NCBI RefSeq assembly: GCF_016786325.1
Contig: NZ_JADWYU010000094.1
Span: forward strand, 697 to 64,696
DNA length: 64,000 nt
DNA from: Frankia nepalensis
GTDB lineage: Bacteria > Actinomycetota > Actinomycetes > Frankiales > Frankiaceae
Direction of reading: 5' to 3'
Part shown: positions 1 through 64,000 of the stretch, one piece after another
Layout: each line of letters opens with the position of its first letter
How positions within the stretch are numbered: the first letter of the stretch is position 1
Made by a program: the position numbers and the translations under genes
Notes under the pieces: model-generated
Told to the model about the DNA's origin: nothing
Databases searched by the model: none
Seen by the model: the letters and a program-made list of their open reading frames with translations, nothing else

Positions 1-49
1 CCCGGCCGTGCCGCCGCGGCCCCCCCCCCGGGGCGGACGGGCGAGGCGG

Positions 50-226
50 TCAGGAGGCCTTGCGGACCCTGCTACGGCTCGGCGGCTCGATCGGGATGTA
101 GGTCGGGCACGCGGCCAGGTGCTCGTCGAAGCCCGCGAGGTCCGGCCAGTGGCCGTGGCAGCCACGGCAGTGCGTCGCGTCCTCCTCGGTCCAGCGGTGG
201 TCACAACCGCCGCAGCTGGCCGTCAC
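50..226 (-). CDS. Small zinc-ribbon protein, FDXHR-like
   Basis: This short leftward gene encodes about 58 residues with two C-x2-C pairs (CGGC and CRGC) followed by W-P-D-L-A-G-F-D-E-H-L and a last Cys. The pattern matches the small actinobacterial and phage zinc-ribbon proteins called FDXHR, of unknown function, except that the final position of the signature is Leu rather than Arg. A GTG at 226 begins just before the first cysteine pair, but there is no strong ribosome-binding site. The frame stays open for several hundred bases upstream, encoding Ala/Pro/Arg-rich sequence, so the protein may be longer. The zinc ribbon is clear; the start is not. Confidence 0.5.
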   Translation of the reverse strand: MTASCGGCDHRWTEEDATHCRGCHGHWPDLAGFDEHLAACPTYIPIEPPSRSRVRKAS

Positions 227-715
227 CGGAATGTGCCTGGCCCCGCGGCCCGGCTGGCCGAGGCCGCGCAGGGGGACGGGGAGCGTCTGCTGCACGCCGG
301 CCGCCCGGCCGGAGTCCCTGCCGGACCGGCGCCGCCGGTCCGGGAGGTCCGGGGTGGCTCGACCGGTGGTCACGGCAGACGCCCTGGCCGACGGCTCACC
401 GTGACCGGCGGCCGGAACCGGCTGGACCGGCGAGGACGCGACCGGCGGCGAGGCGGCAAGGGATGCGGACGAAGGGGACCGGCGGGCAGGCACCGGGCCA
501 TCCTGTCGCACCCCTGTCCGACCGTCACGGGGCACCCCTCCTACCCGCGGCCTTTCGGGCCGTGACCGACTTGACAGTGATCCTCCATATCGGGTCATAC
601 CCTGACCACCGCGTGGCCGCGCGCGTGACCAACCCCACCACCGACCCCGGCTCCTGGGCTCGCCCCCGGCGGGCCGAGCTCTTGGCTGGTCGTACCAGCG
701 AATCCCCGATCGCTT

Positions 716-731
716 TCGAACATGAGTTCGG
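716..731. promoter_or_regulatory. LexA-like (SOS) box
   Basis: The sequence TCGAACATGAGTTCGG fits the GAAC-N4-GTTC dyad bound by LexA in actinobacteria, with one mismatch in the outermost pair. No gene starts immediately downstream on either side. The likeliest target would be the leftward zinc-ribbon gene if its true start lies near 600. Inference from the motif only. Confidence 0.4.
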
Positions 732-1100
732 ATGATATGCGGCTCGATCGCTCCGGCGTCCGACGGTCGACCGCCGGGCGAGTCGCGCCCGCGCGCCGCC
801 AGCCGCACTTCTGGCGCACGGCGACGGTCCACGTCGCGGCCGGCCGGTGGTCCGGTGAGCTCGCCATCGGGAGCGGGGGTCGGCCGGGCCCAGAACCGTA
901 GGGTTAGCCGGATGGTGACGGGCTCGTCCCAGCCTGTTGACTGTGGTGACGAGAGCCAGGTAGCCGCGACTGGGCGCCGGGCGATCCCACCACCGTGACG
1001 CCGACCTTGTGTTCTCGATGCCCTCGACGTTCCCCGATGCCCTCGACGCGGCCGCTCCCGGCTGGCGGCGCGGCGGAAGGGTTCTCGGCCTCGCAAAAAA

Positions 1101-1126
1101 GTGATATCAGTTTGATAGTTGATAAC
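1101..1126 (+). promoter_or_regulatory. AT-rich TGATA repeat upstream of ABC transporter
   Basis: Three TGATA units (1102-1106, 1113-1117, 1120-1124) sit in a locally AT-rich stretch 30-55 bp before the ABC ATPase start. The position and composition suggest a promoter with a bound regulator. No regulator gene is adjacent, so the partner is unknown. Confidence 0.3.
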
Positions 1127-1155
1127 CAGGAAGCCCACCCGACCAAGGGAGAGTG

Positions 1156-2187
1156 ATGATCGAGGCGCGCGGGCTCACCAAGCGTTACGGTCGCACGCTT
1201 GCCGTCAACGATCTGTCCTTCACCGTGCAACCCGGCCGGGTCACCGGCTTCCTCGGGCCGAACGGAGCGGGCAAGTCGACCACGATGCGGATGATCCTCG
1301 GGCTGGACCGCCCGACAGCCGGGGACGTCCGCATCGACGGGAAGCGGTATGCCGACCTGAAGGAGCCACTTCGACACGTCGGAGCCTTGCTGGACGCGAG
1401 GTGGGTTCATCCGAACCGGTCTGCCCGCGCCCACCTGCGCTGGCTGGCCGTCTCCAACCGACTGCCGGAGAAGCGGGTCGGCGAGGTGCTGGAGCTCGTG
1501 GGCCTGACCCAGGTCGCCGGCCGGCGCGCCGGCGGGTATTCGCTGGGCATGTCGCAGCGACTCGGCATCGCCGGCGCGCTGCTCGGCGACCCGGGCGTGC
1601 TGCTGTTCGACGAGCCGGTCAACGGGCTCGACCCGGAGGGCATCCTCTGGATCCGCCAGTTCATGCACCGGCTGGCCGCCGAGGGCCGGACGGTGTTCGT
1701 CTCCAGCCACCTGCTGTCGGAGATGGCGCTGACCGCGCAGGACCTGGTCGTGATCGGCCGGGGCCGGCTGATCTCCCAGACCAGCACCAGTGCCTTCATC
1801 GAGGCGGCCTCCGGCAGCACCGTCCGGGTGCGCGGGCCGGAGCTCGGGCGGCTGCGCGAGGTGATCGTCGCCGGCGGGCTCGCGGCCGACGACGCGCCGG
1901 CCTCCGACGAGGGCCCGGCCGCGCTGGTCGTCCACGGCGCGACCACCGACGCCGTCGGCGAGCTGGCCGGCCGCGCCGGCCTCGTCCTGCACGAGCTCGC
2001 CGCCCAGCGCGGCTCGCTGGAGCAGGCCTTCATCCAGATGACCGGCGGGGATGTCGAGTACCGCACCGGCACGCCGGTCGGCGTCGCCGCGCCGGCCGGC
2101 GGCCCGGTCATGGCCGTTCCCGGCCAGCCGGCCGGTGCCGGGATCCTGAGTGGCGCCGCGCCGGCAGGGAAGGGGGAGCCGCGATGA
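1156..2187 (+). CDS. ABC transporter ATP-binding protein (ABC-2 type)
   Basis: Cytoplasmic ATPase subunit of an ABC-2 exporter, powering the membrane protein encoded next. It has a Walker A motif (GPNGAGKST, about residue 40), the ABC signature YSLGMSQR and a Walker B ending LLLFDEPVNGLDPEG. This is the arrangement of the CcmA/bacitracin-type ATPases. About 343 residues, with a long C-terminal extension beyond the roughly 220-residue ATPase core. ATG at 1156 is preceded by AAGGGAGA; a GTG at 1153 is the alternative start. Its stop overlaps the permease start by four bases, so the two are translationally coupled. The substrate is not predictable. Confidence 0.85.
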   Translation: MIEARGLTKRYGRTLAVNDLSFTVQPGRVTGFLGPNGAGKSTTMRMILGLDRPTAGDVRIDGKRYADLKEPLRHVGALLDARWVHPNRSARAHLRWLAVSNRLPEKRVGEVLELVGLTQVAGRRAGGYSLGMSQRLGIAGALLGDPGVLLFDEPVNGLDPEGILWIRQFMHRLAAEGRTVFVSSHLLSEMALTAQDLVVIGRGRLISQTSTSAFIEAASGSTVRVRGPELGRLREVIVAGGLAADDAPASDEGPAALVVHGATTDAVGELAGRAGLVLHELAAQRGSLEQAFIQMTGGDVEYRTGTPVGVAAPAGGPVMAVPGQPAGAGILSGAAPAGKGEPR

Positions 2188-2957
2188 CGGCGTTGACCTT
2201 GGTGAAGGTCGAGCGGATCAAGCTGTTCTCGACCAGGTCTCCGTGGTGGTGCATCGCGGCCGCCATGGTGCTCACGGTCGGGTTCGTCGCGCTCGCGGCC
2301 GGGCTGATAACCGACACGGACGCCCAGGAGTTCACCGCCCCGCAGACCCAGGGGCCCTACCGGTTCGGGTTCATGATCATGATGATCATGGCGGTCCTGG
2401 CCGTGACGACCGAGTACCGCTTCGGGACGATCCGGGCGACCTTCCTCGCGGTGCCGAACCGCACCAGCGCGCTGCTCGCGAAGGCCGCCGTCATCGCCCT
2501 GGTGGCCGCCGCCGTCGGCGAGGTCGCCGGCGTCGCCTCCTGGGGGCTGGCGAAGGCGATCCGGGGGTCCGAGGCACCGCTGGACTTCTACACCGCCCGG
2601 GACTACCGGGTCGTGTTCGGCGTCGGCCTGTACTACCTGGTGGCCGCGGTCTTCGCCGTCGCGATCGGGGTGCTCATCCGGCAGTCCGCCGGCGCGATCG
2701 CCCTGGTGCTGCTGTGGCCCCTGCTCGTCGAGAACCTGATCCTGATCATCCCGAGGGTCGGCGACGACATCCAGAAATGGCTGCCGTTCACCGCCGGGAA
2801 CAACTTCCTCGCGGCCGGGACGGACCACGTCGGCAACGCCGGCGACGGCCCGGGCGACATGCCGTTCGGACCCTGGGGCTCGCTGGTCTACTTCGCGGTC
2901 ATCACGGCCGCGCTGCTCGCCCTCGCCCTCGTCACGGCCAAGCGCCGCGACGCCTGA
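2184..2957 (+). CDS. ABC-2 type transporter permease
   Basis: Integral membrane partner of the preceding ATPase, 257 residues. Hydrophobic segments are visible near residues 20-40 (IAAAMVLTVGFVALAAG), 65-75, 95-115, 150-175 (YYLVAAVFAVAIGVLI), 180-195 and 230-250, giving the six-segment layout of ABC-2 permeases. A GGGGAG ribosome-binding site lies inside the end of the ATPase gene. The pair forms a two-gene operon. The nearest gene downstream is on the other strand. The substrate could be a small molecule or antibiotic; nothing in the sequence decides. Confidence 0.8.
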   Translation: MTALTLVKVERIKLFSTRSPWWCIAAAMVLTVGFVALAAGLITDTDAQEFTAPQTQGPYRFGFMIMMIMAVLAVTTEYRFGTIRATFLAVPNRTSALLAKAAVIALVAAAVGEVAGVASWGLAKAIRGSEAPLDFYTARDYRVVFGVGLYYLVAAVFAVAIGVLIRQSAGAIALVLLWPLLVENLILIIPRVGDDIQKWLPFTAGNNFLAAGTDHVGNAGDGPGDMPFGPWGSLVYFAVITAALLALALVTAKRRDA

Positions 2958-3077
2958 CCCCGCGCCGGCCGCGACCGGCGGCGCCGCACCTGAGATCGCC
3001 GGCTCCACGCCCGGGCCCAGGGCCCCGACCCCGTCGGGTCCCCAGGCCTGGACCGGGAGCCGGCGATCCGCGTTCGG

Positions 3078-3548
3078 TCAGGCCCCGGAACCCCAGGGGT
3101 CGCGACCGGCGTCGCCACGTTCGGTGGCCTTCATCCGGGCCTCGTGCACATGCCGGCGGCCGCCCGTGAAGCGGATCCGGATCCGCTCGTCGGCCTCGAC
3201 GAACGGCCGGTAGTAAAGATCGTCATACTCCTCGACGATCTGGAACGTCCAGCGCCCGTCAAGCACGTTGCGCCCGAACAGCTCCCGGCGCAGCTGCGCG
3301 GCGGCGCGCGGGTGGCCGGCGGCGGCCAGGTCCTCGATCGCCTCGGCCAGTGTCTTGTCGGCGTGACCGGACAGCTGGTGGAACTCGTACAGCGCGCCCC
3401 GGGCCCGTTCCACCCATTCCAGCGCTTCGCTGAGCTTTCCGACGGCCGCGCTGGTCGCCTCGTCCACCTTGGGCGCGGTGCGGTCCTCCCCGGGCTGCCG
3501 GGTCGTCGCGGGATCCGCCGCTGCGGCGGACGGCGTGGTACGTGTCAC
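3078..3548 (-). CDS. Conserved hypothetical protein
   Basis: A leftward gene of about 156 residues from GTG at 3548; the frame stays open to 3617 and the start is uncertain. The N-terminal 45 residues are Ala/Thr-rich. The remainder is compact and helical (VGKLSEALEWVERARGALYE) and ends in a charged beta-rich part containing WTFQIVEEYDDLYYRPF. It reads like a real soluble protein, but I do not recognise the family. It is convergent with the ABC transporter genes and 130 bp from them. Confidence 0.6.
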   Translation of the reverse strand: MTRTTPSAAAADPATTRQPGEDRTAPKVDEATSAAVGKLSEALEWVERARGALYEFHQLSGHADKTLAEAIEDLAAAGHPRAAAQLRRELFGRNVLDGRWTFQIVEEYDDLYYRPFVEADERIRIRFTGGRRHVHEARMKATERGDAGRDPWGSGA

Positions 3549-3634
3549 CCTGACGGCATGCCCCGTCACCGCGAGCCGACACGTCCCGCGCCGCGGCTCG
3601 CCGGGCGGCACGAACATCGGCCGGCCGCGGCAGT

Positions 3635-3679
3635 GCTGGTGGCGACGGCGCTGGTGGCGACGGCGCTGGTGGCGACGGC
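3635..3679. repeat. Three tandem copies of a 15-bp unit
   Basis: The unit GCTGGTGGCGACGGC occurs three times in perfect tandem, in the noncoding stretch between two leftward genes. If read in frame it would encode Leu-Val-Ala-Thr-Ala, but no gene is evident. Confidence 0.7.
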
Positions 3680-3975
3680 CCGCGCGCCGATCCGCCGACC
3701 CCGCTCACGCCGCCGCGCGCGAGCGGTGGCACGGAAAGTCGGGTGTCTGCACTGACCGGCGCAGATCGGCAGGGAGCGGCACGGAGCGCGGAACCGCTAG
3801 GAGTCAGTGGAACAAGCAGAAGGCCGACCGCGAGGCGCCATCGCCCGCGGCGCTTCCACTGAATCTTGCATGGTCCCGGAACGCCGAACCGGGCCCACAA
3901 CTGACGATCTCCAGCCCGTCTCAGCCTGGTCCGGTCCGTAGATCGCCAGATCTGCGCCGAAATTCAAAACGGACA

Positions 3976-4060
3976 GGAGTCGCCAGATTGCGCACACATC
4001 TGACGATCAAGGAAGTCGCCGGGCTTCTGGCGGCTCCTGATCGTCAGATGTGTGCGCGAA
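3976..4060. repeat. Compound inverted repeat, possible miniature element or hairpin
   Basis: Two perfect 20-bp arms, 3990-4009 and 4038-4057, are reverse complements. They extend by several more bases once one single-base gap is allowed. A second inverted pair, GGAGTCGCCAG (3976-3986) and CTGGCGGCTCC (4027-4037), matches at 10 of 11 positions. The 28-bp centre is short enough for alternative hairpins. It lies about 40 bp beyond the end of the ABC exporter gene. Either a strong transcription-ending structure or a small palindromic mobile relic is possible. The rest of 3618-4100 holds no recognisable gene. Confidence 0.6.
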
Positions 4061-4100
4061 TCAGCGGTCGAGCACCCCGACCAAGATCACAGGAAGGGCC

Positions 4101-6443
4101 TCAGGTCGTCGCCGGGGCCGTGGCTTCCAGGTCGGTCGCGGACAGGCGACGGTAGAGCGGACAGGTCTCGACCAGCCGTTCGTGGGTACCCGTCGCGATC
4201 ACCTGACCCTCGTCCAGGACGACGATCCGGTCAGCGGCCCGGACCGTGGACATCCGGTGCGCGATGACCAGCAACGCCCTTTCCTGGGCGATGTCGTGCA
4301 TCACCTGCGTGAGCGCGCGCTCGTTGACGCTGTCCATCTGCGAGGTCGGCTCGTCCAGCAGCAGCACGGCCGGTCGCGCCAGCAGCGCCCGCGCGATCGC
4401 GACCCGCTGGCGTTCCCCGCCGGACAGCAGCACGCCATGGTCGCCGACCTCCGTCCACACGCCGTTCGGCATCCGGGTGACCAGCTCGCCCAGGCGCGCT
4501 GTCTCCACGGCCTCGTCGATCTCGGCTTCGTTCGCGTTCGGGGACGCGTAGGTGATGTTGTCGCGCAATGAGCCCTGCAGCACCGGAGCGTTCTGCTCGA
4601 CGAGGTTCACCTGACCGCGGGCGGCTTCTCGGCTCATCGCGCGCACATCCACGCCCTGGAGCAGGATCTCGCCGCGGTCCGGGTCATAGAACCGTTCGAG
4701 CAGCTCGAGTGCCGTCGACTTACCGGCGCCCGACGGCCCGACCAGCGCGATGTGCCCCCGCCCCGGCACGGTGAACGAGACATCACGCAACACGGGCTGG
4801 CTCGGGGTGTAGCCGAACCACACCCCGCGGAACTCCACCGCCGGCGCGCCGGACGATCCGTCCTCCCCGGCGGGCGCACGGTCCACGGCACGCGCCACGG
4901 GGTTCGCGCGGCCCGTCGCCGCGGCCACGCGGCTCCCGCCGGCCTCGGCCGCGCCGTCGGCCCCGGCCGCCCCCGCCGGGATGACCCGGATCAGGCAGCT
5001 GCCCGCAGCGTCATCGGCCGACTCCGCCCGGCCGCCCCGCTCCCCGTCACGAGGGCTCGCCGTGATTGGCCGGCCGTCGAGGCCGGCCGCCGGGATCCCC
5101 TCCAGGCCAGGAGTCCCCTCCAGGCCGGAGGTCGCGTCGAGGTCGGGGACCGCGTCGAGCTCGGGCTCGCGCGGCAGCGCGAAGACGGCGTCGACGCGGT
5201 CGAGCGCGCCCATCCCGCGCTGCATGATCCCGGTTGCCTCGATCAGCTGCGACATCGGCATGACCAGGTACGTCGCATAGAGCAGGAATGCGACCAGTGA
5301 GCCGAGCGAGGTGACGCCGTGGGCGACCAGCACGCCGCCGACCAGCAGGACGACGAGCACGGAACCCTGCACGGCCAGCTCCATCGCCGGCGCGATGACC
5401 GAGTTGAGCCGGGCCATCCGCACGCCGAGCCGGTAGGCCTCCCGGGAGTGCGCGTCGATCCGCTCGGCCTCGCGGCCCTCGGCGCGGCTCGCCCGCACCG
5501 TGCGGATCGCGGCCAGCGAGCGCTCCAGGTCGGCGGTCATCCGGCCCAGGGTCGCCTGGCCCTGCTCGGAGGTGGTCCGGATCCGGCGCAGCGCCGTGAA
5601 CACGCCGACGCCGGCGACGGTGACCGCGACGACGACCAGCAGGAACAGCCGGGCGTCTATGTAGATCATCAACGCGATCGCGCCGAACGCCCCGACGAGG
5701 CTCGTCAGGAAGGCCGCGAAACTGTACGCGACGGCCTCCCGGACTACCACGGTGTCGGTGTTCGCCCGGGAGATCAGATCACCCATCCGCCGCTCGTCGT
5801 ACACGCTGATCCGCAGCCGCAGCAGGTGCGTGACCAGCCGTCGGCGCAGCCCGAGCAGGACGCCCTGGCCGGTGCGTTCCAGCAGGTAGTGCCCGAGCGT
5901 GTTGATCAGCGCCTCACCGACGAACAGCACCAGCAGAGTGATCAGCAGCCAGGACGCGACCCCGCCGTGCTGGGCGCCGTCGATGACGCGCTTGACCAGC
6001 AACGGCTGGATCACCCCGCACAGGGTGCCGGCCACCGTCAGGCCGACGCCGAGCAGGATGGGCCGCTTGTGCCCCCGCATCAGCCGCCAGAGCCGCCCGA
6101 ACGGGAGCCCGCCGAGCCGCGGGCCGCCGGGACCGGGCCGCGGGCCTGGCGGACCGCCTGGCCATGGGCCCGGCCCAGGGCCTGGGCCGCGGACCGGACC
6201 TGGCCCGAACCCGCCGGGCGGATCCGGTGGGAATCCTGGCGGGCCGGTCATCGGCCCTGGCGGTGGCCCGCCCGGCGGGGCGTTCCCCCCGGGACCGGAC
6301 CCGTCCCCGCGGCCGTCCGGCCCACCGACGAGCCCGGGGGCTCCGAGGCCTGGCCCTCGACCGGGCCGGCGACCAGGCCCCGGTCCGGGGCTTCCGGCGA
6401 CGCCGAACTCGGGCAGGTCGGGGTAGCCCGACACGCCGGTCAC
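4101..6443 (-). CDS. ABC exporter (fused membrane and ATPase domains), RiPP cassette
   Basis: Half-transporter of about 780 residues. An unusual Gly/Pro-rich N-terminal segment of about 110 residues comes first. A six-helix exporter domain follows, with LGVGLTVAGTLCGVIQPLL early in it. After that comes a Gly/Asp-rich linker of about 100 residues, then the ATPase domain with GPSGAGKST, LLSGGERQR and VLLLDEPTS. GTG at 6443 overlaps the stop of the upstream B2 gene by four bases, so it is co-translated with the lasso-type proteins B1 and B2. It probably exports the cassette's peptide and gives self-immunity, as the D protein does in lasso systems. Linker and N-terminal extension are longer than usual. 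Confidence 0.85.
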   Translation of the reverse strand: MTGVSGYPDLPEFGVAGSPGPGPGRRPGRGPGLGAPGLVGGPDGRGDGSGPGGNAPPGGPPPGPMTGPPGFPPDPPGGFGPGPVRGPGPGPGPWPGGPPGPRPGPGGPRLGGLPFGRLWRLMRGHKRPILLGVGLTVAGTLCGVIQPLLVKRVIDGAQHGGVASWLLITLLVLFVGEALINTLGHYLLERTGQGVLLGLRRRLVTHLLRLRISVYDERRMGDLISRANTDTVVVREAVAYSFAAFLTSLVGAFGAIALMIYIDARLFLLVVVAVTVAGVGVFTALRRIRTTSEQGQATLGRMTADLERSLAAIRTVRASRAEGREAERIDAHSREAYRLGVRMARLNSVIAPAMELAVQGSVLVVLLVGGVLVAHGVTSLGSLVAFLLYATYLVMPMSQLIEATGIMQRGMGALDRVDAVFALPREPELDAVPDLDATSGLEGTPGLEGIPAAGLDGRPITASPRDGERGGRAESADDAAGSCLIRVIPAGAAGADGAAEAGGSRVAAATGRANPVARAVDRAPAGEDGSSGAPAVEFRGVWFGYTPSQPVLRDVSFTVPGRGHIALVGPSGAGKSTALELLERFYDPDRGEILLQGVDVRAMSREAARGQVNLVEQNAPVLQGSLRDNITYASPNANEAEIDEAVETARLGELVTRMPNGVWTEVGDHGVLLSGGERQRVAIARALLARPAVLLLDEPTSQMDSVNERALTQVMHDIAQERALLVIAHRMSTVRAADRIVVLDEGQVIATGTHERLVETCPLYRRLSATDLEATAPATT

Positions 6444-7057
6444 CGCGTCACCACCGGCGCTCGGCGCCCCGCCGGCGCGGCCGCGCCTTCGGCCGTGATC
6501 ACGGCCTGGGCCGAGGCCGCGCCTTCGGCCGTGGCATCGGCAGAGGCTGTGGCATCGGCAGAGGCTGTGGCATCGGTCGCGGTCCCGGGCATGGCCGGGA
6601 CCGGGCGCCGCGGTTCGGCCGTGTCCCATCGCGCGCGGGTGGGCGCGACGGTCATCAGCGGGCGGAAGTAGCCGTCTGGCGCGCTCTCGCCGACCAGATG
6701 ACCGTCGACCTCGACCCATGCGTGCGCGGCGAACGGCGCGACGGCGCGCACGCCGACGCGCCACGTGGGCCAGCTGCCCGACATCCGGCACAGCAGGGCC
6801 GTCGCCACCGACCGCGGCAGGCAGCCGCTCTCGTTCCGGCACAGCTGGCTGACCGCGGTGACGTCGTCCCCCGCGCGCTGGGCCGTCCCCCAGGTCGCGG
6901 GGACGGCGCCGCGGCTGGCCGCGGCGAGCACCGCCCGGATTCTGGCCGGCGGCTGGGTCGAGAGCGCGCGGGCCGCGGCCACCGCGAGCCGCGCGCGCAG
7001 GCGCCGGCCCATTGGCGGCTGTGGGGCTGGTGGGCGCACCGACATCGGCGTCGTCAC
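6440..7057 (-). CDS. Lasso-peptide B2-like leader peptidase (transglutaminase-like)
   Basis: 205 residues. The central part carries the cysteine-protease pattern of lasso-peptide B2 proteins: a Cys in ESGCLPRSVATALL and a His in FAAHAWVEVDG. These match the Cys and His of the transglutaminase-like triad that cuts off the leader peptide. The C-terminal 60 residues include a threefold Ala/Thr/Asp repeat (TASADATASADATAEGAA) that looks dispensable. It sits between B1 (5 bp upstream) and the exporter (4-bp overlap). Family assignment is good. Substrate is unknown because no precursor peptide was found. Confidence 0.8.
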   Translation of the reverse strand: MTTPMSVRPPAPQPPMGRRLRARLAVAAARALSTQPPARIRAVLAAASRGAVPATWGTAQRAGDDVTAVSQLCRNESGCLPRSVATALLCRMSGSWPTWRVGVRAVAPFAAHAWVEVDGHLVGESAPDGYFRPLMTVAPTRARWDTAEPRRPVPAMPGTATDATASADATASADATAEGAASAQAVITAEGAAAPAGRRAPVVTR

Positions 7058-7061
7058 GTCG

Positions 7062-7505
7062 TCAACCTCCCTCGCGTCGGCCCGCTCGGTGCGAGCCTTC
7101 CTGCCGTGGGTTCCCGCGGTGCCGCGGGGTCGTGCCGCGCGCGCGCCGGTCGAGCAGCCTGCGCATGGTGCCCTTGGCGGTCCCCGCGCCTCTGGTGTCC
7201 AGCGCGGTCCTCGCGCCGGCTCTGGACGTCCCGGCGGCGCGGCCGGAGACAGTCACCAGGCCCGCGACCGACAGCTCGTCGACGAGTCGGTCGACGTCGG
7301 CGCGCGCGGTCGCGGGCGCCACGTCGTACTCGTCCAGCAGGGCTCGGGCCGCGTGCGCCTGGTCGCCGCCGTCGAGGAGCACCCGCAGCGCGAGGGCGGC
7401 CGTCGGGTTCAGCGTCCAGTACCGGCCGGACCGCTGGTCGAGCAGCGCCGTCCCGAAGTCGGTGTCCGTCGACACGACCTGTTGGCTCAACGTCAACATG
7501 TCCAC
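7062..7505 (-). CDS. PqqD-like peptide-binding protein (lasso B1 / RRE)
   Basis: 147 residues from GTG at 7505; ATG at 7500 is an alternative. The first 90 residues fit a PqqD-type RiPP recognition element: a beta-rich start, then LLDQRSGRYWTLNPTAALAL and helices ending VDRLVDELSVAGLV. Such proteins bind the leader of a precursor peptide and hand it to the B2 protease. The C-terminal 50 residues are Arg/Gly/Ala-rich and probably disordered. First gene of the leftward B1-B2-exporter operon. There is no cyclase gene upstream, which is atypical for a lasso cluster. Confidence 0.75.
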   Translation of the reverse strand: MDMLTLSQQVVSTDTDFGTALLDQRSGRYWTLNPTAALALRVLLDGGDQAHAARALLDEYDVAPATARADVDRLVDELSVAGLVTVSGRAAGTSRAGARTALDTRGAGTAKGTMRRLLDRRARGTTPRHRGNPRQEGSHRAGRREGG

Positions 7506-7670
7506 TCCAGCGGCTCGGCGTCACGGCGCGGGCCGTGACGGAACGGCGCGGCGCCCGGGTGTCCCGGCAGGTGGCACCTGGCCGGGTCTCACGGCGAGAC
7601 CAGCCGGGGCGCGCCGGAGCCGGTCGGCGCCTCGTCAGCGCCAGGTGGCGGGGCCAGGGCGGGATACAGA

Positions 7671-7762
7671 GGTTCGGATGGGCCTGGGTTCGGATGGCCT
7701 GGTTCGGATGGCCTGGTTCGGGTGGCCTGGGTTCGGATGGGCCGGGTTCAGGTGGGCCGGGC
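7671..7762. repeat. Six imperfect tandem copies of a 14-16 bp unit
   Basis: The unit GGTTCGGATGGCCT and close variants repeats six times in the noncoding gap (7506-8143) between the B1 gene and the SARP regulator gene. The rest of that gap holds no recognisable gene. I looked for a short leftward precursor-peptide gene in it: there is no ATG between 7506 and 7745, and the GTG-initiated frames are short and feature-free. Confidence 0.7.
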
Positions 7763-8143
7763 CGGCCTGAACTCAGCGACCGGTGGCCGGGCCGGATGGC
7801 CTCGCCGTCTGGGTGAGGGCGCGCCGAGGTCCGGGGGGACGACGCGCTGAGCCCTCCGGGGACATCCCTTCGGCAACCAGCACAACCGCCCAGCGCGATG
7901 CCTTGGGCGCGGTGGGCGGTGCCCTTGCCCGCGGAGGTACCCGGGTCGTGGCCTCCGCCACGACTGGCGGTCGCCTTCGGCAGGCCGTCCTGACGACACC
8001 TGGTCGTCCGTAGGCCTGGGGCAGCCGCCGGGTTCTGCCTCCGCGCGCCTGTATCTCTCCGATCGACTCTGTTCGGATCCGCGTCCGATGGCCGCGCGGG
8101 CGGTTGAAGTGGGCATACCCGGCCTGGATTCAGCGCGGGTTCA

Positions 8144-9049
8144 TCACGGTGGGTGAGACCGCCGGGGCGGCGCGGCGTCATCCTCGGCGCCGTGCAGGAC
8201 GCGCTGGTGCGCCTGGCGCAGGTGCTCGCCGGGCTCGATGCCGAGCTGTTCGGTCAGTGTCCGGTACACCGTCTGGTACGCGCGGAGCGCCTCCGCGCGC
8301 CGGCCGTCCTGGTCGAGCGCGGCAACCAGCTGCGCCCACAGGCGCTCCCTGGTCGGATGCTCGATGGCGAGGGCTCGCAGGGCCGGCAGCACCCGGTCGT
8401 GCTGGCCGAGCCGCAGCCGCGAGTCGACCAGGTTCTCCCACACCGCCCAGCGCAGCTCCTCGAGGCGGGTGGTCTCGGCGACCACCACCTCGGCCGGCAG
8501 GTCCTCGTACGGCCGGCCACGCCACAGCGTGAGCGCGTGCTCAAGCCGACGCGCGGCCTCGGCGGCCCGGCCGGCGGCCAGCGCCTCGTCGCCGGCCCGG
8601 GCGTCCGACTCGAAGAGGTCCACGTCGAGCTCGCCCGGTCGCAGCGCCAGGGTGTACTCCCCGCCCCGGCTCCTGATCCGGCCCGCCGACTCGGGCGCCG
8701 ACGGGTCACGGTCCCACTCGTCGAGCTGGTCGCCACCCGCCGACGGCGGCAGGGGTGGCAGCGCGTGGCGCAGCTCGGAGACGTAGGTCTTGATGTTGCC
8801 GAGCGCGGACCTCGGCGGGTTGTCCTCCCACAGCGCCACGCCGATCTCCTCGGTGCTCACCCAGCCGCCCGCGTGCAGCAGGAGCAGGGCCAGCAGCCTG
8901 CGCTTCTTGCGCTGCCCGATGAACACGGGTTCCCCGTCGCCGGCTCGGACGCCCAAGGGCCCCAGCGTCACGAACCGGGCCACGCCCACCTCGCCGCCCA
9001 GCTGGGGAAGGCCGCCCAGCTGGGGAAGACGGTCACTGATAGTGGCCAC
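8144..9049 (-). CDS. SARP-family transcriptional regulator (AfsR/DnrI type)
   Basis: 301 residues. The N-terminal winged-helix DNA-binding domain (FVTLGPLGVRAG, KKRRLLALLLLHAGGWVS, SALGNIKTYVSELRHAL) is followed by the bacterial transcriptional activator domain (ALTLWRGRPYEDL, ETTRLEELRWAVWENLVDSRL, ALRAYQTVYRTLTEQLG). SARPs activate antibiotic and RiPP clusters in actinomycetes, and this one sits directly upstream of the B1-B2-exporter operon on the same strand, so it is the likely activator. The start contains a duplicated LPQLGG, from an 18-bp tandem repeat, so the true start may lie just inside it. Confidence 0.85.
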   Translation of the reverse strand: MATISDRLPQLGGLPQLGGEVGVARFVTLGPLGVRAGDGEPVFIGQRKKRRLLALLLLHAGGWVSTEEIGVALWEDNPPRSALGNIKTYVSELRHALPPLPPSAGGDQLDEWDRDPSAPESAGRIRSRGGEYTLALRPGELDVDLFESDARAGDEALAAGRAAEAARRLEHALTLWRGRPYEDLPAEVVVAETTRLEELRWAVWENLVDSRLRLGQHDRVLPALRALAIEHPTRERLWAQLVAALDQDGRRAEALRAYQTVYRTLTEQLGIEPGEHLRQAHQRVLHGAEDDAAPPRRSHPP

Positions 9050-9128
9050 GTCGGCGGTCTACCCGGGCACGCCGCCGCCAGACGGGCCGACCGGGCCGCG
9101 GGGGCGAAGCGCCCACGGCGGGCTACCT

Positions 9129-9175
9129 CGGTGGGTGACTCGGTGGGTGCCGTCGGTGGGTGCCGTCGGTGGGTG
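9129..9175. repeat. Four copies of CGGTGGGTG
   Basis: Copies start at 9129, 9141, 9154 and 9167, two of them as a 13-bp unit. They lie in the 310-bp gap between the leftward SARP gene and the rightward amidotransferase gene. The spacing of 12-13 bp upstream of the SARP start resembles the direct heptamer repeats that SARPs bind, but the match is only suggestive. Nothing else is recognisable in 9050-9361. Confidence 0.5.
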
Positions 9176-9361
9176 AGGACGGCCCGGGCCGATGAGGCGG
9201 TCAGGCGCGGCGTGACGGGGGGCGGATCGGGGCACATCCACAGTCCGCGAAGGAACCGTGGTCCCGAGAAGGAGGGCGCGAACGTGTTTCCTGCCGGCAG
9301 CGAGCCCTGGTCGACCGAGAAAGGCCCTGGCGCCGCCCGCGACAGCTGGGCGGGGTAGCCC

Positions 9362-10261
9362 ATGTGTCACATGTTCGCGCTGACGAGCGGCGCGCGGCCG
9401 GTGGAGGCCACGTTCTGGCTGCTCGACGCACCGGACACGGACCGGGCACAAACGGCCCGCGCGCCGGATGGAGCCGGTCTTGCCGTGTTCGGCCAAGGGG
9501 GCACCCCACACGTCATCAAGCAGCCGATCACGAGCCGGATCGGCGCCGATTTCGCCCACCAACCGCGAACCGTCGTCTCGTCCACTTTTGTCGCTCATGT
9601 TCGGCATGCCTCCACCGGACGGGCAAACCTCGCGAACACTCATCCGTTCCAGCATGAGAACCGGGTGTTCGCCCACAACGGAGTCATCGAGGGCTTGGAC
9701 CGGCTGGAGGCCCAGCTCGGCGAGGATCGCGCGATGGTCCAGGGCGACACGGACTCCGAACGTTACTTCGCCCTGATCAACCGAGAGATCGCCGCCCGGG
9801 ACGGCGACGTCGGCGCCGGCATCGTCGCGGCCGTTCAGTGGATCGCGGCCAACCTGCCGCTCTACTCGGTCAACATGGTGCTCGCCACGGCCGACGAGCT
9901 GTGGGCGCTCCGCTATCCCGACACGAACCGGCTGTACATGCTGCGCCGCGAGCCCGGCGGCCGCCACCACCGCCACCTCGACCACGCAAGCCCGTTCAGC
10001 GAGATCAGGGCCCGCTCGCTCGACCTGGCGGACCGGCCGGCCGTGGCCGTCGAAAGCGAACGGATGGACGAGGATCCCGCCTGGCGCCTGATGACCTCCG
10101 GCGAGCTGCTGCACGTCGCCCCCGACCTCACGGTCACCTCCCGCGTCGTGATCTCCATCCCGCCGGCCCATCAGCTCTCCCTCGACGACCTCCGTCCCGA
10201 GGCCGCCCGCTCCCAGACGGTCAACGTCGACCCCGCCGACTCCACCCCCGCCGTGGCCTGA
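9362..10261 (+). CDS. Class II glutamine amidotransferase domain protein
   Basis: 299 residues beginning MCHMFALTSG. The Cys right after the initiator Met is the catalytic N-terminal nucleophile of the Ntn-type glutamine amidotransferases (EgtC/YafJ-like single-domain group). Other family features are FVAHVRHASTG, the NTHPFQHENRVFAHNGVIEG segment and GDTDSERYFALI. The enzyme should hydrolyse the gamma-amide or gamma-glutamyl bond of a substrate. No synthase or ergothioneine gene is adjacent, so the physiological substrate is open. A short purine-rich stretch precedes ATG 9362. Confidence 0.8.
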   Translation: MCHMFALTSGARPVEATFWLLDAPDTDRAQTARAPDGAGLAVFGQGGTPHVIKQPITSRIGADFAHQPRTVVSSTFVAHVRHASTGRANLANTHPFQHENRVFAHNGVIEGLDRLEAQLGEDRAMVQGDTDSERYFALINREIAARDGDVGAGIVAAVQWIAANLPLYSVNMVLATADELWALRYPDTNRLYMLRREPGGRHHRHLDHASPFSEIRARSLDLADRPAVAVESERMDEDPAWRLMTSGELLHVAPDLTVTSRVVISIPPAHQLSLDDLRPEAARSQTVNVDPADSTPAVA

Positions 10262-10312
10262 CCGGCCGCCGCGCCACCGACGCCGCCCGCCGCGGCAGGA
10301 GCCCGAACGGCT

Positions 10313-11281
10313 TCATCGCGAGCCGAGACCGACCGAGTCGAGACCGGCTGTTCTTTCGTCGCGGTAGCGCGTGGGCGACACTCCGCGGACGCGTTTGAAT
10401 GCGACGCTCAACGCGAACGCGTTGGCGTAGCCAACCTGGTGGGCGACGCTTTCAACGGTGAGGTCGGACGTGCGCAGCAGGTCGGCCGCGAGCGCGATTC
10501 GCCAGCCGGTCAGGTACCTCACGGGAGGTTCGCCGACCAGCGTGGTGAAACGGCGCGCGAAGGCCGCCCTGGAACAGCCCACTCTTGAGGCAAGGGACGC
10601 GACCGTCCAGGGATGGCCAGGGTCGTCGTGTATCAGCCGCAACGCCGGACCGACCAGCGCGTCGCTGTAGGCGCGGTACCAGCCCGGCGCCGCCGTCTCC
10701 AGGTGGTCGAACCAGGCACGAATCGTGGCGACGAGGGCGATGTCCAGCAGTCGGTCAAGCACGATCTGCTGGCCAGGACCGTCCCGGCCGAGCTCGTGCG
10801 CCAACAACGTCATCACCGGGCTCTGCGGATCGGCCTTTGGTACCAGCACAATGTCCGGTAACGCGTTCAGCAGCCGCTCGGTCACGTCATTGCCGACCTG
10901 GTAGGTCCCGCTCGCCACGATTGCCGAATCATCGCGGGAGCGTCCACTGGTACGCGATCCGAGTCGCAGGTCGTCCGTGACGTCGACACCGTCCATGGTG
11001 ATCACGCGATTGTCGGCGCCGACGACGACGTCCGGGACGGTACATGGATCGTCGCCGACGGTGTACGGGGCCGGGCCCTTGATGACGGCCACGTCTCCCG
11101 TGCGCATCAGTACCGGCTCGCCCCGGTCCGGCACGATCCAGGCATGCCCGCGCTGCGCCGTGGCCAGCGCGAGGGCAGCTCCGTCGGCGATGCGCAATGC
11201 CCACGGAGGCTCCAGGATCGCCCGGCAGAACGCCGTGGTACGCGCCCGAACCCCATTCAGTAGATCACCCAGCGGATCCAC
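10313..11281 (-). CDS. AraC-family transcriptional regulator
   Basis: About 322 residues from GTG at 11281. The N-terminal cupin-like sensor domain (PPWALRIADGAALALATAQRG) is of the AraC-binding-2/cupin_6 kind. The C-terminal domain has two helix-turn-helices: WTVASLASRVGCSRAAFARRF, and LTVESVAHQVGYANAFALSVAFKRVRGVSPTRY split by a linker. It is divergent from the NmrA-like oxidoreductase gene, 116 bp away. This gene order usually means the regulator controls its neighbour. Confidence 0.85.
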   Translation of the reverse strand: MDPLGDLLNGVRARTTAFCRAILEPPWALRIADGAALALATAQRGHAWIVPDRGEPVLMRTGDVAVIKGPAPYTVGDDPCTVPDVVVGADNRVITMDGVDVTDDLRLGSRTSGRSRDDSAIVASGTYQVGNDVTERLLNALPDIVLVPKADPQSPVMTLLAHELGRDGPGQQIVLDRLLDIALVATIRAWFDHLETAAPGWYRAYSDALVGPALRLIHDDPGHPWTVASLASRVGCSRAAFARRFTTLVGEPPVRYLTGWRIALAADLLRTSDLTVESVAHQVGYANAFALSVAFKRVRGVSPTRYRDERTAGLDSVGLGSR

Positions 11282-11396
11282 GCGCTCAAGCGTAGACGCA
11301 GAGACATGGAATCGGGACCACCAGATATGGATCGACACCACGCTCGCGGGTCTCCTGGATACCAACGAACCAGCCCAACAAGCAGGGAGAAGCCCG

Positions 11397-12275
11397 ATGT
11401 ACACGATCACAGGGGCGACCGGCCACGTCGGCGCGGTGGCCGCCCAGGAGCTGCTGCGCGCGGGCGCGCCGGTGCGGGTGGTGGTCCGCGACGCGACCAG
11501 GCGCGAGACGTGGGCCCAGCACGGAGCCGAGACCGCCGTCGCGGACTTCAACGACCAGGTGGCGCTTACGCGGGCGCTGGGCGGAAGCGACGGGGCCTTC
11601 ATCCTTCTGCCCACCATCCCGACCGGTGGCGACGCCGAGCACCGCCAGCTCGCGGACTCGATCGCCAGCGCGGTCGGCGCCAGCGGCGTCCCCCACGTCG
11701 TCCTGCTGTCCTCGATCGGCGCCGACCTGGCCGACGGGACCGGGCCCATCCGCTGGCTGCACCACCTGGAAAACCGGCTGCGCCAGACGGACGTCCTGCT
11801 GACGGCGATCCGTTCCTGGCATTTCCAGGAGAAGGTCGAGACGATTCTCGGCGCCGCCCTGCACGCCGACATCTATCCCGTCTTCGGCGAGACGGCCGAC
11901 GTGCCCACCACGATGATCGCCACCCGTGACATCGGGAAGGCGGTCGCCGAGGCGCTGCTCGCGCCGCCGCCGGCCAGCGAGGTCATCGACCTGGAAGGGC
12001 CCGAATACACCGAGCGGGAAGTCGCCGCCGAGCTGGCTGCCGCGCTCGGGAAGCCTTTGCGGGTCGTCACCATTCCGCGGCCGGGATGGGTCGACGCCCT
12101 GGTCGGCGCCGGCCTGCCGACGCCGTTCGCCCACGAGCTCGCGGCGCTCTACGACGCCGAACAACGAGGCGACCTCCAGGCCCGCGGTAACCGTCGGCTG
12201 ACCTGCGCCACCCCGATCGACGAGACGGTTCGCCGCGTCGTCGCGGCCTCCGCCGGCCCGATTCCCGCGACGTGA
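11397..12275 (+). CDS. NmrA-like NAD(P)-binding protein
   Basis: 292 residues. It starts MYTITGATGHVGAVAAQELL, the Rossmann-fold GxxGxxG dinucleotide site. HVVLLSSIGAD and a substrate-binding C-terminal part (IDLEGPEYTEREVAAELAAALG) follow, as in the NmrA/SDR-a5 group that includes quinone reductases and redox sensors. A ribosome-binding site AGGGAGA precedes ATG 11397 by 7 bp. Probably controlled by the divergent AraC regulator. Substrate unknown. Confidence 0.8.
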   Translation: MYTITGATGHVGAVAAQELLRAGAPVRVVVRDATRRETWAQHGAETAVADFNDQVALTRALGGSDGAFILLPTIPTGGDAEHRQLADSIASAVGASGVPHVVLLSSIGADLADGTGPIRWLHHLENRLRQTDVLLTAIRSWHFQEKVETILGAALHADIYPVFGETADVPTTMIATRDIGKAVAEALLAPPPASEVIDLEGPEYTEREVAAELAAALGKPLRVVTIPRPGWVDALVGAGLPTPFAHELAALYDAEQRGDLQARGNRRLTCATPIDETVRRVVAASAGPIPAT

Positions 12276-12339
12276 CGGCGCCCGGAGCACCGCCTTCCCA
12301 GGCGGCGCGGCTCAGGCGGCCGGCTTCGGAGGGGGCGGC

Positions 12340-13248
12340 ATGCCGACGATGGTCATGACCGGCGGCACCTCGGGATTCGGCGCGCACGCGGCGCGGCGGC
12401 TGACACTGTCGAACGACGTTCGGCTGATCCTCGGCGCGCGCCGGCCGACGTCCGCCGGCGAGTTCGTCCCGCTCGACCTGGCGGAGCTCGACTCGGCGCG
12501 AGCCTTCGCGAAGGCGGTCCACGAGCGGCTCGGCGGCGTTCCGGTCGACGCGCTGGTGCTCAACGCGGGCGTGGTCCTTCCCGACGTCACCGGTCGAACC
12601 CTCGACGGCCTCGAGACGACCTTCGCCGTCAACCACCTCGCGCACTACCTGCTGGCGCGCCTACTGCTTCTCACCCTGGCGGACGGGGCCGTCGTCGTCC
12701 TGACCACGAGCGGCACGCACGACCCCGACACCCGCTCCGGGCTGAGGCCACCACGGCACGCGGACGCGGAGCTGCTGGCGCATCCGGATCGTGACCCCGG
12801 CCGTGACACCCGGCCGCGCCGGGCGGGCGAGCACGCGTACACCGCGTCCAAGCTGTGCGTCGCGCTCACCGCGCGGTCGCTGTCCGAGCACCCCGACGCG
12901 CGGGCCCGGCGCGTCAGGGTGGTCGCCTACGATCCCGGGCAGGTGTTCGGAACCGGGCTGGCCAGGGACCTGCCGTTCCCCCTGGGGACGGCCTGGTCGC
13001 TGCTGGGCACGCCGGCGCTGGGGTGGCCGCTGCGCAGGCTCAACCGGAATCTCAACAGCCGCGCCGCCGCGGGACACACCCTGGCCGACCTGGCTCTCGG
13101 CCTCGCGAAGCCGCCGAGCGGACGCACCTATGCCGCCCTGCGAAGGGGACGGCTCACCTGGCCGGACCCCTCCAGACTGGCCCGCCGAGACGACGTCGCG
13201 CGGGCGCTCTGGAACGACAGCGCCCGGCTCGTCGGCCTGCCAGGCTGA
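12340..13248 (+). CDS. Short-chain dehydrogenase/reductase
   Basis: 302 residues. The cofactor site is TGGTSGFGAHAARRL, followed by the LVLNAG segment, an active-site Ser in VVVLTTSGTH, and the catalytic AYTASK (Tyr-x3-Lys). This is the organisation of classical SDRs of the WW-oxidoreductase/retinol-dehydrogenase-like type. The last 90 residues (LGWPLRRLNRNLNSRAAAG) form a substrate lid. It lies 64 bp after the NmrA-like gene and may share its transcript. It is the last intact chromosomal gene before the element boundary. Confidence 0.8.
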   Translation: MPTMVMTGGTSGFGAHAARRLTLSNDVRLILGARRPTSAGEFVPLDLAELDSARAFAKAVHERLGGVPVDALVLNAGVVLPDVTGRTLDGLETTFAVNHLAHYLLARLLLLTLADGAVVVLTTSGTHDPDTRSGLRPPRHADAELLAHPDRDPGRDTRPRRAGEHAYTASKLCVALTARSLSEHPDARARRVRVVAYDPGQVFGTGLARDLPFPLGTAWSLLGTPALGWPLRRLNRNLNSRAAAGHTLADLALGLAKPPSGRTYAALRRGRLTWPDPSRLARRDDVARALWNDSARLVGLPG

Positions 13249-13379
13249 ACGCGCCGCGGTCGGGCGGCGGGCCGCCGCCTGGTGAACGCCGTCCCGGTCC
13301 GCGCGCCGCCATACCCACCCCGACGCCCACGACAAGCTTCAGGGACTTCCGGACGATCCACCCAGCGGACAAACGTGCA

Positions 13380-13443
13380 GGTAGAGAGCGGAGGGCGTGG
13401 GATTCGAACCCACGATGAGGTTGCCCCCATAGCGGTTTTCAAG
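13380..13443. repeat. Left attachment repeat with 3' fragment of tRNA-Ser
   Basis: Identical to 63017-63080. Bases 13389-13443 are the last 55 bases of a leftward tRNA-Ser(UGA): anticodon, variable arm, T arm and acceptor. Beyond 13443 the sequence departs from the tRNA, so this is the severed host 3' end left after integration and not a functional tRNA. Outside the repeat (13321-13379) there is weak similarity to the sequence just inside the right end, hinting at an earlier related insertion. A 17-bp motif found after the integrase gene recurs at 13574-13590 with one mismatch. The remainder of 13249-13622 contains no gene. Confidence 0.9.
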
Positions 13444-13622
13444 CCAAGATCATCTTATGTCGCCAAGTGTCATAGATGGTTGCGCGATGCCGCAAAGTCC
13501 AACAACCGCAGGGGTTTTCGGGACGCACCCTGACGCCGGCCGCCGCCCGGTGCCGGCCGGTGTCGGGGCGTCCACGCCCACAATGATCTTGCCGTGTTGG
13601 GGTGACGACGCTGCTTGCGTTG

Positions 13623-14003
13623 TCAGGCGACCCGAGCGCCGCGAACGCTGCCGAGGTCGAGCTCGATGCGGCGCCCGTGGACGGTGACGACGATGCTGGC
13701 CGCGTCGGCGCCGGTCGCGGTGAGGTAGTCGTAGAGAGTGGACAGGAGCATGTCCTCGCGGCTTTCGAGACGGGAGACGGCGGCCTGGCCGACGCCGAGC
13801 TTCTTGGCAACCTCGGCCTGGGTCATCTGGGCGGCCTTGCGGATCATCGCCAGGTTCATGGCGTAGACCCGGTCCATCTCCTCCGCTGCCGCGTGCGCCT
13901 CGGCGACGTCGGCGGCGAGCTGTGGATCGGACAGGAGCCGGTCCAGGTGGTCGTTCCCACGGACGAACTTCGACGGCGGCTGCGGCGTGGCGTCCTCGGT
14001 CAT
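13623..14003 (-). CDS. HigA-like XRE-family antitoxin
   Basis: 126 residues with a helix-turn-helix of the Cro/CI (XRE) type in the centre: MIRKAAQMTQAEVAKKLGVG, then QAAVSRLESREDMLLSTL. The N-terminus (MTEDATPQPP) is acidic and probably disordered. It overlaps the upstream toxin gene by four bases (ATGA), the usual HigB-HigA order with toxin first. It should bind and neutralise the toxin and repress the operon. A fragment of this gene's start has been copied into a chimeric gene at 21169-21363. Confidence 0.8.
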   Translation of the reverse strand: MTEDATPQPPSKFVRGNDHLDRLLSDPQLAADVAEAHAAAEEMDRVYAMNLAMIRKAAQMTQAEVAKKLGVGQAAVSRLESREDMLLSTLYDYLTATGADAASIVVTVHGRRIELDLGSVRGARVA

Positions 14004-14407
14004 GGCTTCTCCTCGTAGGATGTCTCGCGCTTCCACTGATCGATCATCGGATCGGCTCTGGCAGCTACCCCGTCGTAGAAAACGTCTCCCAACTTGGCCT
14101 TGTCGGCGGCGAACAGCGTGACGACCACGGTGCCGGTGCCTGGGGGGAACCAACAGATCAACCGGACAGCTGCCCGCGGGTCGTAGGCGTGCGAGACCCG
14201 CCAGAGCGGGTACCGGCGGGACTGCCGTACCCATCGGAGGGTCGCCGTCTCGCCGTCCCTCGTGGGCGGGTCCGTCAGGCGTCGCAGCTGGTCGAGCGCA
14301 CGGGCGGTGTACGCCAGGAGGAGACGCGAGCGTTCGTCCCCGGCGCGCGCCTCCTCCTCGAGGCGGTCGAGCCATCGACCGAAGTCCTCGGGCCAGTCGA
14401 TGTCCAC
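14000..14407 (-). CDS. HigB/Gp49-like toxin
   Basis: About 135 residues from GTG at 14407 (an ATG at 14443 is the alternative). It has the RelE/HigB fold features of phage-derived Gp49-like toxins: LLAYTARALDQLRRLTDP early, then VSHAYDPRAAVRLICWFPPG and VVVTLFAADKAKLGDVFYD. Such toxins are ribosome-dependent mRNA nucleases. It is coupled to the downstream XRE antitoxin by a 4-bp overlap. It appears complete and is one of the few intact toxin-antitoxin pairs in this part of the element. Confidence 0.75.
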   Translation of the reverse strand: MDIDWPEDFGRWLDRLEEEARAGDERSRLLLAYTARALDQLRRLTDPPTRDGETATLRWVRQSRRYPLWRVSHAYDPRAAVRLICWFPPGTGTVVVTLFAADKAKLGDVFYDGVAARADPMIDQWKRETSYEEKP

Positions 14408-14566
14408 CTCAACAGCATTACATCGAGGGGATATTCCATGCAAGGCATGTGCACAGTGACGGGCGGCGAGTCGACGCGGCCTGATTCTGGCCGCACCGGT
14501 GCGGCCAGTGGTCGCGCGCGGTCTGGCACACGCCGGAGTTCGCCCGCGACGCGGAGCTATGGGTCG

Positions 14567-14695
14567 TTACGCTCGGGGGTGTGCCGGTGGGTCGGCTACC
14601 TCTGACATACGGCGTACTGGCAGCGCGTTAGGAGGGAAGTCCGCGAGGCCGTCCGTGGCGATCACGTCGACGCGGGTGCGAGGAACGCCGAACAC
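14567..14695 (-). pseudogene. PIN-domain toxin with internal deletion
   Basis: Directly after the helix-turn-helix antitoxin gene a 42-residue leftward frame joins a PIN-toxin N-terminus (VFGVPRTRV) to a typical PIN C-terminal segment (DVIATDGLADFPPNALPV). The roughly 100 residues between them, carrying most catalytic acids, are absent. It looks like a VapC-type RNase gene that lost its core by deletion. The neighbouring antitoxin gene is intact. The rest of 14408-14566 shows nothing. Confidence 0.55.
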
Positions 14696-14700
14696 GTCCG

Positions 14701-15228
14701 TCAGCCTTGGGTCTTCTTGCGGGCGGCCTTCAGTGCCGCCCGTGTCGCGTCGGGGTCGTCGTCGTACAGGCCAAGACGCTCGGTGTCGGCGACCATGCCG
14801 GCGAAGGCGAGGTCGGCGGCGCGGCGTTGGCGTCCGCGGTATTCGAGGAGATCGTCGAGGCGGACCCTGCGGTGGCGGCTGGGCTTCTCGAACGGGATGA
14901 CTCCCGTCTCCAACAGCCGGATCAGCGTGGTCCGCGAGATCCGTAGCAGGTCGGCTGCCTCCTGGGTGGACAGCAGCAGGCGATGCGGCGCGACCGTGAC
15001 CGCTAGGCCCGCCTTCATCGCGGCGGCGACCCGCAGGAGAACGTCGTACATGGGCTCGGGCAGCTCGACGCTGCGCCCGTCGGGTCCAACGGTCAGCCGA
15101 GGACGCGGCTCGGCCGCTTGCCGGCCGCAGTCACGCAGGGCGGCGAGGAAGTCGACGATCTCGCCGGCTTCCTCGTGTGGCAGGTAGGTCTCGGCGTGCA
15201 GCGGCTCGTTTCTCGCTGGCGACGTCAT
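14701..15228 (-). CDS. Helix-turn-helix antitoxin-like protein (excisionase-type HTH)
   Basis: 175 residues. A central MerR/excisionase-like helix-turn-helix (LLLSTQEAADLLRISRTTLI, then RLLETGVIPFEKPSRHRRVR) is followed by a charged helical tail ending ATRAALKAARKKTQG. This layout is common in antitoxins that pair with PIN-domain toxins, and the deleted PIN gene immediately downstream supports that role. With the toxin gone it may survive only as a DNA-binding protein. Its C-terminal 45 residues reappear almost unchanged in the chimeric frame at 21169-21363. Confidence 0.75.
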   Translation of the reverse strand: MTSPARNEPLHAETYLPHEEAGEIVDFLAALRDCGRQAAEPRPRLTVGPDGRSVELPEPMYDVLLRVAAAMKAGLAVTVAPHRLLLSTQEAADLLRISRTTLIRLLETGVIPFEKPSRHRRVRLDDLLEYRGRQRRAADLAFAGMVADTERLGLYDDDPDATRAALKAARKKTQG

Positions 15229-15469
15229 GACCGCCTCCGAACTCGATCGATACGAGCGGCACGCTCGTTTTGCTCGATTCTGACCCTGCCAGATCCTGAT
15301 CACCCGTCTGCCGGAGCGCGCCGCCACCCCGTCGGCTGGACGGTTCGTCCCGCGTCGCCGGCGTCGTCGCTCAGTCAGCGAAACATTTGGTCCGCACGAG
15401 GCGACCACAACCGTGAGGCCACCCCGCCGACCACCCTGGCGCGGATCAGGTCGGTCTCGCCGGCGGTGG

Positions 15470-15829
15470 TCATTCGGTCAGGCCGAGTTCGTTCTGTACG
15501 GCGGCCAGGTCGGCGAGTGCCTCGCGCCGTCGGGGGCGCTCGTTGTCCAGGAACGCCCGGATCGACGAGACGCGCACGCGGTGGTGGGTACCGACCTTGC
15601 GGAACTCCAGCAGGCCGCGGTCCATCAGCTTGCGGACCCGGGGACGTGACATGCCCAGCAGCAGCACCGCCGCCTCCGTCGGCGTGACCTCGGCGGCGCG
15701 GGGCGTCGCGACGAGTTCCTCGCCTCTCACCCGGGCGTCGAGCAGCCGCGAGACCAGTTCGAATTCACCACACGTTGCATATTCTCGAAGGCGTCGCCGC
15801 CGAGGGCGAAGAATGGGCTGCCAGATCAT
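15470..15829 (-). CDS. Excisionase-like helix-turn-helix protein
   Basis: 119 residues (start uncertain). The HTH region reads VTPTEAAVLLLGMSRPRVRK followed by LMDRGLLEFRKVGTHHRVRV, the helix-turn-helix plus wing of excisionase/MerR-like proteins. The tail is charged and helical. It resembles the upstream antitoxin at 14701-15228 in layout but is shorter. Options are an orphan antitoxin or the element's excisionase (directionality factor). Its position near the left end, far from the integrase, makes excisionase less likely but not excluded. Confidence 0.65.
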   Translation of the reverse strand: MIWQPILRPRRRRLREYATCGEFELVSRLLDARVRGEELVATPRAAEVTPTEAAVLLLGMSRPRVRKLMDRGLLEFRKVGTHHRVRVSSIRAFLDNERPRRREALADLAAVQNELGLTE

Positions 15830-16013
15830 CCCGAAAGATAGTCGCTCACACGGACCGACTGGCGTCGGCCAAGTCGGACGGTGATGCGATCGAGATCCGT
15901 CCTCGGCGGCGACCTCGTTCGACAGCGCAGCGCATCCGCCGGGCGGACCCGGTCATGGTCTCCTCGCCCGAACAGGTTGATCGGGATGGCGGCGCCTGAG
16001 TCGACGACTGGAG

Positions 16014-16682
16014 TCAGTGAGTAACCGGGTATCCGATCTGCTCGGCATCTGACCGGATGTCGGCGAGAGTGAGATCCGGGTTCAGCGCGGTGACGGTCGC
16101 GTCGTCGAGCGGACGAAGCGCCCAGATGTGCCTTACGGCGGCGGTGTCGAGGGTGACCTCGTGGTAGTCGGTGGCGAAGTCGAGGTAGGTGTTCGGGCTG
16201 GGGTCGCAGAGCGGGACCAGCAGTTCCGCGCCGTCAGGACTCGTGCCGTGGCCTCCGTGGGGCGGGAGATCGATCGTGCCGGTCTGCCAGCGCTTGTCGT
16301 GGGGCTGGCGCCAGAGTACGAAGGTGGCCTCCAGTCGGCCGTTGTAGCTGAAGGCGGGCTCGGTGACATGGGCGTGAAAGGCGTCTGGGACGGCGTCGAC
16401 CAGCCCGGGCCACAGATCGCCGGTGCGGGCCGGGCTCATGGGTGACTCGTGGGCGAAGCCGCGGATGAACGCCCCGGCCGGGCCGAAGACGATCGAGTAG
16501 GCGTCCCCGCTGCCGTCGCGCATTGAGGCCATGTCCTCGCCGGGTGACCAGGTCGCGTCGAAGGAGTAGTAGCGGAACTGCCACTCCGGGCACACGATCG
16601 CGTCAAGCATTGCCAGCGCGCGGCAATGGTCTCGCAGGGGCGGGATGTCGGGCAGCCGGGCGGCCACGTCGTACACGTTCAC
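16014..16682 (-). CDS. Conserved actinobacterial hypothetical protein
   Basis: About 222 residues from GTG at 16682, beginning VNVYDVAARLPDIPPLRDHC. It continues with WQFRYYSFDATWSPGEDMAS, GDAYSIVFGPAGAFIRGFAH and a late aromatic-rich part. I recognise the sequence type as a widespread Streptomyces protein without assigned function. No catalytic motif is evident. It stands alone, divergent from the HflX fragment. Confidence 0.65.
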   Translation of the reverse strand: MNVYDVAARLPDIPPLRDHCRALAMLDAIVCPEWQFRYYSFDATWSPGEDMASMRDGSGDAYSIVFGPAGAFIRGFAHESPMSPARTGDLWPGLVDAVPDAFHAHVTEPAFSYNGRLEATFVLWRQPHDKRWQTGTIDLPPHGGHGTSPDGAELLVPLCDPSPNTYLDFATDYHEVTLDTAAVRHIWALRPLDDATVTALNPDLTLADIRSDAEQIGYPVTH

Positions 16683-16888
16683 CCGAGTATCGAACCAAAC
16701 CCGACAAGACGCCTCCGGCAACGGCGCAACGATCAGGCCGTCGGCCGTGGGCGGCTGCGCGGCGGGCCGTCGGGTTCTGGCCGTGTCCGGCGTGTGCGGC
16801 GCGGGGTGCATCTCCATCAGGGGTGGGCGCGAAGAAACCGCCTGCGCGTGGCTCGCACACTCTGGGCTGGCAGCTTCCGACCGACCGG

Positions 16889-17365
16889 ATGTCCCGCGAC
16901 GCGAAGCGGCTGACCCAGGATGCTGTCCTGGTGACCTCCATCGGTTCCGGGGTCCTGGTGGGGCTGTTCTCGGCGAAGGACCGCGACTACCAGGTCCGAC
17001 TCGACATCCTCGACGCACGGGTGACGGCGCTGGGCGGACATGTGCTGGAGCGGTTCGTCCAGTGCAGGGGCGTCTCCGATGGCGGGGTACGGCTGATGAC
17101 CGCCCCACTGTCCCGGCGTTTCCTCATCGGTCCGGGAAAACTCGAAGAGATCGCGACGACCTGTTCGAGCAAGAACATCGACGCCGTCATCTTCATCAAT
17201 GATCTGAGCGACTACCAGCGCCGTTGGCTGTCGACCCGACTCGGGCGTCCAGTACTCACCCAGGCCGACCTTGACCTGTCAGCGGAGAGGCTGATCAGCC
17301 CGACCCGATCTCAACCTCTCGCAGGCCAGGGCCACAGACCCAACCGCCGTCGCAGTCGCAGATAG
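16889..17365 (+). pseudogene. Truncated HflX GTPase (N-terminal domain only)
   Basis: The first 125 residues match the N-terminal nucleotide-binding domain of HflX (SRRFLIGPGKLEEIA, then IDAVIFINDLSDYQRRWLST). After SAERLISPTRS the frame runs into unrelated Arg-rich sequence and stops. The helical linker and the whole G domain are missing. HflX splits stalled ribosomes; this fragment cannot do so. The junction probably marks an insertion or deletion event inside the element. Confidence 0.65.
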
Positions 17366-17400
17366 TCACTTCATCACCGGCCAGTGCCTCACCATCGACG
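17335..17400 (+). pseudogene. Fragment of an SDR C-terminus
   Basis: In one frame the DNA encodes TAVAVADSHFITGQCLTIDG followed by SW, the signature C-terminal strand of short-chain dehydrogenases (usual form: asFvTGq-L-vDGG). No upstream SDR sequence is attached, as it abuts the HflX fragment. A relic, not a gene. The surrounding 17366-17590 has nothing else recognisable. Confidence 0.4.
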
Positions 17401-17590
17401 GCAGCTGGTGCCTGACATGGCCCAGAGATCTTGCCCCGAGAAACCGTGACCAGGGGGACTGGTCGCGGCCACGGGACAATCGCCGCTGGCGGATCGGCGG
17501 CTGGCCGCCCCAGGATGGTTAGCTGATCCGATAGCACCGGCACATCCATGACGGCGTCGAATTGTCCGTGGCGGGCGGTACGGTCCGCAC

Positions 17591-18310
17591 GTGGTGACGC
17601 CTGTCTTCTACGCTCGACCCCAGGTCGGCGGCCGCATGCTGGGTGTCGAGCCCGCGCTCGCGAGCTGGGACAGGGCCGGGTCGCCTGGCCAGGCGCGGTC
17701 GGCTGCCTTCATCGACGACGTGTGTATGGCCGTCGCCGGGCAGGCCCGGGCGACGCCCGGTCCGCTCGCCTTGCGGCTTGAGGTCGGGCTGGCGGACACC
17801 GTGCCGCTGTACGCGCTGAACGATCTCGACAACTACCTGTTCCCGCTCATACCGAAGCTGACCGAGCGGACAGGGCGGGCCTTCGCCTCCGTGCGGGCGA
17901 CCAAACAGCACGCGGCGACGTCGTCGGTAGAGGTAGGCCCCGCGGTACCGGCCGACGACCCGCGCGGGGCGCACACGTTCGAGGTGACCACGACGGCGTC
18001 GGCCAGCGCGACCGCCTACAAGGAACAGATCCGCGACCAGATCGCCTCCGCCAGCCCGTTGCCGGGCGACGGCGTCGCATTGCAGCTCGCGTTCGTCGTC
18101 GGTCCCCGCCGTGCCTGGCCGAACCTGTGGAAGGCGACGATCGACGCGCTCGGCTCGATCCTCGGCCACGATGACGGCGCCCGCGAGTGGAACGCCCGTG
18201 ACGGCCGCATCGTCGACCTCGGGCTGCACTGCGCGGTCGACCCGGCGGCGGGCAACGAGGTCACGATCGCGATCCGCGCGTCGACGATCGGCGAGGAGGC
18301 AGCCGCGTGA
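17591..18310 (+). CDS. Unknown protein, RusA-resolvase-like pattern, gene 1 of a pair
   Basis: 239 residues from GTG/ATG-type start at 17591. Two segments are reminiscent of the aspartates of RusA-type Holliday junction resolvases: LYALNDLDNYLFPLI and WKATIDALGSILGHDDG, where RusA has a DIDN-(L/x)xK…LDAL…DD pattern. The order and spacing are only similar, so this is a hypothesis. It overlaps the next gene by four bases (GTGA), so the two are translated together. The pair is flanked by a toxin-antitoxin locus and gene relics. No membrane segment or signal peptide. Confidence 0.55.
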   Translation: MVTPVFYARPQVGGRMLGVEPALASWDRAGSPGQARSAAFIDDVCMAVAGQARATPGPLALRLEVGLADTVPLYALNDLDNYLFPLIPKLTERTGRAFASVRATKQHAATSSVEVGPAVPADDPRGAHTFEVTTTASASATAYKEQIRDQIASASPLPGDGVALQLAFVVGPRRAWPNLWKATIDALGSILGHDDGAREWNARDGRIVDLGLHCAVDPAAGNEVTIAIRASTIGEEAAA

Positions 18311-18759
18311 CGGAGATCCTGCCCGAGGTACCAGCCGGCGACAGCAAGGTCCAACGGGACGCGGAGACCGAGGCGGTGGCCCTGCTGTCAGCCAAGGTCG
18401 GGGTGCCGCTGGCGCCGACTCACGTCGTACTGGCCGACGGCAGCTGGGTGGAGATCGACGCGGCGAACCTGGACGAGCGGGTGATCGCGGAGGTGTGGGC
18501 ACATCAGGGCCCTCCCAAGGGCGCGCAGCGGAACAAGGTGCTCACCGACGCTCTGAAGCTCGTGTACGTGGAGGCCGAGCGGGGCGGCCAGTGGCGCAAG
18601 ATCCTCTGCTTCACCGACGAGCAGGCCCGGGACGCCTTCACCCGCAGGAGTTGGTATGCCGGTGCACTGCGCCACTACGGCATCGAACTGGAAGTCATCG
18701 AGCTACCGGCCCAGACCCGGGCCGCGATCCGCGAGGCACAGAAACGGCAGTACCGATGA
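18307..18759 (+). CDS. Unknown protein, possible PD-(D/E)xK nuclease, gene 2 of a pair
   Basis: 150 residues from GTG at 18307. A segment SWVEIDAANLDERVIAEVWA is followed by HQGPPKGAQRNKVLTDALKL and WRKILCFTDEQARDAF. The spaced acidic residues, then a Gln/Lys-rich helix, could be a nuclease-type fold, but I cannot identify a definite family. It overlaps the preceding RusA-like gene by four bases. Co-translation suggests a two-protein complex or a toxin-antitoxin-like or defence pair. Confidence 0.55.
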   Translation: MTEILPEVPAGDSKVQRDAETEAVALLSAKVGVPLAPTHVVLADGSWVEIDAANLDERVIAEVWAHQGPPKGAQRNKVLTDALKLVYVEAERGGQWRKILCFTDEQARDAFTRRSWYAGALRHYGIELEVIELPAQTRAAIREAQKRQYR

Positions 18760-18886
18760 CCAAACCCGGCGCCACGCGTAGGCGCACTTGTGACGCTCCA
18801 GCGCCACGATCGTTGCGGCGACGGTCGCCTTGGCAGGTGGAGCGTCTGGAGTCTGTTCAACCGCGGCGTCGTCGCGCCTCGTACGG

Positions 18887-19297
18887 TCAGGCCGTCCAGT
18901 CCTCGCAGCTCAGGCCGGGGACCCTGCTGAACTCGGAGCTGTTGGCCGTGACGACCGTCAGCTCGCGCCGGAGGGCCTGGCCCGCGATCAGCACGTCGTA
19001 GGCGCCGATCGAGTTTCCGGCTTTCTCCAGGACGGCGCGCACCTGGCCGGCGGTCCGGGCGTCCTCGTCATCGAAGTCCAGCAGGTCCATGTTGCCGGAG
19101 AGCAGTACCCGAAGCCGGTCGGTGTTCTCCTTCACCTGGCTGCTCTTCGCCACGCCGTACCACAGCTCGAACAGAACCACGGACGACAGCGCCAGATAAT
19201 CGCCGGACGCCTGGGCCGACCGGTACCGTTCCCGCACCGCCAGCGGCTTGTTCCGCAGCAGCGCGACCACGGCGTTCGTGCCGAGAAGGTAGTTCAC
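18887..19297 (-). CDS. vapC: VapC-like PIN-domain toxin, first catalytic Asp replaced by Gly
   Basis: 136 residues from GTG at 19297. PIN-domain features: start VNYLLGTNAVVALLRNKP, acidic residue in LSSVVLFELWYGVAKS, AYDVLIAGQALRRELTVVTA, and the C-terminal EFSRVPGLSCEDW. In active VapC RNases the start reads LLDTN; here the codon is GGC, giving Gly in place of the first metal-binding Asp. The protein is otherwise full length. The likely result is loss of RNase activity with retained binding to VapB. It overlaps vapB by four bases. Confidence 0.8.
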   Translation of the reverse strand: MNYLLGTNAVVALLRNKPLAVRERYRSAQASGDYLALSSVVLFELWYGVAKSSQVKENTDRLRVLLSGNMDLLDFDDEDARTAGQVRAVLEKAGNSIGAYDVLIAGQALRRELTVVTANSSEFSRVPGLSCEDWTA

Positions 19298-19542
19298 TCG
19301 AAGAGGTCCTCGCCGACGGGCGCGGGCGGCTGGTTTCTGCCGTCCTCGAACAGCGGTACATCGGCAAAGCGATCCAACTCGGCGAACCACGCATCGACAT
19401 CCGAGGCGATCGGTTCCAGCAGCACACCGTCTCCTACGTGACGGACGCGCACCCGGTCACCGGGCAGCCGGAACTCCTTGGGCAGCCGCACGGCCTGACT
19501 CCTGCCGTGCGTGAAGATCCTCGCGATCGCGGTCTCCGCCAT
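19294..19542 (-). CDS. vapB: VapB-like antitoxin (AbrB-type)
   Basis: 82 residues. The N-terminus has the swapped-hairpin AbrB-type DNA-binding pattern of VapB (AIARIFTHGRSQAVRLPKEF, then RLPGDRVRVRHVGDGVLLEP). The C-terminal tail (AWFAELDRFADVPLFEDGRN) is the part that wraps the VapC toxin. It precedes vapC with a 4-bp overlap. The inverted repeat just upstream is its likely operator. Confidence 0.85.
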   Translation of the reverse strand: MAETAIARIFTHGRSQAVRLPKEFRLPGDRVRVRHVGDGVLLEPIASDVDAWFAELDRFADVPLFEDGRNQPPAPVGEDLFE

Positions 19543-19560
19543 GATCCCTCCCCTCGCCGG

Positions 19561-19589
19561 TGGTAGCTACTCGACGATGATAGCTACCA
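19561..19589. promoter_or_regulatory. Probable VapBC operator (inverted repeat)
   Basis: Perfect 9-bp arms TGGTAGCTA (19561-19569) and TAGCTACCA (19581-19589) are separated by 11 bp, ending 19 bp upstream of the vapB start. Position and symmetry fit the autorepressor site of a VapB-type antitoxin. The rest of 19590-19813 contains no gene. Confidence 0.6.
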
Positions 19590-19813
19590 ATAGTATGCAT
19601 CACCCACGTGTCGAGCGTGAGGCGCAGCCGGCGGGCTGGCCGTCGGCCCCAGCAGACCGCGGCCCGTCCCGGCGGGCTGGACAACCCGGGCCGTGACAGG
19701 CGGGAAGGGGCTTCGGGTGACTCGCCACCCGGGCCGCAAGGAATCAGTGGCGTGGGTCTGACCGTGTTCCGTCGCGCATCGTCCGGGCCACGCGGCCCAG
19801 GAAGATCACACGA

Positions 19814-20845
19814 TTACCAGGCACGGGTCCACCTCGGGTCAGGGTTCCAGGCGTCGAGGATCTCGCGTCCGCGGCCCTCGTCCTGCGCCAGGTCGAGTGC
19901 GACGAACAGCGGATGCGCGAGCGGCCAACGCCAACCGCCACCTGGGAGGTCGAAACGGCGGGCGCAGACGGCCGCCACCGGCGCGGCCCGTACCGAGGCG
20001 GCGGCCCGGGTCGGCGTCGCGGTGGTGCCAAGGAGCGTGGTCGCGCGCCGAAGCACCACCTCGTCTGGGACGAAGAAGTCAAGCGCCTGGTCGGCGCGGG
20101 CCGCGACCGGAGCGCCATAGGCCGCGGCGGCGGTCGTGTCCGTCAGCGCCCAGCCGGTCTCGGCCGCCAGGTCAGCGAGACCAAGACGCAGAGACTTGGC
20201 AACGCCGCTCTGGTCGTCCGGATCTGGACATGTGGTGAGGAAGGTGCGGGTGCTCGGCCACTGCTCGGCGACCTGCCAGAACAGCCGCGCATCTACTACC
20301 GCGTTCGCCGAGTCGACGAGCTGGTCGCGCCGCAGCGCCGCGAGCACTTGCGACACCGTGCTCGCCGACCGGCCGAGGCTACGCGCCAGCTCTCGGACGG
20401 CCGCGCCCTCCTTCGGTTGCAGGAGCAGAGCGATCGCGACCTCAAGCCCAGCCTTACCGCCCAGGGCCCGCGTCCGCACGCCGCGTTCGCCGATCGGCGT
20501 GACCTCGGCGTCGATCACGAGGCTGCTCGAACGCAGCGCGATCCGGCCGCGCAGGTCGTAGTAGCCAGCTCGCCGCTCGATCAGCATTCTCCGGGCCGCC
20601 TCGGTCACCCGGTCTCCGACGACCAACAGGACCGCGCCGCCAGCCCCGGCGGGCTCGCGGTCGACGGCCAACAGCTGCGCCGCGATGTCCTCGGACACCA
20701 GCGATCGGCGCTTGAGCTCGACCGGGACCGCGGCCCCCTCCGGGTCGACCACCAGGTCGACCCGGCCATCGGGCCGGCTGGCAGGCGGCTGGGCCTCGAC
20801 TCTCAGCTGAAGGAGGGCATCGGCCACGAGCACTTCCGTGTCCAC
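19814..20845 (-). CDS. Winged-helix DNA-binding protein with PD-(D/E)xK-like N-terminus
   Basis: 343 residues. The N-terminal domain carries DGRVDLVVDPEGAAVPVELK, an Asp followed by E-x-K in the spacing of PD-(D/E)xK nuclease-like folds. The middle has a helix-turn-helix (VRELARSLGRSASTVSQVLA, then ALRRDQLVD), and the C-terminal half is of unknown function. The layout resembles AbiEi-type antitoxins and related regulators, but I am not sure of the family. A 15-bp dyad lies 18 bp before its start, so it is probably autoregulated. No adjacent AbiEii-type nucleotidyltransferase toxin is seen. Confidence 0.65.
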   Translation of the reverse strand: MDTEVLVADALLQLRVEAQPPASRPDGRVDLVVDPEGAAVPVELKRRSLVSEDIAAQLLAVDREPAGAGGAVLLVVGDRVTEAARRMLIERRAGYYDLRGRIALRSSSLVIDAEVTPIGERGVRTRALGGKAGLEVAIALLLQPKEGAAVRELARSLGRSASTVSQVLAALRRDQLVDSANAVVDARLFWQVAEQWPSTRTFLTTCPDPDDQSGVAKSLRLGLADLAAETGWALTDTTAAAAYGAPVAARADQALDFFVPDEVVLRRATTLLGTTATPTRAAASVRAAPVAAVCARRFDLPGGGWRWPLAHPLFVALDLAQDEGRGREILDAWNPDPRWTRAW

Positions 20846-20862
20846 GCGGCCAGCGTCCCCGG

Positions 20863-20896
20863 TGTTCGCTGTTCGGTCAATACCGAACAGCGAACA
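20863..20896. promoter_or_regulatory. 15-bp perfect dyad, probable operator
   Basis: Arms TGTTCGCTGTTCGGT (20863-20877) and ACCGAACAGCGAACA (20882-20896) are perfect reverse complements around a 4-bp centre. The dyad sits immediately upstream of the leftward winged-helix gene (start 20845). Each arm itself contains GTTCG twice. An autoregulatory operator is the simplest reading. Confidence 0.6.
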
Positions 20897-20927
20897 GGGT
20901 GACGAGGACGATGGAGCGCATCGCGGC

Positions 20928-21134
20928 CTACGCGACGTCCCGGCGGCGTTCGGCGTAGGTGTACGCCAGGAACTCGTCGAGCTCCTCGTCGGACTCGAAG
21001 ATGTCCACGGCCATTTCGTCCAGGTCCGCGGCGGTCCGGATCGGCCTGGCGACGACGGCCTCGATCAACTCGTCGACCGACAGTCGGGGCCTTCTCGGAG
21101 GGAGCACTGGCCCGCCAGCACTGCTTGTGGTCAT
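20928..21134 (-). CDS. Small antitoxin-like protein
   Basis: 68 residues: RPRLSVDELIEAVVARPIRT, then an acidic C-terminal end DEELDEFLAYTYAERRRDVA. Short acidic proteins with this ending often accompany PIN-domain toxins in actinobacteria. No toxin gene follows; downstream is the winged-helix gene's dyad. I read it as an orphan antitoxin. GGGGAGGTG upstream of ATG 21134 is a good ribosome-binding site. Confidence 0.5.
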   Translation of the reverse strand: MTTSSAGGPVLPPRRPRLSVDELIEAVVARPIRTAADLDEMAVDIFESDEELDEFLAYTYAERRRDVA

Positions 21135-21168
21135 AGCGCACCTCCCCTGCGTGGCTGAACACCTGGGG

Positions 21169-21363
21169 TCAGCCTTGGGTCTTCTTACGGGCGGCCTTCA
21201 GCGCGGCCCGCGTTGCGTCGGGGTCGTCGTCATACAGGCCTAGGCGTTCGGTGTCGGCGACCATGTCGGCGAAGGCGAGGTCGGCGGCGTGGCGTTGGCG
21301 TCCGCGGTATCCGAGGAGACGGACGAACGTCAACGGTGGCTGCGGCGTGGCGTCCTCGGTCAT
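21169..21363 (-). pseudogene. Chimeric gene: HigA-like start joined to HTH-antitoxin end
   Basis: 64 codons. The first ten residues, MTEDATPQPP, are identical to the start of the HigA-like antitoxin (13623-14003). After a few residues the frame joins LGYRGRQRHAADLAFADMVA and the tail ATRAALKAARKKTQG, near-identical to the C-terminus of the HTH antitoxin at 14701-15228. The helix-turn-helices of both parents are missing. It looks like a recombination scar from a second copy of this toxin-antitoxin cluster. Confidence 0.7.
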
Positions 21364-21441
21364 GGTTTCGACCTTCGGCGGAGCTTGCCGTTGAACGCCG
21401 CCAGTCTCATCACCGCGGGCCCCTTCCTGGTAGCGCGGCGG

Positions 21442-21720
21442 TCAGGCCACTTCGAGGTAGGCGCGTAGCGCCTGGCGGATGACGTCGCTGGCGTTGGTGT
21501 GGTCGGCCTGCGCCCTGGCGGCGAGCGCCGCCCGCAGTTCGGGATCGAGCCGGACTGGCACGACCTCCCCCGGCGCCGACCCGAGAGGGCGGCGGCCACC
21601 ACGGCGGCGCCGGCCGGCCACGTCATAGCCGGCCTCCGCCTCCGCGGCCAGTTCCGCTACCAGGGCATCGGTCACGGGTACGCCGCGGGCGGGGGGCGCG
21701 GCCGGCCATGGGAAAGTCAT
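21442..21720 (-). CDS. Ribbon-helix-helix antitoxin-like protein
   Basis: 92 residues from ATG at 21718-21720. The C-terminal half has the ribbon-helix-helix pattern: VVPVRLDPELRAALAARAQA followed by DHTNASDVIRQALRAYLEVA. The N-terminal half is Ala/Gly/Arg-rich. No complete toxin follows; a 16-residue remnant frame (MRLAAFNGKLRRRSKP) lies just downstream, before the chimeric gene. Probably an orphan antitoxin or a small regulator. Confidence 0.65.
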   Translation of the reverse strand: MTFPWPAAPPARGVPVTDALVAELAAEAEAGYDVAGRRRRGGRRPLGSAPGEVVPVRLDPELRAALAARAQADHTNASDVIRQALRAYLEVA

Positions 21721-21847
21721 GTTCGATGGCTCGGTAGGGTGGTCGGGTCTGTTCGGCGTCGTCGGCGAGCCGGCAACGGGGCCGCGGCGCGGTCCCGCTG
21801 TGCTGTCAGCGTAAACATTCACGTGCTTTGGTGATGTCGGTGGACTG

Positions 21848-22267
21848 TCAGCCTCCGCTGGCGAAACCGCGGAAAACCCCATCCGGATCGGCGCTGTCGG
21901 CAAACACGGAGAACTGCAGGTTACCTATCGACAGGTTGTTCTCGACGCTCCACATCGCGGCCGGTATCACTCGGAAATGGCGCCCAGCCCCGCTGCGCGG
22001 CTCGACCGCGACGACAGGATTTTCCGGATCGCTGATCGTCATGTGGTCGACGATGAAGAGAACGCCGTACTGCTGGGCCCCTGGAAGTGCCACCACCTGG
22101 TCGACCGTCAGATCAGCCAACTCGGGGTCATTGACGAAGAACAGGTGCGCGTCGAACCCCTCGGGTGACGGCATGACGCTCGCCGCGCACACCGCTTCCC
22201 AGGCCGCGTCGTCCGAGAAGTCTGTGCGTACCAGCAACGAGCCGTACAGTTCTGGCAAATCTGACAT
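21848..22267 (-). CDS. DUF6924 domain protein
   Basis: 139 residues with the features of the Streptomyces DUF6924 family: SLLVRTDFSDDAAWEAVCAA near the start, a FFVNDPELADLTVDQVVALP segment, and the ending FRVIPAAMWSVENNLSIGNL, QFSVFADSADPDGVFRGF. Function unknown. Members are often encoded singly or beside secreted or polymorphic toxin-like proteins. Here it lies 119 bp downstream of the secreted DNase-like gene on the same strand, so a link such as immunity can be asked about. Confidence 0.75.
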   Translation of the reverse strand: MSDLPELYGSLLVRTDFSDDAAWEAVCAASVMPSPEGFDAHLFFVNDPELADLTVDQVVALPGAQQYGVLFIVDHMTISDPENPVVAVEPRSGAGRHFRVIPAAMWSVENNLSIGNLQFSVFADSADPDGVFRGFASGG

Positions 22268-22386
22268 GGTTGGAGTTTAGCGGGGTGGTGACGGTCGTTG
22301 CCGGACGTGGAGGGCGCCCGCACGCTGAGCGCGAGCCGCTCGGCGTGCGGGCGCACCGTCTTCTCAACCGTGGGCGCCGTAGAACG

Positions 22387-23700
22387 TCACAGGTTGACGT
22401 GCACCCAGAACGGGTCGCCGTTCATCACGCGCCAGTCCTGGTAGAATGTGCTGATCGTTCCGCCCTGGATGTTCTGCTCGGTGTTCAGGACCATGCAGAC
22501 GCTGGCGCCGATCGAGCCCGTCTGGCGAGGAAGGCCGAACCAGCAGTAGTCGAAGGTCCGGCGATGGTTCAGCCAGTCCGGATCGTCTCCCAGGCCCTCG
22601 TTGGCCGACTTGAAGGGATACTCGTCGCAGCTCCGATCCGTGACGGCCGGGCTCTGGTAGCACGCGCGGTTATAGGCCCGGTCGTTCTTCGCCGTGTCAG
22701 TCGAGCGGTGAAGCGGGGTCGTGTTCGTCGCGCCGGGCAGTCCCGAGACCTGGGCCTGGAAGATGTGCGAGGCGATCTCGGGTGTGGTGGTCGAGTTGAA
22801 GTCCATCTCCTCGGCCACCCAGGGGATGACGCAGCCGGCGGAACGACCCGCGAAGGCGTTGTCGCAGCGGAACTGGTTCTGTTGGTAGATCGGAGAGCTC
22901 GCCGGTGGGTACCCGGCGACAGTAGCGACCATGTTCCACCGCGCGGTGCAGTTCGCGACGGCACCAGCCGCCGTGGCCGTCGAGTTGAGGGAGGACTCGC
23001 CGATACGGAACTGCCCGTTGAGAGGTGACAGCGGCTGGGATGGAAAACTCTGCGCCGCGAGGGTGCAGCCGCTCACCGTGGAGGCGGTTCCCGTGATGGT
23101 GGCGGCGAGCGCGTCACCCCATCCGGCGTAGGGAACAACCATGATCTGATAGAACATCGCGGTCTGGTTGGGGTCTCCGTAGACGAACTCCAGCACCCTG
23201 ATGCTGACCTCGCCGGTTATCACCGTCGCGCCGTCGACGGTCCTGCGGGTGACGAGCGTCGCGCTGGTCGTCCTGCAGCCCTGCCAACGTAGCGCCCACC
23301 AGTTCCCGTCCTGATGGTCGGCGCACCAGCCCGGAGGGATGAGGGAGCTGGGCGTGACCTGGCCGGCCCTGCCCTGGTCACGTGCCTTGCTGTCGGGTGG
23401 GCCGACCTCCACGCACATCTGCCCGCCGTCCTTTGCCACGGCCGTGCAGGACGAAATGGGCGCGATGGCCTGTCGGCCGGCCGCCCCGGGGTCTGCCATA
23501 GGAAGCGGCGGGCCTTCTGGAAGCGGAGACCCGGATGCGCGCGGCGCGGATGCCGGGGTCTCGGCCTGGGCCGCGGATGTGGTGGACACCAGACTGGACG
23601 CGACAATGCCGGTCAGCGAGGCCATGAAGGCCAGCCTGAACGCAAGGCGTTTGTTTCTTTCCGACTTCCGTGAAGCCCGTCCAGGAAACAGGATTCGCAT
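22387..23700 (-). CDS. Secreted protein with NucA/NucB-type DNase domain
   Basis: 437 residues. AGGAG precedes ATG 23700. The N-terminus (RKSERNKRLAFRLAFMASLT, then a hydrophobic stretch and SAAQAET) is a signal peptide. The central 250 residues are Cys-containing beta-rich sequence of unknown role. The C-terminal 100 residues match the NucA/NucB sporulation-nuclease domain: SCDEYPFKSANEGLG, then NTEQNIQGGTISTFYQDWRV and GDPFWVHV. These enzymes are non-specific extracellular DNases. As cargo it could be an antibacterial toxin or a DNA-scavenging enzyme. Confidence 0.75.
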   Translation of the reverse strand: MRILFPGRASRKSERNKRLAFRLAFMASLTGIVASSLVSTTSAAQAETPASAPRASGSPLPEGPPLPMADPGAAGRQAIAPISSCTAVAKDGGQMCVEVGPPDSKARDQGRAGQVTPSSLIPPGWCADHQDGNWWALRWQGCRTTSATLVTRRTVDGATVITGEVSIRVLEFVYGDPNQTAMFYQIMVVPYAGWGDALAATITGTASTVSGCTLAAQSFPSQPLSPLNGQFRIGESSLNSTATAAGAVANCTARWNMVATVAGYPPASSPIYQQNQFRCDNAFAGRSAGCVIPWVAEEMDFNSTTTPEIASHIFQAQVSGLPGATNTTPLHRSTDTAKNDRAYNRACYQSPAVTDRSCDEYPFKSANEGLGDDPDWLNHRRTFDYCWFGLPRQTGSIGASVCMVLNTEQNIQGGTISTFYQDWRVMNGDPFWVHVNL

Positions 23701-23897
23701 TTCGCTCCTATGGGTCATAGGGAGTGAAGCGAGCAGCTGGACTGTATCGGACTTGATTGGCGAGACGCAAGATAATGCCCGAGAATGACAGAGCGCAACC
23801 ATCGGGACGTATCGGTCCAGGGGAATCGCCTGGACGGTGACCGTCGGTGTGTGATTCAGGGGCCGCCGTGGGCAGATGGCCATCTCGAACGGGCCTT

Positions 23898-24166
23898 CGG
23901 CGGCCACCCTGCTCGGGCCGCCCGACGGGCCGCCGCGTGCCGGGTCCGTTCCTGGAAATGAGCCGACGGCGGGCCGGTCGGCGGGTGACGATGGAATCGC
24001 CCCGCCCGCCGAGGACGAGGAGGCGATCCCCACGCGCCGCCGAGACCTGCTCAACGCCGGCATCCTCGCCGCCACCGCCGCGACTGCCGGCGCCGGCGTC
24101 ATGGCCGACCCCGCCGCCCGCGCGGCTGGCATCTCCCGCGCCATCGCCGCCTCGACGCCCGACCCG
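23898..24166 (+). pseudogene. Fragment of the TPR regulator duplicated from 33.7 kb
   Basis: About 90 codons copy residues 79-167 of the regulator at 33505-34908 with a few substitutions. Shared stretches are AATLLGPPDGPPRAGS, AEDEEAIPTRRRDLLNAG and DPAARAA-(G/S)-ISRAIA. Both ends are abrupt: no helix-turn-helix before and no TPR part after. Just beyond the right end comes a 24-bp sequence identical to the end of the integrase gene, suggesting that a rearrangement involving an integrase end made this junction. Confidence 0.7.
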
Positions 24167-24187
24167 CGCCGTACCGGGGTTTCCACG

Positions 24188-24211
24188 CCACCTGACGCCC
24201 ACAACGATCTT
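24188..24211. repeat. 24-bp copy of the integrase-gene 3' end
   Basis: CCACCTGACGCCCACAACGA plus TCTT is identical to 62954-62977, which spans the last codons, the stop and the downstream bases of the integrase gene. A shorter 17-bp version with one mismatch lies at 13574-13590. These are probably scars of earlier insertions or deletions by related elements. The region 24212-24335 holds no gene. Confidence 0.6.
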
Positions 24212-24335
24212 ACTGTCAACTCGCCGAACAGTGTCGAGAGACTGCATCGCCGGCGACCGGCCACACTCGTCGGGAAGGCGGCGCGGCGGCGCTGCTGTCC
24301 GAGGTGGACATCCGGTCATCGGCCCCAGCGCCGCC

Positions 24336-24560
24336 TCAACCCTGGCCGTCCCCCGAGGCGGCCAGGAAATGAAAAACGGTTAGGAGGAACATCACGGTCG
24401 CGGCGAAGGCGCATCCACCGCATTGGATCGCAGTCACGACGGATGCGTGATCCGCCATCTGCAGGATGCCGCCAACCAGAGCGACGATGACGCCTACCAG
24501 CACGGCGATCATCACGAGGAGGATGCGCACGGTTCCCGGTGAGTTCGGCGCGGCACTCAT
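24336..24560 (-). CDS. Small two-helix membrane protein
   Basis: 74 residues with two hydrophobic segments, VRILLVMIAVLVGVIVALVG (about 10-30) and FAATVMFLLTVFHFLAA (about 52-68). It overlaps the end of the methyltransferase gene (24557) by four bases and so belongs to the same transcript. No known domain. A small membrane protein tightly coupled to a DNA-methyltransferase gene could be an effector or an anchoring partner; this is inference from context. Confidence 0.6.
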   Translation of the reverse strand: MSAAPNSPGTVRILLVMIAVLVGVIVALVGGILQMADHASVVTAIQCGGCAFAATVMFLLTVFHFLAASGDGQG

Positions 24561-26917
24561 CTGGGTTCCTCCGAAAGGGTTTCGGTGATCAGCAGGCCGG
24601 CGACAAGCTGGTCGGCGACCTCGGCCCGAAGCCCCTCGGCCGCGTCGGCGAGGGCTCGGTGGGCGGCGATCTGGTCGTCTAGGTCGGAGAGGACCGCGCC
24701 GATGCGCCGCTGCTCGGCGAGCGGTGGCAAGAGCACAGGAAGTGAGCCGAGAGTCTTGGTGCTGATGGAGGGAATCGCGGTCGCGGATTCCGCACGCCTG
24801 GTGATCCACTCCTGGGCTGGCCTCGAGGACAGCAGCGCCAGCAGATACCCGGGGTTCACGCCCTCGTGCGCGCGCAGGCGCATGAGGTTGGTGCCGAGCA
24901 GCCAATCCGCCTCGGCGGCGCGTACCCTGGCGACGGGCCCGACCGTGCCGGTCCGAACAAACAGGATGTCGTCCTCGCGCAGCGCGAAACGCGTCATCTC
25001 CGTCGCGTCGACGCGGGCGACCATCTGTGGCGAATCCGTTCGGATACGCCGATCCTGCAGGTCACGGGGCAGCACCACCGGGATCCCATCGGCGGCGCTG
25101 GACCGGATTTTCTTGATCACCTGGTTGGACGGACCGGCCTGTATGGCGCACAGATCTCCCAGCACGGCACGCGACCATCCATCAGGAAGATCGTCGGCCG
25201 CCGCGTCTCCACTGATCGCCGTGTCACCGCTCCGCAGGACTATGCCTGCCGCTTTCTCGTCCGCCGTGTGGGCGGCATGCATCTGGTCTGCCAACGCCGT
25301 GGCCGGGCACGAGGGAACCCGCACCAAGCAGTCGAGCGAGGTGGCGGGTGCCAGATACTCAGCTGGATCAAGCGAGTATCCAAGTCGCGCGATCTGGGCT
25401 GTTGGCACGGCGCGGGCCGCCCCGACCTTGCTCATCACCTCGGCGAGATCGGCCGTGCCTCCCGCCTGGGTCTGCCAGAGCCGGAGACAGGCAGTGACGG
25501 CGTCGATCTCCGCGGCAGCGAGACGCCGCTGGTTATCGACTATGGGACCGGGCCCTCGCACCTCGACGAATAGCACGTCGTCGCGGGCGGTGCCCGGGGC
25601 TCGCAGACCCCACAGCATCACCGCAACTCGCGTCGTCGCAAAGAGCCGTCGAGGCAGTGCGACGACGAACTCGACAGCGCCGGTCTCGATCATCCGCTGC
25701 CGGATGAACTGTTCCCGGGGATCATCGGACGCAGCCGCGCGGTTTGGCATGAGCATGGCAGCCAGGCCGCCCGGCTTGAGCGACGCCAGCACGTGTTGTA
25801 GCCAGGCGTAGTTGTCATTGCCAGGGGGCGGCGGTCCGAACAGCCAGCGCTCGTCCGGACGGCGCGCAGAGCTCGCGTTGAACGGTGGGTTGGTCAGGAT
25901 GAGGTCGGCGAATGGGCCCGGCGCGCCGAGCCAAGGTGTCTCCGAACCGAGCGTCAGGTGAACCTGCCCACCGTGCAGGTTGACGCCCATCTCGGCGAGT
26001 CGACACATGTCCGGATCGGGGCCGGCGGCGGACAGCGGGCCCGACCCGCCCGCCAGACGCGCTCCCACCAGCAACTCGCCCGCCCGTCCGTAGGGGTCGT
26101 GCAAGTGGACGTTGCTGTCCGGCTCGACAAACAGCGCGGTCATCAGATCCACCAGCGAACGCGGGGTGGTCGAGGAGCGGCCATCCGGGCGAGCCCACAG
26201 GTCATAGCGACCGAGCAGGTCACGGAATGTTTCCGGTGGTAGGTCCTCACACAGCCGGATGAGCTGTCCGACGTCCTCCACGGCCGGTCCGCCGAGCGCG
26301 CTGAAGGTATCGGCGGTCGCCTCGGGTGCCGACGGCAACCCCTGAGCCCGGCGGCCGACGTTGACCCGACGGCCCAGTCGCCTCATCAGTTGTCGCGGGT
26401 CGCTCTGCTCGTCGGTCGCGATACGCACGTCGTCGCGGAGCCCGGCCCACGACGCTGGATCTCTGTGGCGTAGGAAGAGCAGGCCAACTACAAAGTGGAG
26501 ATAGGCGGCCTCGGATCCTCCGCCGCGGATGCGGCGTCCGAGCGGCCCGAAGATTTCCGTGAGAGTTTCCTCGGCCGCGGCGTGGTCCGCCTGCTGCCGC
26601 GGGCCAGCGTTGGCCGACAGCCGGGTGGCGCGCCGCATCCGGTCGGCGTAGGTAATGCCGTCGGGTTCGCCGGCTCGCCGCTGGGCTTTGGGCACAGGGC
26701 GATCGGCGAGCCAGACCAGCATCTCGCTGAGGCGGAAGCGTTCCATCGCACCGTCGGCCACGGGCCGGGGAAAATCTGCGTGGCGACCCTGCCAGATCGT
26801 CACCGTCTCGCGGCTGACGCCCGCCCAGTCCGAGATCTCACGACGGGTGACCAGTGGGTCGGTGCCCGCGCTCCACTCCCTCCCCCGATCTGGGGGCGCT
26901 GTGCTGTCTGAACGCAT
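24557..26917 (-). CDS. Fused HsdM-HsdS-type N6-adenine DNA methyltransferase with N-terminal HTH
   Basis: 786 residues from ATG 26917. Order: an HTH of MerR/excisionase type (VTRREISDWAGVSRETVTIW, then FPRPV…FRLSEMLVWL) at about 25-75; a helical HsdM-like region; the methyltransferase core with a motif-I-like DPYGRAGELLVGARL and catalytic NPPF in DLILTNPPFNASS; and from about 610 a target-recognition domain as in HsdS (LPDGWSRAVLGDLCAIQAG, LPPLAEQRRIGAVLSDLDDQ). It should methylate adenine at a specific site. No HsdR-type nuclease gene is near. The HTH plus the upstream palindrome suggest autorepression. Confidence 0.8.
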   Translation of the reverse strand: MRSDSTAPPDRGREWSAGTDPLVTRREISDWAGVSRETVTIWQGRHADFPRPVADGAMERFRLSEMLVWLADRPVPKAQRRAGEPDGITYADRMRRATRLSANAGPRQQADHAAAEETLTEIFGPLGRRIRGGGSEAAYLHFVVGLLFLRHRDPASWAGLRDDVRIATDEQSDPRQLMRRLGRRVNVGRRAQGLPSAPEATADTFSALGGPAVEDVGQLIRLCEDLPPETFRDLLGRYDLWARPDGRSSTTPRSLVDLMTALFVEPDSNVHLHDPYGRAGELLVGARLAGGSGPLSAAGPDPDMCRLAEMGVNLHGGQVHLTLGSETPWLGAPGPFADLILTNPPFNASSARRPDERWLFGPPPPGNDNYAWLQHVLASLKPGGLAAMLMPNRAAASDDPREQFIRQRMIETGAVEFVVALPRRLFATTRVAVMLWGLRAPGTARDDVLFVEVRGPGPIVDNQRRLAAAEIDAVTACLRLWQTQAGGTADLAEVMSKVGAARAVPTAQIARLGYSLDPAEYLAPATSLDCLVRVPSCPATALADQMHAAHTADEKAAGIVLRSGDTAISGDAAADDLPDGWSRAVLGDLCAIQAGPSNQVIKKIRSSAADGIPVVLPRDLQDRRIRTDSPQMVARVDATEMTRFALREDDILFVRTGTVGPVARVRAAEADWLLGTNLMRLRAHEGVNPGYLLALLSSRPAQEWITRRAESATAIPSISTKTLGSLPVLLPPLAEQRRIGAVLSDLDDQIAAHRALADAAEGLRAEVADQLVAGLLITETLSEEPR

Positions 26918-26955
26918 GTGTGCATCGTGGCGGGAAGGGTCGGACAGCGGCAAAT

Positions 26956-26973
26956 GCGCATCGCGATGCGCAC
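26956..26973. promoter_or_regulatory. 18-bp perfect palindrome upstream of the methyltransferase gene
   Basis: TGCGCATCGCGATGCGCA is a perfect palindrome about 39 bp before the methyltransferase start, where a repressor would block transcription. The methyltransferase's own N-terminal HTH is an obvious candidate reader. The core CATCGCGATG is made of one CATCGC and one GCGATG overlapping head to head, the same hexamers found in the element's three iteron clusters. The rest of 26974-27217 shows no gene. Confidence 0.6.
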
Positions 26974-27217
26974 CTCGCATGACGAGTCCCGGTCGCGACC
27001 ACTCGAGGCGAGCACTCGCTCTACCAGCGAAGATGCGGTCCACGAAACGACCGGACCGACGCCATAGGGTTAACAGCAGTCCGAAACCCGTCCTGGCCTT
27101 CGCCGGCAAGGTGGGGCCTACGGGGCGTCCCGTAGCGAAGCATCCACGAACACGCCGGTCGGGTTCCGTCACGCCCAGACACCAGTCGCGCGGACCGGAC
27201 CGGCATTGCCAGCGTGA

Positions 27218-27637
27218 TCATGATGTTCCTCGGATGCTCTGCAGGAACTTTCCCGACCCGTCGTCGAGAACCCAGAACAACCAGCCGTTGCGGTGCGGGC
27301 TGACGCTCGGCTTGTAGTGGCCGACTACGGCACGAGCCGCGCCGGTCGGCGTCTTGAAGCTCTGTCCCCCCAGCGGCCCGGACGTGATGTCGATCCGGGA
27401 CGTCTTCGGGTCGTACCTAGCCTGCGTGCGGCGCCCTTCGTAGTCGGCGTACACCGCCACCACACCCATCGCCTCCGAATGCTGCTTTCCCTCCGTAGCT
27501 GACGACGCAGGCGAGGTCGGCATGCCTGTGTCAGCTACCAGACGGGCCACCACCTCGCCTGCCGTGCACCCGCTCATCCGTGCCGCCAGGGCAAGCGAGC
27601 GGTAGGTTTGATCGTCCACCTCGACCGAATGCGTCAC
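27218..27637 (-). CDS. Hypothetical protein with DUF4357/RAMA-like C-terminus
   Basis: 139 residues from GTG 27637, preceded by GGGAGG. The N-terminal 45 residues look like a small helical dimerisation region (VDDQTYRSLALAARMSGCTA). The C-terminus reads PLGGQSFKTPTGAARAVVGH, followed by RNGWLFWVLDDGSG. This resembles the short domain (S-P-T/S-x-A-A-x-A-V…G-W-x-F-W) found in restriction-associated DUF4357/RAMA proteins. The gene is just upstream of the fused methyltransferase gene and on the same strand, about 300 bp away, so a restriction-modification role is plausible. Confidence 0.5.
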   Translation of the reverse strand: MTHSVEVDDQTYRSLALAARMSGCTAGEVVARLVADTGMPTSPASSATEGKQHSEAMGVVAVYADYEGRRTQARYDPKTSRIDITSGPLGGQSFKTPTGAARAVVGHYKPSVSPHRNGWLFWVLDDGSGKFLQSIRGTS

Positions 27638-28037
27638 TTTGACCTCCCTCCCAGAGGGTAGAGCAAATGGAGGAGTTTAAGCAAGATCTTTAAGTGATCG
27701 CAGAGCCAGCTCCAATACCAGGCCGATCTTGCGCAGCGAGCTCGGCTGCGCCCGCCACGACGCGGGCCGGCGCGCAGGCCGGCGGCGACCAGCCAGTTCC
27801 GGACCTCTGCGGCCGTTCGTCGACGAACACGGCTCCGCGCCAGCGGCTGATCTTGACCTTGAACAGGAGGACGTCGTCGATCGCGCGGATGCGCTCGTGG
27901 GGGTTGTCTGGGTCGGCGAACTGCTCGGCGGCCTTCCGGAGCAGGGGATGGCCGACCTGGTCGAGCGGGGTGCGCGCCGAGGGCATCGGCAGTTGGTGGT
28001 CCTCGCATAGACAGCGCAGGGTGGGACGGACGGGCAC
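27634..28037 (-). pseudogene. Frameshifted toxin gene
   Basis: From GTG 28037 the frame encodes TLRCLCEDHQLPMPSARTPL and a compact sequence up to WRGAVFVDERP. The homologous continuation (AEVRNWLVAAGLRA) is found in another frame a few bases on, and the remainder is truncated. The first part therefore ends in nonsense. It lies directly downstream of an intact ribbon-helix-helix-like antitoxin gene, which is why I call it a broken toxin gene. Toxin family unidentified. Confidence 0.55.
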
Positions 28038-28040
28038 GGG

Positions 28041-28328
28041 TCACTCGTCCCAGTCGCCCGCGCCGCCGAGCTCCGCGATCCGCTCAGGCGACATCCCGGT
28101 CAGGGCCGCGACGCTCGCGCCGAGCGAACCGTCGAGCACACGCATCGACTCGACCATCCCACGGCGGACCTCCTCGCGGCGCAGCTCAAGGTAGGCCCGG
28201 GTCGCTTCGGCCACGAAGTCCTTCTTCGAGATGCCCAGGAAGTGGGCCGCCTGCGAGATCAGCTCATCGGTCTCCGGGTCGACCTTCAGCGGAGCCTGCC
28301 GTCGAGCACCAACAGTCGCCAACGCCAT
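28041..28328 (-). CDS. Antitoxin-like protein of a broken toxin-antitoxin pair
   Basis: 95 residues. It begins MALATVGARRQAPLKVDPET and continues DELISQAAHFLGISKKDFVA, EATRAYLELRREEVRRGM, a basic ribbon then helices typical of ribbon-helix-helix antitoxins, with an acidic tail ending GGAGDWDE. GGGAGGTGAG precedes ATG 28328. The toxin gene that follows four bases later is frameshifted, so this antitoxin appears to be orphaned. Confidence 0.65.
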   Translation of the reverse strand: MALATVGARRQAPLKVDPETDELISQAAHFLGISKKDFVAEATRAYLELRREEVRRGMVESMRVLDGSLGASVAALTGMSPERIAELGGAGDWDE

Positions 28329-28575
28329 CTCACCTCCCGCTCCTCAGTACCTAACGACCGCTGTCGGACTCGCTGTCTAGAACTTCGGCTCAGCAAGGCG
28401 ACCGCAGCCGGTCTCGCCGCTGGGAGCCACGCCGGTCGGGCTGCCCGGGGAGCGAAGTGACCTGGTACAGGTGACCGCGCTCCACGCTGGCGTGCCCGCT
28501 TCTCGCTCCTCGCCCCGGCGTGCGCAGCGGTCGGCTACCGGCGCTGGTCGCGGTAGCCGACGGGTGGGATTCCTG

Positions 28576-28602
28576 GGAGATCGTGGCGCAGCCACGATCT
28601 CC
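28576..28602. terminator. 12-bp stem, 3-base loop hairpin
   Basis: Perfect arms GGAGATCGTGGC (28576-28587) and GCCACGATCTCC (28591-28602). It lies 68 bp beyond the end of the leftward acetyltransferase gene (28670), the place for a terminator. There is no T-run, as is common for terminators in this kind of genome. Nothing else is recognisable in 28329-28669. Confidence 0.5.
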
Positions 28603-28669
28603 ATCTGTGCCGGACGGTATGGCGGTGTCTCAGGTCGTTGTAATAGCCCGCCTTGGTCGAGAGGCCTGT

Positions 28670-29239
28670 CTATGGCAGGTTGGCCTGCTTCTCCCAGGTC
28701 TCGCGGGTGATCTCATAGATGTTGCGGAGATCGCCGCCACGGTCGATGGGGCCTTCGGCGAGCGTCAGGCCAAGCTTCTCGGCGACGCGGATCGAGGCCG
28801 CGTTCTCCGGGTGAATGATGCTGATCACCCGGTCGCGGGGGTGTCCGAGCTGGGTGAAGGCGAACTCGAGGGCCGCGGCGCCGCCCTCGGTCGCGTAGCC
28901 CTGGCCCCACCGGTCCCGGCGGATCGTCCAGGCGACCTCGATGTCCGGCCAGCCGTACTCCTCGTAAAGCCCGGCCCGGCCCAGGAACTCCCCGCTCTCC
29001 TTGTCCCGGGCGATCCACATCCCGAAGCCGTTCAGCGCCCAGTGCCCGATCTGGAACGCCGTCATCCCCCACACCGCGCGGGTCGTGCTGGGCGAGCCGG
29101 TGTAGCGCGACATGTCGGGGTGGCCGGCCATGGCCAGGTACGGTTCGACGTCCTCGCCACGCCAGCCCCGCAGGACCATCCGTGGCGTGAGGACGGTCGG
29201 GATCGTGACGACGTCGGGTGTTCCAAAGGTCAGGGTCAT
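28670..29239 (-). CDS. GNAT-family N-acetyltransferase (RimJ/RimL-like)
   Basis: 189 residues. LTPRMVLRGWRGEDVEPYLA is the standard opening of RimJ/RimL-type acetyltransferases. The acetyl-CoA site is RRDRWGQGYATEGGAAAL, followed by VISIIHPENAASIRVAEKLG, the typical asparagine-containing strand-helix. The substrate could be a protein N-terminus or a small molecule. The start overlaps the end of the upstream XRE/TPR regulator gene by four bases, so the two are co-translated and this is the likely target gene of that regulator. Confidence 0.85.
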   Translation of the reverse strand: MTLTFGTPDVVTIPTVLTPRMVLRGWRGEDVEPYLAMAGHPDMSRYTGSPSTTRAVWGMTAFQIGHWALNGFGMWIARDKESGEFLGRAGLYEEYGWPDIEVAWTIRRDRWGQGYATEGGAAALEFAFTQLGHPRDRVISIIHPENAASIRVAEKLGLTLAEGPIDRGGDLRNIYEITRETWEKQANLP

Positions 29240-30516
29240 GCGCCGCTCCCGGGAAGTGCGAGGGCCGGGGTGACCAGTGCGCCGAGCGCCTGGACGTCCG
29301 GGTCCGAGGTCCACGGCCGTAGGTCTCGCCAGACCCGCCGCGCACCGGACATGATCGTCGATGTGAGGTGGCCGGCCGGGACGTCGACGGCGGCGCGGGT
29401 GGCCGCGACCGCCCGGCCGGGGTCTGGCTGAGCCTGCAGCAGATAGGCGAGGGCCAGGCACAGGTGGGCATGGGCCTGCTCCTCGTGGTTCGCGGGGTCG
29501 ACGAGTGCCAGCGCGTCGCGGGCGTGCCGCTCGGCCGCCGCGCCGTCGCCGAGTTCGATCGCGCAGACGGCGCCGAACATGGCGGCGCTGCCTGGGCTGA
29601 ACGGCGACGAGCCAGGCCGGGGCGCAACGGAGGTGCCCGCGGCGGCGCGCATGTCGGCGAGCACGTCGACGGTGGCCTGGGACCGGCCGAGCCTGGCCAG
29701 GCCGCGCGCCTCGTACGCGGCAAGCCGGGCGGCGAGATACGGCGCGGCGCCCGGGCGGGCCCGGGCCGCGACCTGGGCCGCCTCGTCCCAGCGATGGGTG
29801 TAGTAGGCGATGCTCGACCGCAGACCGGCGAGCGAGCCGACGAGGATGTCGTCCGCGACCTGGCTGGCATACCGGTCGGCGAGGTCGCAGAACCGGCGGG
29901 CGTCGCGGTACTGGCCGGCGGCGAACGCGAGCCGGCCGAGGTAGTAGGTCAGCTGGCCGCCGAGCCGGGTGGTCCGCAGGTTGTCGGTGACGGTGAGCCG
30001 CCGGTCGAGCATCGTCTCGACCTGGCGCCAGGCGCGCGATGCCGATGCGAGCAGCTGTGGGTGGGGCGTCGTGTCGTAGTGGAGCGCGAGGTCGGCGACG
30101 TCGTCCTTCAACTCGCCGAGCGTGACGGACGCGCCGAGAGTGTCCATGCGGCGGACGGTGTCGATCGCGAGCGCCGACAGCGCGGCGAACTGCCTGCGAT
30201 CCGTGGCGACCTCCTCGGCGTCGTCCCCCGCAGGCCCCGAGCCGGTGAAAGCCGCGACCTGTCCGCGCGGGCTGGGCGAGCGGGCCGCGCGCACCAGCGC
30301 GACGAGTGCCCCGCCGGCGGCCAGCTCCCGGTCGAAGGCTTTGAGCATCGTTTCAGACGGCACGATCCGGCCGCGCTCGCACTTGGAAATGATTGTGCGG
30401 GTCGACTCGGCGTCATAGTGGGGAATCCGCCCGGCCAGGCCGGACTGGGTCAGGCCCGCGGCCCTCCGCCTGTTCCTCAGCTCCTCGCCGAGCCGGACAG
30501 CCAGCGCGTCCTCCAT
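29236..30516 (-). CDS. XRE-family regulator with TPR-like sensor region
   Basis: 426 residues. The N-terminal XRE helix-turn-helix is AVRLGEELRNRRRAAGLTQS followed by TIISKCERGRIVPSETMLKA. The remainder is a run of helical hairpins (TYYLGRLAFAAGQYRDARRF, LAAYEARGLARLGRS, HAHLCLALAYLLQAQPDPG), as in the large actinomycete regulators that couple an HTH to TPRs. Co-translated with the downstream GNAT. A ligand or peptide signal is likely but unknown. Confidence 0.8.
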   Translation of the reverse strand: MEDALAVRLGEELRNRRRAAGLTQSGLAGRIPHYDAESTRTIISKCERGRIVPSETMLKAFDRELAAGGALVALVRAARSPSPRGQVAAFTGSGPAGDDAEEVATDRRQFAALSALAIDTVRRMDTLGASVTLGELKDDVADLALHYDTTPHPQLLASASRAWRQVETMLDRRLTVTDNLRTTRLGGQLTYYLGRLAFAAGQYRDARRFCDLADRYASQVADDILVGSLAGLRSSIAYYTHRWDEAAQVAARARPGAAPYLAARLAAYEARGLARLGRSQATVDVLADMRAAAGTSVAPRPGSSPFSPGSAAMFGAVCAIELGDGAAAERHARDALALVDPANHEEQAHAHLCLALAYLLQAQPDPGRAVAATRAAVDVPAGHLTSTIMSGARRVWRDLRPWTSDPDVQALGALVTPALALPGSGA

Positions 30517-30691
30517 GCGTGCTCCCCGTGAGGTTGGCAGGCAGTCCTGTCCCGGGCCACGCCGGGCCGTCAGAGAATTATGCGGAGCGTCATGCGCCAG
30601 GAACAGTGCGGGGCATCTACGACGAGGTGACGATTGTCGCCGGCGTTCCTTTCATTGCGTCATTGCGGGCGCGGCCAGGCGGGGCCTGCCG

Positions 30692-31825
30692 TCATGGTGT
30701 CGGCTCGTCCAGCGGTTCGTCGGCTGGTGCCCGGCTGGTCTGCTTGATCAGCGAGGCCAGTTCGGCGCGGGCGTCGTCACGGGCGGTTTCGGCGGTCTGG
30801 CGGGCGGTGTCGGCGCGGGCGGCCCGGTCGATGGCGTCGCGGGCCTCTGCGCGGGCGGCGTCGAGATGCGCGAGGGCCTGGTCGGCGCGGGCCTGGTGGG
30901 CGGCGACGGTTTCCTGCGCCGCCGCGAGGAGCTGTTCGGTGGTCTCGGTGCGCAGCCTGGCGATCTCGGCCGTCTGCCTGGCGGTTGATTCCTCGATCCG
31001 GGCGGCGGCGAGCTGCCGTTCCGCTTCCTGGCGGGCGTGGTGGGCCTGGTCGCGGTCGGCTTCGGCGGCCTGGATGTGGGCCGTGGCGCGGTCGAGGTCG
31101 GTGCGCAGGTGGGCGGCCTGGGTTTCGGCGATGTCCGCGCGGTGCCCGGCGGCTTCGGCGGCGCGCCGGGCCTGGTCGCGGTCCGCGAGGGCGGCGTCCC
31201 GGTCGGCGAGGGCCGCGTCGCGGGCGGCGTCGGCGATGTCGGCGCGGCGGGTGGCGTCGGCGGCGCGGCCGTCGGCGGCCTGCGCCCGGCGGGCCTGGTC
31301 CGTCGCCTGTTCTGTCGCGGCCGCGGCCTGTTGACGGGCCTGGGCGGTCTCGGCGCGGGCGGCTTCGAGTTCTGCCTGCATCTCGGTGGTGGCGTCTTCG
31401 GCGGTCAGCCTGGCCTGCTGCTCCGCGGCCAACGCGACCTCTGCGTCGGCGACGGTCTTGAGTGCCTCGGCGCGCACGGCGGCGAGTTCGGCGGCGACGG
31501 TCTCCGGGTCGGTCGCGGTCCCGAGCAGTTCCCGTGCGGCGCCGGCCGCCGCCTCGAAGTCGGCGAGCAGTTCGGCGAGCCGGTCGACCGTGGACCGCAG
31601 CGACGCGCCGGCGAGGCTCGCCGGCCGTTCGGCGCCGGCCGGCTCCGCCGGCGCGGGGGCGGGCTTGCGGGAGCGGCGGGCGCGGAACGCGGTCTGCGCG
31701 GTGTGGTCCGGCCGGGCGCAGTACCGCGGCGCCGGCCCGCCGGTCGCCGGCGGCGGCGCGGCTGGCTGGCCGCACCCCGGATACGCGCAGACCGTCCGGT
31801 CTGCGACATCCATTCGTTCGTTCAT
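30692..31825 (-). CDS. Zinc-finger coiled-coil protein (KfrA-like architecture)
   Basis: 377 residues. The N-terminus has a small Cys/His cluster (CAYPGCGQPAAPPP, RYCARPDHTAQTAFRARRSR) resembling a zinc finger. From about residue 75 to the end it is almost unbroken Ala/Arg/Glu/Asp-rich helix (ALADRDAALADRDQARRAAE is one stretch), a long coiled coil. The shape recalls KfrA-type plasmid proteins, which bind their own promoter and organise DNA, but the DNA-binding part differs. An array of CATCGC/GCGATG repeats lies 100-215 bp upstream and would be its natural binding site. It stands alone as a gene. Confidence 0.7.
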   Translation of the reverse strand: MNERMDVADRTVCAYPGCGQPAAPPPATGGPAPRYCARPDHTAQTAFRARRSRKPAPAPAEPAGAERPASLAGASLRSTVDRLAELLADFEAAAGAARELLGTATDPETVAAELAAVRAEALKTVADAEVALAAEQQARLTAEDATTEMQAELEAARAETAQARQQAAAATEQATDQARRAQAADGRAADATRRADIADAARDAALADRDAALADRDQARRAAEAAGHRADIAETQAAHLRTDLDRATAHIQAAEADRDQAHHARQEAERQLAAARIEESTARQTAEIARLRTETTEQLLAAAQETVAAHQARADQALAHLDAARAEARDAIDRAARADTARQTAETARDDARAELASLIKQTSRAPADEPLDEPTP

Positions 31826-31926
31826 TCGTTCAGGATATGTATGGGTTGGTCGATGCTCGTCGGTTTTTCACAGGCGGGTGAGCGCGAGGGCCGCCCTCGC
31901 GGTCGCCGTGCGAGCCACCTTCCCGG

Positions 31927-32039
31927 CATCGCACCCGGTGACGACATCGCCGGGGACATCGCGCGGGGCATCGCCTTCAGCCGAGTTCCAATCGGCGGCG
32001 ATGCCCCGCACGAGGGCCGCGGCGATGGCCTGCGCGATG
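31927..32039. repeat. Iteron cluster 1 (CATCGC / GCGATG, 12-bp register)
   Basis: CATCGC starts at 31927, 31945, 31957 and 31969; the last three are exactly 12 bp apart. After a 23-bp gap come GCGATG copies at 31998, 32022 and 32034, spaced 24 and 12 bp. The two halves are in opposite orientation, making a large imperfect dyad of direct repeats. It lies between the start of the coiled-coil gene (31825) and the end of the resolvase-like gene (32210). The remainder of this gap has no gene. Confidence 0.7.
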
Positions 32040-32209
32040 CGTGGTGGCCAGAAGCTGGAGGGTTGCCCTCGTCCGTGGGAGGGAGATCAGGCGGTGGTGG
32101 TGGCCTGGCGGCGGAACTCGATGGGGTAGCGGCGGGGGGTGCCTTCGCGGAGCCCGGTGGCCGGCGCCAGGCCGTGGGCCGATGGTCACCTCGAACAGGG
32201 CCTCGGCAG

Positions 32210-32626
32210 TCAGCCGGGCTCGGCCCGTCCGGCCCGGTGGTGTCGGCTCGGCCGTGGTGGGGCGTCGGCCTCGGCCGAGGGGCCGGTGCCGTTGGGGTTC
32301 ACGGTGCGGATCTCGTGGACGACGGTGGTGAACCGCTCGTCGACCTCCGCCCCGGAGGCTGGGGTGGTGGGTAGGTGTGACAGGTCGGGGATCAGGAGCA
32401 GTGTGTCTGGGTGGAGGGCGATCGTGTCGACGGCGAGTGCGAGGCCGGGCCGGTCGCTTTGGTTGGTGGTGGTGTCGCGGTCGACGAACACTTCGATCAG
32501 GTCGAGGCCGGTGCGCTGGGCATGGGCGGTGAGCTGGCCGTCGAGACCGTTGATCCGGTCCTCGTCGGCGTGGGGGACGCAGACGTAGCCGACAGCTGGG
32601 CGCGGCGTGGCCGTCGCGGTGCTCAC
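32210..32626 (-). CDS. Resolvase-like protein (serine-recombinase N-terminal fold)
   Basis: 138 residues from GTG 32626. It resembles the catalytic domain of serine recombinases without the C-terminal part: PAVGYVCVPHADEDRINGLD, GQLTAHAQRTGLDLIEVFVD and a late LALAVDTIALHPDTLLLIPD. The canonical serine (Y-x-R-x-S) is absent; the equivalent strand reads GYVCVPHAD. It is therefore probably a regulator or inactive paralogue. It overlaps the upstream gene by four bases and ends in a Pro/Arg tail. Confidence 0.55.
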   Translation of the reverse strand: MSTATATPRPAVGYVCVPHADEDRINGLDGQLTAHAQRTGLDLIEVFVDRDTTTNQSDRPGLALAVDTIALHPDTLLLIPDLSHLPTTPASGAEVDERFTTVVHEIRTVNPNGTGPSAEADAPPRPSRHHRAGRAEPG

Positions 32627-33120
32627 GCCGGCACCGCCGCTGGCGGGAGGGTGATCGGCGTCAGGCTGGCGCGCCAGGCGGTGATCTTCTCCCGGTGGGT
32701 GATCTCCCAGACGACGCGTAGCTGTGCATCTTCCCAGGTCAGGACGGTGACCGGGTGGGGGACGACGACGGCGCCGGATTCCCAGGTGCAGCGGGGTCGG
32801 GTTGGGCAGGTCACCAGTGGGACCAGGTCGGTGCCGGCGGCGGCTCGTCGCTGGTCGGCGAGGAGCCGGCCGACGGCGAGGGCGAGCATGATCTGCCTCG
32901 GGGAGGCCAGTGCGGGGCAGGCGACGGCGACGCGCGCGCCGGCTGACTGGGCGGCCCGCCAGGCGGCGGTGTCGATGGGTTGGTGGCCTGCCGGGATCCA
33001 GTCCGGCCACGGCGCGGCGTCGAGCAGGACGCCAGGTCGGGTGGGTAGCCGCACCGGTTCCAGGTCGGCGGGCAGCGGGCCGTAGCCGGCGCCGTCGAGG
33101 TCGATCATCAGGGGCGTCAT
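32623..33120 (-). CDS. Hypothetical protein coupled to resolvase-like gene
   Basis: 165 residues from ATG 33120; GGGAGG is five bases upstream. The sequence begins MTPLMIDLDGAGYGPLPADL and contains HQPIDTAAWRAAQSAGARVA and VLTWEDAQLRVVWEITHREK. No known domain. It shares a 4-bp overlap with the resolvase-like gene. The 384-bp gap to the divergent regulator gene (33505) contains promoter-type spacing but no gene that I can defend. Confidence 0.5.
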   Translation of the reverse strand: MTPLMIDLDGAGYGPLPADLEPVRLPTRPGVLLDAAPWPDWIPAGHQPIDTAAWRAAQSAGARVAVACPALASPRQIMLALAVGRLLADQRRAAAGTDLVPLVTCPTRPRCTWESGAVVVPHPVTVLTWEDAQLRVVWEITHREKITAWRASLTPITLPPAAVPA

Positions 33121-33504
33121 CGGGCCTCCCATCGGGCTGACGAACCCGACTGGTGGCGTGCCACAAGACCTGTGGTGCGCGCTACCAGCCGCGACGGCCC
33201 GCGCCAGCTGGGCGGTGGGCCGCGGCCACGATCACCGGGGGCCGCCCGCCGTCGCCACCGACACCTCGGCGATGGCGTACCCGGCGACCGTGGCCGGCCG
33301 GCGCTGGGGTCGTCTCGCCCGTCATCCCGCCGTCTTGCGCTGTCGGGCCGCCGTCTTGGGATGGCTGGATCGCCGTGTTCCCGCCGTTTGGCGGACGTCT
33401 TACCGACGTCTCGGGACGGCGCGTGGTGGCGTCGTGACAGATCGGCCGAATGTCCGGATCATGGGGCCTGACCTGCTACGTCGGATTCCCCGAGGGAGGC
33501 GGCC

Positions 33505-34908
33505 ATGCCCCAGGACGACCCGCCCCGCACCCTGCTCGCCCTGCGCCTGCGCGAACGCGGCCTGACCGTCGAACGCTTCGTCAAGGAGTTCAACAAGGCC
33601 GCCCGCCGCGCCGGCCCCGACAGCCGCGACCACGCCATCTCCTACCGCCAGGCCACCCGCTGGGTCAGCGGCAACATCCCGTCCCTGCCCTACCCGGTGT
33701 CCTGCCGCGTGCTGGAAGCGATGTTCGGCGACGACGCGGCCACCCTCCTCGGCCCACCCGACGGCCCGCCGCGCGCCGGGTCTATTCCCGCAAACGGGAC
33801 GACGACAGGCCGCTTCGCGGGTGACGATGGAACCGCCCCGCCCGCCGAGGACGAGGAGGCGATCCCCACGCGCCGCCGAGACCTACTCAACGCCGGCGTC
33901 ATCGCCGCCACCGCCGCGACCGCCGCGACTGCCGGCGCCTTGGTCGACCCCGCCGCCCGCGCGGCCAGCATCTCCCGCGCCATCGCCACCTCGACACCCG
34001 ACCCGCTGACGCTCGCCCAACTCCAACACGGCATCCACCGACTCGCGACCCTTTACGCCGTCACCCCGCACGCCGAGCTCGTCGCACCGGTCGAACATGC
34101 CTGGGACGAGGCCGAGGCTCTGTTGGAAACGCGGGTATCCGGCACCGCACGCCGCGACGTCGAACTCGTTGCCGGGCAGTGGGCGTACTACCGCGGACAG
34201 CTGGCATTCGACCTGGGCGACGACCCGACCGCGCTGACGTTCCTCGTGCTTGCCGGACAGCACGCCGACGCGGTCGGCGACACCCTGCTCGCCGGGTCAG
34301 TCGCCGTCATGCGCTCGGCCGTCTCCTTCTTCGCCGGCGATTACCGGACCGCAGCCCGGCTCGCCGCGCAAAGCCAGCCCGGTGCCCACCCCTACATCGC
34401 GCCGATCCTCGCCGGCGGACTCGCCCGCGCACTCGCGCTCACCGGCGACACCGACGGCGCTCTCGACGCGCTGCGCACCATGCAGAACACGATCTGGACC
34501 GGCGAGCCGCTTCCCGGCCCTGACGCCATTGACGAGGAGGGGTGCGAGCTATTTACAGCCGTGACGCTCGGCTACCTCGGCCTCGGCAAGAAATCCGAAA
34601 AGCACGCCCGCACCGCCCTCACCCTGCTGGGCGGAAGCGGACGGCACGTCGCGCTCGCCGGCACCCATCTCGCGCTCGCCCGCGCGTTCCTCCGCCGGAG
34701 CAAACCCGAACCCGAGCAGGCCGCCGGCGCGATCCAGGACGCACTGGCCGTCGCCGCCGGCAAAGACCACGGCGCCACCACCCACCGCGCCGCCGCGATC
34801 TGGCGCCACCTCCACGCCAACCCTGGCTGGACACACCTTCCGGCCGTCCGCGACCTTGCCGACCAACTCCCCGCCGGCCGTGCACTATCCCCGGGCGACG
34901 TCATCTGA
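33505..34908 (+). CDS. HTH-TPR transcriptional regulator
   Basis: 467 residues. GGGAGG precedes ATG 33505 by six bases. The N-terminal 75 residues (LALRLRERGLTVERFVKEFN, ISYRQATRWVSGNIPSLPYP) form a helix-turn-helix of the type found in actinomycete TPR regulators. A Pro/Ala-rich linker with a hydrophobic stretch follows (RRRDLLNAGVIAATAATAAT). Then come helical repeats (YYRGQLAFDLGDDPTALTFL, VTLGYLGLGKKSEKHARTAL, LALARAFLRRSKPEPEQAAG). Part of this gene is duplicated at 23.9 kb. It is the nearest regulator gene upstream of the defence operon and on the same strand, so it may control it. Confidence 0.75.
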   Translation: MPQDDPPRTLLALRLRERGLTVERFVKEFNKAARRAGPDSRDHAISYRQATRWVSGNIPSLPYPVSCRVLEAMFGDDAATLLGPPDGPPRAGSIPANGTTTGRFAGDDGTAPPAEDEEAIPTRRRDLLNAGVIAATAATAATAGALVDPAARAASISRAIATSTPDPLTLAQLQHGIHRLATLYAVTPHAELVAPVEHAWDEAEALLETRVSGTARRDVELVAGQWAYYRGQLAFDLGDDPTALTFLVLAGQHADAVGDTLLAGSVAVMRSAVSFFAGDYRTAARLAAQSQPGAHPYIAPILAGGLARALALTGDTDGALDALRTMQNTIWTGEPLPGPDAIDEEGCELFTAVTLGYLGLGKKSEKHARTALTLLGGSGRHVALAGTHLALARAFLRRSKPEPEQAAGAIQDALAVAAGKDHGATTHRAAAIWRHLHANPGWTHLPAVRDLADQLPAGRALSPGDVI

Positions 34909-35434
34909 CCGGCGCCGAGCTGAACGTTGAAGGCCACCGGCGAGGCGAACCGCCAGCCCGACGGGAACTACGTATCGAGATAGCCCCCTTTGAACATTCG
35001 ACGTCGACTCTCGTGACGTCCAGTCCGCGTGCTGGCCGGCGCCGTTGCGGCGCCCGTAAGGGCTGGCTGTGGCGACGGCGGCGGCGCCTGCGTCGGCTGC
35101 CGAGGGCCTCCCGCCGCGCCGACACACAGGGGATCATCGAGAACGTCGACGGCCCCGGCGATCGGGCTGAACGACCTGACGCCAGTGAGCGAGACCCGGG
35201 TCGGACGCGGAGGCCCGGCCGCTGCACCAGCGGGCGGTGGCGCTCGCTGAGGCGGTCTCCGGCCCGGACCGCCCGAGTCGGCGTGCCAATCATGCCATCG
35301 GCGATGATCGCAGAGATGTCGTGCCATCGGAGTCATAGCGTTGGCACTCCCTGGATACGGACGCATATGGATCTGTCGGTGCGGCGCACTACTGTGTGGT
35401 CCACATCGGGGTGGGATGGTTCGGGGGTGCGCTG
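34909..35434. other. Intergenic region before the defence operon
   Basis: 526 bp with no convincing gene on either strand. The last 150 bp is likely the operon promoter. A cluster of short repeats occupies 35289-35330: xxxATG triplets in 12-bp steps at 35289 (ATCATG), 35301 (GCGATG) and 35313 (GAGATG), and a direct 9-bp repeat TGCCATCGG at 35293 and 35322. It resembles the iteron hexamers but is degenerate. Confidence 0.4.
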
Positions 35435-38400
35435 GTGGACGTGTTCGCGGTCCGTGAGCGGCTGGTGCGGGACTATGAGGAGTTTGTCCGGGGATTCCTG
35501 ACGATCCGTGACAGCCGGATCCGTCAGCATGTCGAGGACGCGGTCCGTGGTGGGTTGCTGTGGCCGGAGGCATGGCTGTCGTTGAACCCAGCGTTCGAGC
35601 CGGGCGGCGAGATCGCCGACCTTGCCAGCCCCAGCGGCTCGGGCCCGGATGCGGGGGTCCTGCACGCGGGTTGCGTGGACATCTTCCAGATCCATGGCAA
35701 GCCGATCCGGCTGCACCGCCACCAGCGTGACGCGCTGGAGCTGGCCCGGGCCGAGAAGAGCTACGTGGTCACGACGGGGACCGGCTCGGGTAAGAGCCTG
35801 ACGTACCTCGTGCCGATCGTGGACCACGTGCTGAAGGTCGGCACGGGCGGCGGCCTCAAGGCGATCATCGTCTATCCGATGAACGCGCTGGCGAACTCAC
35901 AGTTCGAGGCGTTGAAGGGCTTCATCGGCCAGGACACGCGGGTGACCTGCGAGCGCTACACATCGCAGGAGAGTGAGGAAGACCGGCGGCGGATCCTGGA
36001 GAACCCGCCGGACATCCTGCTGACGAACTACGTGATGCTTGACCTGATCCTGACCCGGCCGCATGAGCGGCGCCGGCTGGTCGACAGCGCGGGCGGGCTG
36101 CGCTACCTGGTGCTCGACGAGCTGCACACTTATCGGGGTCGGCAGGGCGCCGACGTGGCGATGTTGGTGCGCCGGGTCCGGGAGGCATGTAACAGCCCGG
36201 CGGTCCGTTGCGTGGGCACGTCGGCGACGTTGTCGACCGAGGGCACGCGCGAGGAGCAGCACGCGGAGATCGCGAAGACCGCCTCCCGGCTGTTCGGCCA
36301 GGAGGTGCTGCCGAAGCATGTCGTCGACGAATCACTGCGGCGCGCGACGGCGGACCTGCCACCGGACCCCGTCGCGCTCGCCGCGGCTGTGAACCGGACC
36401 CAGCTTCCGGACGACCTGGCAGGGGATCCCCTGGCGAGCTGGGCGGAAAGCCAGTTCGGCCTCGACAAGCCGGAGAAGCCCGGGCCCGGCGATGTCTTGC
36501 CGGACGGTTCGCTGCGCCTGGTACGCCGCAAGCCCCGCACCCTGCAGCAGGTCGCCGCCGACCTCGCCGCCCTGACCTCCCGGCCGCAACAAGCTTGCGA
36601 AGAGGCGTTGCGGGCGACGCTGCTGGCGGGTAGCGATCAGCGTGACGAGTTCGACCGGCCGATGTTCGCGTTCCGGCTGCACCAGTTCGTCGGGAAGGGT
36701 GACACGGTCTACGTGTCACTGGAGGCCGAGGACGTCCGCCATGTGACGACCCGCCGGCAGCTGGTGCATCCGGAGAAGCCGGAAGCGATCCTCGTACCGC
36801 TGGTCTTCTGCCGGGAGTGCGGCCAGGAGTACCTCGAGGTCACCCACGTCGCCGGTCGGTTCAAGACGGACGGCGGGTTGAACGAGGCCGAGGACGACGA
36901 GCACGGCGGCTACCTCTACGTCTCCACCGCGAGCCCCTGGCCTCGGGGCGCCGACGCGGTCAAGGACCGGCTGCCCGAGTCGTGGCTGGACCCCGATGGG
37001 TCGCTGCCGAAGAACCGGCGCGACCAGCTGCCCGAGATCGTCCGGGTCGCGTCGGACGGTCGCCAGCTCGACGACACCGCCGGTGGCGCCGGGGAGGGGA
37101 TCACGGCCGCGTTCGTGCGGGCGCCGTTCCGGTTCTGTCTGAACCCGGGGTGCCGGGTGTCCTACGAGTCGCCCCGCCAGCAGGATTTCTCGAAGTTGTC
37201 GAGCCTGGGCTCGGAGGGCCGCAGCTCGGCGACGACGGTGCTGAGCTCCAGCCTGCTGCGGGTGTTGCGGGCTGATGAGGACTTGGACGCCGAGGCGCGC
37301 AAGCTGCTGGCGTTCACGGACAACCGGCAGGACGCGTCGCTTCAGGCGGGTCACTTCAACGACTTCGTCCAGGTGAGCCTGATCCGGGCCGCGCTCTATC
37401 GCGCCTGCGAGGCGGCGGGACCGACAGGTCTCACCCATGACGATCTGCCACGGCGGGTTGTCGAGGCGATGGCGCTGCCGCGCGAGCGGTACGCCGAAGC
37501 GCCCCGGGCAAAGGGCTCGTCGCAGCGGGAGAACGCTGACCAGGCGCTGCGCCGGGTGGTGGAGCAACGGCTCTACCTGGATCTTCAGCGTGGTGTCCGG
37601 ATCACGATGCCGAACCTGGAGCAGGCGGGGCTGCTGGTGGTCGGCTACCGCGACCTCGACGAGGCGACGGCGGACGACGACGCCTGGAAAGGCACCTCGC
37701 TGGCGGGGCTGGCGGTGTCCGTCCGGGAAAGGCTGATCAGTGTTCTGCTCGACGAGATGCGCCGTGGCCTGTCGGTGCGCACGGAGGCGCTGACGGACGA
37801 GGGTTTCGAGAAGACGCAGACCATGGCGGCCGATCATCTGAACGAGCAGTGGAGGCTGGAGGACAGCGACCGTTTCGTCGCGCCGCGGCTGCTGCCTCGG
37901 GCGAAGCGGAAGCACGAGCTGCGAGACGACCAGTACGTCTCGGGCCGGTCGGCGTATGGCCGCTACCTGCGCCGGGAATTGCACCGGTTGACGGGCCACC
38001 CGTGGTCGGTCGACGACGCCGAGGTGGAGATCGGCCGAATCCTGAAGGTCCTCTCCGATGGCGACCCGGACACGGGCGAGGACGGCTACGGCATCCTGCA
38101 CCCGGTCGCCGAATCCTCCGAACGCCGAGGCCGCAACTGGCAGGCGGGCGGCCAGGCCGGCAAGAAGGACGCCGACGGCGTCGGCTACCAGCTGAAGGCC
38201 TCCGCGCTGGTGTGGAAGGCCGGTGATGGGAAGAAGCGGGCACCGGACCCGCTGCGGATCACGACCGGCCGCGACGGCGGCCAGCCGAACCGGTACTTCG
38301 TCGAGCTCTACCAAGACCGGGCCCGCGAGTTGGCCGGGTTGTTCTCCGCCGAGCACACCGCCCAGGTGCCCGCCCCGCTCCGCGAGGAGCGGGAGCACGC

Positions 38401-40738
38401 CTTCCGAGACGCCAGACTTCCGGTGATGTTCTGCTCGCCGACCATGGAGCTGGGCGTCGACATCTCGTCGCTCAACGCCGTGATGATGCGCAACGTGCCG
38501 CCGACGCCGGCGAACTACGCCCAGCGGTCCGGCCGCGCGGGCCGGCAAAGCCAGCCGGCGTTGGTTGTCACCTACTGCACGACCGGTAGCGCGCATGACC
38601 AGTACTACTTCGCCCGGTCGCGGAAGATGGTCGCCGGGGCCGTCGCCCCGCCGCGGATCGACTTGTCGAACCAGGACCTGGTCACCTCACATGTGCAGGC
38701 GATCTGGCTGGCCGAGTGCACTGCCGAGCCGCTCGGCAATTCGCTGGTCGGCGTCTTGGAGGCCGCCGGCGACGAGCCGTCGCTGAAGTTGCTGCCCGAG
38801 GTCGTCGCGATGTTGTCCGACGAGGACGCCGCGCGGCGCGCGGCCGGCCGGGTTCGCCGGGTGCTCGCCGAGACCCCGGAGATCGTCGACGACGCGCCCT
38901 GGTACGACGAGGAATGGGTCGACCGGACGATCCGCGGGGCATTGGACAACTTCAACCAGGCTTGTGACCGGTGGCGGACGCTGTACCGCGACGCGCAGCG
39001 GGAGCTGGACGAAGCCAACCGGTTGATCAAGGATGTGACGACCTCCGGGAAGGCGCTCGCTGACGCGCACAGCCGTCACCGGGAGGCGTCGGCGCGGCTG
39101 AACCTGCTGCGGAATTCCAGCACGTCGCTCTACCAGTCGGACTTCTACACCTACCGCTACCTGGCCTCCGAGGGCTTCCTGCCCGGCTACAGCTTCCCGC
39201 GGCTGCCGGTGTCCGCCTTCATCCCCGCGAAGCGCGGCAAGCAGGTCGAGGGCGACTACCTTTCCCGCCCCCGATTCCTGGCGATCAGCGAGTTCGGCCC
39301 GGGTGCGCTGGTCTACCACGAGGGCGCCCGCTACGAAGTCACGAAGGTCGCCCGGGCACTGCGCGGCGACACCGGCGGCCAGCCGCGGCTCGACCTCGAG
39401 TCGATGAAGGTCTGCGGCAGGTGCGGCTCGTGGCATCCGTCCACCGACGACGTCTGCGTGTCGTGCGGGGACGAGCTGCCGGCGGCGATGACGAACCTGC
39501 TGCGCATGACGACGGCAAGCACCGTGCGGCGGTCGCGGATCAGCTCGGACGAGGAGGAGCGCCGCCGCCAGGGCTACGACATCCGCACCGCGGTGTCCCT
39601 GCCGGCCGACGGCGCCGACCCGCGGTTCGAGGCGCACGCGACGGCGCCGGACGGCGCGGTTCTGGCTCGGCTCCTCTACGCCGGCGCCGCCGAGCTTCGC
39701 CGGCTGAACATCGGCCTCAAGCGGCGCAGGTCGAAGGAACCAACCGGCTACCGGCTCGACGCCGCGACCGGCCGATGGGCACGGCGCAAGGACCAACCGA
39801 CCGAACCCGATGACATCACGGCCAGTGCTTCGTCCGACGCTCCGGTGCGTGGCGAGCTGGTCATCCCGTTCGTTACGGACAGGCGCAACGCGCTCGTCCT
39901 CGACTGGCAGGGTCCGATGTCGTGGAACGAGCGGGACGCGGCGCTGGCAAGCCTGCAGTACGCGCTCAAGCGGGCGATCCAAGCCGTCTACGACCTGGAG
40001 GACTCTGAGCTGGCCGCCGAGGCGCTGCCGACCGTGCGTGACCGCGAGCGCATCCTGCTCTACGAGTCGGCCGAGGGCGGCGCCGGCGTGCTGCGCCAGC
40101 TGCTGGCCGACGACGGCGCCCTCAGCACCGTCGCCCGCACCGCGCTGGACCTGCTGCACTTCGGTCTCGACGGGTCCGACAACAACGCCCCCGAGGGGGT
40201 GGACGAGCGCTGCGCAAAAGCCTGCTACGACTGCCTGCTCTCCTATGGAAACCAGCCCGAGCACGAGCTGCTTGACCGGTTCGCCGCCCGGCCTCTCCTG
40301 CTCGCCCTCGCTGACAGCTCCACCGGCCTCGCGGAACCTGCCCTGGCCCAGAGGGCTGCGCCGACGCGGCGGCCCGCGCTGACGGTTGCGCAGTCGCCTA
40401 CCGGGCCGGACGGGCCGAGCGCCGGGCTGGCTTGGGTGCCTATGGCAGCGACGGAGGCGTTCATCGACTGGCTGCGCGACCGCGGTCATCGGCTGCCTGA
40501 CGAGGTTGGCGCGCTGGTCGCCGAGGCCGATGCCCGGCTCGACCTGTGGTATCGGTCCGACTACGGCGATATCGCTGTCTTCGTCCGGCAGAGCGCCGCC
40601 GACGAGCCGGTGGACGCTGGCACGGCAGACCGGCTGGCGGCGCTCAACTGGAGTGTGATCGAGATCGGACCGGAACAGGAGTGGGCGGCGCAGGTGGCAA
40701 GGTTTCCCAGTGTCTTCGGCCCCGGAGTAGCCGCATGA
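35435..40738 (+). CDS. Giant DEAD/H-box helicase with DUF1998-like C-terminus (DrmAB/DruE-like)
   Basis: About 1,767 residues, first gene of the operon. GTG 35435 is preferred because VDVFAVRERLVRDYEEF matches the usual start of this family; in-frame GTGs at 35396 and 35411 exist. Helicase N: Walker A GTGSGKS (Lys about 120), DELH about 228-231, GTSATL about 261. A long insert follows, then helicase C: SPTMELGVDISS (about 1001) and QRSGRAGR (about 1030). There is a Cys pair set, CGRCGS…CVSCG (about 1326), and the DUF1998/MZB-type cluster CAKACYDCLLSYGNQPEHEL (about 1592). The last 100 residues (ADARLDLWYRSDYGDIAVFV) look like a degenerate nuclease fold. It combines what DISARM splits into DrmA and DrmB and is as large as Druantia DruE. 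Its stop overlaps the SNF2 gene by four bases. Confidence 0.85.
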   Translation: MDVFAVRERLVRDYEEFVRGFLTIRDSRIRQHVEDAVRGGLLWPEAWLSLNPAFEPGGEIADLASPSGSGPDAGVLHAGCVDIFQIHGKPIRLHRHQRDALELARAEKSYVVTTGTGSGKSLTYLVPIVDHVLKVGTGGGLKAIIVYPMNALANSQFEALKGFIGQDTRVTCERYTSQESEEDRRRILENPPDILLTNYVMLDLILTRPHERRRLVDSAGGLRYLVLDELHTYRGRQGADVAMLVRRVREACNSPAVRCVGTSATLSTEGTREEQHAEIAKTASRLFGQEVLPKHVVDESLRRATADLPPDPVALAAAVNRTQLPDDLAGDPLASWAESQFGLDKPEKPGPGDVLPDGSLRLVRRKPRTLQQVAADLAALTSRPQQACEEALRATLLAGSDQRDEFDRPMFAFRLHQFVGKGDTVYVSLEAEDVRHVTTRRQLVHPEKPEAILVPLVFCRECGQEYLEVTHVAGRFKTDGGLNEAEDDEHGGYLYVSTASPWPRGADAVKDRLPESWLDPDGSLPKNRRDQLPEIVRVASDGRQLDDTAGGAGEGITAAFVRAPFRFCLNPGCRVSYESPRQQDFSKLSSLGSEGRSSATTVLSSSLLRVLRADEDLDAEARKLLAFTDNRQDASLQAGHFNDFVQVSLIRAALYRACEAAGPTGLTHDDLPRRVVEAMALPRERYAEAPRAKGSSQRENADQALRRVVEQRLYLDLQRGVRITMPNLEQAGLLVVGYRDLDEATADDDAWKGTSLAGLAVSVRERLISVLLDEMRRGLSVRTEALTDEGFEKTQTMAADHLNEQWRLEDSDRFVAPRLLPRAKRKHELRDDQYVSGRSAYGRYLRRELHRLTGHPWSVDDAEVEIGRILKVLSDGDPDTGEDGYGILHPVAESSERRGRNWQAGGQAGKKDADGVGYQLKASALVWKAGDGKKRAPDPLRITTGRDGGQPNRYFVELYQDRARELAGLFSAEHTAQVPAPLREEREHAFRDARLPVMFCSPTMELGVDISSLNAVMMRNVPPTPANYAQRSGRAGRQSQPALVVTYCTTGSAHDQYYFARSRKMVAGAVAPPRIDLSNQDLVTSHVQAIWLAECTAEPLGNSLVGVLEAAGDEPSLKLLPEVVAMLSDEDAARRAAGRVRRVLAETPEIVDDAPWYDEEWVDRTIRGALDNFNQACDRWRTLYRDAQRELDEANRLIKDVTTSGKALADAHSRHREASARLNLLRNSSTSLYQSDFYTYRYLASEGFLPGYSFPRLPVSAFIPAKRGKQVEGDYLSRPRFLAISEFGPGALVYHEGARYEVTKVARALRGDTGGQPRLDLESMKVCGRCGSWHPSTDDVCVSCGDELPAAMTNLLRMTTASTVRRSRISSDEEERRRQGYDIRTAVSLPADGADPRFEAHATAPDGAVLARLLYAGAAELRRLNIGLKRRRSKEPTGYRLDAATGRWARRKDQPTEPDDITASASSDAPVRGELVIPFVTDRRNALVLDWQGPMSWNERDAALASLQYALKRAIQAVYDLEDSELAAEALPTVRDRERILLYESAEGGAGVLRQLLADDGALSTVARTALDLLHFGLDGSDNNAPEGVDERCAKACYDCLLSYGNQPEHELLDRFAARPLLLALADSSTGLAEPALAQRAAPTRRPALTVAQSPTGPDGPSAGLAWVPMAATEAFIDWLRDRGHRLPDEVGALVAEADARLDLWYRSDYGDIAVFVRQSAADEPVDAGTADRLAALNWSVIEIGPEQEWAAQVARFPSVFGPGVAA

Positions 40739-43680
40739 CCACTACGGCCGAGACAGCCCCGAGCCCGTTCGCGATCGGTTCGCTGGTGCGCGCCCGTGGG
40801 CGCGAGTGGGTCGTGCTGCCAGGCACCACCGCAGAGCTGATGCTGCTGCGCCCACTGGGCGGCACCGAGGACGAGGTCGCCGGGGTGCTCCCCTCGCTGG
40901 AACCGGTCGAGGCGGCGAGGTTCCCCCGACCGGACGCGTCCGACCTGGGTGACGCCGCGAGCGCTCGGCTACTGCGCTCGGCGCTGCGCCTCGGGTTCCG
41001 CTCGTCTGGCGGCCCGTTCCGCAGCCTCGCCGGACTGGCGGTCACGCCGCGCTCCTATCAGCTGGTGCCGCTGCTGATGGCGTTGCGGATGGACACGGTC
41101 CGGCTCCTGATCGCCGATGGTGTTGGCATCGGGAAGACCGTCGAGGCGGGGCTGATCGTCGCCGAGCTGCTCGCCCAGGGCAGCGCCAGCCGGTTCACCG
41201 TGCTGTGCTCGCCGGCGCTGGCCCAGCAGTGGCATGACGAGCTCGCGGAGAAGTTCGGCCTGCGGACCACGCTGGTCCTCGCTTCGACCGCCGGCCGCCT
41301 CGAACGCGACCTGCCGCCGGGTGAGTCGCTCTTCGAGCATCACCCGTACACGATCGTCTCGACCGACTTCATCAAGTCGGCCCGCCGCCGCGACGAGTTC
41401 CTCCGCGCCTGCCCCGACCTGGTGGTCGTCGACGAGGCCCACACCTGTGTCGCCGCCGACGACGGCGCGAACGCGACTGGCCGCGCGACCCAGCAGCGCC
41501 AGGCCCTGCTCACCGGCATCGCCGCCAACCCGGAACGCCACCTGCTGCTGTTGACCGCGACCCCGCACAGCGGGAAGACGGCCGCTTTCCGCGCCCTCCT
41601 CGGACTGCTCGACCCGGCGCTGACCGACCTACCTGACGACCTGTCCGGTGACGCACGCCGCCGCGACCGGGAGCGGATCGCCCGCCACCTGATCCAGCGG
41701 CAACGCGCCGACATCCGCGAGTACCTCAAAGGCACGTCGCTCCAGGAGACGACGGAGTTCCCGGACCGGCAGACGGCCGAGGAGTCCTACCAGCTCACCG
41801 GCGCCTACCAGGACCTGTTCGACGACGTCCTCGCCTACGCCCGCGAAAGCGTCACCGACCCGTCGGGCGGCAAGGTCGCCCAGCGGGTTCGCTGGTGGTC
41901 CGTCCTCGCGCTGCTGCGCGCCCTCGCTTCGTCGCCGGCCGCCGCGGTCGAGACGTTGCGCAACCGCGGCGGGTTCGCCGACGCCGAGGACGTCGCCGAC
42001 GCCGACGCGATCGGCGAGGCGACCGTCCTCGACCTCACCGACGCGGCCTCGGTCGACGGCGCCGACACCAGCCCCGGCGCCCAGCTCGACGCCTCCAAGC
42101 GCCGCCTCGCCGAGATGACGAAGGCCGCGGAGAAGCTGTACGGGCCCAAGAACGACGCGAAACTCGCCCGCGGCATCGAGATCGTCAAGAAACTCCTTGA
42201 TGGCGGCGACGCCGTCGTCGTCTTCTGCCGTTACATCGCCACCGCCACCTACCTCGCGAACGCCCTGCGCGAGGCCAAGGGCTTCGCCGGCGTCGAGGTC
42301 GCCGCCGTTACCGGCCAGCAACCACCCGACGACCGCGCCGCCACCGTCGCCGATCTCGCCGAGCGCAGCGCTGACACGAGGAAGCGGGTGCTTGTCGCGA
42401 CCGACTGCCTGTCAGAGGGCATCAACCTTCACCAGCACTTCTCCGCCGTCGTCCACTACGACCTGTCCTGGAACCCGACCCGCCACGAACAGCGCGAGGG
42501 CCGCGTAGACCGGTTCAATCAGCCCGCTCGGGTCGTCCACGCCGTCACCTACTTCGGCGCCGACAACCCCATCGACCGGCTCGTCCTCGACGTGCTGCTC
42601 CGCCGCCACGCCGCGATCCGCCGCGACACCGGCGTCTCCGTCCCCGTCCCCGTCGACTCGGACACCGTCCTGTCAGCCGTCCTCGAAGGGCTGCTCAGTA
42701 CGAGGACCGCGCCCGGCCAAATGGAGCTGGAAGGGATCGGCGAGGCGGCCCGCGCGGACCTGCTCGCCCGCTGGACCTCAGCCGCCGAACGCGAACGACG
42801 GTCCCGCAGCCTGTTTGCCCAGGAACAGATCCGCCCCGAGGAGGTCGCCCGCGAGGTCGAGGCGATCCGAGGCAGCCTCGGTGGGCCGGACGAGGTCCGG
42901 ATGTTCACTCTCGGCGCGTTCGGGTCGCTTCGGTCTCCTGCGCACCCGCGCGGCGACGGGCGATTCAACGTGGTCACAGCCGGCCTCCCGCCGACCCTGC
43001 GCGACGAGATCAGCCGAGAAATCCTCGACGCTCGCCGTGGCCGTCCCGGCCGGCGGTCCACCAGCACGGCTGTGGACGATCTGTTGCTCACCCCGTCGCT
43101 GCCGGCCGCGCCCGGCGAGGTCGTCCTCACCCGCACCGACGCGACGGTCGAGACCCTCGCGCGCTACGTCCTCGACACCGCGCTCGACCCCGTCGGCATC
43201 GACGAGCCCGACCGCCCGGCCCGCCGCTGCGGCGTCATGGTGACCAAGGCGGTCGACAAACGCACCACTCTGCTGCTCGTCCGCTACCGGCTTCACCTCG
43301 CCCTGCCCGGCCGGGCAGGCATCCGGCCACTCGTCGCCGAGGAGGCCCGCATCCTCGCCTTCACCGGCACCCCCGCCGACCCGACCTGGCTCGACGAACA
43401 GGCCATCGCCGCCCAGCTCGACGCCCGTCCCGCCGCGAACTACCCCCGCGACCTCGCCGCCGCCGATATCAGCCGCGTGATCAACCGGCTCGACGCGGTC
43501 ACCGGCCACCTCGACGACGTCGGCGACCAGCTCGCCGCCGACCTGCTGGCGAGCCACCGCCGCGTCCGCGAAGCCGCGGGTTCGACCGGCAACCTGGTCC
43601 GCCGCGGCCTGACCGTCAAAGCCCAACGCCCCGCCGACATCCTCGGCGTCTACCTGCACCTTCCGGCGGCCCAGTCATGA
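40735..43680 (+). CDS. SNF2-family helicase (DISARM DrmD-like)
   Basis: 981 residues from ATG 40735, overlapping the upstream stop. Motifs: ADGVGIGKTVEAGLI (about 126), VVVDEAHTC (DEAH, about 232), TATPHSGK (about 275), VVFCRYIATATYLANALRE, ATDCLSEGINLHQHFS (about 557), and WNPTRHEQREGRVDRFNQ (about 586). This is the RapA/HepA-like branch of SNF2 ATPases, to which DrmD of class 1 DISARM belongs. It should translocate on duplex DNA. The C-terminal 350 residues have no catalytic motif and may bind partners. It is coupled to the next gene by a four-base overlap. Confidence 0.85.
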   Translation: MTTTAETAPSPFAIGSLVRARGREWVVLPGTTAELMLLRPLGGTEDEVAGVLPSLEPVEAARFPRPDASDLGDAASARLLRSALRLGFRSSGGPFRSLAGLAVTPRSYQLVPLLMALRMDTVRLLIADGVGIGKTVEAGLIVAELLAQGSASRFTVLCSPALAQQWHDELAEKFGLRTTLVLASTAGRLERDLPPGESLFEHHPYTIVSTDFIKSARRRDEFLRACPDLVVVDEAHTCVAADDGANATGRATQQRQALLTGIAANPERHLLLLTATPHSGKTAAFRALLGLLDPALTDLPDDLSGDARRRDRERIARHLIQRQRADIREYLKGTSLQETTEFPDRQTAEESYQLTGAYQDLFDDVLAYARESVTDPSGGKVAQRVRWWSVLALLRALASSPAAAVETLRNRGGFADAEDVADADAIGEATVLDLTDAASVDGADTSPGAQLDASKRRLAEMTKAAEKLYGPKNDAKLARGIEIVKKLLDGGDAVVVFCRYIATATYLANALREAKGFAGVEVAAVTGQQPPDDRAATVADLAERSADTRKRVLVATDCLSEGINLHQHFSAVVHYDLSWNPTRHEQREGRVDRFNQPARVVHAVTYFGADNPIDRLVLDVLLRRHAAIRRDTGVSVPVPVDSDTVLSAVLEGLLSTRTAPGQMELEGIGEAARADLLARWTSAAERERRSRSLFAQEQIRPEEVAREVEAIRGSLGGPDEVRMFTLGAFGSLRSPAHPRGDGRFNVVTAGLPPTLRDEISREILDARRGRPGRRSTSTAVDDLLLTPSLPAAPGEVVLTRTDATVETLARYVLDTALDPVGIDEPDRPARRCGVMVTKAVDKRTTLLLVRYRLHLALPGRAGIRPLVAEEARILAFTGTPADPTWLDEQAIAAQLDARPAANYPRDLAAADISRVINRLDAVTGHLDDVGDQLAADLLASHRRVREAAGSTGNLVRRGLTVKAQRPADILGVYLHLPAAQS

Positions 43681-46600
43681 CCACTCCGCTCCCGTCCGCG
43701 CGAGGCGCCCGTACTGCCGGAATCGTCGGCGCCTTCACCGCTGTCCGCACTGTCGGCGGCCTGCTGCCCGCCGACGCGCTGATTGCCGTCGCCGCCGGCC
43801 GCGACCTGTCCGGCCTCCGCCCGGCCGACTACGGCTTGGTCGACAAGGAAACTCTCCGCGAGGCGGCGAACCGATCGTTCACCAGGCTTCAAGCGGCGTG
43901 GGCTGACTTCCGCCGAGTCGTCCCAGCGGGGCCGGTTCTTGGCACCGAGACGACGCCCACCCGGCGCTGGCTCCAGGTCCTATTCACCGAGCTGGGCTAC
44001 GGCCGTCTACCAACCGCGCCAGCCGGCGGTATCGCCGTCGACGGGTCCGCAGGTAGCAAGAGCTATCCAGTCTCTCATCTGTGGGGCAAGAGCCCGATCC
44101 ACCTGCTCGGCGCTGGGATCAGCCTCGACCACCGCACCGCGGGTGTCGCCGGCGCCGCCGCGTCCGCGCCTCACTCCATGGTCCAGGAACTGCTCAACCG
44201 GGCACCCGACCTGCTCTGGGGCTTCGTCTCCAATGGGCTGAGGCTTCGGCTGCTGCGCGACTCGGCCTCGCTCGTCCGCCAGGCTTACGTCGAGTTCGAC
44301 CTCGAAGCGATGTTCGACGGCGAGGTCTTCGCTGACTTCGCCCTGCTCTGGCTCGTCGCCCACGCCAGCCGGGTCGAGCCCCGCCCCGACAGCGATGCCC
44401 GCCCCGACACCTGCTGGCTTGAAAGGTGGCGCACCGAAGGCATCAGCCGCGGTACCCGCGCCCTGACCGCGCTGCGCGACGGCGTCAGCCAGGCACTCGT
44501 CACCCTTGGCCGCGGCTTCCTCCGTCATCCGGACAACACCGCTCTGCGCGCCGCCCTCGCCGACGGCACACTGCCCAGCCGCGAGTACTACCGGCTGCTG
44601 CTCCGCGTCGTCTACCAGCTACTCGTCCTCTTCGTCGCCGAGGACCGCGACCTGCTCCACCCATCCGGTGCCACTCCGACCGCCCGCGACACCTACACCC
44701 GGTTCTTCTCCACCGACCGGCTCCGACGGCTCTCCCGCCGCCGCTCCGGCGTCTCCGGCGCCCGCCACCACGACCTGTGGACCGCCCACCAACTCGTCCT
44801 CGCCGGCCTCGGCGACGAACAGGGCCGGCCCGAGCTTGGACTGCCCGGTCTCGGCGGCATCTACGAGCCCGAACTACTCGGCCCACTCGGCGCCGCGACA
44901 ATCACCAACGCCGACCTGCTCGCCGCGGTACGCGCGCTGTCTGTCACCCGCGACGATTCCGGCCTGCCCCGCCAGGTCGACTACCGCAACCTCGGCGCCG
45001 AAGAACTCGGCGGCATCTACGAGTCCCTCCTCGAACTCGTCCCCCAGTACGACGTGGCAAGCGGAGAGTTCATCCTCGACGTCGCCGCCGGCCACGACCG
45101 CAAGACCACCGGCAGCTACTACACCCCGCCTGGCCTCGTCGAAATCCTCCTCGACGAGGCACTCGACCCGGTACTCGACGACGCCGAGAAGTCCGGCACG
45201 ACGGCGGAAGAGAGGGAGAAGGCCCTCCTCGCCGTCACCGTCTGCGATCCGGCGTGCGGCTCCGGCCACTTCCTCGCCGCCGCCGCCCGCCGGATCGCCC
45301 GCCGCCTCGCCGCCGTCCGCACCGGCGAAGCCGAACCTCCGGTCGCCGCCACCCAGACCGCCATGCGCGACGTCGTCGCGCACTGCATTTACGGCGTCGA
45401 CCTCAACCCCATGGCCGCCGAACTCGCCAAGGTCGCCCTCTGGCTCGAAGCCCTCGACCCCGGCCGGCCGTTGTCCTTCCTCGACGCCCACGTCAAGGTC
45501 GGCAACGCGCTGATCGGCGACAGCCTGCTCGACCCGAAGCTGATCGCCGCCCCGGAAGCGGGCGACCCGCTGCTCGACGGCGCCCGCGTCGGCGACAAGA
45601 TCGAACTCGTCCGGCTTGCCCTGCCCGACGAGGCGTTCACCGCCAAGGTCGGAGACGACAAGGCCCAGGTCGCTCACTACCGCAAGCGCAACCGCGCCGA
45701 GCGCAAGGCGATGGAGAACCCCGAGTCCTCGCTCTTCGCCCTCGGTATCCACAGCGAGTGGCGGTCAGCCTTCAGGCAGGTCGCGGATCTGCCTGAAGAC
45801 AGCCTGGCCGCCGTCCACCAGAAGAAGAACGCGTGGGCGAAGGCCGAGTCCGACGGGACGATGCTGCGCGAGCGGCTCGCCGCCGACGCCTGGTGCGCCA
45901 CGTTCGCCTGGCCCCACCGGCTCGACCCGGACGCCGTCCGCCGGAGCGAAGAACGGGTCAAGAACAAGGTCACTCCGCTGGGGCCGGAAGACCTACGCGC
46001 CGATCCGCCGCCGCCCACCGCCGAGACCATCATCAGAATCCGCGAGGACGGTGCCGCCGCACTCACCAGAGAGCAGATCAAGGAGCTTACCGAGCTTCGG
46101 GAGAGCCACCGCTTCTTCCACTGGCCGCTGGAGTTCCCCGAGATCCTCCCTGGCGGGTTCGCCTGCGTACTCGGCAACCCGCCGTGGGAACGGGTCAAGC
46201 TCCAGGACGAGGAGTTCTTCGCGACCCGCGCCCCCGAGATCGCCGACGCCCCGAACGCCGCGGCCCGTAAGAAGCTGATCGCCACGCTGCCGGATGAACG
46301 TCCACCACTCTGGGACGAGTACCAACGCGCGCTCCGCGCCGCCGACATCGGAAGCGGGTTCGGTCATGACTCGGGCCGCTACCCGCTGACCGGACACGGC
46401 GACATCAACACGTTCCAGCTCTTCGCGGAGCACGATCTTGCCATCACCGCCCGGCATGGCCGAGCAGGTGTCGTCCTCCCAACCAACATCGCGACCGGTG
46501 ATACTACTGCGCCCTTCTTCCGACACTTGGTTGAGACATCGACCCTCGCCGGCTTTCTCGACTTCGAGAACGAGGCGAAGATCTTTTCGGGCGTTACCAA

Positions 46601-47927
46601 TAAGTTCCGTTTCGCAGTGCTATGTGCCACCGGCGGCCTCCGGCTTTCCCATACATCGCTAGCCTTTTCGACCCGGCACCTGCAGGATCTGCCGGAGCGG
46701 CGGTTCGTCCTGCTGCCTGACGAGATTCTGCTGGTTAACCCGAACAGCGGGACGCTGCCGGTCTTCCGCTCCCGCACCGACGCCGAGATCACCATCGGCA
46801 TCCACCGCCGCGTCCCGGTCCTCGTCAATGGCGACGAGAACCCATGGGGCGTCTCGTTCCTCCGCATGTTCGACATGGCCAACGACTCGTCGCACTTCCG
46901 GACAGAGAAGCAACTACGCCAGGATGGCTGGACCGAGGAAGGTGACGCCTTCGTTCGCGGCAATGAGCGGATGCTTCCTCTTGTTGAGGGCAAGATGTTG
47001 CACTTGTACGATCACCGGTATGCGACCTACGAAGCGGCGACGCAGGCGCAACTTAACAAGGGGACCCTGCCGCGACTAAATGATGACCAACATGGCGACC
47101 CGGATTTGGTAGCATGGCCGCAATACTGGCTTATTAATTCCGCGGTTCACGACAGACTTGGTGATCGCTGGAACCGTGAGTGGCTGCTGGGTTGGCGCGA
47201 TATAACGACGAGCGTCAACGAACGCACTGTGATCACATCGGTATTTCCTGCCGGCGCGGTTGGCCACACGGAGCCGATTATCTTGACAGATAACCGCGAG
47301 TTCGCTGCTCTTCACGCCAATCTCTCGAGTGTGGTCGTGGACTATGCCGCACGCCAGAAGATCAGCGGCGCACACCTCACCTTTGGTAACATGGAACAGC
47401 TCCCAGTGATGCCGCCGACGGCATACTGCGTCTCCGCCTCATGGGATTCGGCAGTCGAGCTGCGGGACTGGATTGCCGAGCGAGTGCTGGAACTGTCGTA
47501 CACGTCGTGGGACATGGCGCCCTATGCCGACGACCTGCACGACGATGGTCCGCCGTTCCGGTGGGACCCCGAGCGGCGTGCGCAGATCCGGGCCGAGTTG
47601 GACGCGGCGTACCTGCACCTCTACGGCCTGAATCGTGCCGAGGCCGAGCACGTCTTGGACTCATTCTTCGTCCTTCGCAAGAACGAGGAGAAGGCCTTCG
47701 GCACGTTTCGCACCCGCACCCTCGTCCTTGCGGCCTACGACGCCATGGCCACCGGCCACTTCGTCTCCCCGCTGACCCCACCTCCGGGCGATGGCCCTCG
47801 CCACACCGACGATGGGCGCCGAAGGATCATCGCCCAGAATCGCGATAGCAGCCCGGCCGCACAGGAGGAGATCGAGGTCGACGACCTAACTGGCGCCCTC
47901 TTCAAGCCAAAGGGGACACTGTTCTGA
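43677..47927 (+). CDS. Large N6-adenine DNA methyltransferase (DrmMI/PglX-like)
   Basis: 1,416 residues. TTGSYYTPPGLVEILLDEAL (about 478) leads into motif I, CDPACGSGHFLAAAARRIA (about 524), then YGVDLNPMAAELAKVALWLE, and motif IV, LGNPPWERVKLQDEEFF (about 834, catalytic NPPW). Size and order match the methyltransferases of DISARM class 1 (DrmMI), BREX (PglX) and type IIG enzymes. No nuclease motif is obvious at the N-terminus, and a C-terminal target-recognition region is likely. It probably methylates a short motif in host DNA. DNA of 46.5-47.4 kb has clearly lower GC third positions than its surroundings, which suggests a recombined target-recognition region. Confidence 0.85.
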   Translation: MTTPLPSARGARTAGIVGAFTAVRTVGGLLPADALIAVAAGRDLSGLRPADYGLVDKETLREAANRSFTRLQAAWADFRRVVPAGPVLGTETTPTRRWLQVLFTELGYGRLPTAPAGGIAVDGSAGSKSYPVSHLWGKSPIHLLGAGISLDHRTAGVAGAAASAPHSMVQELLNRAPDLLWGFVSNGLRLRLLRDSASLVRQAYVEFDLEAMFDGEVFADFALLWLVAHASRVEPRPDSDARPDTCWLERWRTEGISRGTRALTALRDGVSQALVTLGRGFLRHPDNTALRAALADGTLPSREYYRLLLRVVYQLLVLFVAEDRDLLHPSGATPTARDTYTRFFSTDRLRRLSRRRSGVSGARHHDLWTAHQLVLAGLGDEQGRPELGLPGLGGIYEPELLGPLGAATITNADLLAAVRALSVTRDDSGLPRQVDYRNLGAEELGGIYESLLELVPQYDVASGEFILDVAAGHDRKTTGSYYTPPGLVEILLDEALDPVLDDAEKSGTTAEEREKALLAVTVCDPACGSGHFLAAAARRIARRLAAVRTGEAEPPVAATQTAMRDVVAHCIYGVDLNPMAAELAKVALWLEALDPGRPLSFLDAHVKVGNALIGDSLLDPKLIAAPEAGDPLLDGARVGDKIELVRLALPDEAFTAKVGDDKAQVAHYRKRNRAERKAMENPESSLFALGIHSEWRSAFRQVADLPEDSLAAVHQKKNAWAKAESDGTMLRERLAADAWCATFAWPHRLDPDAVRRSEERVKNKVTPLGPEDLRADPPPPTAETIIRIREDGAAALTREQIKELTELRESHRFFHWPLEFPEILPGGFACVLGNPPWERVKLQDEEFFATRAPEIADAPNAAARKKLIATLPDERPPLWDEYQRALRAADIGSGFGHDSGRYPLTGHGDINTFQLFAEHDLAITARHGRAGVVLPTNIATGDTTAPFFRHLVETSTLAGFLDFENEAKIFSGVTNKFRFAVLCATGGLRLSHTSLAFSTRHLQDLPERRFVLLPDEILLVNPNSGTLPVFRSRTDAEITIGIHRRVPVLVNGDENPWGVSFLRMFDMANDSSHFRTEKQLRQDGWTEEGDAFVRGNERMLPLVEGKMLHLYDHRYATYEAATQAQLNKGTLPRLNDDQHGDPDLVAWPQYWLINSAVHDRLGDRWNREWLLGWRDITTSVNERTVITSVFPAGAVGHTEPIILTDNREFAALHANLSSVVVDYAARQKISGAHLTFGNMEQLPVMPPTAYCVSASWDSAVELRDWIAERVLELSYTSWDMAPYADDLHDDGPPFRWDPERRAQIRAELDAAYLHLYGLNRAEAEHVLDSFFVLRKNEEKAFGTFRTRTLVLAAYDAMATGHFVSPLTPPPGDGPRHTDDGRRRIIAQNRDSSPAAQEEIEVDDLTGALFKPKGTLF

Positions 47928-48012
47928 TGCCCGCGTCGGGCGTCGCAGTCGGAGGATCGCAGGAGCATGCATTGCCTACTGCTTGGCCCTTGAACTCGGT
48001 GGAGGTACGCCG

Positions 48013-50328
48013 GTGAGCGGCGAGGATCAGGTCTATGCGGCGGCGCGGCTGGTGCTGGAGCGCGGTTTCGTTCAGGACGACTCCGTCTTCGCGCCCGGCC
48101 GGTCTGTGTGGACCCAGGAAAACGCCTTGGACCTCGCGTACCGGCTGGAGCATCCCCCGGCGGGGCCGGGCAGTTTTCTGGACAAGCTTCGGGTGGAGCT
48201 GGCGGACGCCAGCCCGGAGGTGGTCCAGCTCGCGGCTGAGGTCCTCTACCTGCACTTCCTGCCGGTGCTGGGGATGAACGGCTCGACGAAGCGGCTCGCG
48301 CTCCGGAAGGTGTTCGACGAGTCCGCAGGCGCGTTGAAGCTGCCCGCCGACCTCGACGGTGCTCTCGACAACGGCGTCATCTGGGTGGGGATCGCGTACT
48401 ACCGGTACCGGCCGGCGCAGGTGATCTGGCTGGCCAGCGTCGTCGCCGCGGTGAAGGCCCTTGCGCCGGAGCTGCGCGCCGACCTGTTGAAGAGCCCGTG
48501 GGACTTCCGAGACCTGCTCGACCAGGTGCCGACGACGACGGCCGCCGGTCAACGCCGGGCGCTGTTGCACCTCGCCTTCCCGCGGACGTTCCTCAACAGC
48601 CTGCGCGCCGACCACCCTGGCGCGATCATGGAGGCGTTCGGCTACCTGGCGGGGCAGCGGCCGCGCGGCGACCTGGAGGCGGACTTTGCCGCCTTCTGGG
48701 AGGCGCTCAGCCTCAAGGAAGGCCGGCCGATCGACTTCTTCCAGCCGCCGTGGCGGGATCAGTGGATGACTCCGGCGACCGAACCCGAGGGGACGGCCTC
48801 GACTCACACCGGCTGGCTGGTGCGCGGCGCCAACATCTCGCGGACCAATCTCGTCCCGGAGTGGCTGCGCGACGGCTACTGCTCGATGTCCTGGCCCGAC
48901 TACCCGGACATCCCTGTCGGGCTGTCGCGGACGCAGCTCGCGCAGCTGGTCCGCGCGTCGGAGCCCGGCTTGCGACCGAGCCAGGAAGGCAACTGGATCG
49001 GGCTGCTCGACCGCTTCTTCAATCGGATGCAGGTCGGCGATCTGGTCGTGACCGTCGATGGTCCCCAGGTCTACGTCGGCATTCTCGACGGGCCGCCGAC
49101 CTGGGAGCAGAAGACTCCGCTGGCCGACCGACGTCGCGCCGTCCGCTGGCTCAATGCCGACAAGCCGATCAACCGGTCCGATCTTTCGGAGGCGGCGCAG
49201 AACCGGCTGCGCGGGCAGCTCACGGTCAGCGGCCTCGGTGACGAGGCGGGCGAGTTCCTCCAGTTGGCCCAGCTTGAGATCGGCGCGGAGGTTATTGACC
49301 CCGCTCCGGTCGACGACCCGGCCGTCGCGGCCGCATTGAAGGCAGCGGAGACGACCTTCAAACCCGAGGTCCGGCCCCAGCTCCAGGACCTGCCGGCCCC
49401 CAGCCAGGAGTTCGCTGACAACCTGCTGGTCGACCTCCCGTGGCTCACCGAGACGATGGAGCTGCTCAACGAGAAGAAGCAGATCGTGCTCTATGGCCCG
49501 CCCGGTACCGGCAAGACCTATCTGGCGCAGGAGATCGCTGAGTCTCTCGTTGAACAGACGAACGGTGAGTACCGGCTGGTGCAGTTCCACCCTTCGTACG
49601 CCTATGAGGACTTCGTCGAAGGCTTCCGCCCCTCGACGGCCGGCGACGACACCTTCAAGTTCGCCAAGGAGCCTGGCCCGTTCCGCCGCCTGGTCGCCGC
49701 TGCGCTGGCGAACCCGTCTGGGGCCTACATCCTGGTGATCGACGAGATCAACCGGGCGAACCTTGCGAAGGTCTTCGGAGAGCTGTACTTCCTCCTGGAG
49801 TACCGGGACAGGACGATCCAGCTGCAGTACTCCCCAGAGGACGACTTTGCGCTGCCGAAGAACGTCTTCCTCATCGGCACGATGAACACCGCTGACCGGT
49901 CGATCGCGCTGGTCGACGCCGCGATGCGGCGCCGCTTCGCCTGGCAATCCCTCTTCCCAGGCGAACCGCCGGTCGCGGGGATGCTCCGTCGCTGGCTGGC
50001 GGACAATGGCAAGCCAGCCCACATCGCCGACCTGCTCGACGAGCTCAACAGAGCAATCGCAGACCGGGACGCCGCCATCGGCCCGTCGTACCTGATGAAC
50101 TCCCGGGTGGCGACGAAGGACGGACTCGCCCGGATCTGGAAGACACAGATCCTGCCGCTCCTTGAGGAGCGGCACCTCGGCGAGCATCCCGACGTCCCCG
50201 CGTTCGTCCGCCAGCGCTACGGCCTCGATGTGCTCCTGCCCACGGTCACGCCGCCGGTCCCACCCCAGCCGGAAGCGGACGGGATTGACGCGGGCGACGG
50301 CACCGGCGAGGCGCCGCCGCCGGCATGA
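48013..50328 (+). CDS. mcrB: McrB-like AAA+ GTPase with extended N-terminus
   Basis: 771 residues from GTG 48013, with GGAGG seven bases upstream; it starts 85 bp after the methyltransferase gene. The C-terminal half is the McrB motor: GPPGTGKTYLAQEIAESLVE (about 495), VIDEINRANLAKVFGE (about 575), and GTMNTADRSIALVDAAMRRR (about 621, the McrB MNTADRS signature). The 460-residue N-terminus is not the standard DUF3578. A part of it (GWLVRGANISRTNLVPEWLR…GDLVVTVDGPQVYVGILDG) is like the EVE/PUA-type readers of modified bases found on other McrB proteins (inference). It should hydrolyse GTP and drive the McrC nuclease. It overlaps mcrC by four bases. Confidence 0.85.
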   Translation: MSGEDQVYAAARLVLERGFVQDDSVFAPGRSVWTQENALDLAYRLEHPPAGPGSFLDKLRVELADASPEVVQLAAEVLYLHFLPVLGMNGSTKRLALRKVFDESAGALKLPADLDGALDNGVIWVGIAYYRYRPAQVIWLASVVAAVKALAPELRADLLKSPWDFRDLLDQVPTTTAAGQRRALLHLAFPRTFLNSLRADHPGAIMEAFGYLAGQRPRGDLEADFAAFWEALSLKEGRPIDFFQPPWRDQWMTPATEPEGTASTHTGWLVRGANISRTNLVPEWLRDGYCSMSWPDYPDIPVGLSRTQLAQLVRASEPGLRPSQEGNWIGLLDRFFNRMQVGDLVVTVDGPQVYVGILDGPPTWEQKTPLADRRRAVRWLNADKPINRSDLSEAAQNRLRGQLTVSGLGDEAGEFLQLAQLEIGAEVIDPAPVDDPAVAAALKAAETTFKPEVRPQLQDLPAPSQEFADNLLVDLPWLTETMELLNEKKQIVLYGPPGTGKTYLAQEIAESLVEQTNGEYRLVQFHPSYAYEDFVEGFRPSTAGDDTFKFAKEPGPFRRLVAAALANPSGAYILVIDEINRANLAKVFGELYFLLEYRDRTIQLQYSPEDDFALPKNVFLIGTMNTADRSIALVDAAMRRRFAWQSLFPGEPPVAGMLRRWLADNGKPAHIADLLDELNRAIADRDAAIGPSYLMNSRVATKDGLARIWKTQILPLLEERHLGEHPDVPAFVRQRYGLDVLLPTVTPPVPPQPEADGIDAGDGTGEAPPPA

Positions 50329-51530
50329 TCACGCCAATCGTCGTCCGCGAGCACAAGAGCGTCACCGTCCCCGGCCTGCCAGCCGACGTCGCCCGGACGT
50401 TCGCGGCGACTGGTGCCGTCGCCGTCAGCCGTGATCTGGAAGGCGCCGTCTGCCTGGCCGCGTCGTCGACGGTCGGGGTGGTGCGCGCGGGTGACTTTGA
50501 GCTGGTGATCCGCCCGAAGGTCGGCGTCGGCCGCCTTCTCTGGCTTGTCGGTCACGCCCGCGACCAGAAGGGCTGGCGTGACGACGACGTCGACCTGGCC
50601 GAGACCGACGACCTGGTGACCGGTCTCGCCGTAGCGTTCACCCGTCGGGCCGGCCGCGCCCTGGCCGCCGGTGTGCTGCGCGGCTATCAGCCCGTCGCCG
50701 AAACTTCGCCTGTTCTCCGCGGCCGGCTTCGCGAAGCCGACCAGCTGCGCGCCCGCCTCGGCCGCGCCTACCCGCTGGAAGTCGCCTATGACGACTACTC
50801 CGCGGACATCCCGGAAAACCGGATCCTGCTCGGTGCTACCCGCCGCCTGCTCCGCCTGCCCGGCATCCCCGCAGCGACCCGCGCCGCGCTGCACCGCCTC
50901 AACGTCGGTCTCGCTGAGGTCGCCCCGTTGCCGGCCGGCCTACGCGCCCCGGCGACTCCCGAGACCAGGCTCAATCGTCGCTACCAGTCAGCCCTGCGCC
51001 TAGCCCGCCTCGTCCTTGACCACCGCGGTCTCGATATTCCCGCCGCCGACAGCCCCGCCGGCCCGACCCTCGCGGCGACCGGCTTCCTGTTCGACATGAA
51101 CCGCGTCTACGAGGACTGGCTGACCGCAGTGCTCCGCACGGCGCTCGAACATCACGGCGGTGCAGTCGAGGGGCAGAAGGTCATCCGCCTCGACGAGGCT
51201 GGGAAGCTCGCACCCCGTCCGGACATCACCTGGTGGCACGGCGACCAGTGCGCGGCCGTGCTGGACGCGAAATACAAGGCACCGAACAAGGGCTTCCCCA
51301 GCGAGGACGTCTACCAGCTCATCGCGTACTGCACCGCCCTCGACCTCGCCGAAGGTCACCTGATCTATGCGGGTGGTACCCCCGATGTCCATGTGATCCG
51401 AGGCCAAGGCCCCAGGATCCACGTGCATGTACTCGATCTCGCCCGCGACCCGTCGGACCTTCTGCAACAGATCGACTACCTCGCCGGACACGTGGCCGCC
51501 TGCCGCACACGGACGCCTGCCTTCTCATGA
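50325..51530 (+). CDS. mcrC: McrC-like nuclease subunit
   Basis: 401 residues. N-terminal half: the McrB-interacting beta-rich domain (VVREHKSVTVPG, FELVIRPKVGVGRLLWLVGH). The core LREADQLRARLGRAYPLEVA and NRILLGATRRLLRLPG is typical of McrC/5-methylcytosine restriction components. C-terminal PD-(D/E)xK nuclease: RPDITWW (about 299), VLDAKYKAP (Asp 314, Lys 316) and DVYQLIAYC (the Q-x3-Y helix). All catalytic residues are present. Together with McrB it should translocate and cut DNA. Last gene of the packed operon. Confidence 0.85.
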   Translation: MITPIVVREHKSVTVPGLPADVARTFAATGAVAVSRDLEGAVCLAASSTVGVVRAGDFELVIRPKVGVGRLLWLVGHARDQKGWRDDDVDLAETDDLVTGLAVAFTRRAGRALAAGVLRGYQPVAETSPVLRGRLREADQLRARLGRAYPLEVAYDDYSADIPENRILLGATRRLLRLPGIPAATRAALHRLNVGLAEVAPLPAGLRAPATPETRLNRRYQSALRLARLVLDHRGLDIPAADSPAGPTLAATGFLFDMNRVYEDWLTAVLRTALEHHGGAVEGQKVIRLDEAGKLAPRPDITWWHGDQCAAVLDAKYKAPNKGFPSEDVYQLIAYCTALDLAEGHLIYAGGTPDVHVIRGQGPRIHVHVLDLARDPSDLLQQIDYLAGHVAACRTRTPAFS

Positions 51531-51808
51531 CTGCTGAAGGCCAGTAGGGCCGGCATCGCGTTACTTTCGACCCTGAATGACCCACCACTGACGAAGTGGA
51601 CACCCCAGGCGGAGACGCTCGGGTGCTCCGTGTCGGCGGCCGAAGCCAGGACTCATATCTTCTCGAAGTCCGCTTGGTCGAACGTGGGCATGAGTGCATT
51701 GGCGAACGGTGACGTTCCGACCACGCTGGCGGCACGCTTCCAGTACCGTGGCATCGATGTGATTCGCCGTGCTGCCTGGAAGGGACCGGCTCACGTTGGG
51801 TAGCGATC

Positions 51809-52861
51809 TTGTCGGATGACGCCGGCGCCCCATGGGCGGGGTTTTCCGAGGCGTGGCTCCTGGGGTTTCGTCGTATCTACGCCATCTTCGTTGTCCGCGG
51901 AAATCGCGACCCGCACCGCACCGCCATGCGGAGTCCGTGGGCCATGTTCCGTCTGATGTTGCTGTCATACGGCCCCGGTCTGATCGCCGTCGCAGTATCG
52001 GTGACGGCGATCGGCGGAGCGTGGGACCTGTCCGGCGAGGACCTGCTGCTCTTCGCATTGCTGGGAACGGTAAACGGCGGTATGCTCGGAGCAGCCTCAC
52101 TGGCGTGGACTTTTCCTCTCCGGCGACTCGGCACCATCGACGACCTGATCCGTGAGAGCGCACACCGAGATCGAATTGTGTCCCCAGTGCTGCGTGGTTA
52201 CGGCTTCTGGCAGGCCAGCTTACCGATCGCGGCGGCGGTGATCCCCTTCATAGTCCTGCTGATGCGCGGCGACTTCGACGCGCGAAATATCGCGATCACC
52301 GCCAACCTTGCATGGAGTATGTTGTTTCTCGGGAACGTCAGCTACTGGCTGATAGTTCCGCCGATTATGGCGATTCTCATGCGGAAGTGCACAGACCTCA
52401 GCCTCCGGTGGAATGATCCGGCGCGCACGCCAGGAATCAGAACCCTCTCGGAGGGGTACGCATACTCGGCGATCTTCCTGGCACTCGGGGCTTTCGCCGT
52501 CACCTTACCGGGTTTGTTTGGCGGCTCGCCGTTGCTTGGCAGCTATCTTCCCTATCTCTATGGGTTACTGCTCGGACTCTCGTTGTGGGTAGGCGCGTTC
52601 ACGCAGTTCATGCTTTTCACGATCACGCGGCGTTTTCGCCTTCGTATGATGGACACGCTGGCCGGGAATGACGCGTACCTGCTGTCCGAAGTGCGTGCCA
52701 CGGAAATCTTTGAAAAGGTGCGAGCTAGCGAGAACGCACCCAGCACGCGGGCCGCCTATGACATGTTTGCCGGGGCGCCCAGCCTCCCATATGGTACCGG
52801 TCTCATCGTCCAGTACGCGGCAGCCATCTTCGGGTCTGTTGTCGGCTTCCTGCTACAATGA
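51809..52861 (+). CDS. Polytopic membrane protein of unknown function
   Basis: About 350 residues; start uncertain (TTG 51809). Hydrophobic segments are visible near 50-70 (FRLMLLSYGPGLIAVAVSVT), 80-105, 130-155 (ASLPIAAAVIPFIVLLM), 170-195 (LAWSMLFLGNVSYWLIVPPI), 220-245 and 250-280 (YLPYLYGLLLGLSLWVGAFT), with a last one at the C-terminus. No family recognised. It lies 278 bp after mcrC on the same strand, in a lower-GC stretch, so it may be an accessory or an independent gene. Confidence 0.6.
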   Translation: MSDDAGAPWAGFSEAWLLGFRRIYAIFVVRGNRDPHRTAMRSPWAMFRLMLLSYGPGLIAVAVSVTAIGGAWDLSGEDLLLFALLGTVNGGMLGAASLAWTFPLRRLGTIDDLIRESAHRDRIVSPVLRGYGFWQASLPIAAAVIPFIVLLMRGDFDARNIAITANLAWSMLFLGNVSYWLIVPPIMAILMRKCTDLSLRWNDPARTPGIRTLSEGYAYSAIFLALGAFAVTLPGLFGGSPLLGSYLPYLYGLLLGLSLWVGAFTQFMLFTITRRFRLRMMDTLAGNDAYLLSEVRATEIFEKVRASENAPSTRAAYDMFAGAPSLPYGTGLIVQYAAAIFGSVVGFLLQ

Positions 52862-52882
52862 CGCCGACGAACGGAGCCTAGG

Positions 52883-53734
52883 GTGCCAGAACGCGACGCG
52901 AACATTAAGGCGGTTCTTCGGTACTACGATCGCACGGAGTCACGGCTGGGCTACCTGTATCTGCTGCACGGGACGAAGCACTTCGGCTGGTACGAGGCCG
53001 GGGACCCCGGGTGGCGGTTCTCACCGGCGATGCGCCGCATGGAGCATCAGCTCGGACGCCGGCTCGGTCTCGATGCCGGTTCCCGGGTGCTCGACGCCGG
53101 CTGCGGCATGGGCGAGGTCGCGCGCACGCTCGCAACCGATTTCACCCTGGACGTCACCGGAATCGATATTCTCGACTTCAACCTCGACGAGGCCCGGCGC
53201 CGGAGCGAGAAATCCGGGCTCGCCGACCGCACCCGGTTCGTCGAATGCGACTATCACGACCTCTCCCAGTTCGCCGACGGCCAGTTCGACGGGGCCTACA
53301 CGATGGAGACGTTCGTGCACGCCGCCGATCCCGAACGGGTGCTGGCCGAGTTTCACCGGGTTCTGCGCCCCGGCGGGCGGCTCGTGATGTTCGAGTATTC
53401 GCGGACACCGGAGGAGTTGTTGGATCCGGCCGCGCGGGCGGCGTTCGACGCCGTGTGCGAGCTTGGCGCGATGCCGACCTGGCACCGTCTCAACCACGGC
53501 GACCTGGAAGGCCTCCTCGAATCGGCGTCGTTCAAGGTCGAGGCGGTGGAGGACGTGACGGCCCGCATGCTGCCGATGCTGCGCGCGTTCGCGCTCCTCG
53601 GCCGCCTGCCGTACGCCACCGCGCGGCGACTCGGCAAGACAGCGAAGGCCGTCAACGCGATGAGCGGCGTCGAGATGTGGAAGCACCAGGACGCCTGGCG
53701 CTACAACATCTACACGGCCGCCAAGAAGGCATAG
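52883..53734 (+). CDS. SAM-dependent methyltransferase
   Basis: 283 residues from GTG 52883. Class I methyltransferase core: VLDAGCGMGEVARTLATDFT (motif I), ARRRSEKSGLADRTRFVECD, then FDGAYTMETFVHAADPERVL and FHRVLRPGGRLVMFEYSR. The pattern is of small-molecule or lipid methyltransferases of the UbiE/sterol-C24 type, not DNA methyltransferases. It follows the membrane protein gene by 21 bp with a GGAG-containing spacer, so they may be one transcript. Substrate unknown. Confidence 0.8.
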   Translation: MPERDANIKAVLRYYDRTESRLGYLYLLHGTKHFGWYEAGDPGWRFSPAMRRMEHQLGRRLGLDAGSRVLDAGCGMGEVARTLATDFTLDVTGIDILDFNLDEARRRSEKSGLADRTRFVECDYHDLSQFADGQFDGAYTMETFVHAADPERVLAEFHRVLRPGGRLVMFEYSRTPEELLDPAARAAFDAVCELGAMPTWHRLNHGDLEGLLESASFKVEAVEDVTARMLPMLRAFALLGRLPYATARRLGKTAKAVNAMSGVEMWKHQDAWRYNIYTAAKKA

Positions 53735-53818
53735 GCATCGCCACCTACTCGCGCCCGTCGGCCAGAGCCGCTGCTCACGGAGGCGGCCGGTGGGTTTGCC
53801 CGGAGGCCGGGCTACGAG

Positions 53819-54769
53819 CTATGACGACGTCGTTCCCGAGCTGTCTATGTTCCCGACCATGCTGGTCGGGGCGAAATAGGAGCTGCCTCTCGTCCCATAG
53901 ATACCGATGTGCGCCCCGCCCGGCCCCACGCCCTCGATGATGTTGGTCATGCAGACCCTGGTGTCGAACACCGTCGTCCCCCCGCCGGCCACCGGTGGGA
54001 GGCTCACCGTGACCTCCTCGAGGCCTTCGCTCACCAGGCCGACGCCGTCGCTCTCCCACACCAGGGTCACCTTGAGCCAGCCAGCGGGGGATGGGGCGGT
54101 GCCCCAATTCGACAGCTTGATCCTCAGGGAGCCGCACACGTAGTCCGAGCCAGTGATGCCGATGAACCGCCTCACCCAGATCCTCATGTCCGGTGCTCCC
54201 GCGGTCTGGGCCGGGGGCGGCGGCGTCGTGCTCGGCGCTGGCGTGGCCGGGGCCACCGGGGTCGGTTGCGGTGCCCGCGACGGCGTCGCCGGTGGCCGCG
54301 GGGCTGGCGGCGCCGTCGAAATGACCGCCGCGGGCCGCGGAGCCTGCGACGACTGAGTCGTCATGGGGACCGCCGCGGGCCGCGTCACCGGCGGCGGCTT
54401 GGCCATGGCTGGGCTGGCGGCCGAGGGCGGCGCTGCGGCGGGGCGGGGCGTTCCGGACGCGGCCGGGATGGTCGCCCGCGCGGCGCCGGTCCGGCCCGGC
54501 GAGGCAGGTGCCGTCGGCGCGGGGCCAGAACCGGCCGTCGGCCCGGCCGTGGAGGCGGGGGTCGCCGACGGCGAGGGGGTCGTGGTGCCGGGCCGGTCGC
54601 CGACGCCGAACTCGCCGGCCGCGAGCGCGGCGGAGGCCGTCGTCGCGGTCGGCTCACGCGGCCCGTCGGCCTGCGTGCCGGCGGCCCCGGTACAGCCTGC
54701 CGCCAGAAGTCCGGCAAGCAGCGCGGCATTCACCGAACGGCCGAACGGACGGACGCGTGGACGCCGCAT
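53819..54769 (-). CDS. Proline-rich lipoprotein
   Basis: 316 residues; AGGAGG precedes ATG 54769. Basic start, then hydrophobic NAALLAGLLAAGC with a lipobox Cys about residue 26. Residues 30-205 are a Pro/Ala/Thr-rich spacer (TPSPSATPASTAGPTAGSGP is typical), suited to span the peptidoglycan. The C-terminal 110 residues form a compact domain: RIWVRRFIGITGSDYVCGSL, then NWGTAPSPAGWLKVTLVWES and TVFDTRVCMTNIIEGVGPGG, with two cysteines that could pair. A cell-surface binding domain seems likely; no family recognised. Confidence 0.75.
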   Translation of the reverse strand: MRRPRVRPFGRSVNAALLAGLLAAGCTGAAGTQADGPREPTATTASAALAAGEFGVGDRPGTTTPSPSATPASTAGPTAGSGPAPTAPASPGRTGAARATIPAASGTPRPAAAPPSAASPAMAKPPPVTRPAAVPMTTQSSQAPRPAAVISTAPPAPRPPATPSRAPQPTPVAPATPAPSTTPPPPAQTAGAPDMRIWVRRFIGITGSDYVCGSLRIKLSNWGTAPSPAGWLKVTLVWESDGVGLVSEGLEEVTVSLPPVAGGGTTVFDTRVCMTNIIEGVGPGGAHIGIYGTRGSSYFAPTSMVGNIDSSGTTSS

Positions 54770-55007
54770 AGAACCTCCTGGTAGAGCGCCCCAGGTGGCC
54801 TTCTGGTCAGCGCGCGCCAACTCTGCCATAGCGGTACGCCACAGACATTCCGTGCGAGCCCGCTCGGCGAGGAATGTTCGGACGCTGTCACCCCGATTGG
54901 CTGGTGCCCGCATCCCCAACGGAATGCCTACCTCGCAGGTAGCGGCGCGCTCACCCCACGGCTCAGCTCACGTGGGACCGAGCTGAGGTCGACCTCGGCC
55001 ACGCTGG

Positions 55008-55994
55008 TCAGGTCAGGTGGGCCAGAACGGCGGACAAGGCCGGGTAGCTGGCGCGGACGCCGTCGGCGTTGCCGAGGCGATGCCGTTCGAGTCTGACCGC
55101 TCCCAGGTGGCGGCCCTCGTAGATCTGCTGGCGTAGCCGCGCGGCGGGCGAGGTGTCACGGGGTCCGTAGCCGTCCCAGAACGCGACCCGCTCGTCCTGT
55201 TTCGTCAGCGCCATCCGGATCGTCCAGTCCGCGGCGCTGTCGCCGAACCAGGTCCGGTCGAGGTCGAACACCCCGGTGATCGTCGGCTCCGGGGTGGTCT
55301 CGTGGAGCATCACGTTCACCGTCCACAGATCACCGGCCAGCAGCCGGGGCTCGGTCACCTCGTCCAGCACGGCCCGCCGGTCAACGGCCACGGCGATGAC
55401 CCTGCGCAGGTCGGCCGCGTCCAGGCCGGCGCCGTCGAGATCCGTCACGACGGCCTCCAGCGAAGCGATCACCGCCTCGCTCCACGAGCCGTAACCGGGA
55501 CCGGTGACCGGGCCGAAACGCGTCCCGCGCACCCCGTGAACCCGCCGCGCGATGGCGCCCAGCTCTCGGAAGAAGACCGGCCACAGCGCGCGCGGATAGT
55601 CGCCGAGGCGGCTCGGCGCCGGCACGCCATCCAGAAGGGTCTGGACCATCCAGTCCCGGCCGATCAGCTCCTGTGACCAGTCCGCGGCGATCACCTTTGG
55701 CAGCAGCGGCGCGATCATCGCCAGGTAGGGCAGCGAGGCGTACTCGTTACGCATCAGCTGCCACTCCGACGCGAACTGCCGGCCTGGCTCGGGCGCGACC
55801 CGCAGGATCACCGGCCGGTCCCGCCCCGCCACCGTCACCCGGTACGTCGTGTTGTATAGACCTGCCCCAAGCTCCTCGGCGGTGACGACCCGAACCTCGG
55901 AGCCGAACACCCGGCCACAGATCGCCCGGATCTCGCCGGCCGTCAACGGCTGCTGAAACGCCCCAGACGAACGCTCGACCTGTCGCAACCGCAT
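55008..55994 (-). CDS. APH-family phosphotransferase / fructosamine kinase-like protein
   Basis: 328 residues. The kinase-like fold is seen from ELGAGLYNTTYRVTVAGRDR, RPVILRVAPEP and a central MVQTLLDGVPAP. The catalytic loop reads RLLAGDLWTVNVMLHE. Family members usually have H-G-D-(L)-x-x-x-N; here His is Ala but Asp and Asn are kept. The metal-binding Asp is in GVFDLDRTWFGDSA. It could phosphorylate an aminoglycoside, a sugar-amine or another small molecule. It stands alone in the element. Confidence 0.75.
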   Translation of the reverse strand: MRLRQVERSSGAFQQPLTAGEIRAICGRVFGSEVRVVTAEELGAGLYNTTYRVTVAGRDRPVILRVAPEPGRQFASEWQLMRNEYASLPYLAMIAPLLPKVIAADWSQELIGRDWMVQTLLDGVPAPSRLGDYPRALWPVFFRELGAIARRVHGVRGTRFGPVTGPGYGSWSEAVIASLEAVVTDLDGAGLDAADLRRVIAVAVDRRAVLDEVTEPRLLAGDLWTVNVMLHETTPEPTITGVFDLDRTWFGDSAADWTIRMALTKQDERVAFWDGYGPRDTSPAARLRQQIYEGRHLGAVRLERHRLGNADGVRASYPALSAVLAHLT

Positions 55995-56103
55995 ATCGCC
56001 TCCTCACCCGATAAGAACCACGGGCGCCACCAGTTGGCATCGGCCGCACGGTAGCCCCGGCAGGCGAGGGACACGGCCGCTCGAGGGCCGTCATCCCTAC
56101 GGC

Positions 56104-56230
56104 CATCGCGCTGGGCATCGCGAGCGACATCGCCGGCCATACCGCCCGGCCCTGGTGGCTGTCGTCACCGGGAGGCATTGGCCCGGTCGCGATGTCTGGT
56201 CGGAGGGCTGGCGCGAGGGCCGCCGCGATG
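56104..56230. repeat. Iteron cluster 2 (CATCGC / GCGATG, 12-bp register) upstream of relaxase
   Basis: CATCGC starts at 56104, 56116 and 56128, exactly 12 bp apart. In the opposite orientation GCGATG starts at 56189 and 56225, 36 bp apart, and a degenerate GCGAGG occupies the 12-bp phase at 56213. The arrangement (direct repeats facing direct repeats) is the same as in cluster 1. It lies 150-275 bp upstream of the relaxase start, where an origin of transfer or a relaxase operator would be. No gene in 55995-56378. Confidence 0.7.
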
Positions 56231-56378
56231 TTCCGGCCGGGCAGGCTGCGGTGCCGTCATGGCGTATCCCGGCCGTTCTGGGGCCGCCGTCCTCAGGCGT
56301 CCTGGAGTGCCCCATGCCGTATCTCGCCCACCACCGCCGCGGCCCTGGCCGGTACAACTCGGGGCCTGGTGGTCTCCG

Positions 56379-59300
56379 ATGATCGCGACGGCAAAGGTGC
56401 TGCGGGTCCGGGCCCGGGAGCCGGAGCAGGTCGCTCGGGCCGCGGCCGCGGTGGTGGCCTACGTGCAGGGAGGCCAGCCGGAGAACGCGCTGGCCGGCTA
56501 CTACAGCCGGGACCAGGCGCGCGGCCGGGCCCGGGGCCGGCTGGCCTCGCTCGTCGGTCTGCGCGGGGACGTTACGGGCCAAGCGCTGGCGCGGCTGCTG
56601 CGTGGCGAGCACGCCGTGACTGGCCAGCCGCTGCTGACGGGAGCCGGCTCGGCGGGCCGGACACCTCACCTCAGTGGTGCCGTTGGGCGGAAACCCGCCA
56701 AGACCGCCGGCGAGGATGGGGAGTGGCTGACCCTCGTGGAGGCTGCGGCGATCGCCGGGGTGAGCACGGCCTATCTGCGTCGGCTCGTCGGCCGCGCCGG
56801 CGACCAGCCGACTCCCGCCGACACCTCGGCGGATCCGACGACTTCGACCGTTCCCAGGGCCGGGCCATCCAAGGCCGGTGGACGTGGCGCGCCCGATTCC
56901 CCTGGCGCGGCCACGCCCGACGAGCAGGCGGGCGCCGGTGACGTCGTCGCGGCCGGCGCCGAATCGGGTGACCACCTGACCGGGGCGCGGGGACCGGACG
57001 GCCGGTGGCGGGTGCGGCGGGCCGAGTTCGAGCGGTGGAACGCGCGGCGGGTGCCGCCGGCGACGGTGCTCGGCTACGACCTCGTGTGCGCGGCGCCGAA
57101 GTCGGTGAGCCTGCTGTGGGCGTTCGGGGACGACGCACTGCGCGCGGACATCGGCGCCGCGTTGGACGCGGCGGTGGACGCGACGATCGGCTATCTGGAG
57201 CGGCATGCCGCGTTCGGCCTGGTCGCCGGCCGCGACCAGCGCTCACTCGGCCTGGCGGTTGCCTCCTACCTGCACGACGTGTCCCGCAACACCGAGGCCC
57301 ACCTGCACGTCCACAACATCATCTTCAATGTGGTCGCGGTCCCCGACGACATCGATCGGTCGGCGGCGGGTTCCCATCCAGGCCAGAGCAGGCCGACGGT
57401 GCCGCCCTGGGCGTGGCGGACGGTCGACGGGGAGGTGCTGCTCGCGCACATCAGGACCGCCGGGTTCGTCGGCGCCGCGGTGCTGCGCCACGAACTGTCC
57501 CGCCTGCGCGGCGTGGCCTGGGAGCCGGTGCGCAACGGGGTGGCGGAGCTGGCCGGGTTCCCGCCCGATCTGCTGGCCGCGTTCTCGACCCGCCACGGCG
57601 AGGTGGAGGCGGAGTTCGCCCAACTCGTCGCACAGGGGCTGGAACCGTCCGGGGCGACGAAGGCCGCCGCGCAGCGCGGCTCGCGCAAGGCGAAGAAAGT
57701 GCTCGCCGACGACGCCGTCCACGCCGCCCAGCTCGACCGGCTGACCGCCACCGGCTGGACCATCGACCAGGTCCGCCAGCTCGCCGTCGCCACGCCCGAC
57801 CAGCCGGTGCCACTCGGCGAGCGGGAGATCGCCGACCTGTTCGACCTGCTCTCCGGCGCGCTGGGGCTGACGGAGAAGGCGACGACGTTCGTGCGCCGGG
57901 ACGTGGTGCGCATGGTCGCGGCGTGGACGGGCGACCGGGCCGACGCCGAGACGATCGAACGGCTGACCGACCGGTTCCTGGCCGATCCCCGCGTCGTCCT
58001 GCTACACGGCACCACCCCCGGCCAGCGCCGCCGCCACCAGCCCGAACCGCTCTACTCCGTCGAGGACCTGCTGCTGGCCGAGGACACCCTGTCCGCCCTG
58101 ATCCGCCAAGGCCAGGTCACCGCCGGCGCCGCCCCCCGCCTGCTCGTCGACCCCACCCTCCTCGAAACCCGACTCGCCGCCGCCACCCACCCGCCGAACC
58201 GCGCCCACCCCGGAACCTCCCCGGCCGACCCGGAACGCCGCGCCGCCCCAGTGGCGCTGTCGGCCGAGCAAGCGGAGCTGGTACGCCGGCTACTGACCAG
58301 CGGAGACCTCGTCCGCCCCGCGGTCGGCCCGGCCGGGACGGGCAAGACCGAGGCGATGCGCGCCCTGACCGGCATCCTGCGCGCCGCCGGCCGCCACGTG
58401 TTCGCCACCGCCCATGGCGGCCGCCAGGCCGAGGAACTCGCCGACCGGATCGGCATCCCGGCCCGGGTCGTCGCCAGCTGGCTCACCCTCCTCGACAACG
58501 TCACGGACCCAGCCGACGTCTGGCCGCCTGGCTCGGTCCTGATCGTCGACGAGGCCACCCAGGTCGCCACCCGCGACGCCGAGCGCCTCCTGCGCTACGC
58601 CACCCGCACCGGCACTGTCGTCCTCGCGCTCGGCGACCCCGCCCAGCTCGGCTCGGTCGGCGCCGGCGGCTGGTTCACCCACCTCGTCGCCCACACCTCC
58701 GATGTCGCGACCTTGACGACCGTGCACCGCCAGGCCGGCGCGGATCTCGCGCCGGTCCGCGCCGCGCTCGGCGCGCTGCGCGCCGACACCGCGCCGACCG
58801 TGCGCGCCGCGTTGGACCGGCTCGCCGCCGACGGCCGCATCCACCTCGCTGACGGCGCCGACGCGCTACTCGAACGCGCCGTCGCCGACTGGTACGCCGA
58901 ACGCCAGCGGCGCGTCCACAGCGCGGACGACATACCCGGCGCGAACAGCGCCGGTGCCGACGCGCCGACGACCGCGACCGGCGCGCGGCACGGCGCGTCC
59001 GGCACGCGGCACGGCGCGTCCGGCACGCGGCTCGGCGCGTCTGGCGCGAACAGCGCGCCCGGCGCGAACGGCGGCGCGTCCGTCGACGGCGCGTCCAGAT
59101 GGCCGGCCCACGCCGCGGCGCGACCACAACCAGCGAAGATCCACCTGATGGCCGAGCGGCACCGCGAGGTGGAAACCCTCAACCGCGCCGCCCGCGCCCT
59201 GCTCACCGCCGACGGCACCCTGACCGGCCCGGCCCTGCATACCGCCGGCCGCGAGTTCCAGATCGGCGACGAGGTCATCACCCTCACCCAGGCCGGCCAC

Positions 59301-61088
59301 ACCCTCGTCCCGGCCGGCAAGCCCGGCTCGGCCTACGTCCGGACCGGCACCGTCGGCGTCGTCACCGCGGTGCACCTCGACGCCGACAGGCCGGCTGGTC
59401 AGGCGCTGACGGTGTACTTCCCCAGCAAGGGCAGCGTCCGCATCCCCTGGGACTACCTGACACACCGGTTCGCCGACGGCCGCGACGGCGGCCTCGCCCA
59501 CGCCTACGCGATCACGGCGGCCAAGGCCCAGGGCACCACGATGGACACCGCCCGCGCCGTCGTCACCGACGACACCAGCCGGGCGGGCCTGTACGTCATG
59601 CTCTCGCGCGCCCGCACCGACCTCGCCGCCTACGTCGTGCGTCGCGACCAGCTCGACGAACACGACGACGAGACGTGGCTTCCCGCCGAGCCGGGCGACG
59701 ACAGTCCGCTGGACCGGCTCGCCGGCCGGCTCGACCGGTCTCGCGCCGAACGCCTGGCCAGCGACCACGATCCCTGGGCGGCCGAGGCACACCGCCTCCG
59801 TCGGCGACACACCCTCGCCGAACTCACCGCGTTCCGACTCGGCCGGCAGGTTCTGGACCGGTCAAGCGTCGCGCCGACCGCGCCGGAACGCGCTGCGCGG
59901 GAACGCACCGCGCCGGTCCGCGCCGATCCAGTCGCGCCGACCGCGCCGGGCCACGCGCCACTGGACGCGCCGACGCGACGCGCCGGCATGCCGCGCCAGG
60001 TGCTGCTACGGCGCGCCGAACTGGCCGCCGAAGCGGCGCTGCGCGCCGCCGCGCTCGCCCACCCGCCGACGGCGCTCGTGGCGCGCCTCGGCTCCCGCCC
60101 GGAAGCCGGCCCGGAGCGCGCTGTCTGGGACGCGGCCGTCGGCGCGCTGGCCGTCTACCACGCCCGCCACCAGCCCGGCGCCACCGCGCACGACGCCGGA
60201 CCGCCACCCGGCGCGCGCCCAGACGATCAGGCACGCGACCCGTGGCTCTACCACCGGTACCTGGCGCACCGGCTCGTCGACGACTGGGCCGCGGGTCTGC
60301 CCGACACCGACCGAACCCGGTTCAGCGGAGTGGGCCAGGCGGTTCCGCGGAACCGCGCCGTCGCCGGTGTCCACGCCCTCCTCGACGCCGGCCTCACCCC
60401 CAGCCAGGTCACCTCGGACCTCGCCCACCCGGCTGGGGACGAGACTCGCGCCGGTGCCGCGGTGCTCGCGTGGCGCGTCACCGACCTGTGCGAACAGGTC
60501 GGCGTCGACCCGGCGCTCTACGAACTGCCCAGCCCGACGACCGCCCAGCAGGAATGGAACGAACTCGTCGGCCTGCTGAACCGCGCCGAGATCACCCACC
60601 TCGCCACCAGACCGACCGCCGCCCTGGCGGAGGAACGGCAACTCCTCGTCGACGCACCACTCGGACTGGCCGGTACCACCCGAACGCAGGTCCAGATGCG
60701 CGCACAGATGCCGCACGACGCGGACCGAGTTTCGCCCTTCAGGGCAGATCGGGTGGCACGACTGGCCCGGGTGGAGGCCGCACTCGACCGGCAGACCACG
60801 GACGCGGTCCTGCGCGCCACGGCCGAGCCCGCCAGCTACCTGACCGCGCTGCTCGGCCCCCGCCCCACCGCCACCTTGCAGGCGGCGGCCTGGGAACAGG
60901 CGGCCAGCCGGGCCGAGCGCTACCGACACCACGTCCTCGGCCTGCCCTACGGCACCCCCGCCATCATCGAAGCAGTCGAACCGGCCAGACAGGCGCTGGG
61001 AGATCGTCCCACCGACCCCCGCGCGGCCGACGCCTACGACCAGGCGCGCGACATCCACATGGTGCTCGACGCCCAGCTCCCGCTGTAG
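56379..61088 (+). CDS. MobF-type relaxase-helicase (TraA/TrwC-like) with inserted HTH
   Basis: 1,569 residues from ATG 56379. N-terminal relaxase: tandem Tyr in ALAGYYSRDQA (41-42), the fold segment LGYDLVCAAPKSVSLLWAFG, and the metal-binding His cluster NTEAHLHVHNIIFN. Between Tyr and the rest an excisionase-like HTH is inserted (about 113-222: EWLTLVEAAAIAGVSTAYLR, RRLVGRAGD…GRWRVRRAEFERW). Helicase: VGPAGTGKTEAMRAL (Walker A), VLIVDEATQVATRDA and YAITAAKAQGTTMDTA. A Gly/Ala/Ser repeat (HGASGTRHGASGTRLGASGA) interrupts the helicase. It should nick the element at its transfer origin, stay linked to the 5' end and unwind the strand. Confidence 0.85.
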   Translation: MIATAKVLRVRAREPEQVARAAAAVVAYVQGGQPENALAGYYSRDQARGRARGRLASLVGLRGDVTGQALARLLRGEHAVTGQPLLTGAGSAGRTPHLSGAVGRKPAKTAGEDGEWLTLVEAAAIAGVSTAYLRRLVGRAGDQPTPADTSADPTTSTVPRAGPSKAGGRGAPDSPGAATPDEQAGAGDVVAAGAESGDHLTGARGPDGRWRVRRAEFERWNARRVPPATVLGYDLVCAAPKSVSLLWAFGDDALRADIGAALDAAVDATIGYLERHAAFGLVAGRDQRSLGLAVASYLHDVSRNTEAHLHVHNIIFNVVAVPDDIDRSAAGSHPGQSRPTVPPWAWRTVDGEVLLAHIRTAGFVGAAVLRHELSRLRGVAWEPVRNGVAELAGFPPDLLAAFSTRHGEVEAEFAQLVAQGLEPSGATKAAAQRGSRKAKKVLADDAVHAAQLDRLTATGWTIDQVRQLAVATPDQPVPLGEREIADLFDLLSGALGLTEKATTFVRRDVVRMVAAWTGDRADAETIERLTDRFLADPRVVLLHGTTPGQRRRHQPEPLYSVEDLLLAEDTLSALIRQGQVTAGAAPRLLVDPTLLETRLAAATHPPNRAHPGTSPADPERRAAPVALSAEQAELVRRLLTSGDLVRPAVGPAGTGKTEAMRALTGILRAAGRHVFATAHGGRQAEELADRIGIPARVVASWLTLLDNVTDPADVWPPGSVLIVDEATQVATRDAERLLRYATRTGTVVLALGDPAQLGSVGAGGWFTHLVAHTSDVATLTTVHRQAGADLAPVRAALGALRADTAPTVRAALDRLAADGRIHLADGADALLERAVADWYAERQRRVHSADDIPGANSAGADAPTTATGARHGASGTRHGASGTRLGASGANSAPGANGGASVDGASRWPAHAAARPQPAKIHLMAERHREVETLNRAARALLTADGTLTGPALHTAGREFQIGDEVITLTQAGHTLVPAGKPGSAYVRTGTVGVVTAVHLDADRPAGQALTVYFPSKGSVRIPWDYLTHRFADGRDGGLAHAYAITAAKAQGTTMDTARAVVTDDTSRAGLYVMLSRARTDLAAYVVRRDQLDEHDDETWLPAEPGDDSPLDRLAGRLDRSRAERLASDHDPWAAEAHRLRRRHTLAELTAFRLGRQVLDRSSVAPTAPERAARERTAPVRADPVAPTAPGHAPLDAPTRRAGMPRQVLLRRAELAAEAALRAAALAHPPTALVARLGSRPEAGPERAVWDAAVGALAVYHARHQPGATAHDAGPPPGARPDDQARDPWLYHRYLAHRLVDDWAAGLPDTDRTRFSGVGQAVPRNRAVAGVHALLDAGLTPSQVTSDLAHPAGDETRAGAAVLAWRVTDLCEQVGVDPALYELPSPTTAQQEWNELVGLLNRAEITHLATRPTAALAEERQLLVDAPLGLAGTTRTQVQMRAQMPHDADRVSPFRADRVARLARVEAALDRQTTDAVLRATAEPASYLTALLGPRPTATLQAAAWEQAASRAERYRHHVLGLPYGTPAIIEAVEPARQALGDRPTDPRAADAYDQARDIHMVLDAQLPL

Positions 61089-61137
61089 TTCCCGCGAGGC
61101 GGTGACGGCGAGGACCTCAAGCAGCACCCGATAGGCG

Positions 61138-61179
61138 ACGATGCCCCTGGCGATGTCATTTACGATGCTTGATCCGATG
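61138..61179. repeat. Iteron cluster 3 (GCGATG-type, 12-bp register)
   Basis: ACGATG, GCGATG, ACGATG and CCGATG start at 61138, 61150, 61162 and 61174, in perfect 12-bp steps and one orientation. The cluster lies 50 bp beyond the relaxase gene and about 260 bp before the integrase gene. The last copy is followed by TTCCGGC, as is the last copy of cluster 2 (TTCCGGCC). The rest of 61180-61437 has no gene. Confidence 0.7.
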
Positions 61180-61437
61180 TTCCGGCACCTCACGGCCTCG
61201 CCGCTACGGATGCACGGAATATCGCATTGTGGCCCTGCATGGGAATTGAAAGATATCCTGCCTATAGCGGAATGACGGCGCACCGCGAGGCACTTCCACT
61301 GGCCGCGCGCGGCCTGCCCGGCACCACGGCACGCCATCCGCCACAGCCCACATCGCAACGCTGCCGCCCTGAGCAACGAGCGCGCCTGCGTCCCCGCTCC
61401 GGCAGCGAGCCCCCTCACGGAGACAGCGGGAACACCC

Positions 61438-62961
61438 ATGGAGATTCAGACCGAGAAGCGCTGCGGCTGCCGCGACCCGGAGACCGGGAAACAGCTCGGC
61501 AAGCGTTGCGCGAAGCTCAGAGGACGGAAACCACACGGCAAATGGTCCTGGCGCATCGAAGTGCCAGAAGAACTGATTCCCCTCGTCGGCAGGACGCAGC
61601 TGCGCGGATCGGGCTTCGCGACGAAGGACGCCGCCGAGCAGGACGCCGAGGATCAGCTGGCGAAGGTCCGGGCCGGCCAGAAGCACATCGGCACCCTGAC
61701 CGTCGGCGAGTACCTCGACCAGTGGCTGGAGTCGAAGCGCCGGCTGCGCCCGACCGCGCGCCGCTCGTACGAGAGCCACATCCGGCTGCACCTCAAGCCA
61801 TGGCTCGGCCAGGTGCCGCTGTCGGGCCTGCGGGCGGACCACCTCGACAAGGCCTTCCGGCAGATCGAGGCGGCGGGCGCCCGCAAGTCGCGGCCGACCG
61901 GCCCGGCGACGATCGAGCGCGTCCGGGACACGCTGCGCAACGCGCTGAACGACGCCGTGAAGCGGCGGCTGATCGGCTTCAACCCGGTGGCTGGCGTCGA
62001 GCTGCCCGAGTACATCCGGCCCGAAGTCGAGCCATGGGAGGCGCACGAGGTGGGCGCCTTCCTCGACGAGGCGGCCACCGACCGGCTCGCCGCGATGTGG
62101 GAGCTGATCGCGCTGCACGGCGTGCGCCGGGGCGAGGCCTGCGGCGCGATCTGGCCCGGCCTCGACGCCGACCTGTCGGTGCTGACGATCACCCAGCAGA
62201 TCACAGAGACGGGCGCCAGGCACGGCGTGTGGCCGCCCAAGACCCGGTCGGGCAGGCGGAAGGTCGACCTCGACCCGATGACGCTCGGGTCGCTGCTGGC
62301 GCACCGGCTGAACCAGGACGCCGAGCGCGAGCAGGCCGGCGGGGTGTGGGTCAACGGGACGCTGCCGAACCAGCATGGCAAGCCGGTCGAGCTGTCGGGT
62401 CTGATGTTCACCCGACCTGACGGGCGCTACCTGCCGCCCGAGTACGTCTCGCAGCGCATGCAGACGATCGCCCGGCGGGCGGGCCTGCTCGCCACCATCC
62501 GCCTGCCGGCCCCGGCGCGGGCCGGTCACGTCGTCGTCGGGGCGCTCCAACGCGACCGCGACCCGATCGGCGAGTGGACGCTGTACGTCAACCGCGAGCC
62601 GATCGGCACCGTGACCGTCACCGCGGTGACCCGGCTGTTCGGCAACCGGCACCGGCTGGACCTGGCCGAGCCGCTAGCGGCCGGTGGCGGCGCCGGCGCC
62701 GCCGCCGACGTCGCCGTCGGTGCCGAGCTCGGCCGGGGCCTGCTCTCCCGGCGGCGGCTGCACGACCTCCGGCACGCGTCGGCGTCGATCCAGCTTCAGG
62801 AGGGGATCGACCTGGCGCTCGTCTCCAAGCGGCTCGGGCACTCCTCGCCGGCGATCACCGGGGCGCTGTACGCCCACCTGCTGCGCCCGGCCGGCCAGCG
62901 GGCCGCGCTCGCCGTGGCGAACGCGGTCCCCCGGTCCAGGCGCGCCGCCACGCCCACCTGA
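61438..62961 (+). CDS. int: Tyrosine-family site-specific integrase
   Basis: 507 residues. Zinc-like Cys/basic start (KRCGCRDPETGKQLGKRCAK), then the SAM-like core-binding domain (TVGEYLDQWLESKRRLRPTA). The catalytic domain has Arg in HGVRRGEACG, the Lys hairpin PPKTRSGRRKVDLD, HDLRHASASIQLQ, LGHSSPAITG and the nucleophile Tyr in GALYAHLLRP. About 84 residues (PAPARAGHVVV…) interrupt the usual IRL-HDLRH joint, from about 62506 to 62757. It sits next to the intact tRNA-Ser with its end toward it, so it is the recombinase that inserted and can excise the element. Confidence 0.9.
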   Translation: MEIQTEKRCGCRDPETGKQLGKRCAKLRGRKPHGKWSWRIEVPEELIPLVGRTQLRGSGFATKDAAEQDAEDQLAKVRAGQKHIGTLTVGEYLDQWLESKRRLRPTARRSYESHIRLHLKPWLGQVPLSGLRADHLDKAFRQIEAAGARKSRPTGPATIERVRDTLRNALNDAVKRRLIGFNPVAGVELPEYIRPEVEPWEAHEVGAFLDEAATDRLAAMWELIALHGVRRGEACGAIWPGLDADLSVLTITQQITETGARHGVWPPKTRSGRRKVDLDPMTLGSLLAHRLNQDAEREQAGGVWVNGTLPNQHGKPVELSGLMFTRPDGRYLPPEYVSQRMQTIARRAGLLATIRLPAPARAGHVVVGALQRDRDPIGEWTLYVNREPIGTVTVTAVTRLFGNRHRLDLAEPLAAGGGAGAAADVAVGAELGRGLLSRRRLHDLRHASASIQLQEGIDLALVSKRLGHSSPAITGALYAHLLRPAGQRAALAVANAVPRSRRAATPT

Positions 62962-63016
62962 CGCCCACAACGATCTTCAGAGCCTTGGCGCGCGTCGCCC
63001 GGAGGGCAAACGTGCT

Positions 63017-63080
63017 GGTAGAGAGCGGAGGGCGTGGGATTCGAACCCACGATGAGGTTGCCCCCATAGCGGTTTTCAAG
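63017..63080. repeat. Right attachment repeat inside tRNA-Ser
   Basis: Identical over 64 bp to 13380-13443. It spans the anticodon to the 3' end of tRNA-Ser(UGA) plus nine bases beyond the tRNA, which are therefore supplied by the element. The stop of the integrase gene is 56 bp away. Confidence 0.9.
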
Positions 63081-63112
63081 ACCGCCGCCATCGGCCACTA
63101 GGCGAGCCCTCC
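63026..63112 (-). tRNA. tRNA-Ser(UGA)
   Basis: 87 bases. Acceptor stem GGAGGGC pairs with GCCCTCC; the anticodon at 63078-63076 reads UGA in the loop CUUGAAA; there is a long class II variable arm (TATGGGGGCAACCTCAT) and a T arm GTGGG-TTCGAAT-CCCAC. CCA is not encoded. The tRNA is intact because the element carries a matching 3' end. Confidence 0.95.
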
Positions 63113-63368
63113 TTGACCAGCGGTCCGGAGATCGGCCAGCCCGAGGGCGACTCGGGCCGTCCGGTTCCTGTCCCGCGTGACCGGTCAGCGCGACGCTGAC
63201 CGGTGGGTCGTTGTCTACTATCCCAGCCGCCGCGCCGGCTCGTCCCGAGGCTCGGGTTTAGGCCAGACCGGCGGGCGGCGCGCCGATCCGAGCACGTCGG
63301 CCGAGGCGCGTCGACCCGAGGCGCGCCGGGCGAGCCGCGTCGGCTCGGCGGAGCGACCCGGAGGTGTC

Positions 63369-63965
63369 TCAGCTCGCGGCGATGGGGGTGACGCCCCCGC
63401 CGGGACGGCCGGTGACGTCCCAGAGGTGGTGGACGGGGTCATGCGCGAAGTAACGCGCGAACGTGTCGATCGTGAAGCGGGCGCCGTCGCTTCGCTCGCC
63501 CGTACGCCGCCAGCGCTCGCCGGAGACGGTCGCGAACCGGGCGGCGACCTTGGCCGCCGCGGCGGCCAGGTCCGCGGCGACCTGGGCGGGGTCCTGGTCG
63601 CCGTAGTGGTCCGTGACGGCGGTCTCGTCCTGGTCCCAGTTCGGGTAGAGGGGGTTGTCCCGCGTGAGCATCAGTTGGAGCCGCTCGTCGTAGAGGCGCA
63701 GGACGTCGCGCACATGGCAGGCGTATTCCAGCGTCGACCAGCGGTCCGGCGCCGGACGGCGGCGCGCCTCGTCGGCCGGCGTCTCGGCGAGTACGGCGAG
63801 CCAGGCGGACGCGACCCGCAGCACCAGGCCCGAGACCTCGGCCGCGGGGAAGGTCGAGGCGTCGAACCCGCACTCCGGGCAGGGCCGTTCCAGCACCCAG
63901 GTCCAGTCCTTGCCGTCCGGGACAATCGCCTCGACGGCGGGCGCGCTGTGGCTCTCGGCGGTCAC
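63369..63965 (-). CDS. DinB-like / mycothiol-dependent enzyme-fold protein
   Basis: 198 residues. The N-terminus WVLERPCPECGFDASTFP contains a Cys pair, and the four-helix-bundle core includes DRWSTLEYACHVRDVLRLYD and RYFAHDPVHHLWDVTG, with the His residues expected at the metal site of DinB/YfiT-like proteins. The exact reaction is unknown; members act as thiol-dependent metalloenzymes. It is the first gene of the right chromosomal arm, outside the element. The 256 bp between it and the tRNA hold no gene. Confidence 0.8.
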   Translation of the reverse strand: MTAESHSAPAVEAIVPDGKDWTWVLERPCPECGFDASTFPAAEVSGLVLRVASAWLAVLAETPADEARRRPAPDRWSTLEYACHVRDVLRLYDERLQLMLTRDNPLYPNWDQDETAVTDHYGDQDPAQVAADLAAAAAKVAARFATVSGERWRRTGERSDGARFTIDTFARYFAHDPVHHLWDVTGRPGGGVTPIAAS

Positions 63966-64000
63966 AGTTGCACCCTAGTCACCGGCAAATCGGGATTTGA

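Follow-up and report, generated by a model that had tools for sequence, protein, structure and literature searches.

The window analysed here is a 64,000-nt stretch of the Frankia nepalensis genome (GCF_016786325.1, contig NZ_JADWYU010000094.1, positions 697-64,696, forward strand), in which five co-directional open reading frames between 35435 and 51530 are all intact and show a strong GC3 coding signal. Gene 1 (35435-40738, +; alternative start 35396) encodes a 1767-residue YprA/DruE-like SF2 helicase that matches Pfam DEAD, Helicase_C and MZB/DUF1998 and shows CxxC motifs in its translation. It is followed by a 981-residue SNF2/RapA/BrxHII-like ATPase (gene 2, 40735-43680, +; Pfam DEAD/ResIII/SNF2 and Helicase_C), a 1416-residue PglX/DrmMI-like N6-adenine DNA methyltransferase (gene 3, 43677-47927, +; Eco57I/MmeI/N6_Mtase), an McrB-like AAA+ motor of the NxxD class (gene 4, 48013-50328, +; AAA_5; alternative start 47983) and a 401-residue McrC that joins DUF2357 to a PD-(D/E)xK nuclease (gene 5, 50325-51530, +; PF10117, E 7e-46). 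The stops of genes 1, 2 and 4 (40738, 43680 and 50328) each overlap by 4 bp the ATG of the gene that follows (40735, 43677 and 50325), and the gap between genes 3 and 4 measures 85 bp with the GTG start at 48013, or 55 bp with the TTG start at 47983. Read directly from the translations, the catalytic motifs of all five main enzymes are intact: TGTGSGKS and DELH in gene 1, GVGIGKT and DEAH in gene 2, DPACGSGHF and NPPW in gene 3, GPPGTGKT and NTAD in gene 4, and the nuclease motif RPD...DAK in gene 5. An earlier sequence-only reading of this DNA had reported the same five same-strand genes, three 4-bp overlaps and 85-bp gap, the lengths of 1,767 and 1,416 residues and the same five protein families; open reading frames, GC3, Pfam and NCBIfam bear this out, with the gap depending on the start chosen for gene 4.

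Genes 1-3, in the order found in the window, are ARMADA type I (PMC12458937), which is described as a YprA-like helicase, then a BrxHII/RapA-like ATPase, then a PglX-like methyltransferase (PMC12458937, Bell et al. 2025); all three are present here. In a helicase tree that included ArmC (ARMADA II) and DruE (Druantia III), both from E. coli ATCC 8739, the window and 26 other ARMADA-I loci form one group at a support of 100, apart from both of these, the deeper branching order being unsure because of long branches. As in the window, published type I systems place the helicase first and the ATPase and methyltransferase after it, are abundant in Actinomycetota, have an NxxD McrBC downstream and, like other ARMADA systems, are known mobile-element cargo. 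The published helicases are also described with a BrxA-like domain and a zinc-binding beta-barrel as insertions. The frequent link between ARMADA type I and canonical McrBC was itself published in 2024-2025 (PMC12458937; Bell et al. 2024, PMC11090510), so the earlier statement that no named system had such a gene set does not stand.

The window departs from the published type in the tail of its helicase. ARMADA helicases carry a C-terminal Vsr-type nuclease that is predicted to be active, a feature typical of type I but not defining it (PMC12458937). In gene 1 this Vsr-like PD-(D/E)xK domain (about 40300-40735, +) is recognisable in alignments but catalytically degenerate: the motif E, D, D, H reads T, D, R, gap, so that the first D is kept and three of the four residues are lost. 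Since the domain is degenerate, we assign the operon to a variant of ARMADA type I rather than to its typical members. Intact relatives match DUF559/MTES_1575, and the window domain gave no match in the same profile search; the fold is still predicted, with an AlphaFold core at pLDDT 90-97, and Foldseek returned only weak PD-(D/E)xK matches for the tail (VRR_NUC/Hjc nucleases). Gene 1 had earlier been taken to end in a DUF1998-like C-terminus; the DUF1998 part is there, but it is not the end of the protein, the degenerate domain beyond it having been missed.

Genes 4 and 5 have the features of a canonical (NxxD) McrBC, namely TMNTADRS in McrB, RPDITWWHGDQCAAVLDAKY, and DUF2357 plus PD-(D/E)xK in McrC. 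Gene 4 scores 141.8 bits against NCBIfam McrB, and the window McrC resembles the solved McrC 6ut5 (E 1.6e-7). The N-terminal region of McrB, about 490 residues long (48013-49479), matched no family in a Pfam search, and Foldseek with a model of the N-terminus (pTM 0.54) found no credible match; residues 278-458 match PADLOC PDC-S02 at 3.5e-15, and from the residue pattern alone one might guess at a PUA/EVE-like reader at about residues 275-400. McrB N-termini differ among loci (L034, L039, L061 and L094 included), being Mrr_N, DUF4357/RAMA or the unclassified region of about 490 residues, and the window type recurs in Mycobacteriaceae-family loci; the N-terminal readers are thus exchanged between operons that are otherwise co-inherited. 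RAMA takes its name from a link to adenine methylases, and some RAMA-type McrB readers might therefore sense the methylation state set by their own operon. In some Streptomyces islands (L191, L192) a second, divergent McrB-McrC pair lies between ARMADA and the canonical McrBC.

To place the operon among its relatives, loci were gathered from one scan of genome contigs together with sampled genomes, mainly via the ATPase; 167 loci have an ATPase that could be placed, and the 149 of these that are non-redundant and have a readable helicase C-terminus form the basis of all Vsr and McrBC counts. The sample is uneven, with many Actinomycetota, gene boundaries across loci are those of profile matches rather than curated starts, Vsr states are read from the alignment, and absence of McrBC refers to the stretch read at each locus except where whole genomes were searched. 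ARMADA-I was found in 6 of 148 genomes of the class and in 38 of 201 of one actinobacterial family. The three-gene core is present in nearly all loci, and its order is repeated in well over a hundred of them, far beyond chance. In 46 of the 149 loci the McrB-McrC pair follows the methyltransferase immediately and on the same strand, and in 17 others it lies further away within the stretch read; in every locus counted its position is downstream and its strand the same. The sequence-only reading would have been undermined had the first three and last two genes almost never co-occurred elsewhere, and they do co-occur.

McrC was detected in 17 of 148 class genomes as against 24 of 50 scanned ARMADA-I genomes, and in 21 of those 24 its coordinates put it downstream of the ARMADA genes, no more than about 25 kb away and on their strand, the same contig being confirmed for five. 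Distances among McrC and among McrB-motor sequences track those among helicases (Mantel r 0.90-0.91, 45 loci, p 0.0005), which indicates that the McrBC and ARMADA halves have been inherited together. We conclude that McrBC is co-inherited and co-diverging with the ARMADA-I core.

The state of the Vsr domain is correlated with the presence of McrBC. Vsr is broken in 27 and intact in 19 of the 46 loci with adjacent McrBC, whereas among the 67 loci whose downstream sequence lacks McrBC for at least 3.5 kb it is broken in 14 and intact in 53. Thirteen of these 14 fall in two Streptomyces-dominated clades, and 11 of the 13 have an McrC 7-25 kb downstream, 10 of them on the same strand and the eleventh, L021, about 16 kb away. 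With the two clades set aside, all four Vsr residues are retained in 53 of the 54 loci that have no McrBC nearby, and the domain is therefore under selection where McrBC is absent. The true exception is L169/G835, in which Vsr is broken and a genome-wide search found no McrC. The 19 loci that keep an intact Vsr beside McrBC show, conversely, that McrBC does not force its loss.

On a tree of the helicase minus its Vsr part there are about 8 changes of Vsr state. Four broken-Vsr clades (the window clade, Arthrobacter-Homoserinimonas, Mycolicibacter and kin, and Actinokineospora-Spongiactinospora) have McrBC adjacent or near in every row of known context, and Vsr stays intact in the clades where McrBC comes and goes. 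Pagel's test for correlated change gives a likelihood ratio of 16.7 (p 0.002) with the conservative definition of McrBC presence and p 0.0002 if distal McrC is scored as present, values that a few clade-wide changes may inflate; under the conservative definition the rate of McrBC loss is about 2.0 with intact Vsr and about 0.1 with broken Vsr. A stricter independent-pairs test was not significant, with 1.4 concordant against 0.1 discordant among 9 pairs, too few of them informative. Of the 27 loci that combine a broken Vsr with an adjacent McrBC, 21, including that of the window, show the McrC catalytic pattern in a simple pattern search. ARMADA I with McrBC being known already, the new point is that the built-in Vsr nuclease has decayed in the window, and that such decay occurs mostly where McrBC is present. 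As far as these sequence comparisons go, it is likely that McrBC takes over as the nuclease, or that the system comes to depend on it, once Vsr is broken.

From the gene content and order, the co-inheritance, the motif states and the mobile context that we observe, we infer phage defence, m6A marking and an McrBC that works with the other three genes rather than merely beside them. The reading we favour, at roughly even confidence, is an anti-phage system of ARMADA type I that travels on an integrative conjugative element together with the canonical (NxxD) McrBC inherited alongside it, and in which McrBC cuts in place of the dead Vsr. The PglX-like enzyme would mark host DNA with N6-methyladenine, and the SNF2-like ATPase and YprA-like helicase would load onto phage DNA, either as it enters or as it replicates, and translocate along it, recognising it by its missing methyl mark or by structures typical of infection; the variable McrB N-terminus would then read the target and McrC would cut it. 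Because the helicase's own Vsr is dead in the window lineage, the best explanation leaves cutting to McrBC. In Druantia III the nuclease fused to DruE must cleave for defence to work (PMC13192584); if ARMADA-I likewise needs a cutter, the system in the window must obtain it elsewhere, and the obvious candidate is the McrC that the operon itself encodes, with its intact PD-(D/E)xK motif. Somewhat more tentatively, and a little short of even confidence, we propose that in several actinobacterial ARMADA type I lineages Vsr is dead and McrBC is the obligatory effector nuclease, a type IV enzyme recruited by a methylation-marking system. The 2024 census of McrBC remarked with surprise on how often type IV systems, whose target is modified DNA, occur in association with DNA methyltransferases (PMC11090510), and the correlated decay of Vsr makes one such link directly testable; if the nuclease role has been handed over, then a partner system, and not modified cytosine alone, can direct McrBC.

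ARMADA-I and McrBC might instead be two independent layers that share no step, the former directed against unmodified phage DNA and the latter, as a type IV enzyme, against modified bases, with Vsr decaying either because the remaining ARMADA components are enough or because McrBC eases the selective pressure to keep it. We take this to be a realistic possibility, although we lean against it. There is a close precedent in the BREX and BrxU island, where BREX, which depends on PglX, and a type IV enzyme each give protection of their own, against different phages (PMC8565348); that island resembles the window in coupling a PglX-dependent system to a type IV enzyme, but its BrxU is a GmrSD enzyme and it has no YprA helicase. 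The variation of the McrB reader domains is also what would be expected of a modified-base sensor, and in many loci McrBC coexists with an intact Vsr motif. Both independent layers and a transfer of the nuclease role predict the operon; an McrBC that is indispensable after the death of Vsr is predicted by the transfer only, and neither the retention of McrBC after Vsr breakage nor the co-divergence of McrBC and core across families follows from independence alone.

It is unlikely, in our judgement, that Vsr decay is unrelated to McrBC, a dispensable tail having disappeared from a small number of old clades in which McrBC is present by coincidence. The small number of independent events with its non-significant pairs test, the broken Vsr of L169/G835 in a genome lacking McrC, and the several Streptomyces loci in which McrBC is found only at a distance would all fit such a history, but the near-universal retention of the four residues in loci without nearby McrBC, those two clades aside, would not.

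What the sequence-only reading proposed, namely that DISARM and McrBC are joined here in a new hybrid system of five components, is barely credible, since the helicase is DruE/ARMADA-like (PADLOC DruE3 335 bits against 44 for DrmA), genes for DrmB and DrmC are absent, and the gene set with its McrBC association has already been published as ARMADA. Its kinship to DISARM does survive: the SNF2-like and methyltransferase genes are homologous to DrmD and DrmMI of class 1 and score well against them, although the ATPase, at 299.6 bits, lies under the cut-off of 610 of the NCBIfam DrmD model. The helicase, by contrast, comes from a different YprA branch, DUF1998/MZB lies inside gene 1 rather than in a separate gene, and no PLD domain of the DrmC kind occurs in the five genes. 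The joining of DrmA-like and DrmB-like parts in one chain was considered and rejected as a novelty of the window, because such fusion is the norm outside DISARM. Nor has McrBC literally replaced DrmC, which was never in this lineage; in modified form the idea holds, in that McrBC may replace the degenerate fused Vsr.

Of the other known systems, Druantia III (PMC13192584) shares with the window a related YprA-family helicase with a C-terminal nuclease but has a DruH partner and a PLD nuclease and lacks a methyltransferase; the DruE-like helicase of the window is accompanied by SNF2, methyltransferase and McrBC genes, with no DruH/DruABCD set among them. ARMADA type II (E. coli ATCC 8739, L194) has a homologous helicase, ATPase and methyltransferase, about 21-39% identical over the aligned parts, but in another gene order and with RelE-GajB as a fourth gene. 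Within ARMADA, anti-phage activity has been shown in the literature for type II only, whose protection of E. coli involves no abortive infection and depends on the helicase and methyltransferase motifs. PADLOC 2.0.0 would mislabel an ARMADA operon in automatic annotation, calling the ATPase DpdE (904 bits for the window protein against PDLC02853) and the helicase DruE; we rejected both as system calls, the 2023 database being older than ARMADA.

An integrative conjugative element of about 49.6 kb, located at tRNA-Ser(TGA) and spanning 13361-63112 of the window, carries the operon as cargo. An 83-nt attL-like copy of the 3' part of the tRNA gene (13361-13443, +) is 95% identical to a direct repeat at 62998-63080, where no match is expected by chance; this attR-like repeat overlaps the 3' end of the tRNA-Ser(TGA) gene itself (63025-63112; together 62998-63112, -). 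The direct repeat, together with a TrwC/TraI-type conjugative relaxase (56178-61088, +; PF08751 1.7e-56, AAA_30 8.5e-51) and a tyrosine (phage-type) integrase (61438-62961, +; PF00589, PF14659) at the right end, defines the element. E. coli ARMADA type II is likewise carried on mobile elements (PMC12458937), but there the carrier is a prophage-like element at tRNA-Phe or tRNA-Leu, whereas the carrier here is conjugative, encodes a relaxase and sits at tRNA-Ser.

Elsewhere inside the element, a single protein joins an N6 DNA methylase to a type I specificity (Methylase_S) domain (24557-27172, -), and a 625-residue protein ends in a NucA/NucB-type DNase domain (22387-24264, -). Two diverged direct repeats lie 9.8 kb apart at 23900-24167 and 33736-34006 (190 nt at 88% and 113 nt at 81%), the second overlapping a 467-residue open reading frame without Pfam match (33505-34908) just upstream of the operon. 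The same host genome holds an ARMADA type II-like locus (L197, contig C353:25000-41000) with a PglX-like methyltransferase, a 2350-residue YprA-family helicase that groups with E. coli ArmC, and a GajB-like helicase whose N-terminus is RelE-like in appearance. A third YprA-family defence gene (L196, contig C340:44000-56500) encodes a DruE-like helicase (531 bits) with no obvious C-terminal nuclease and lies beside a JetB (DUF2398) homologue.
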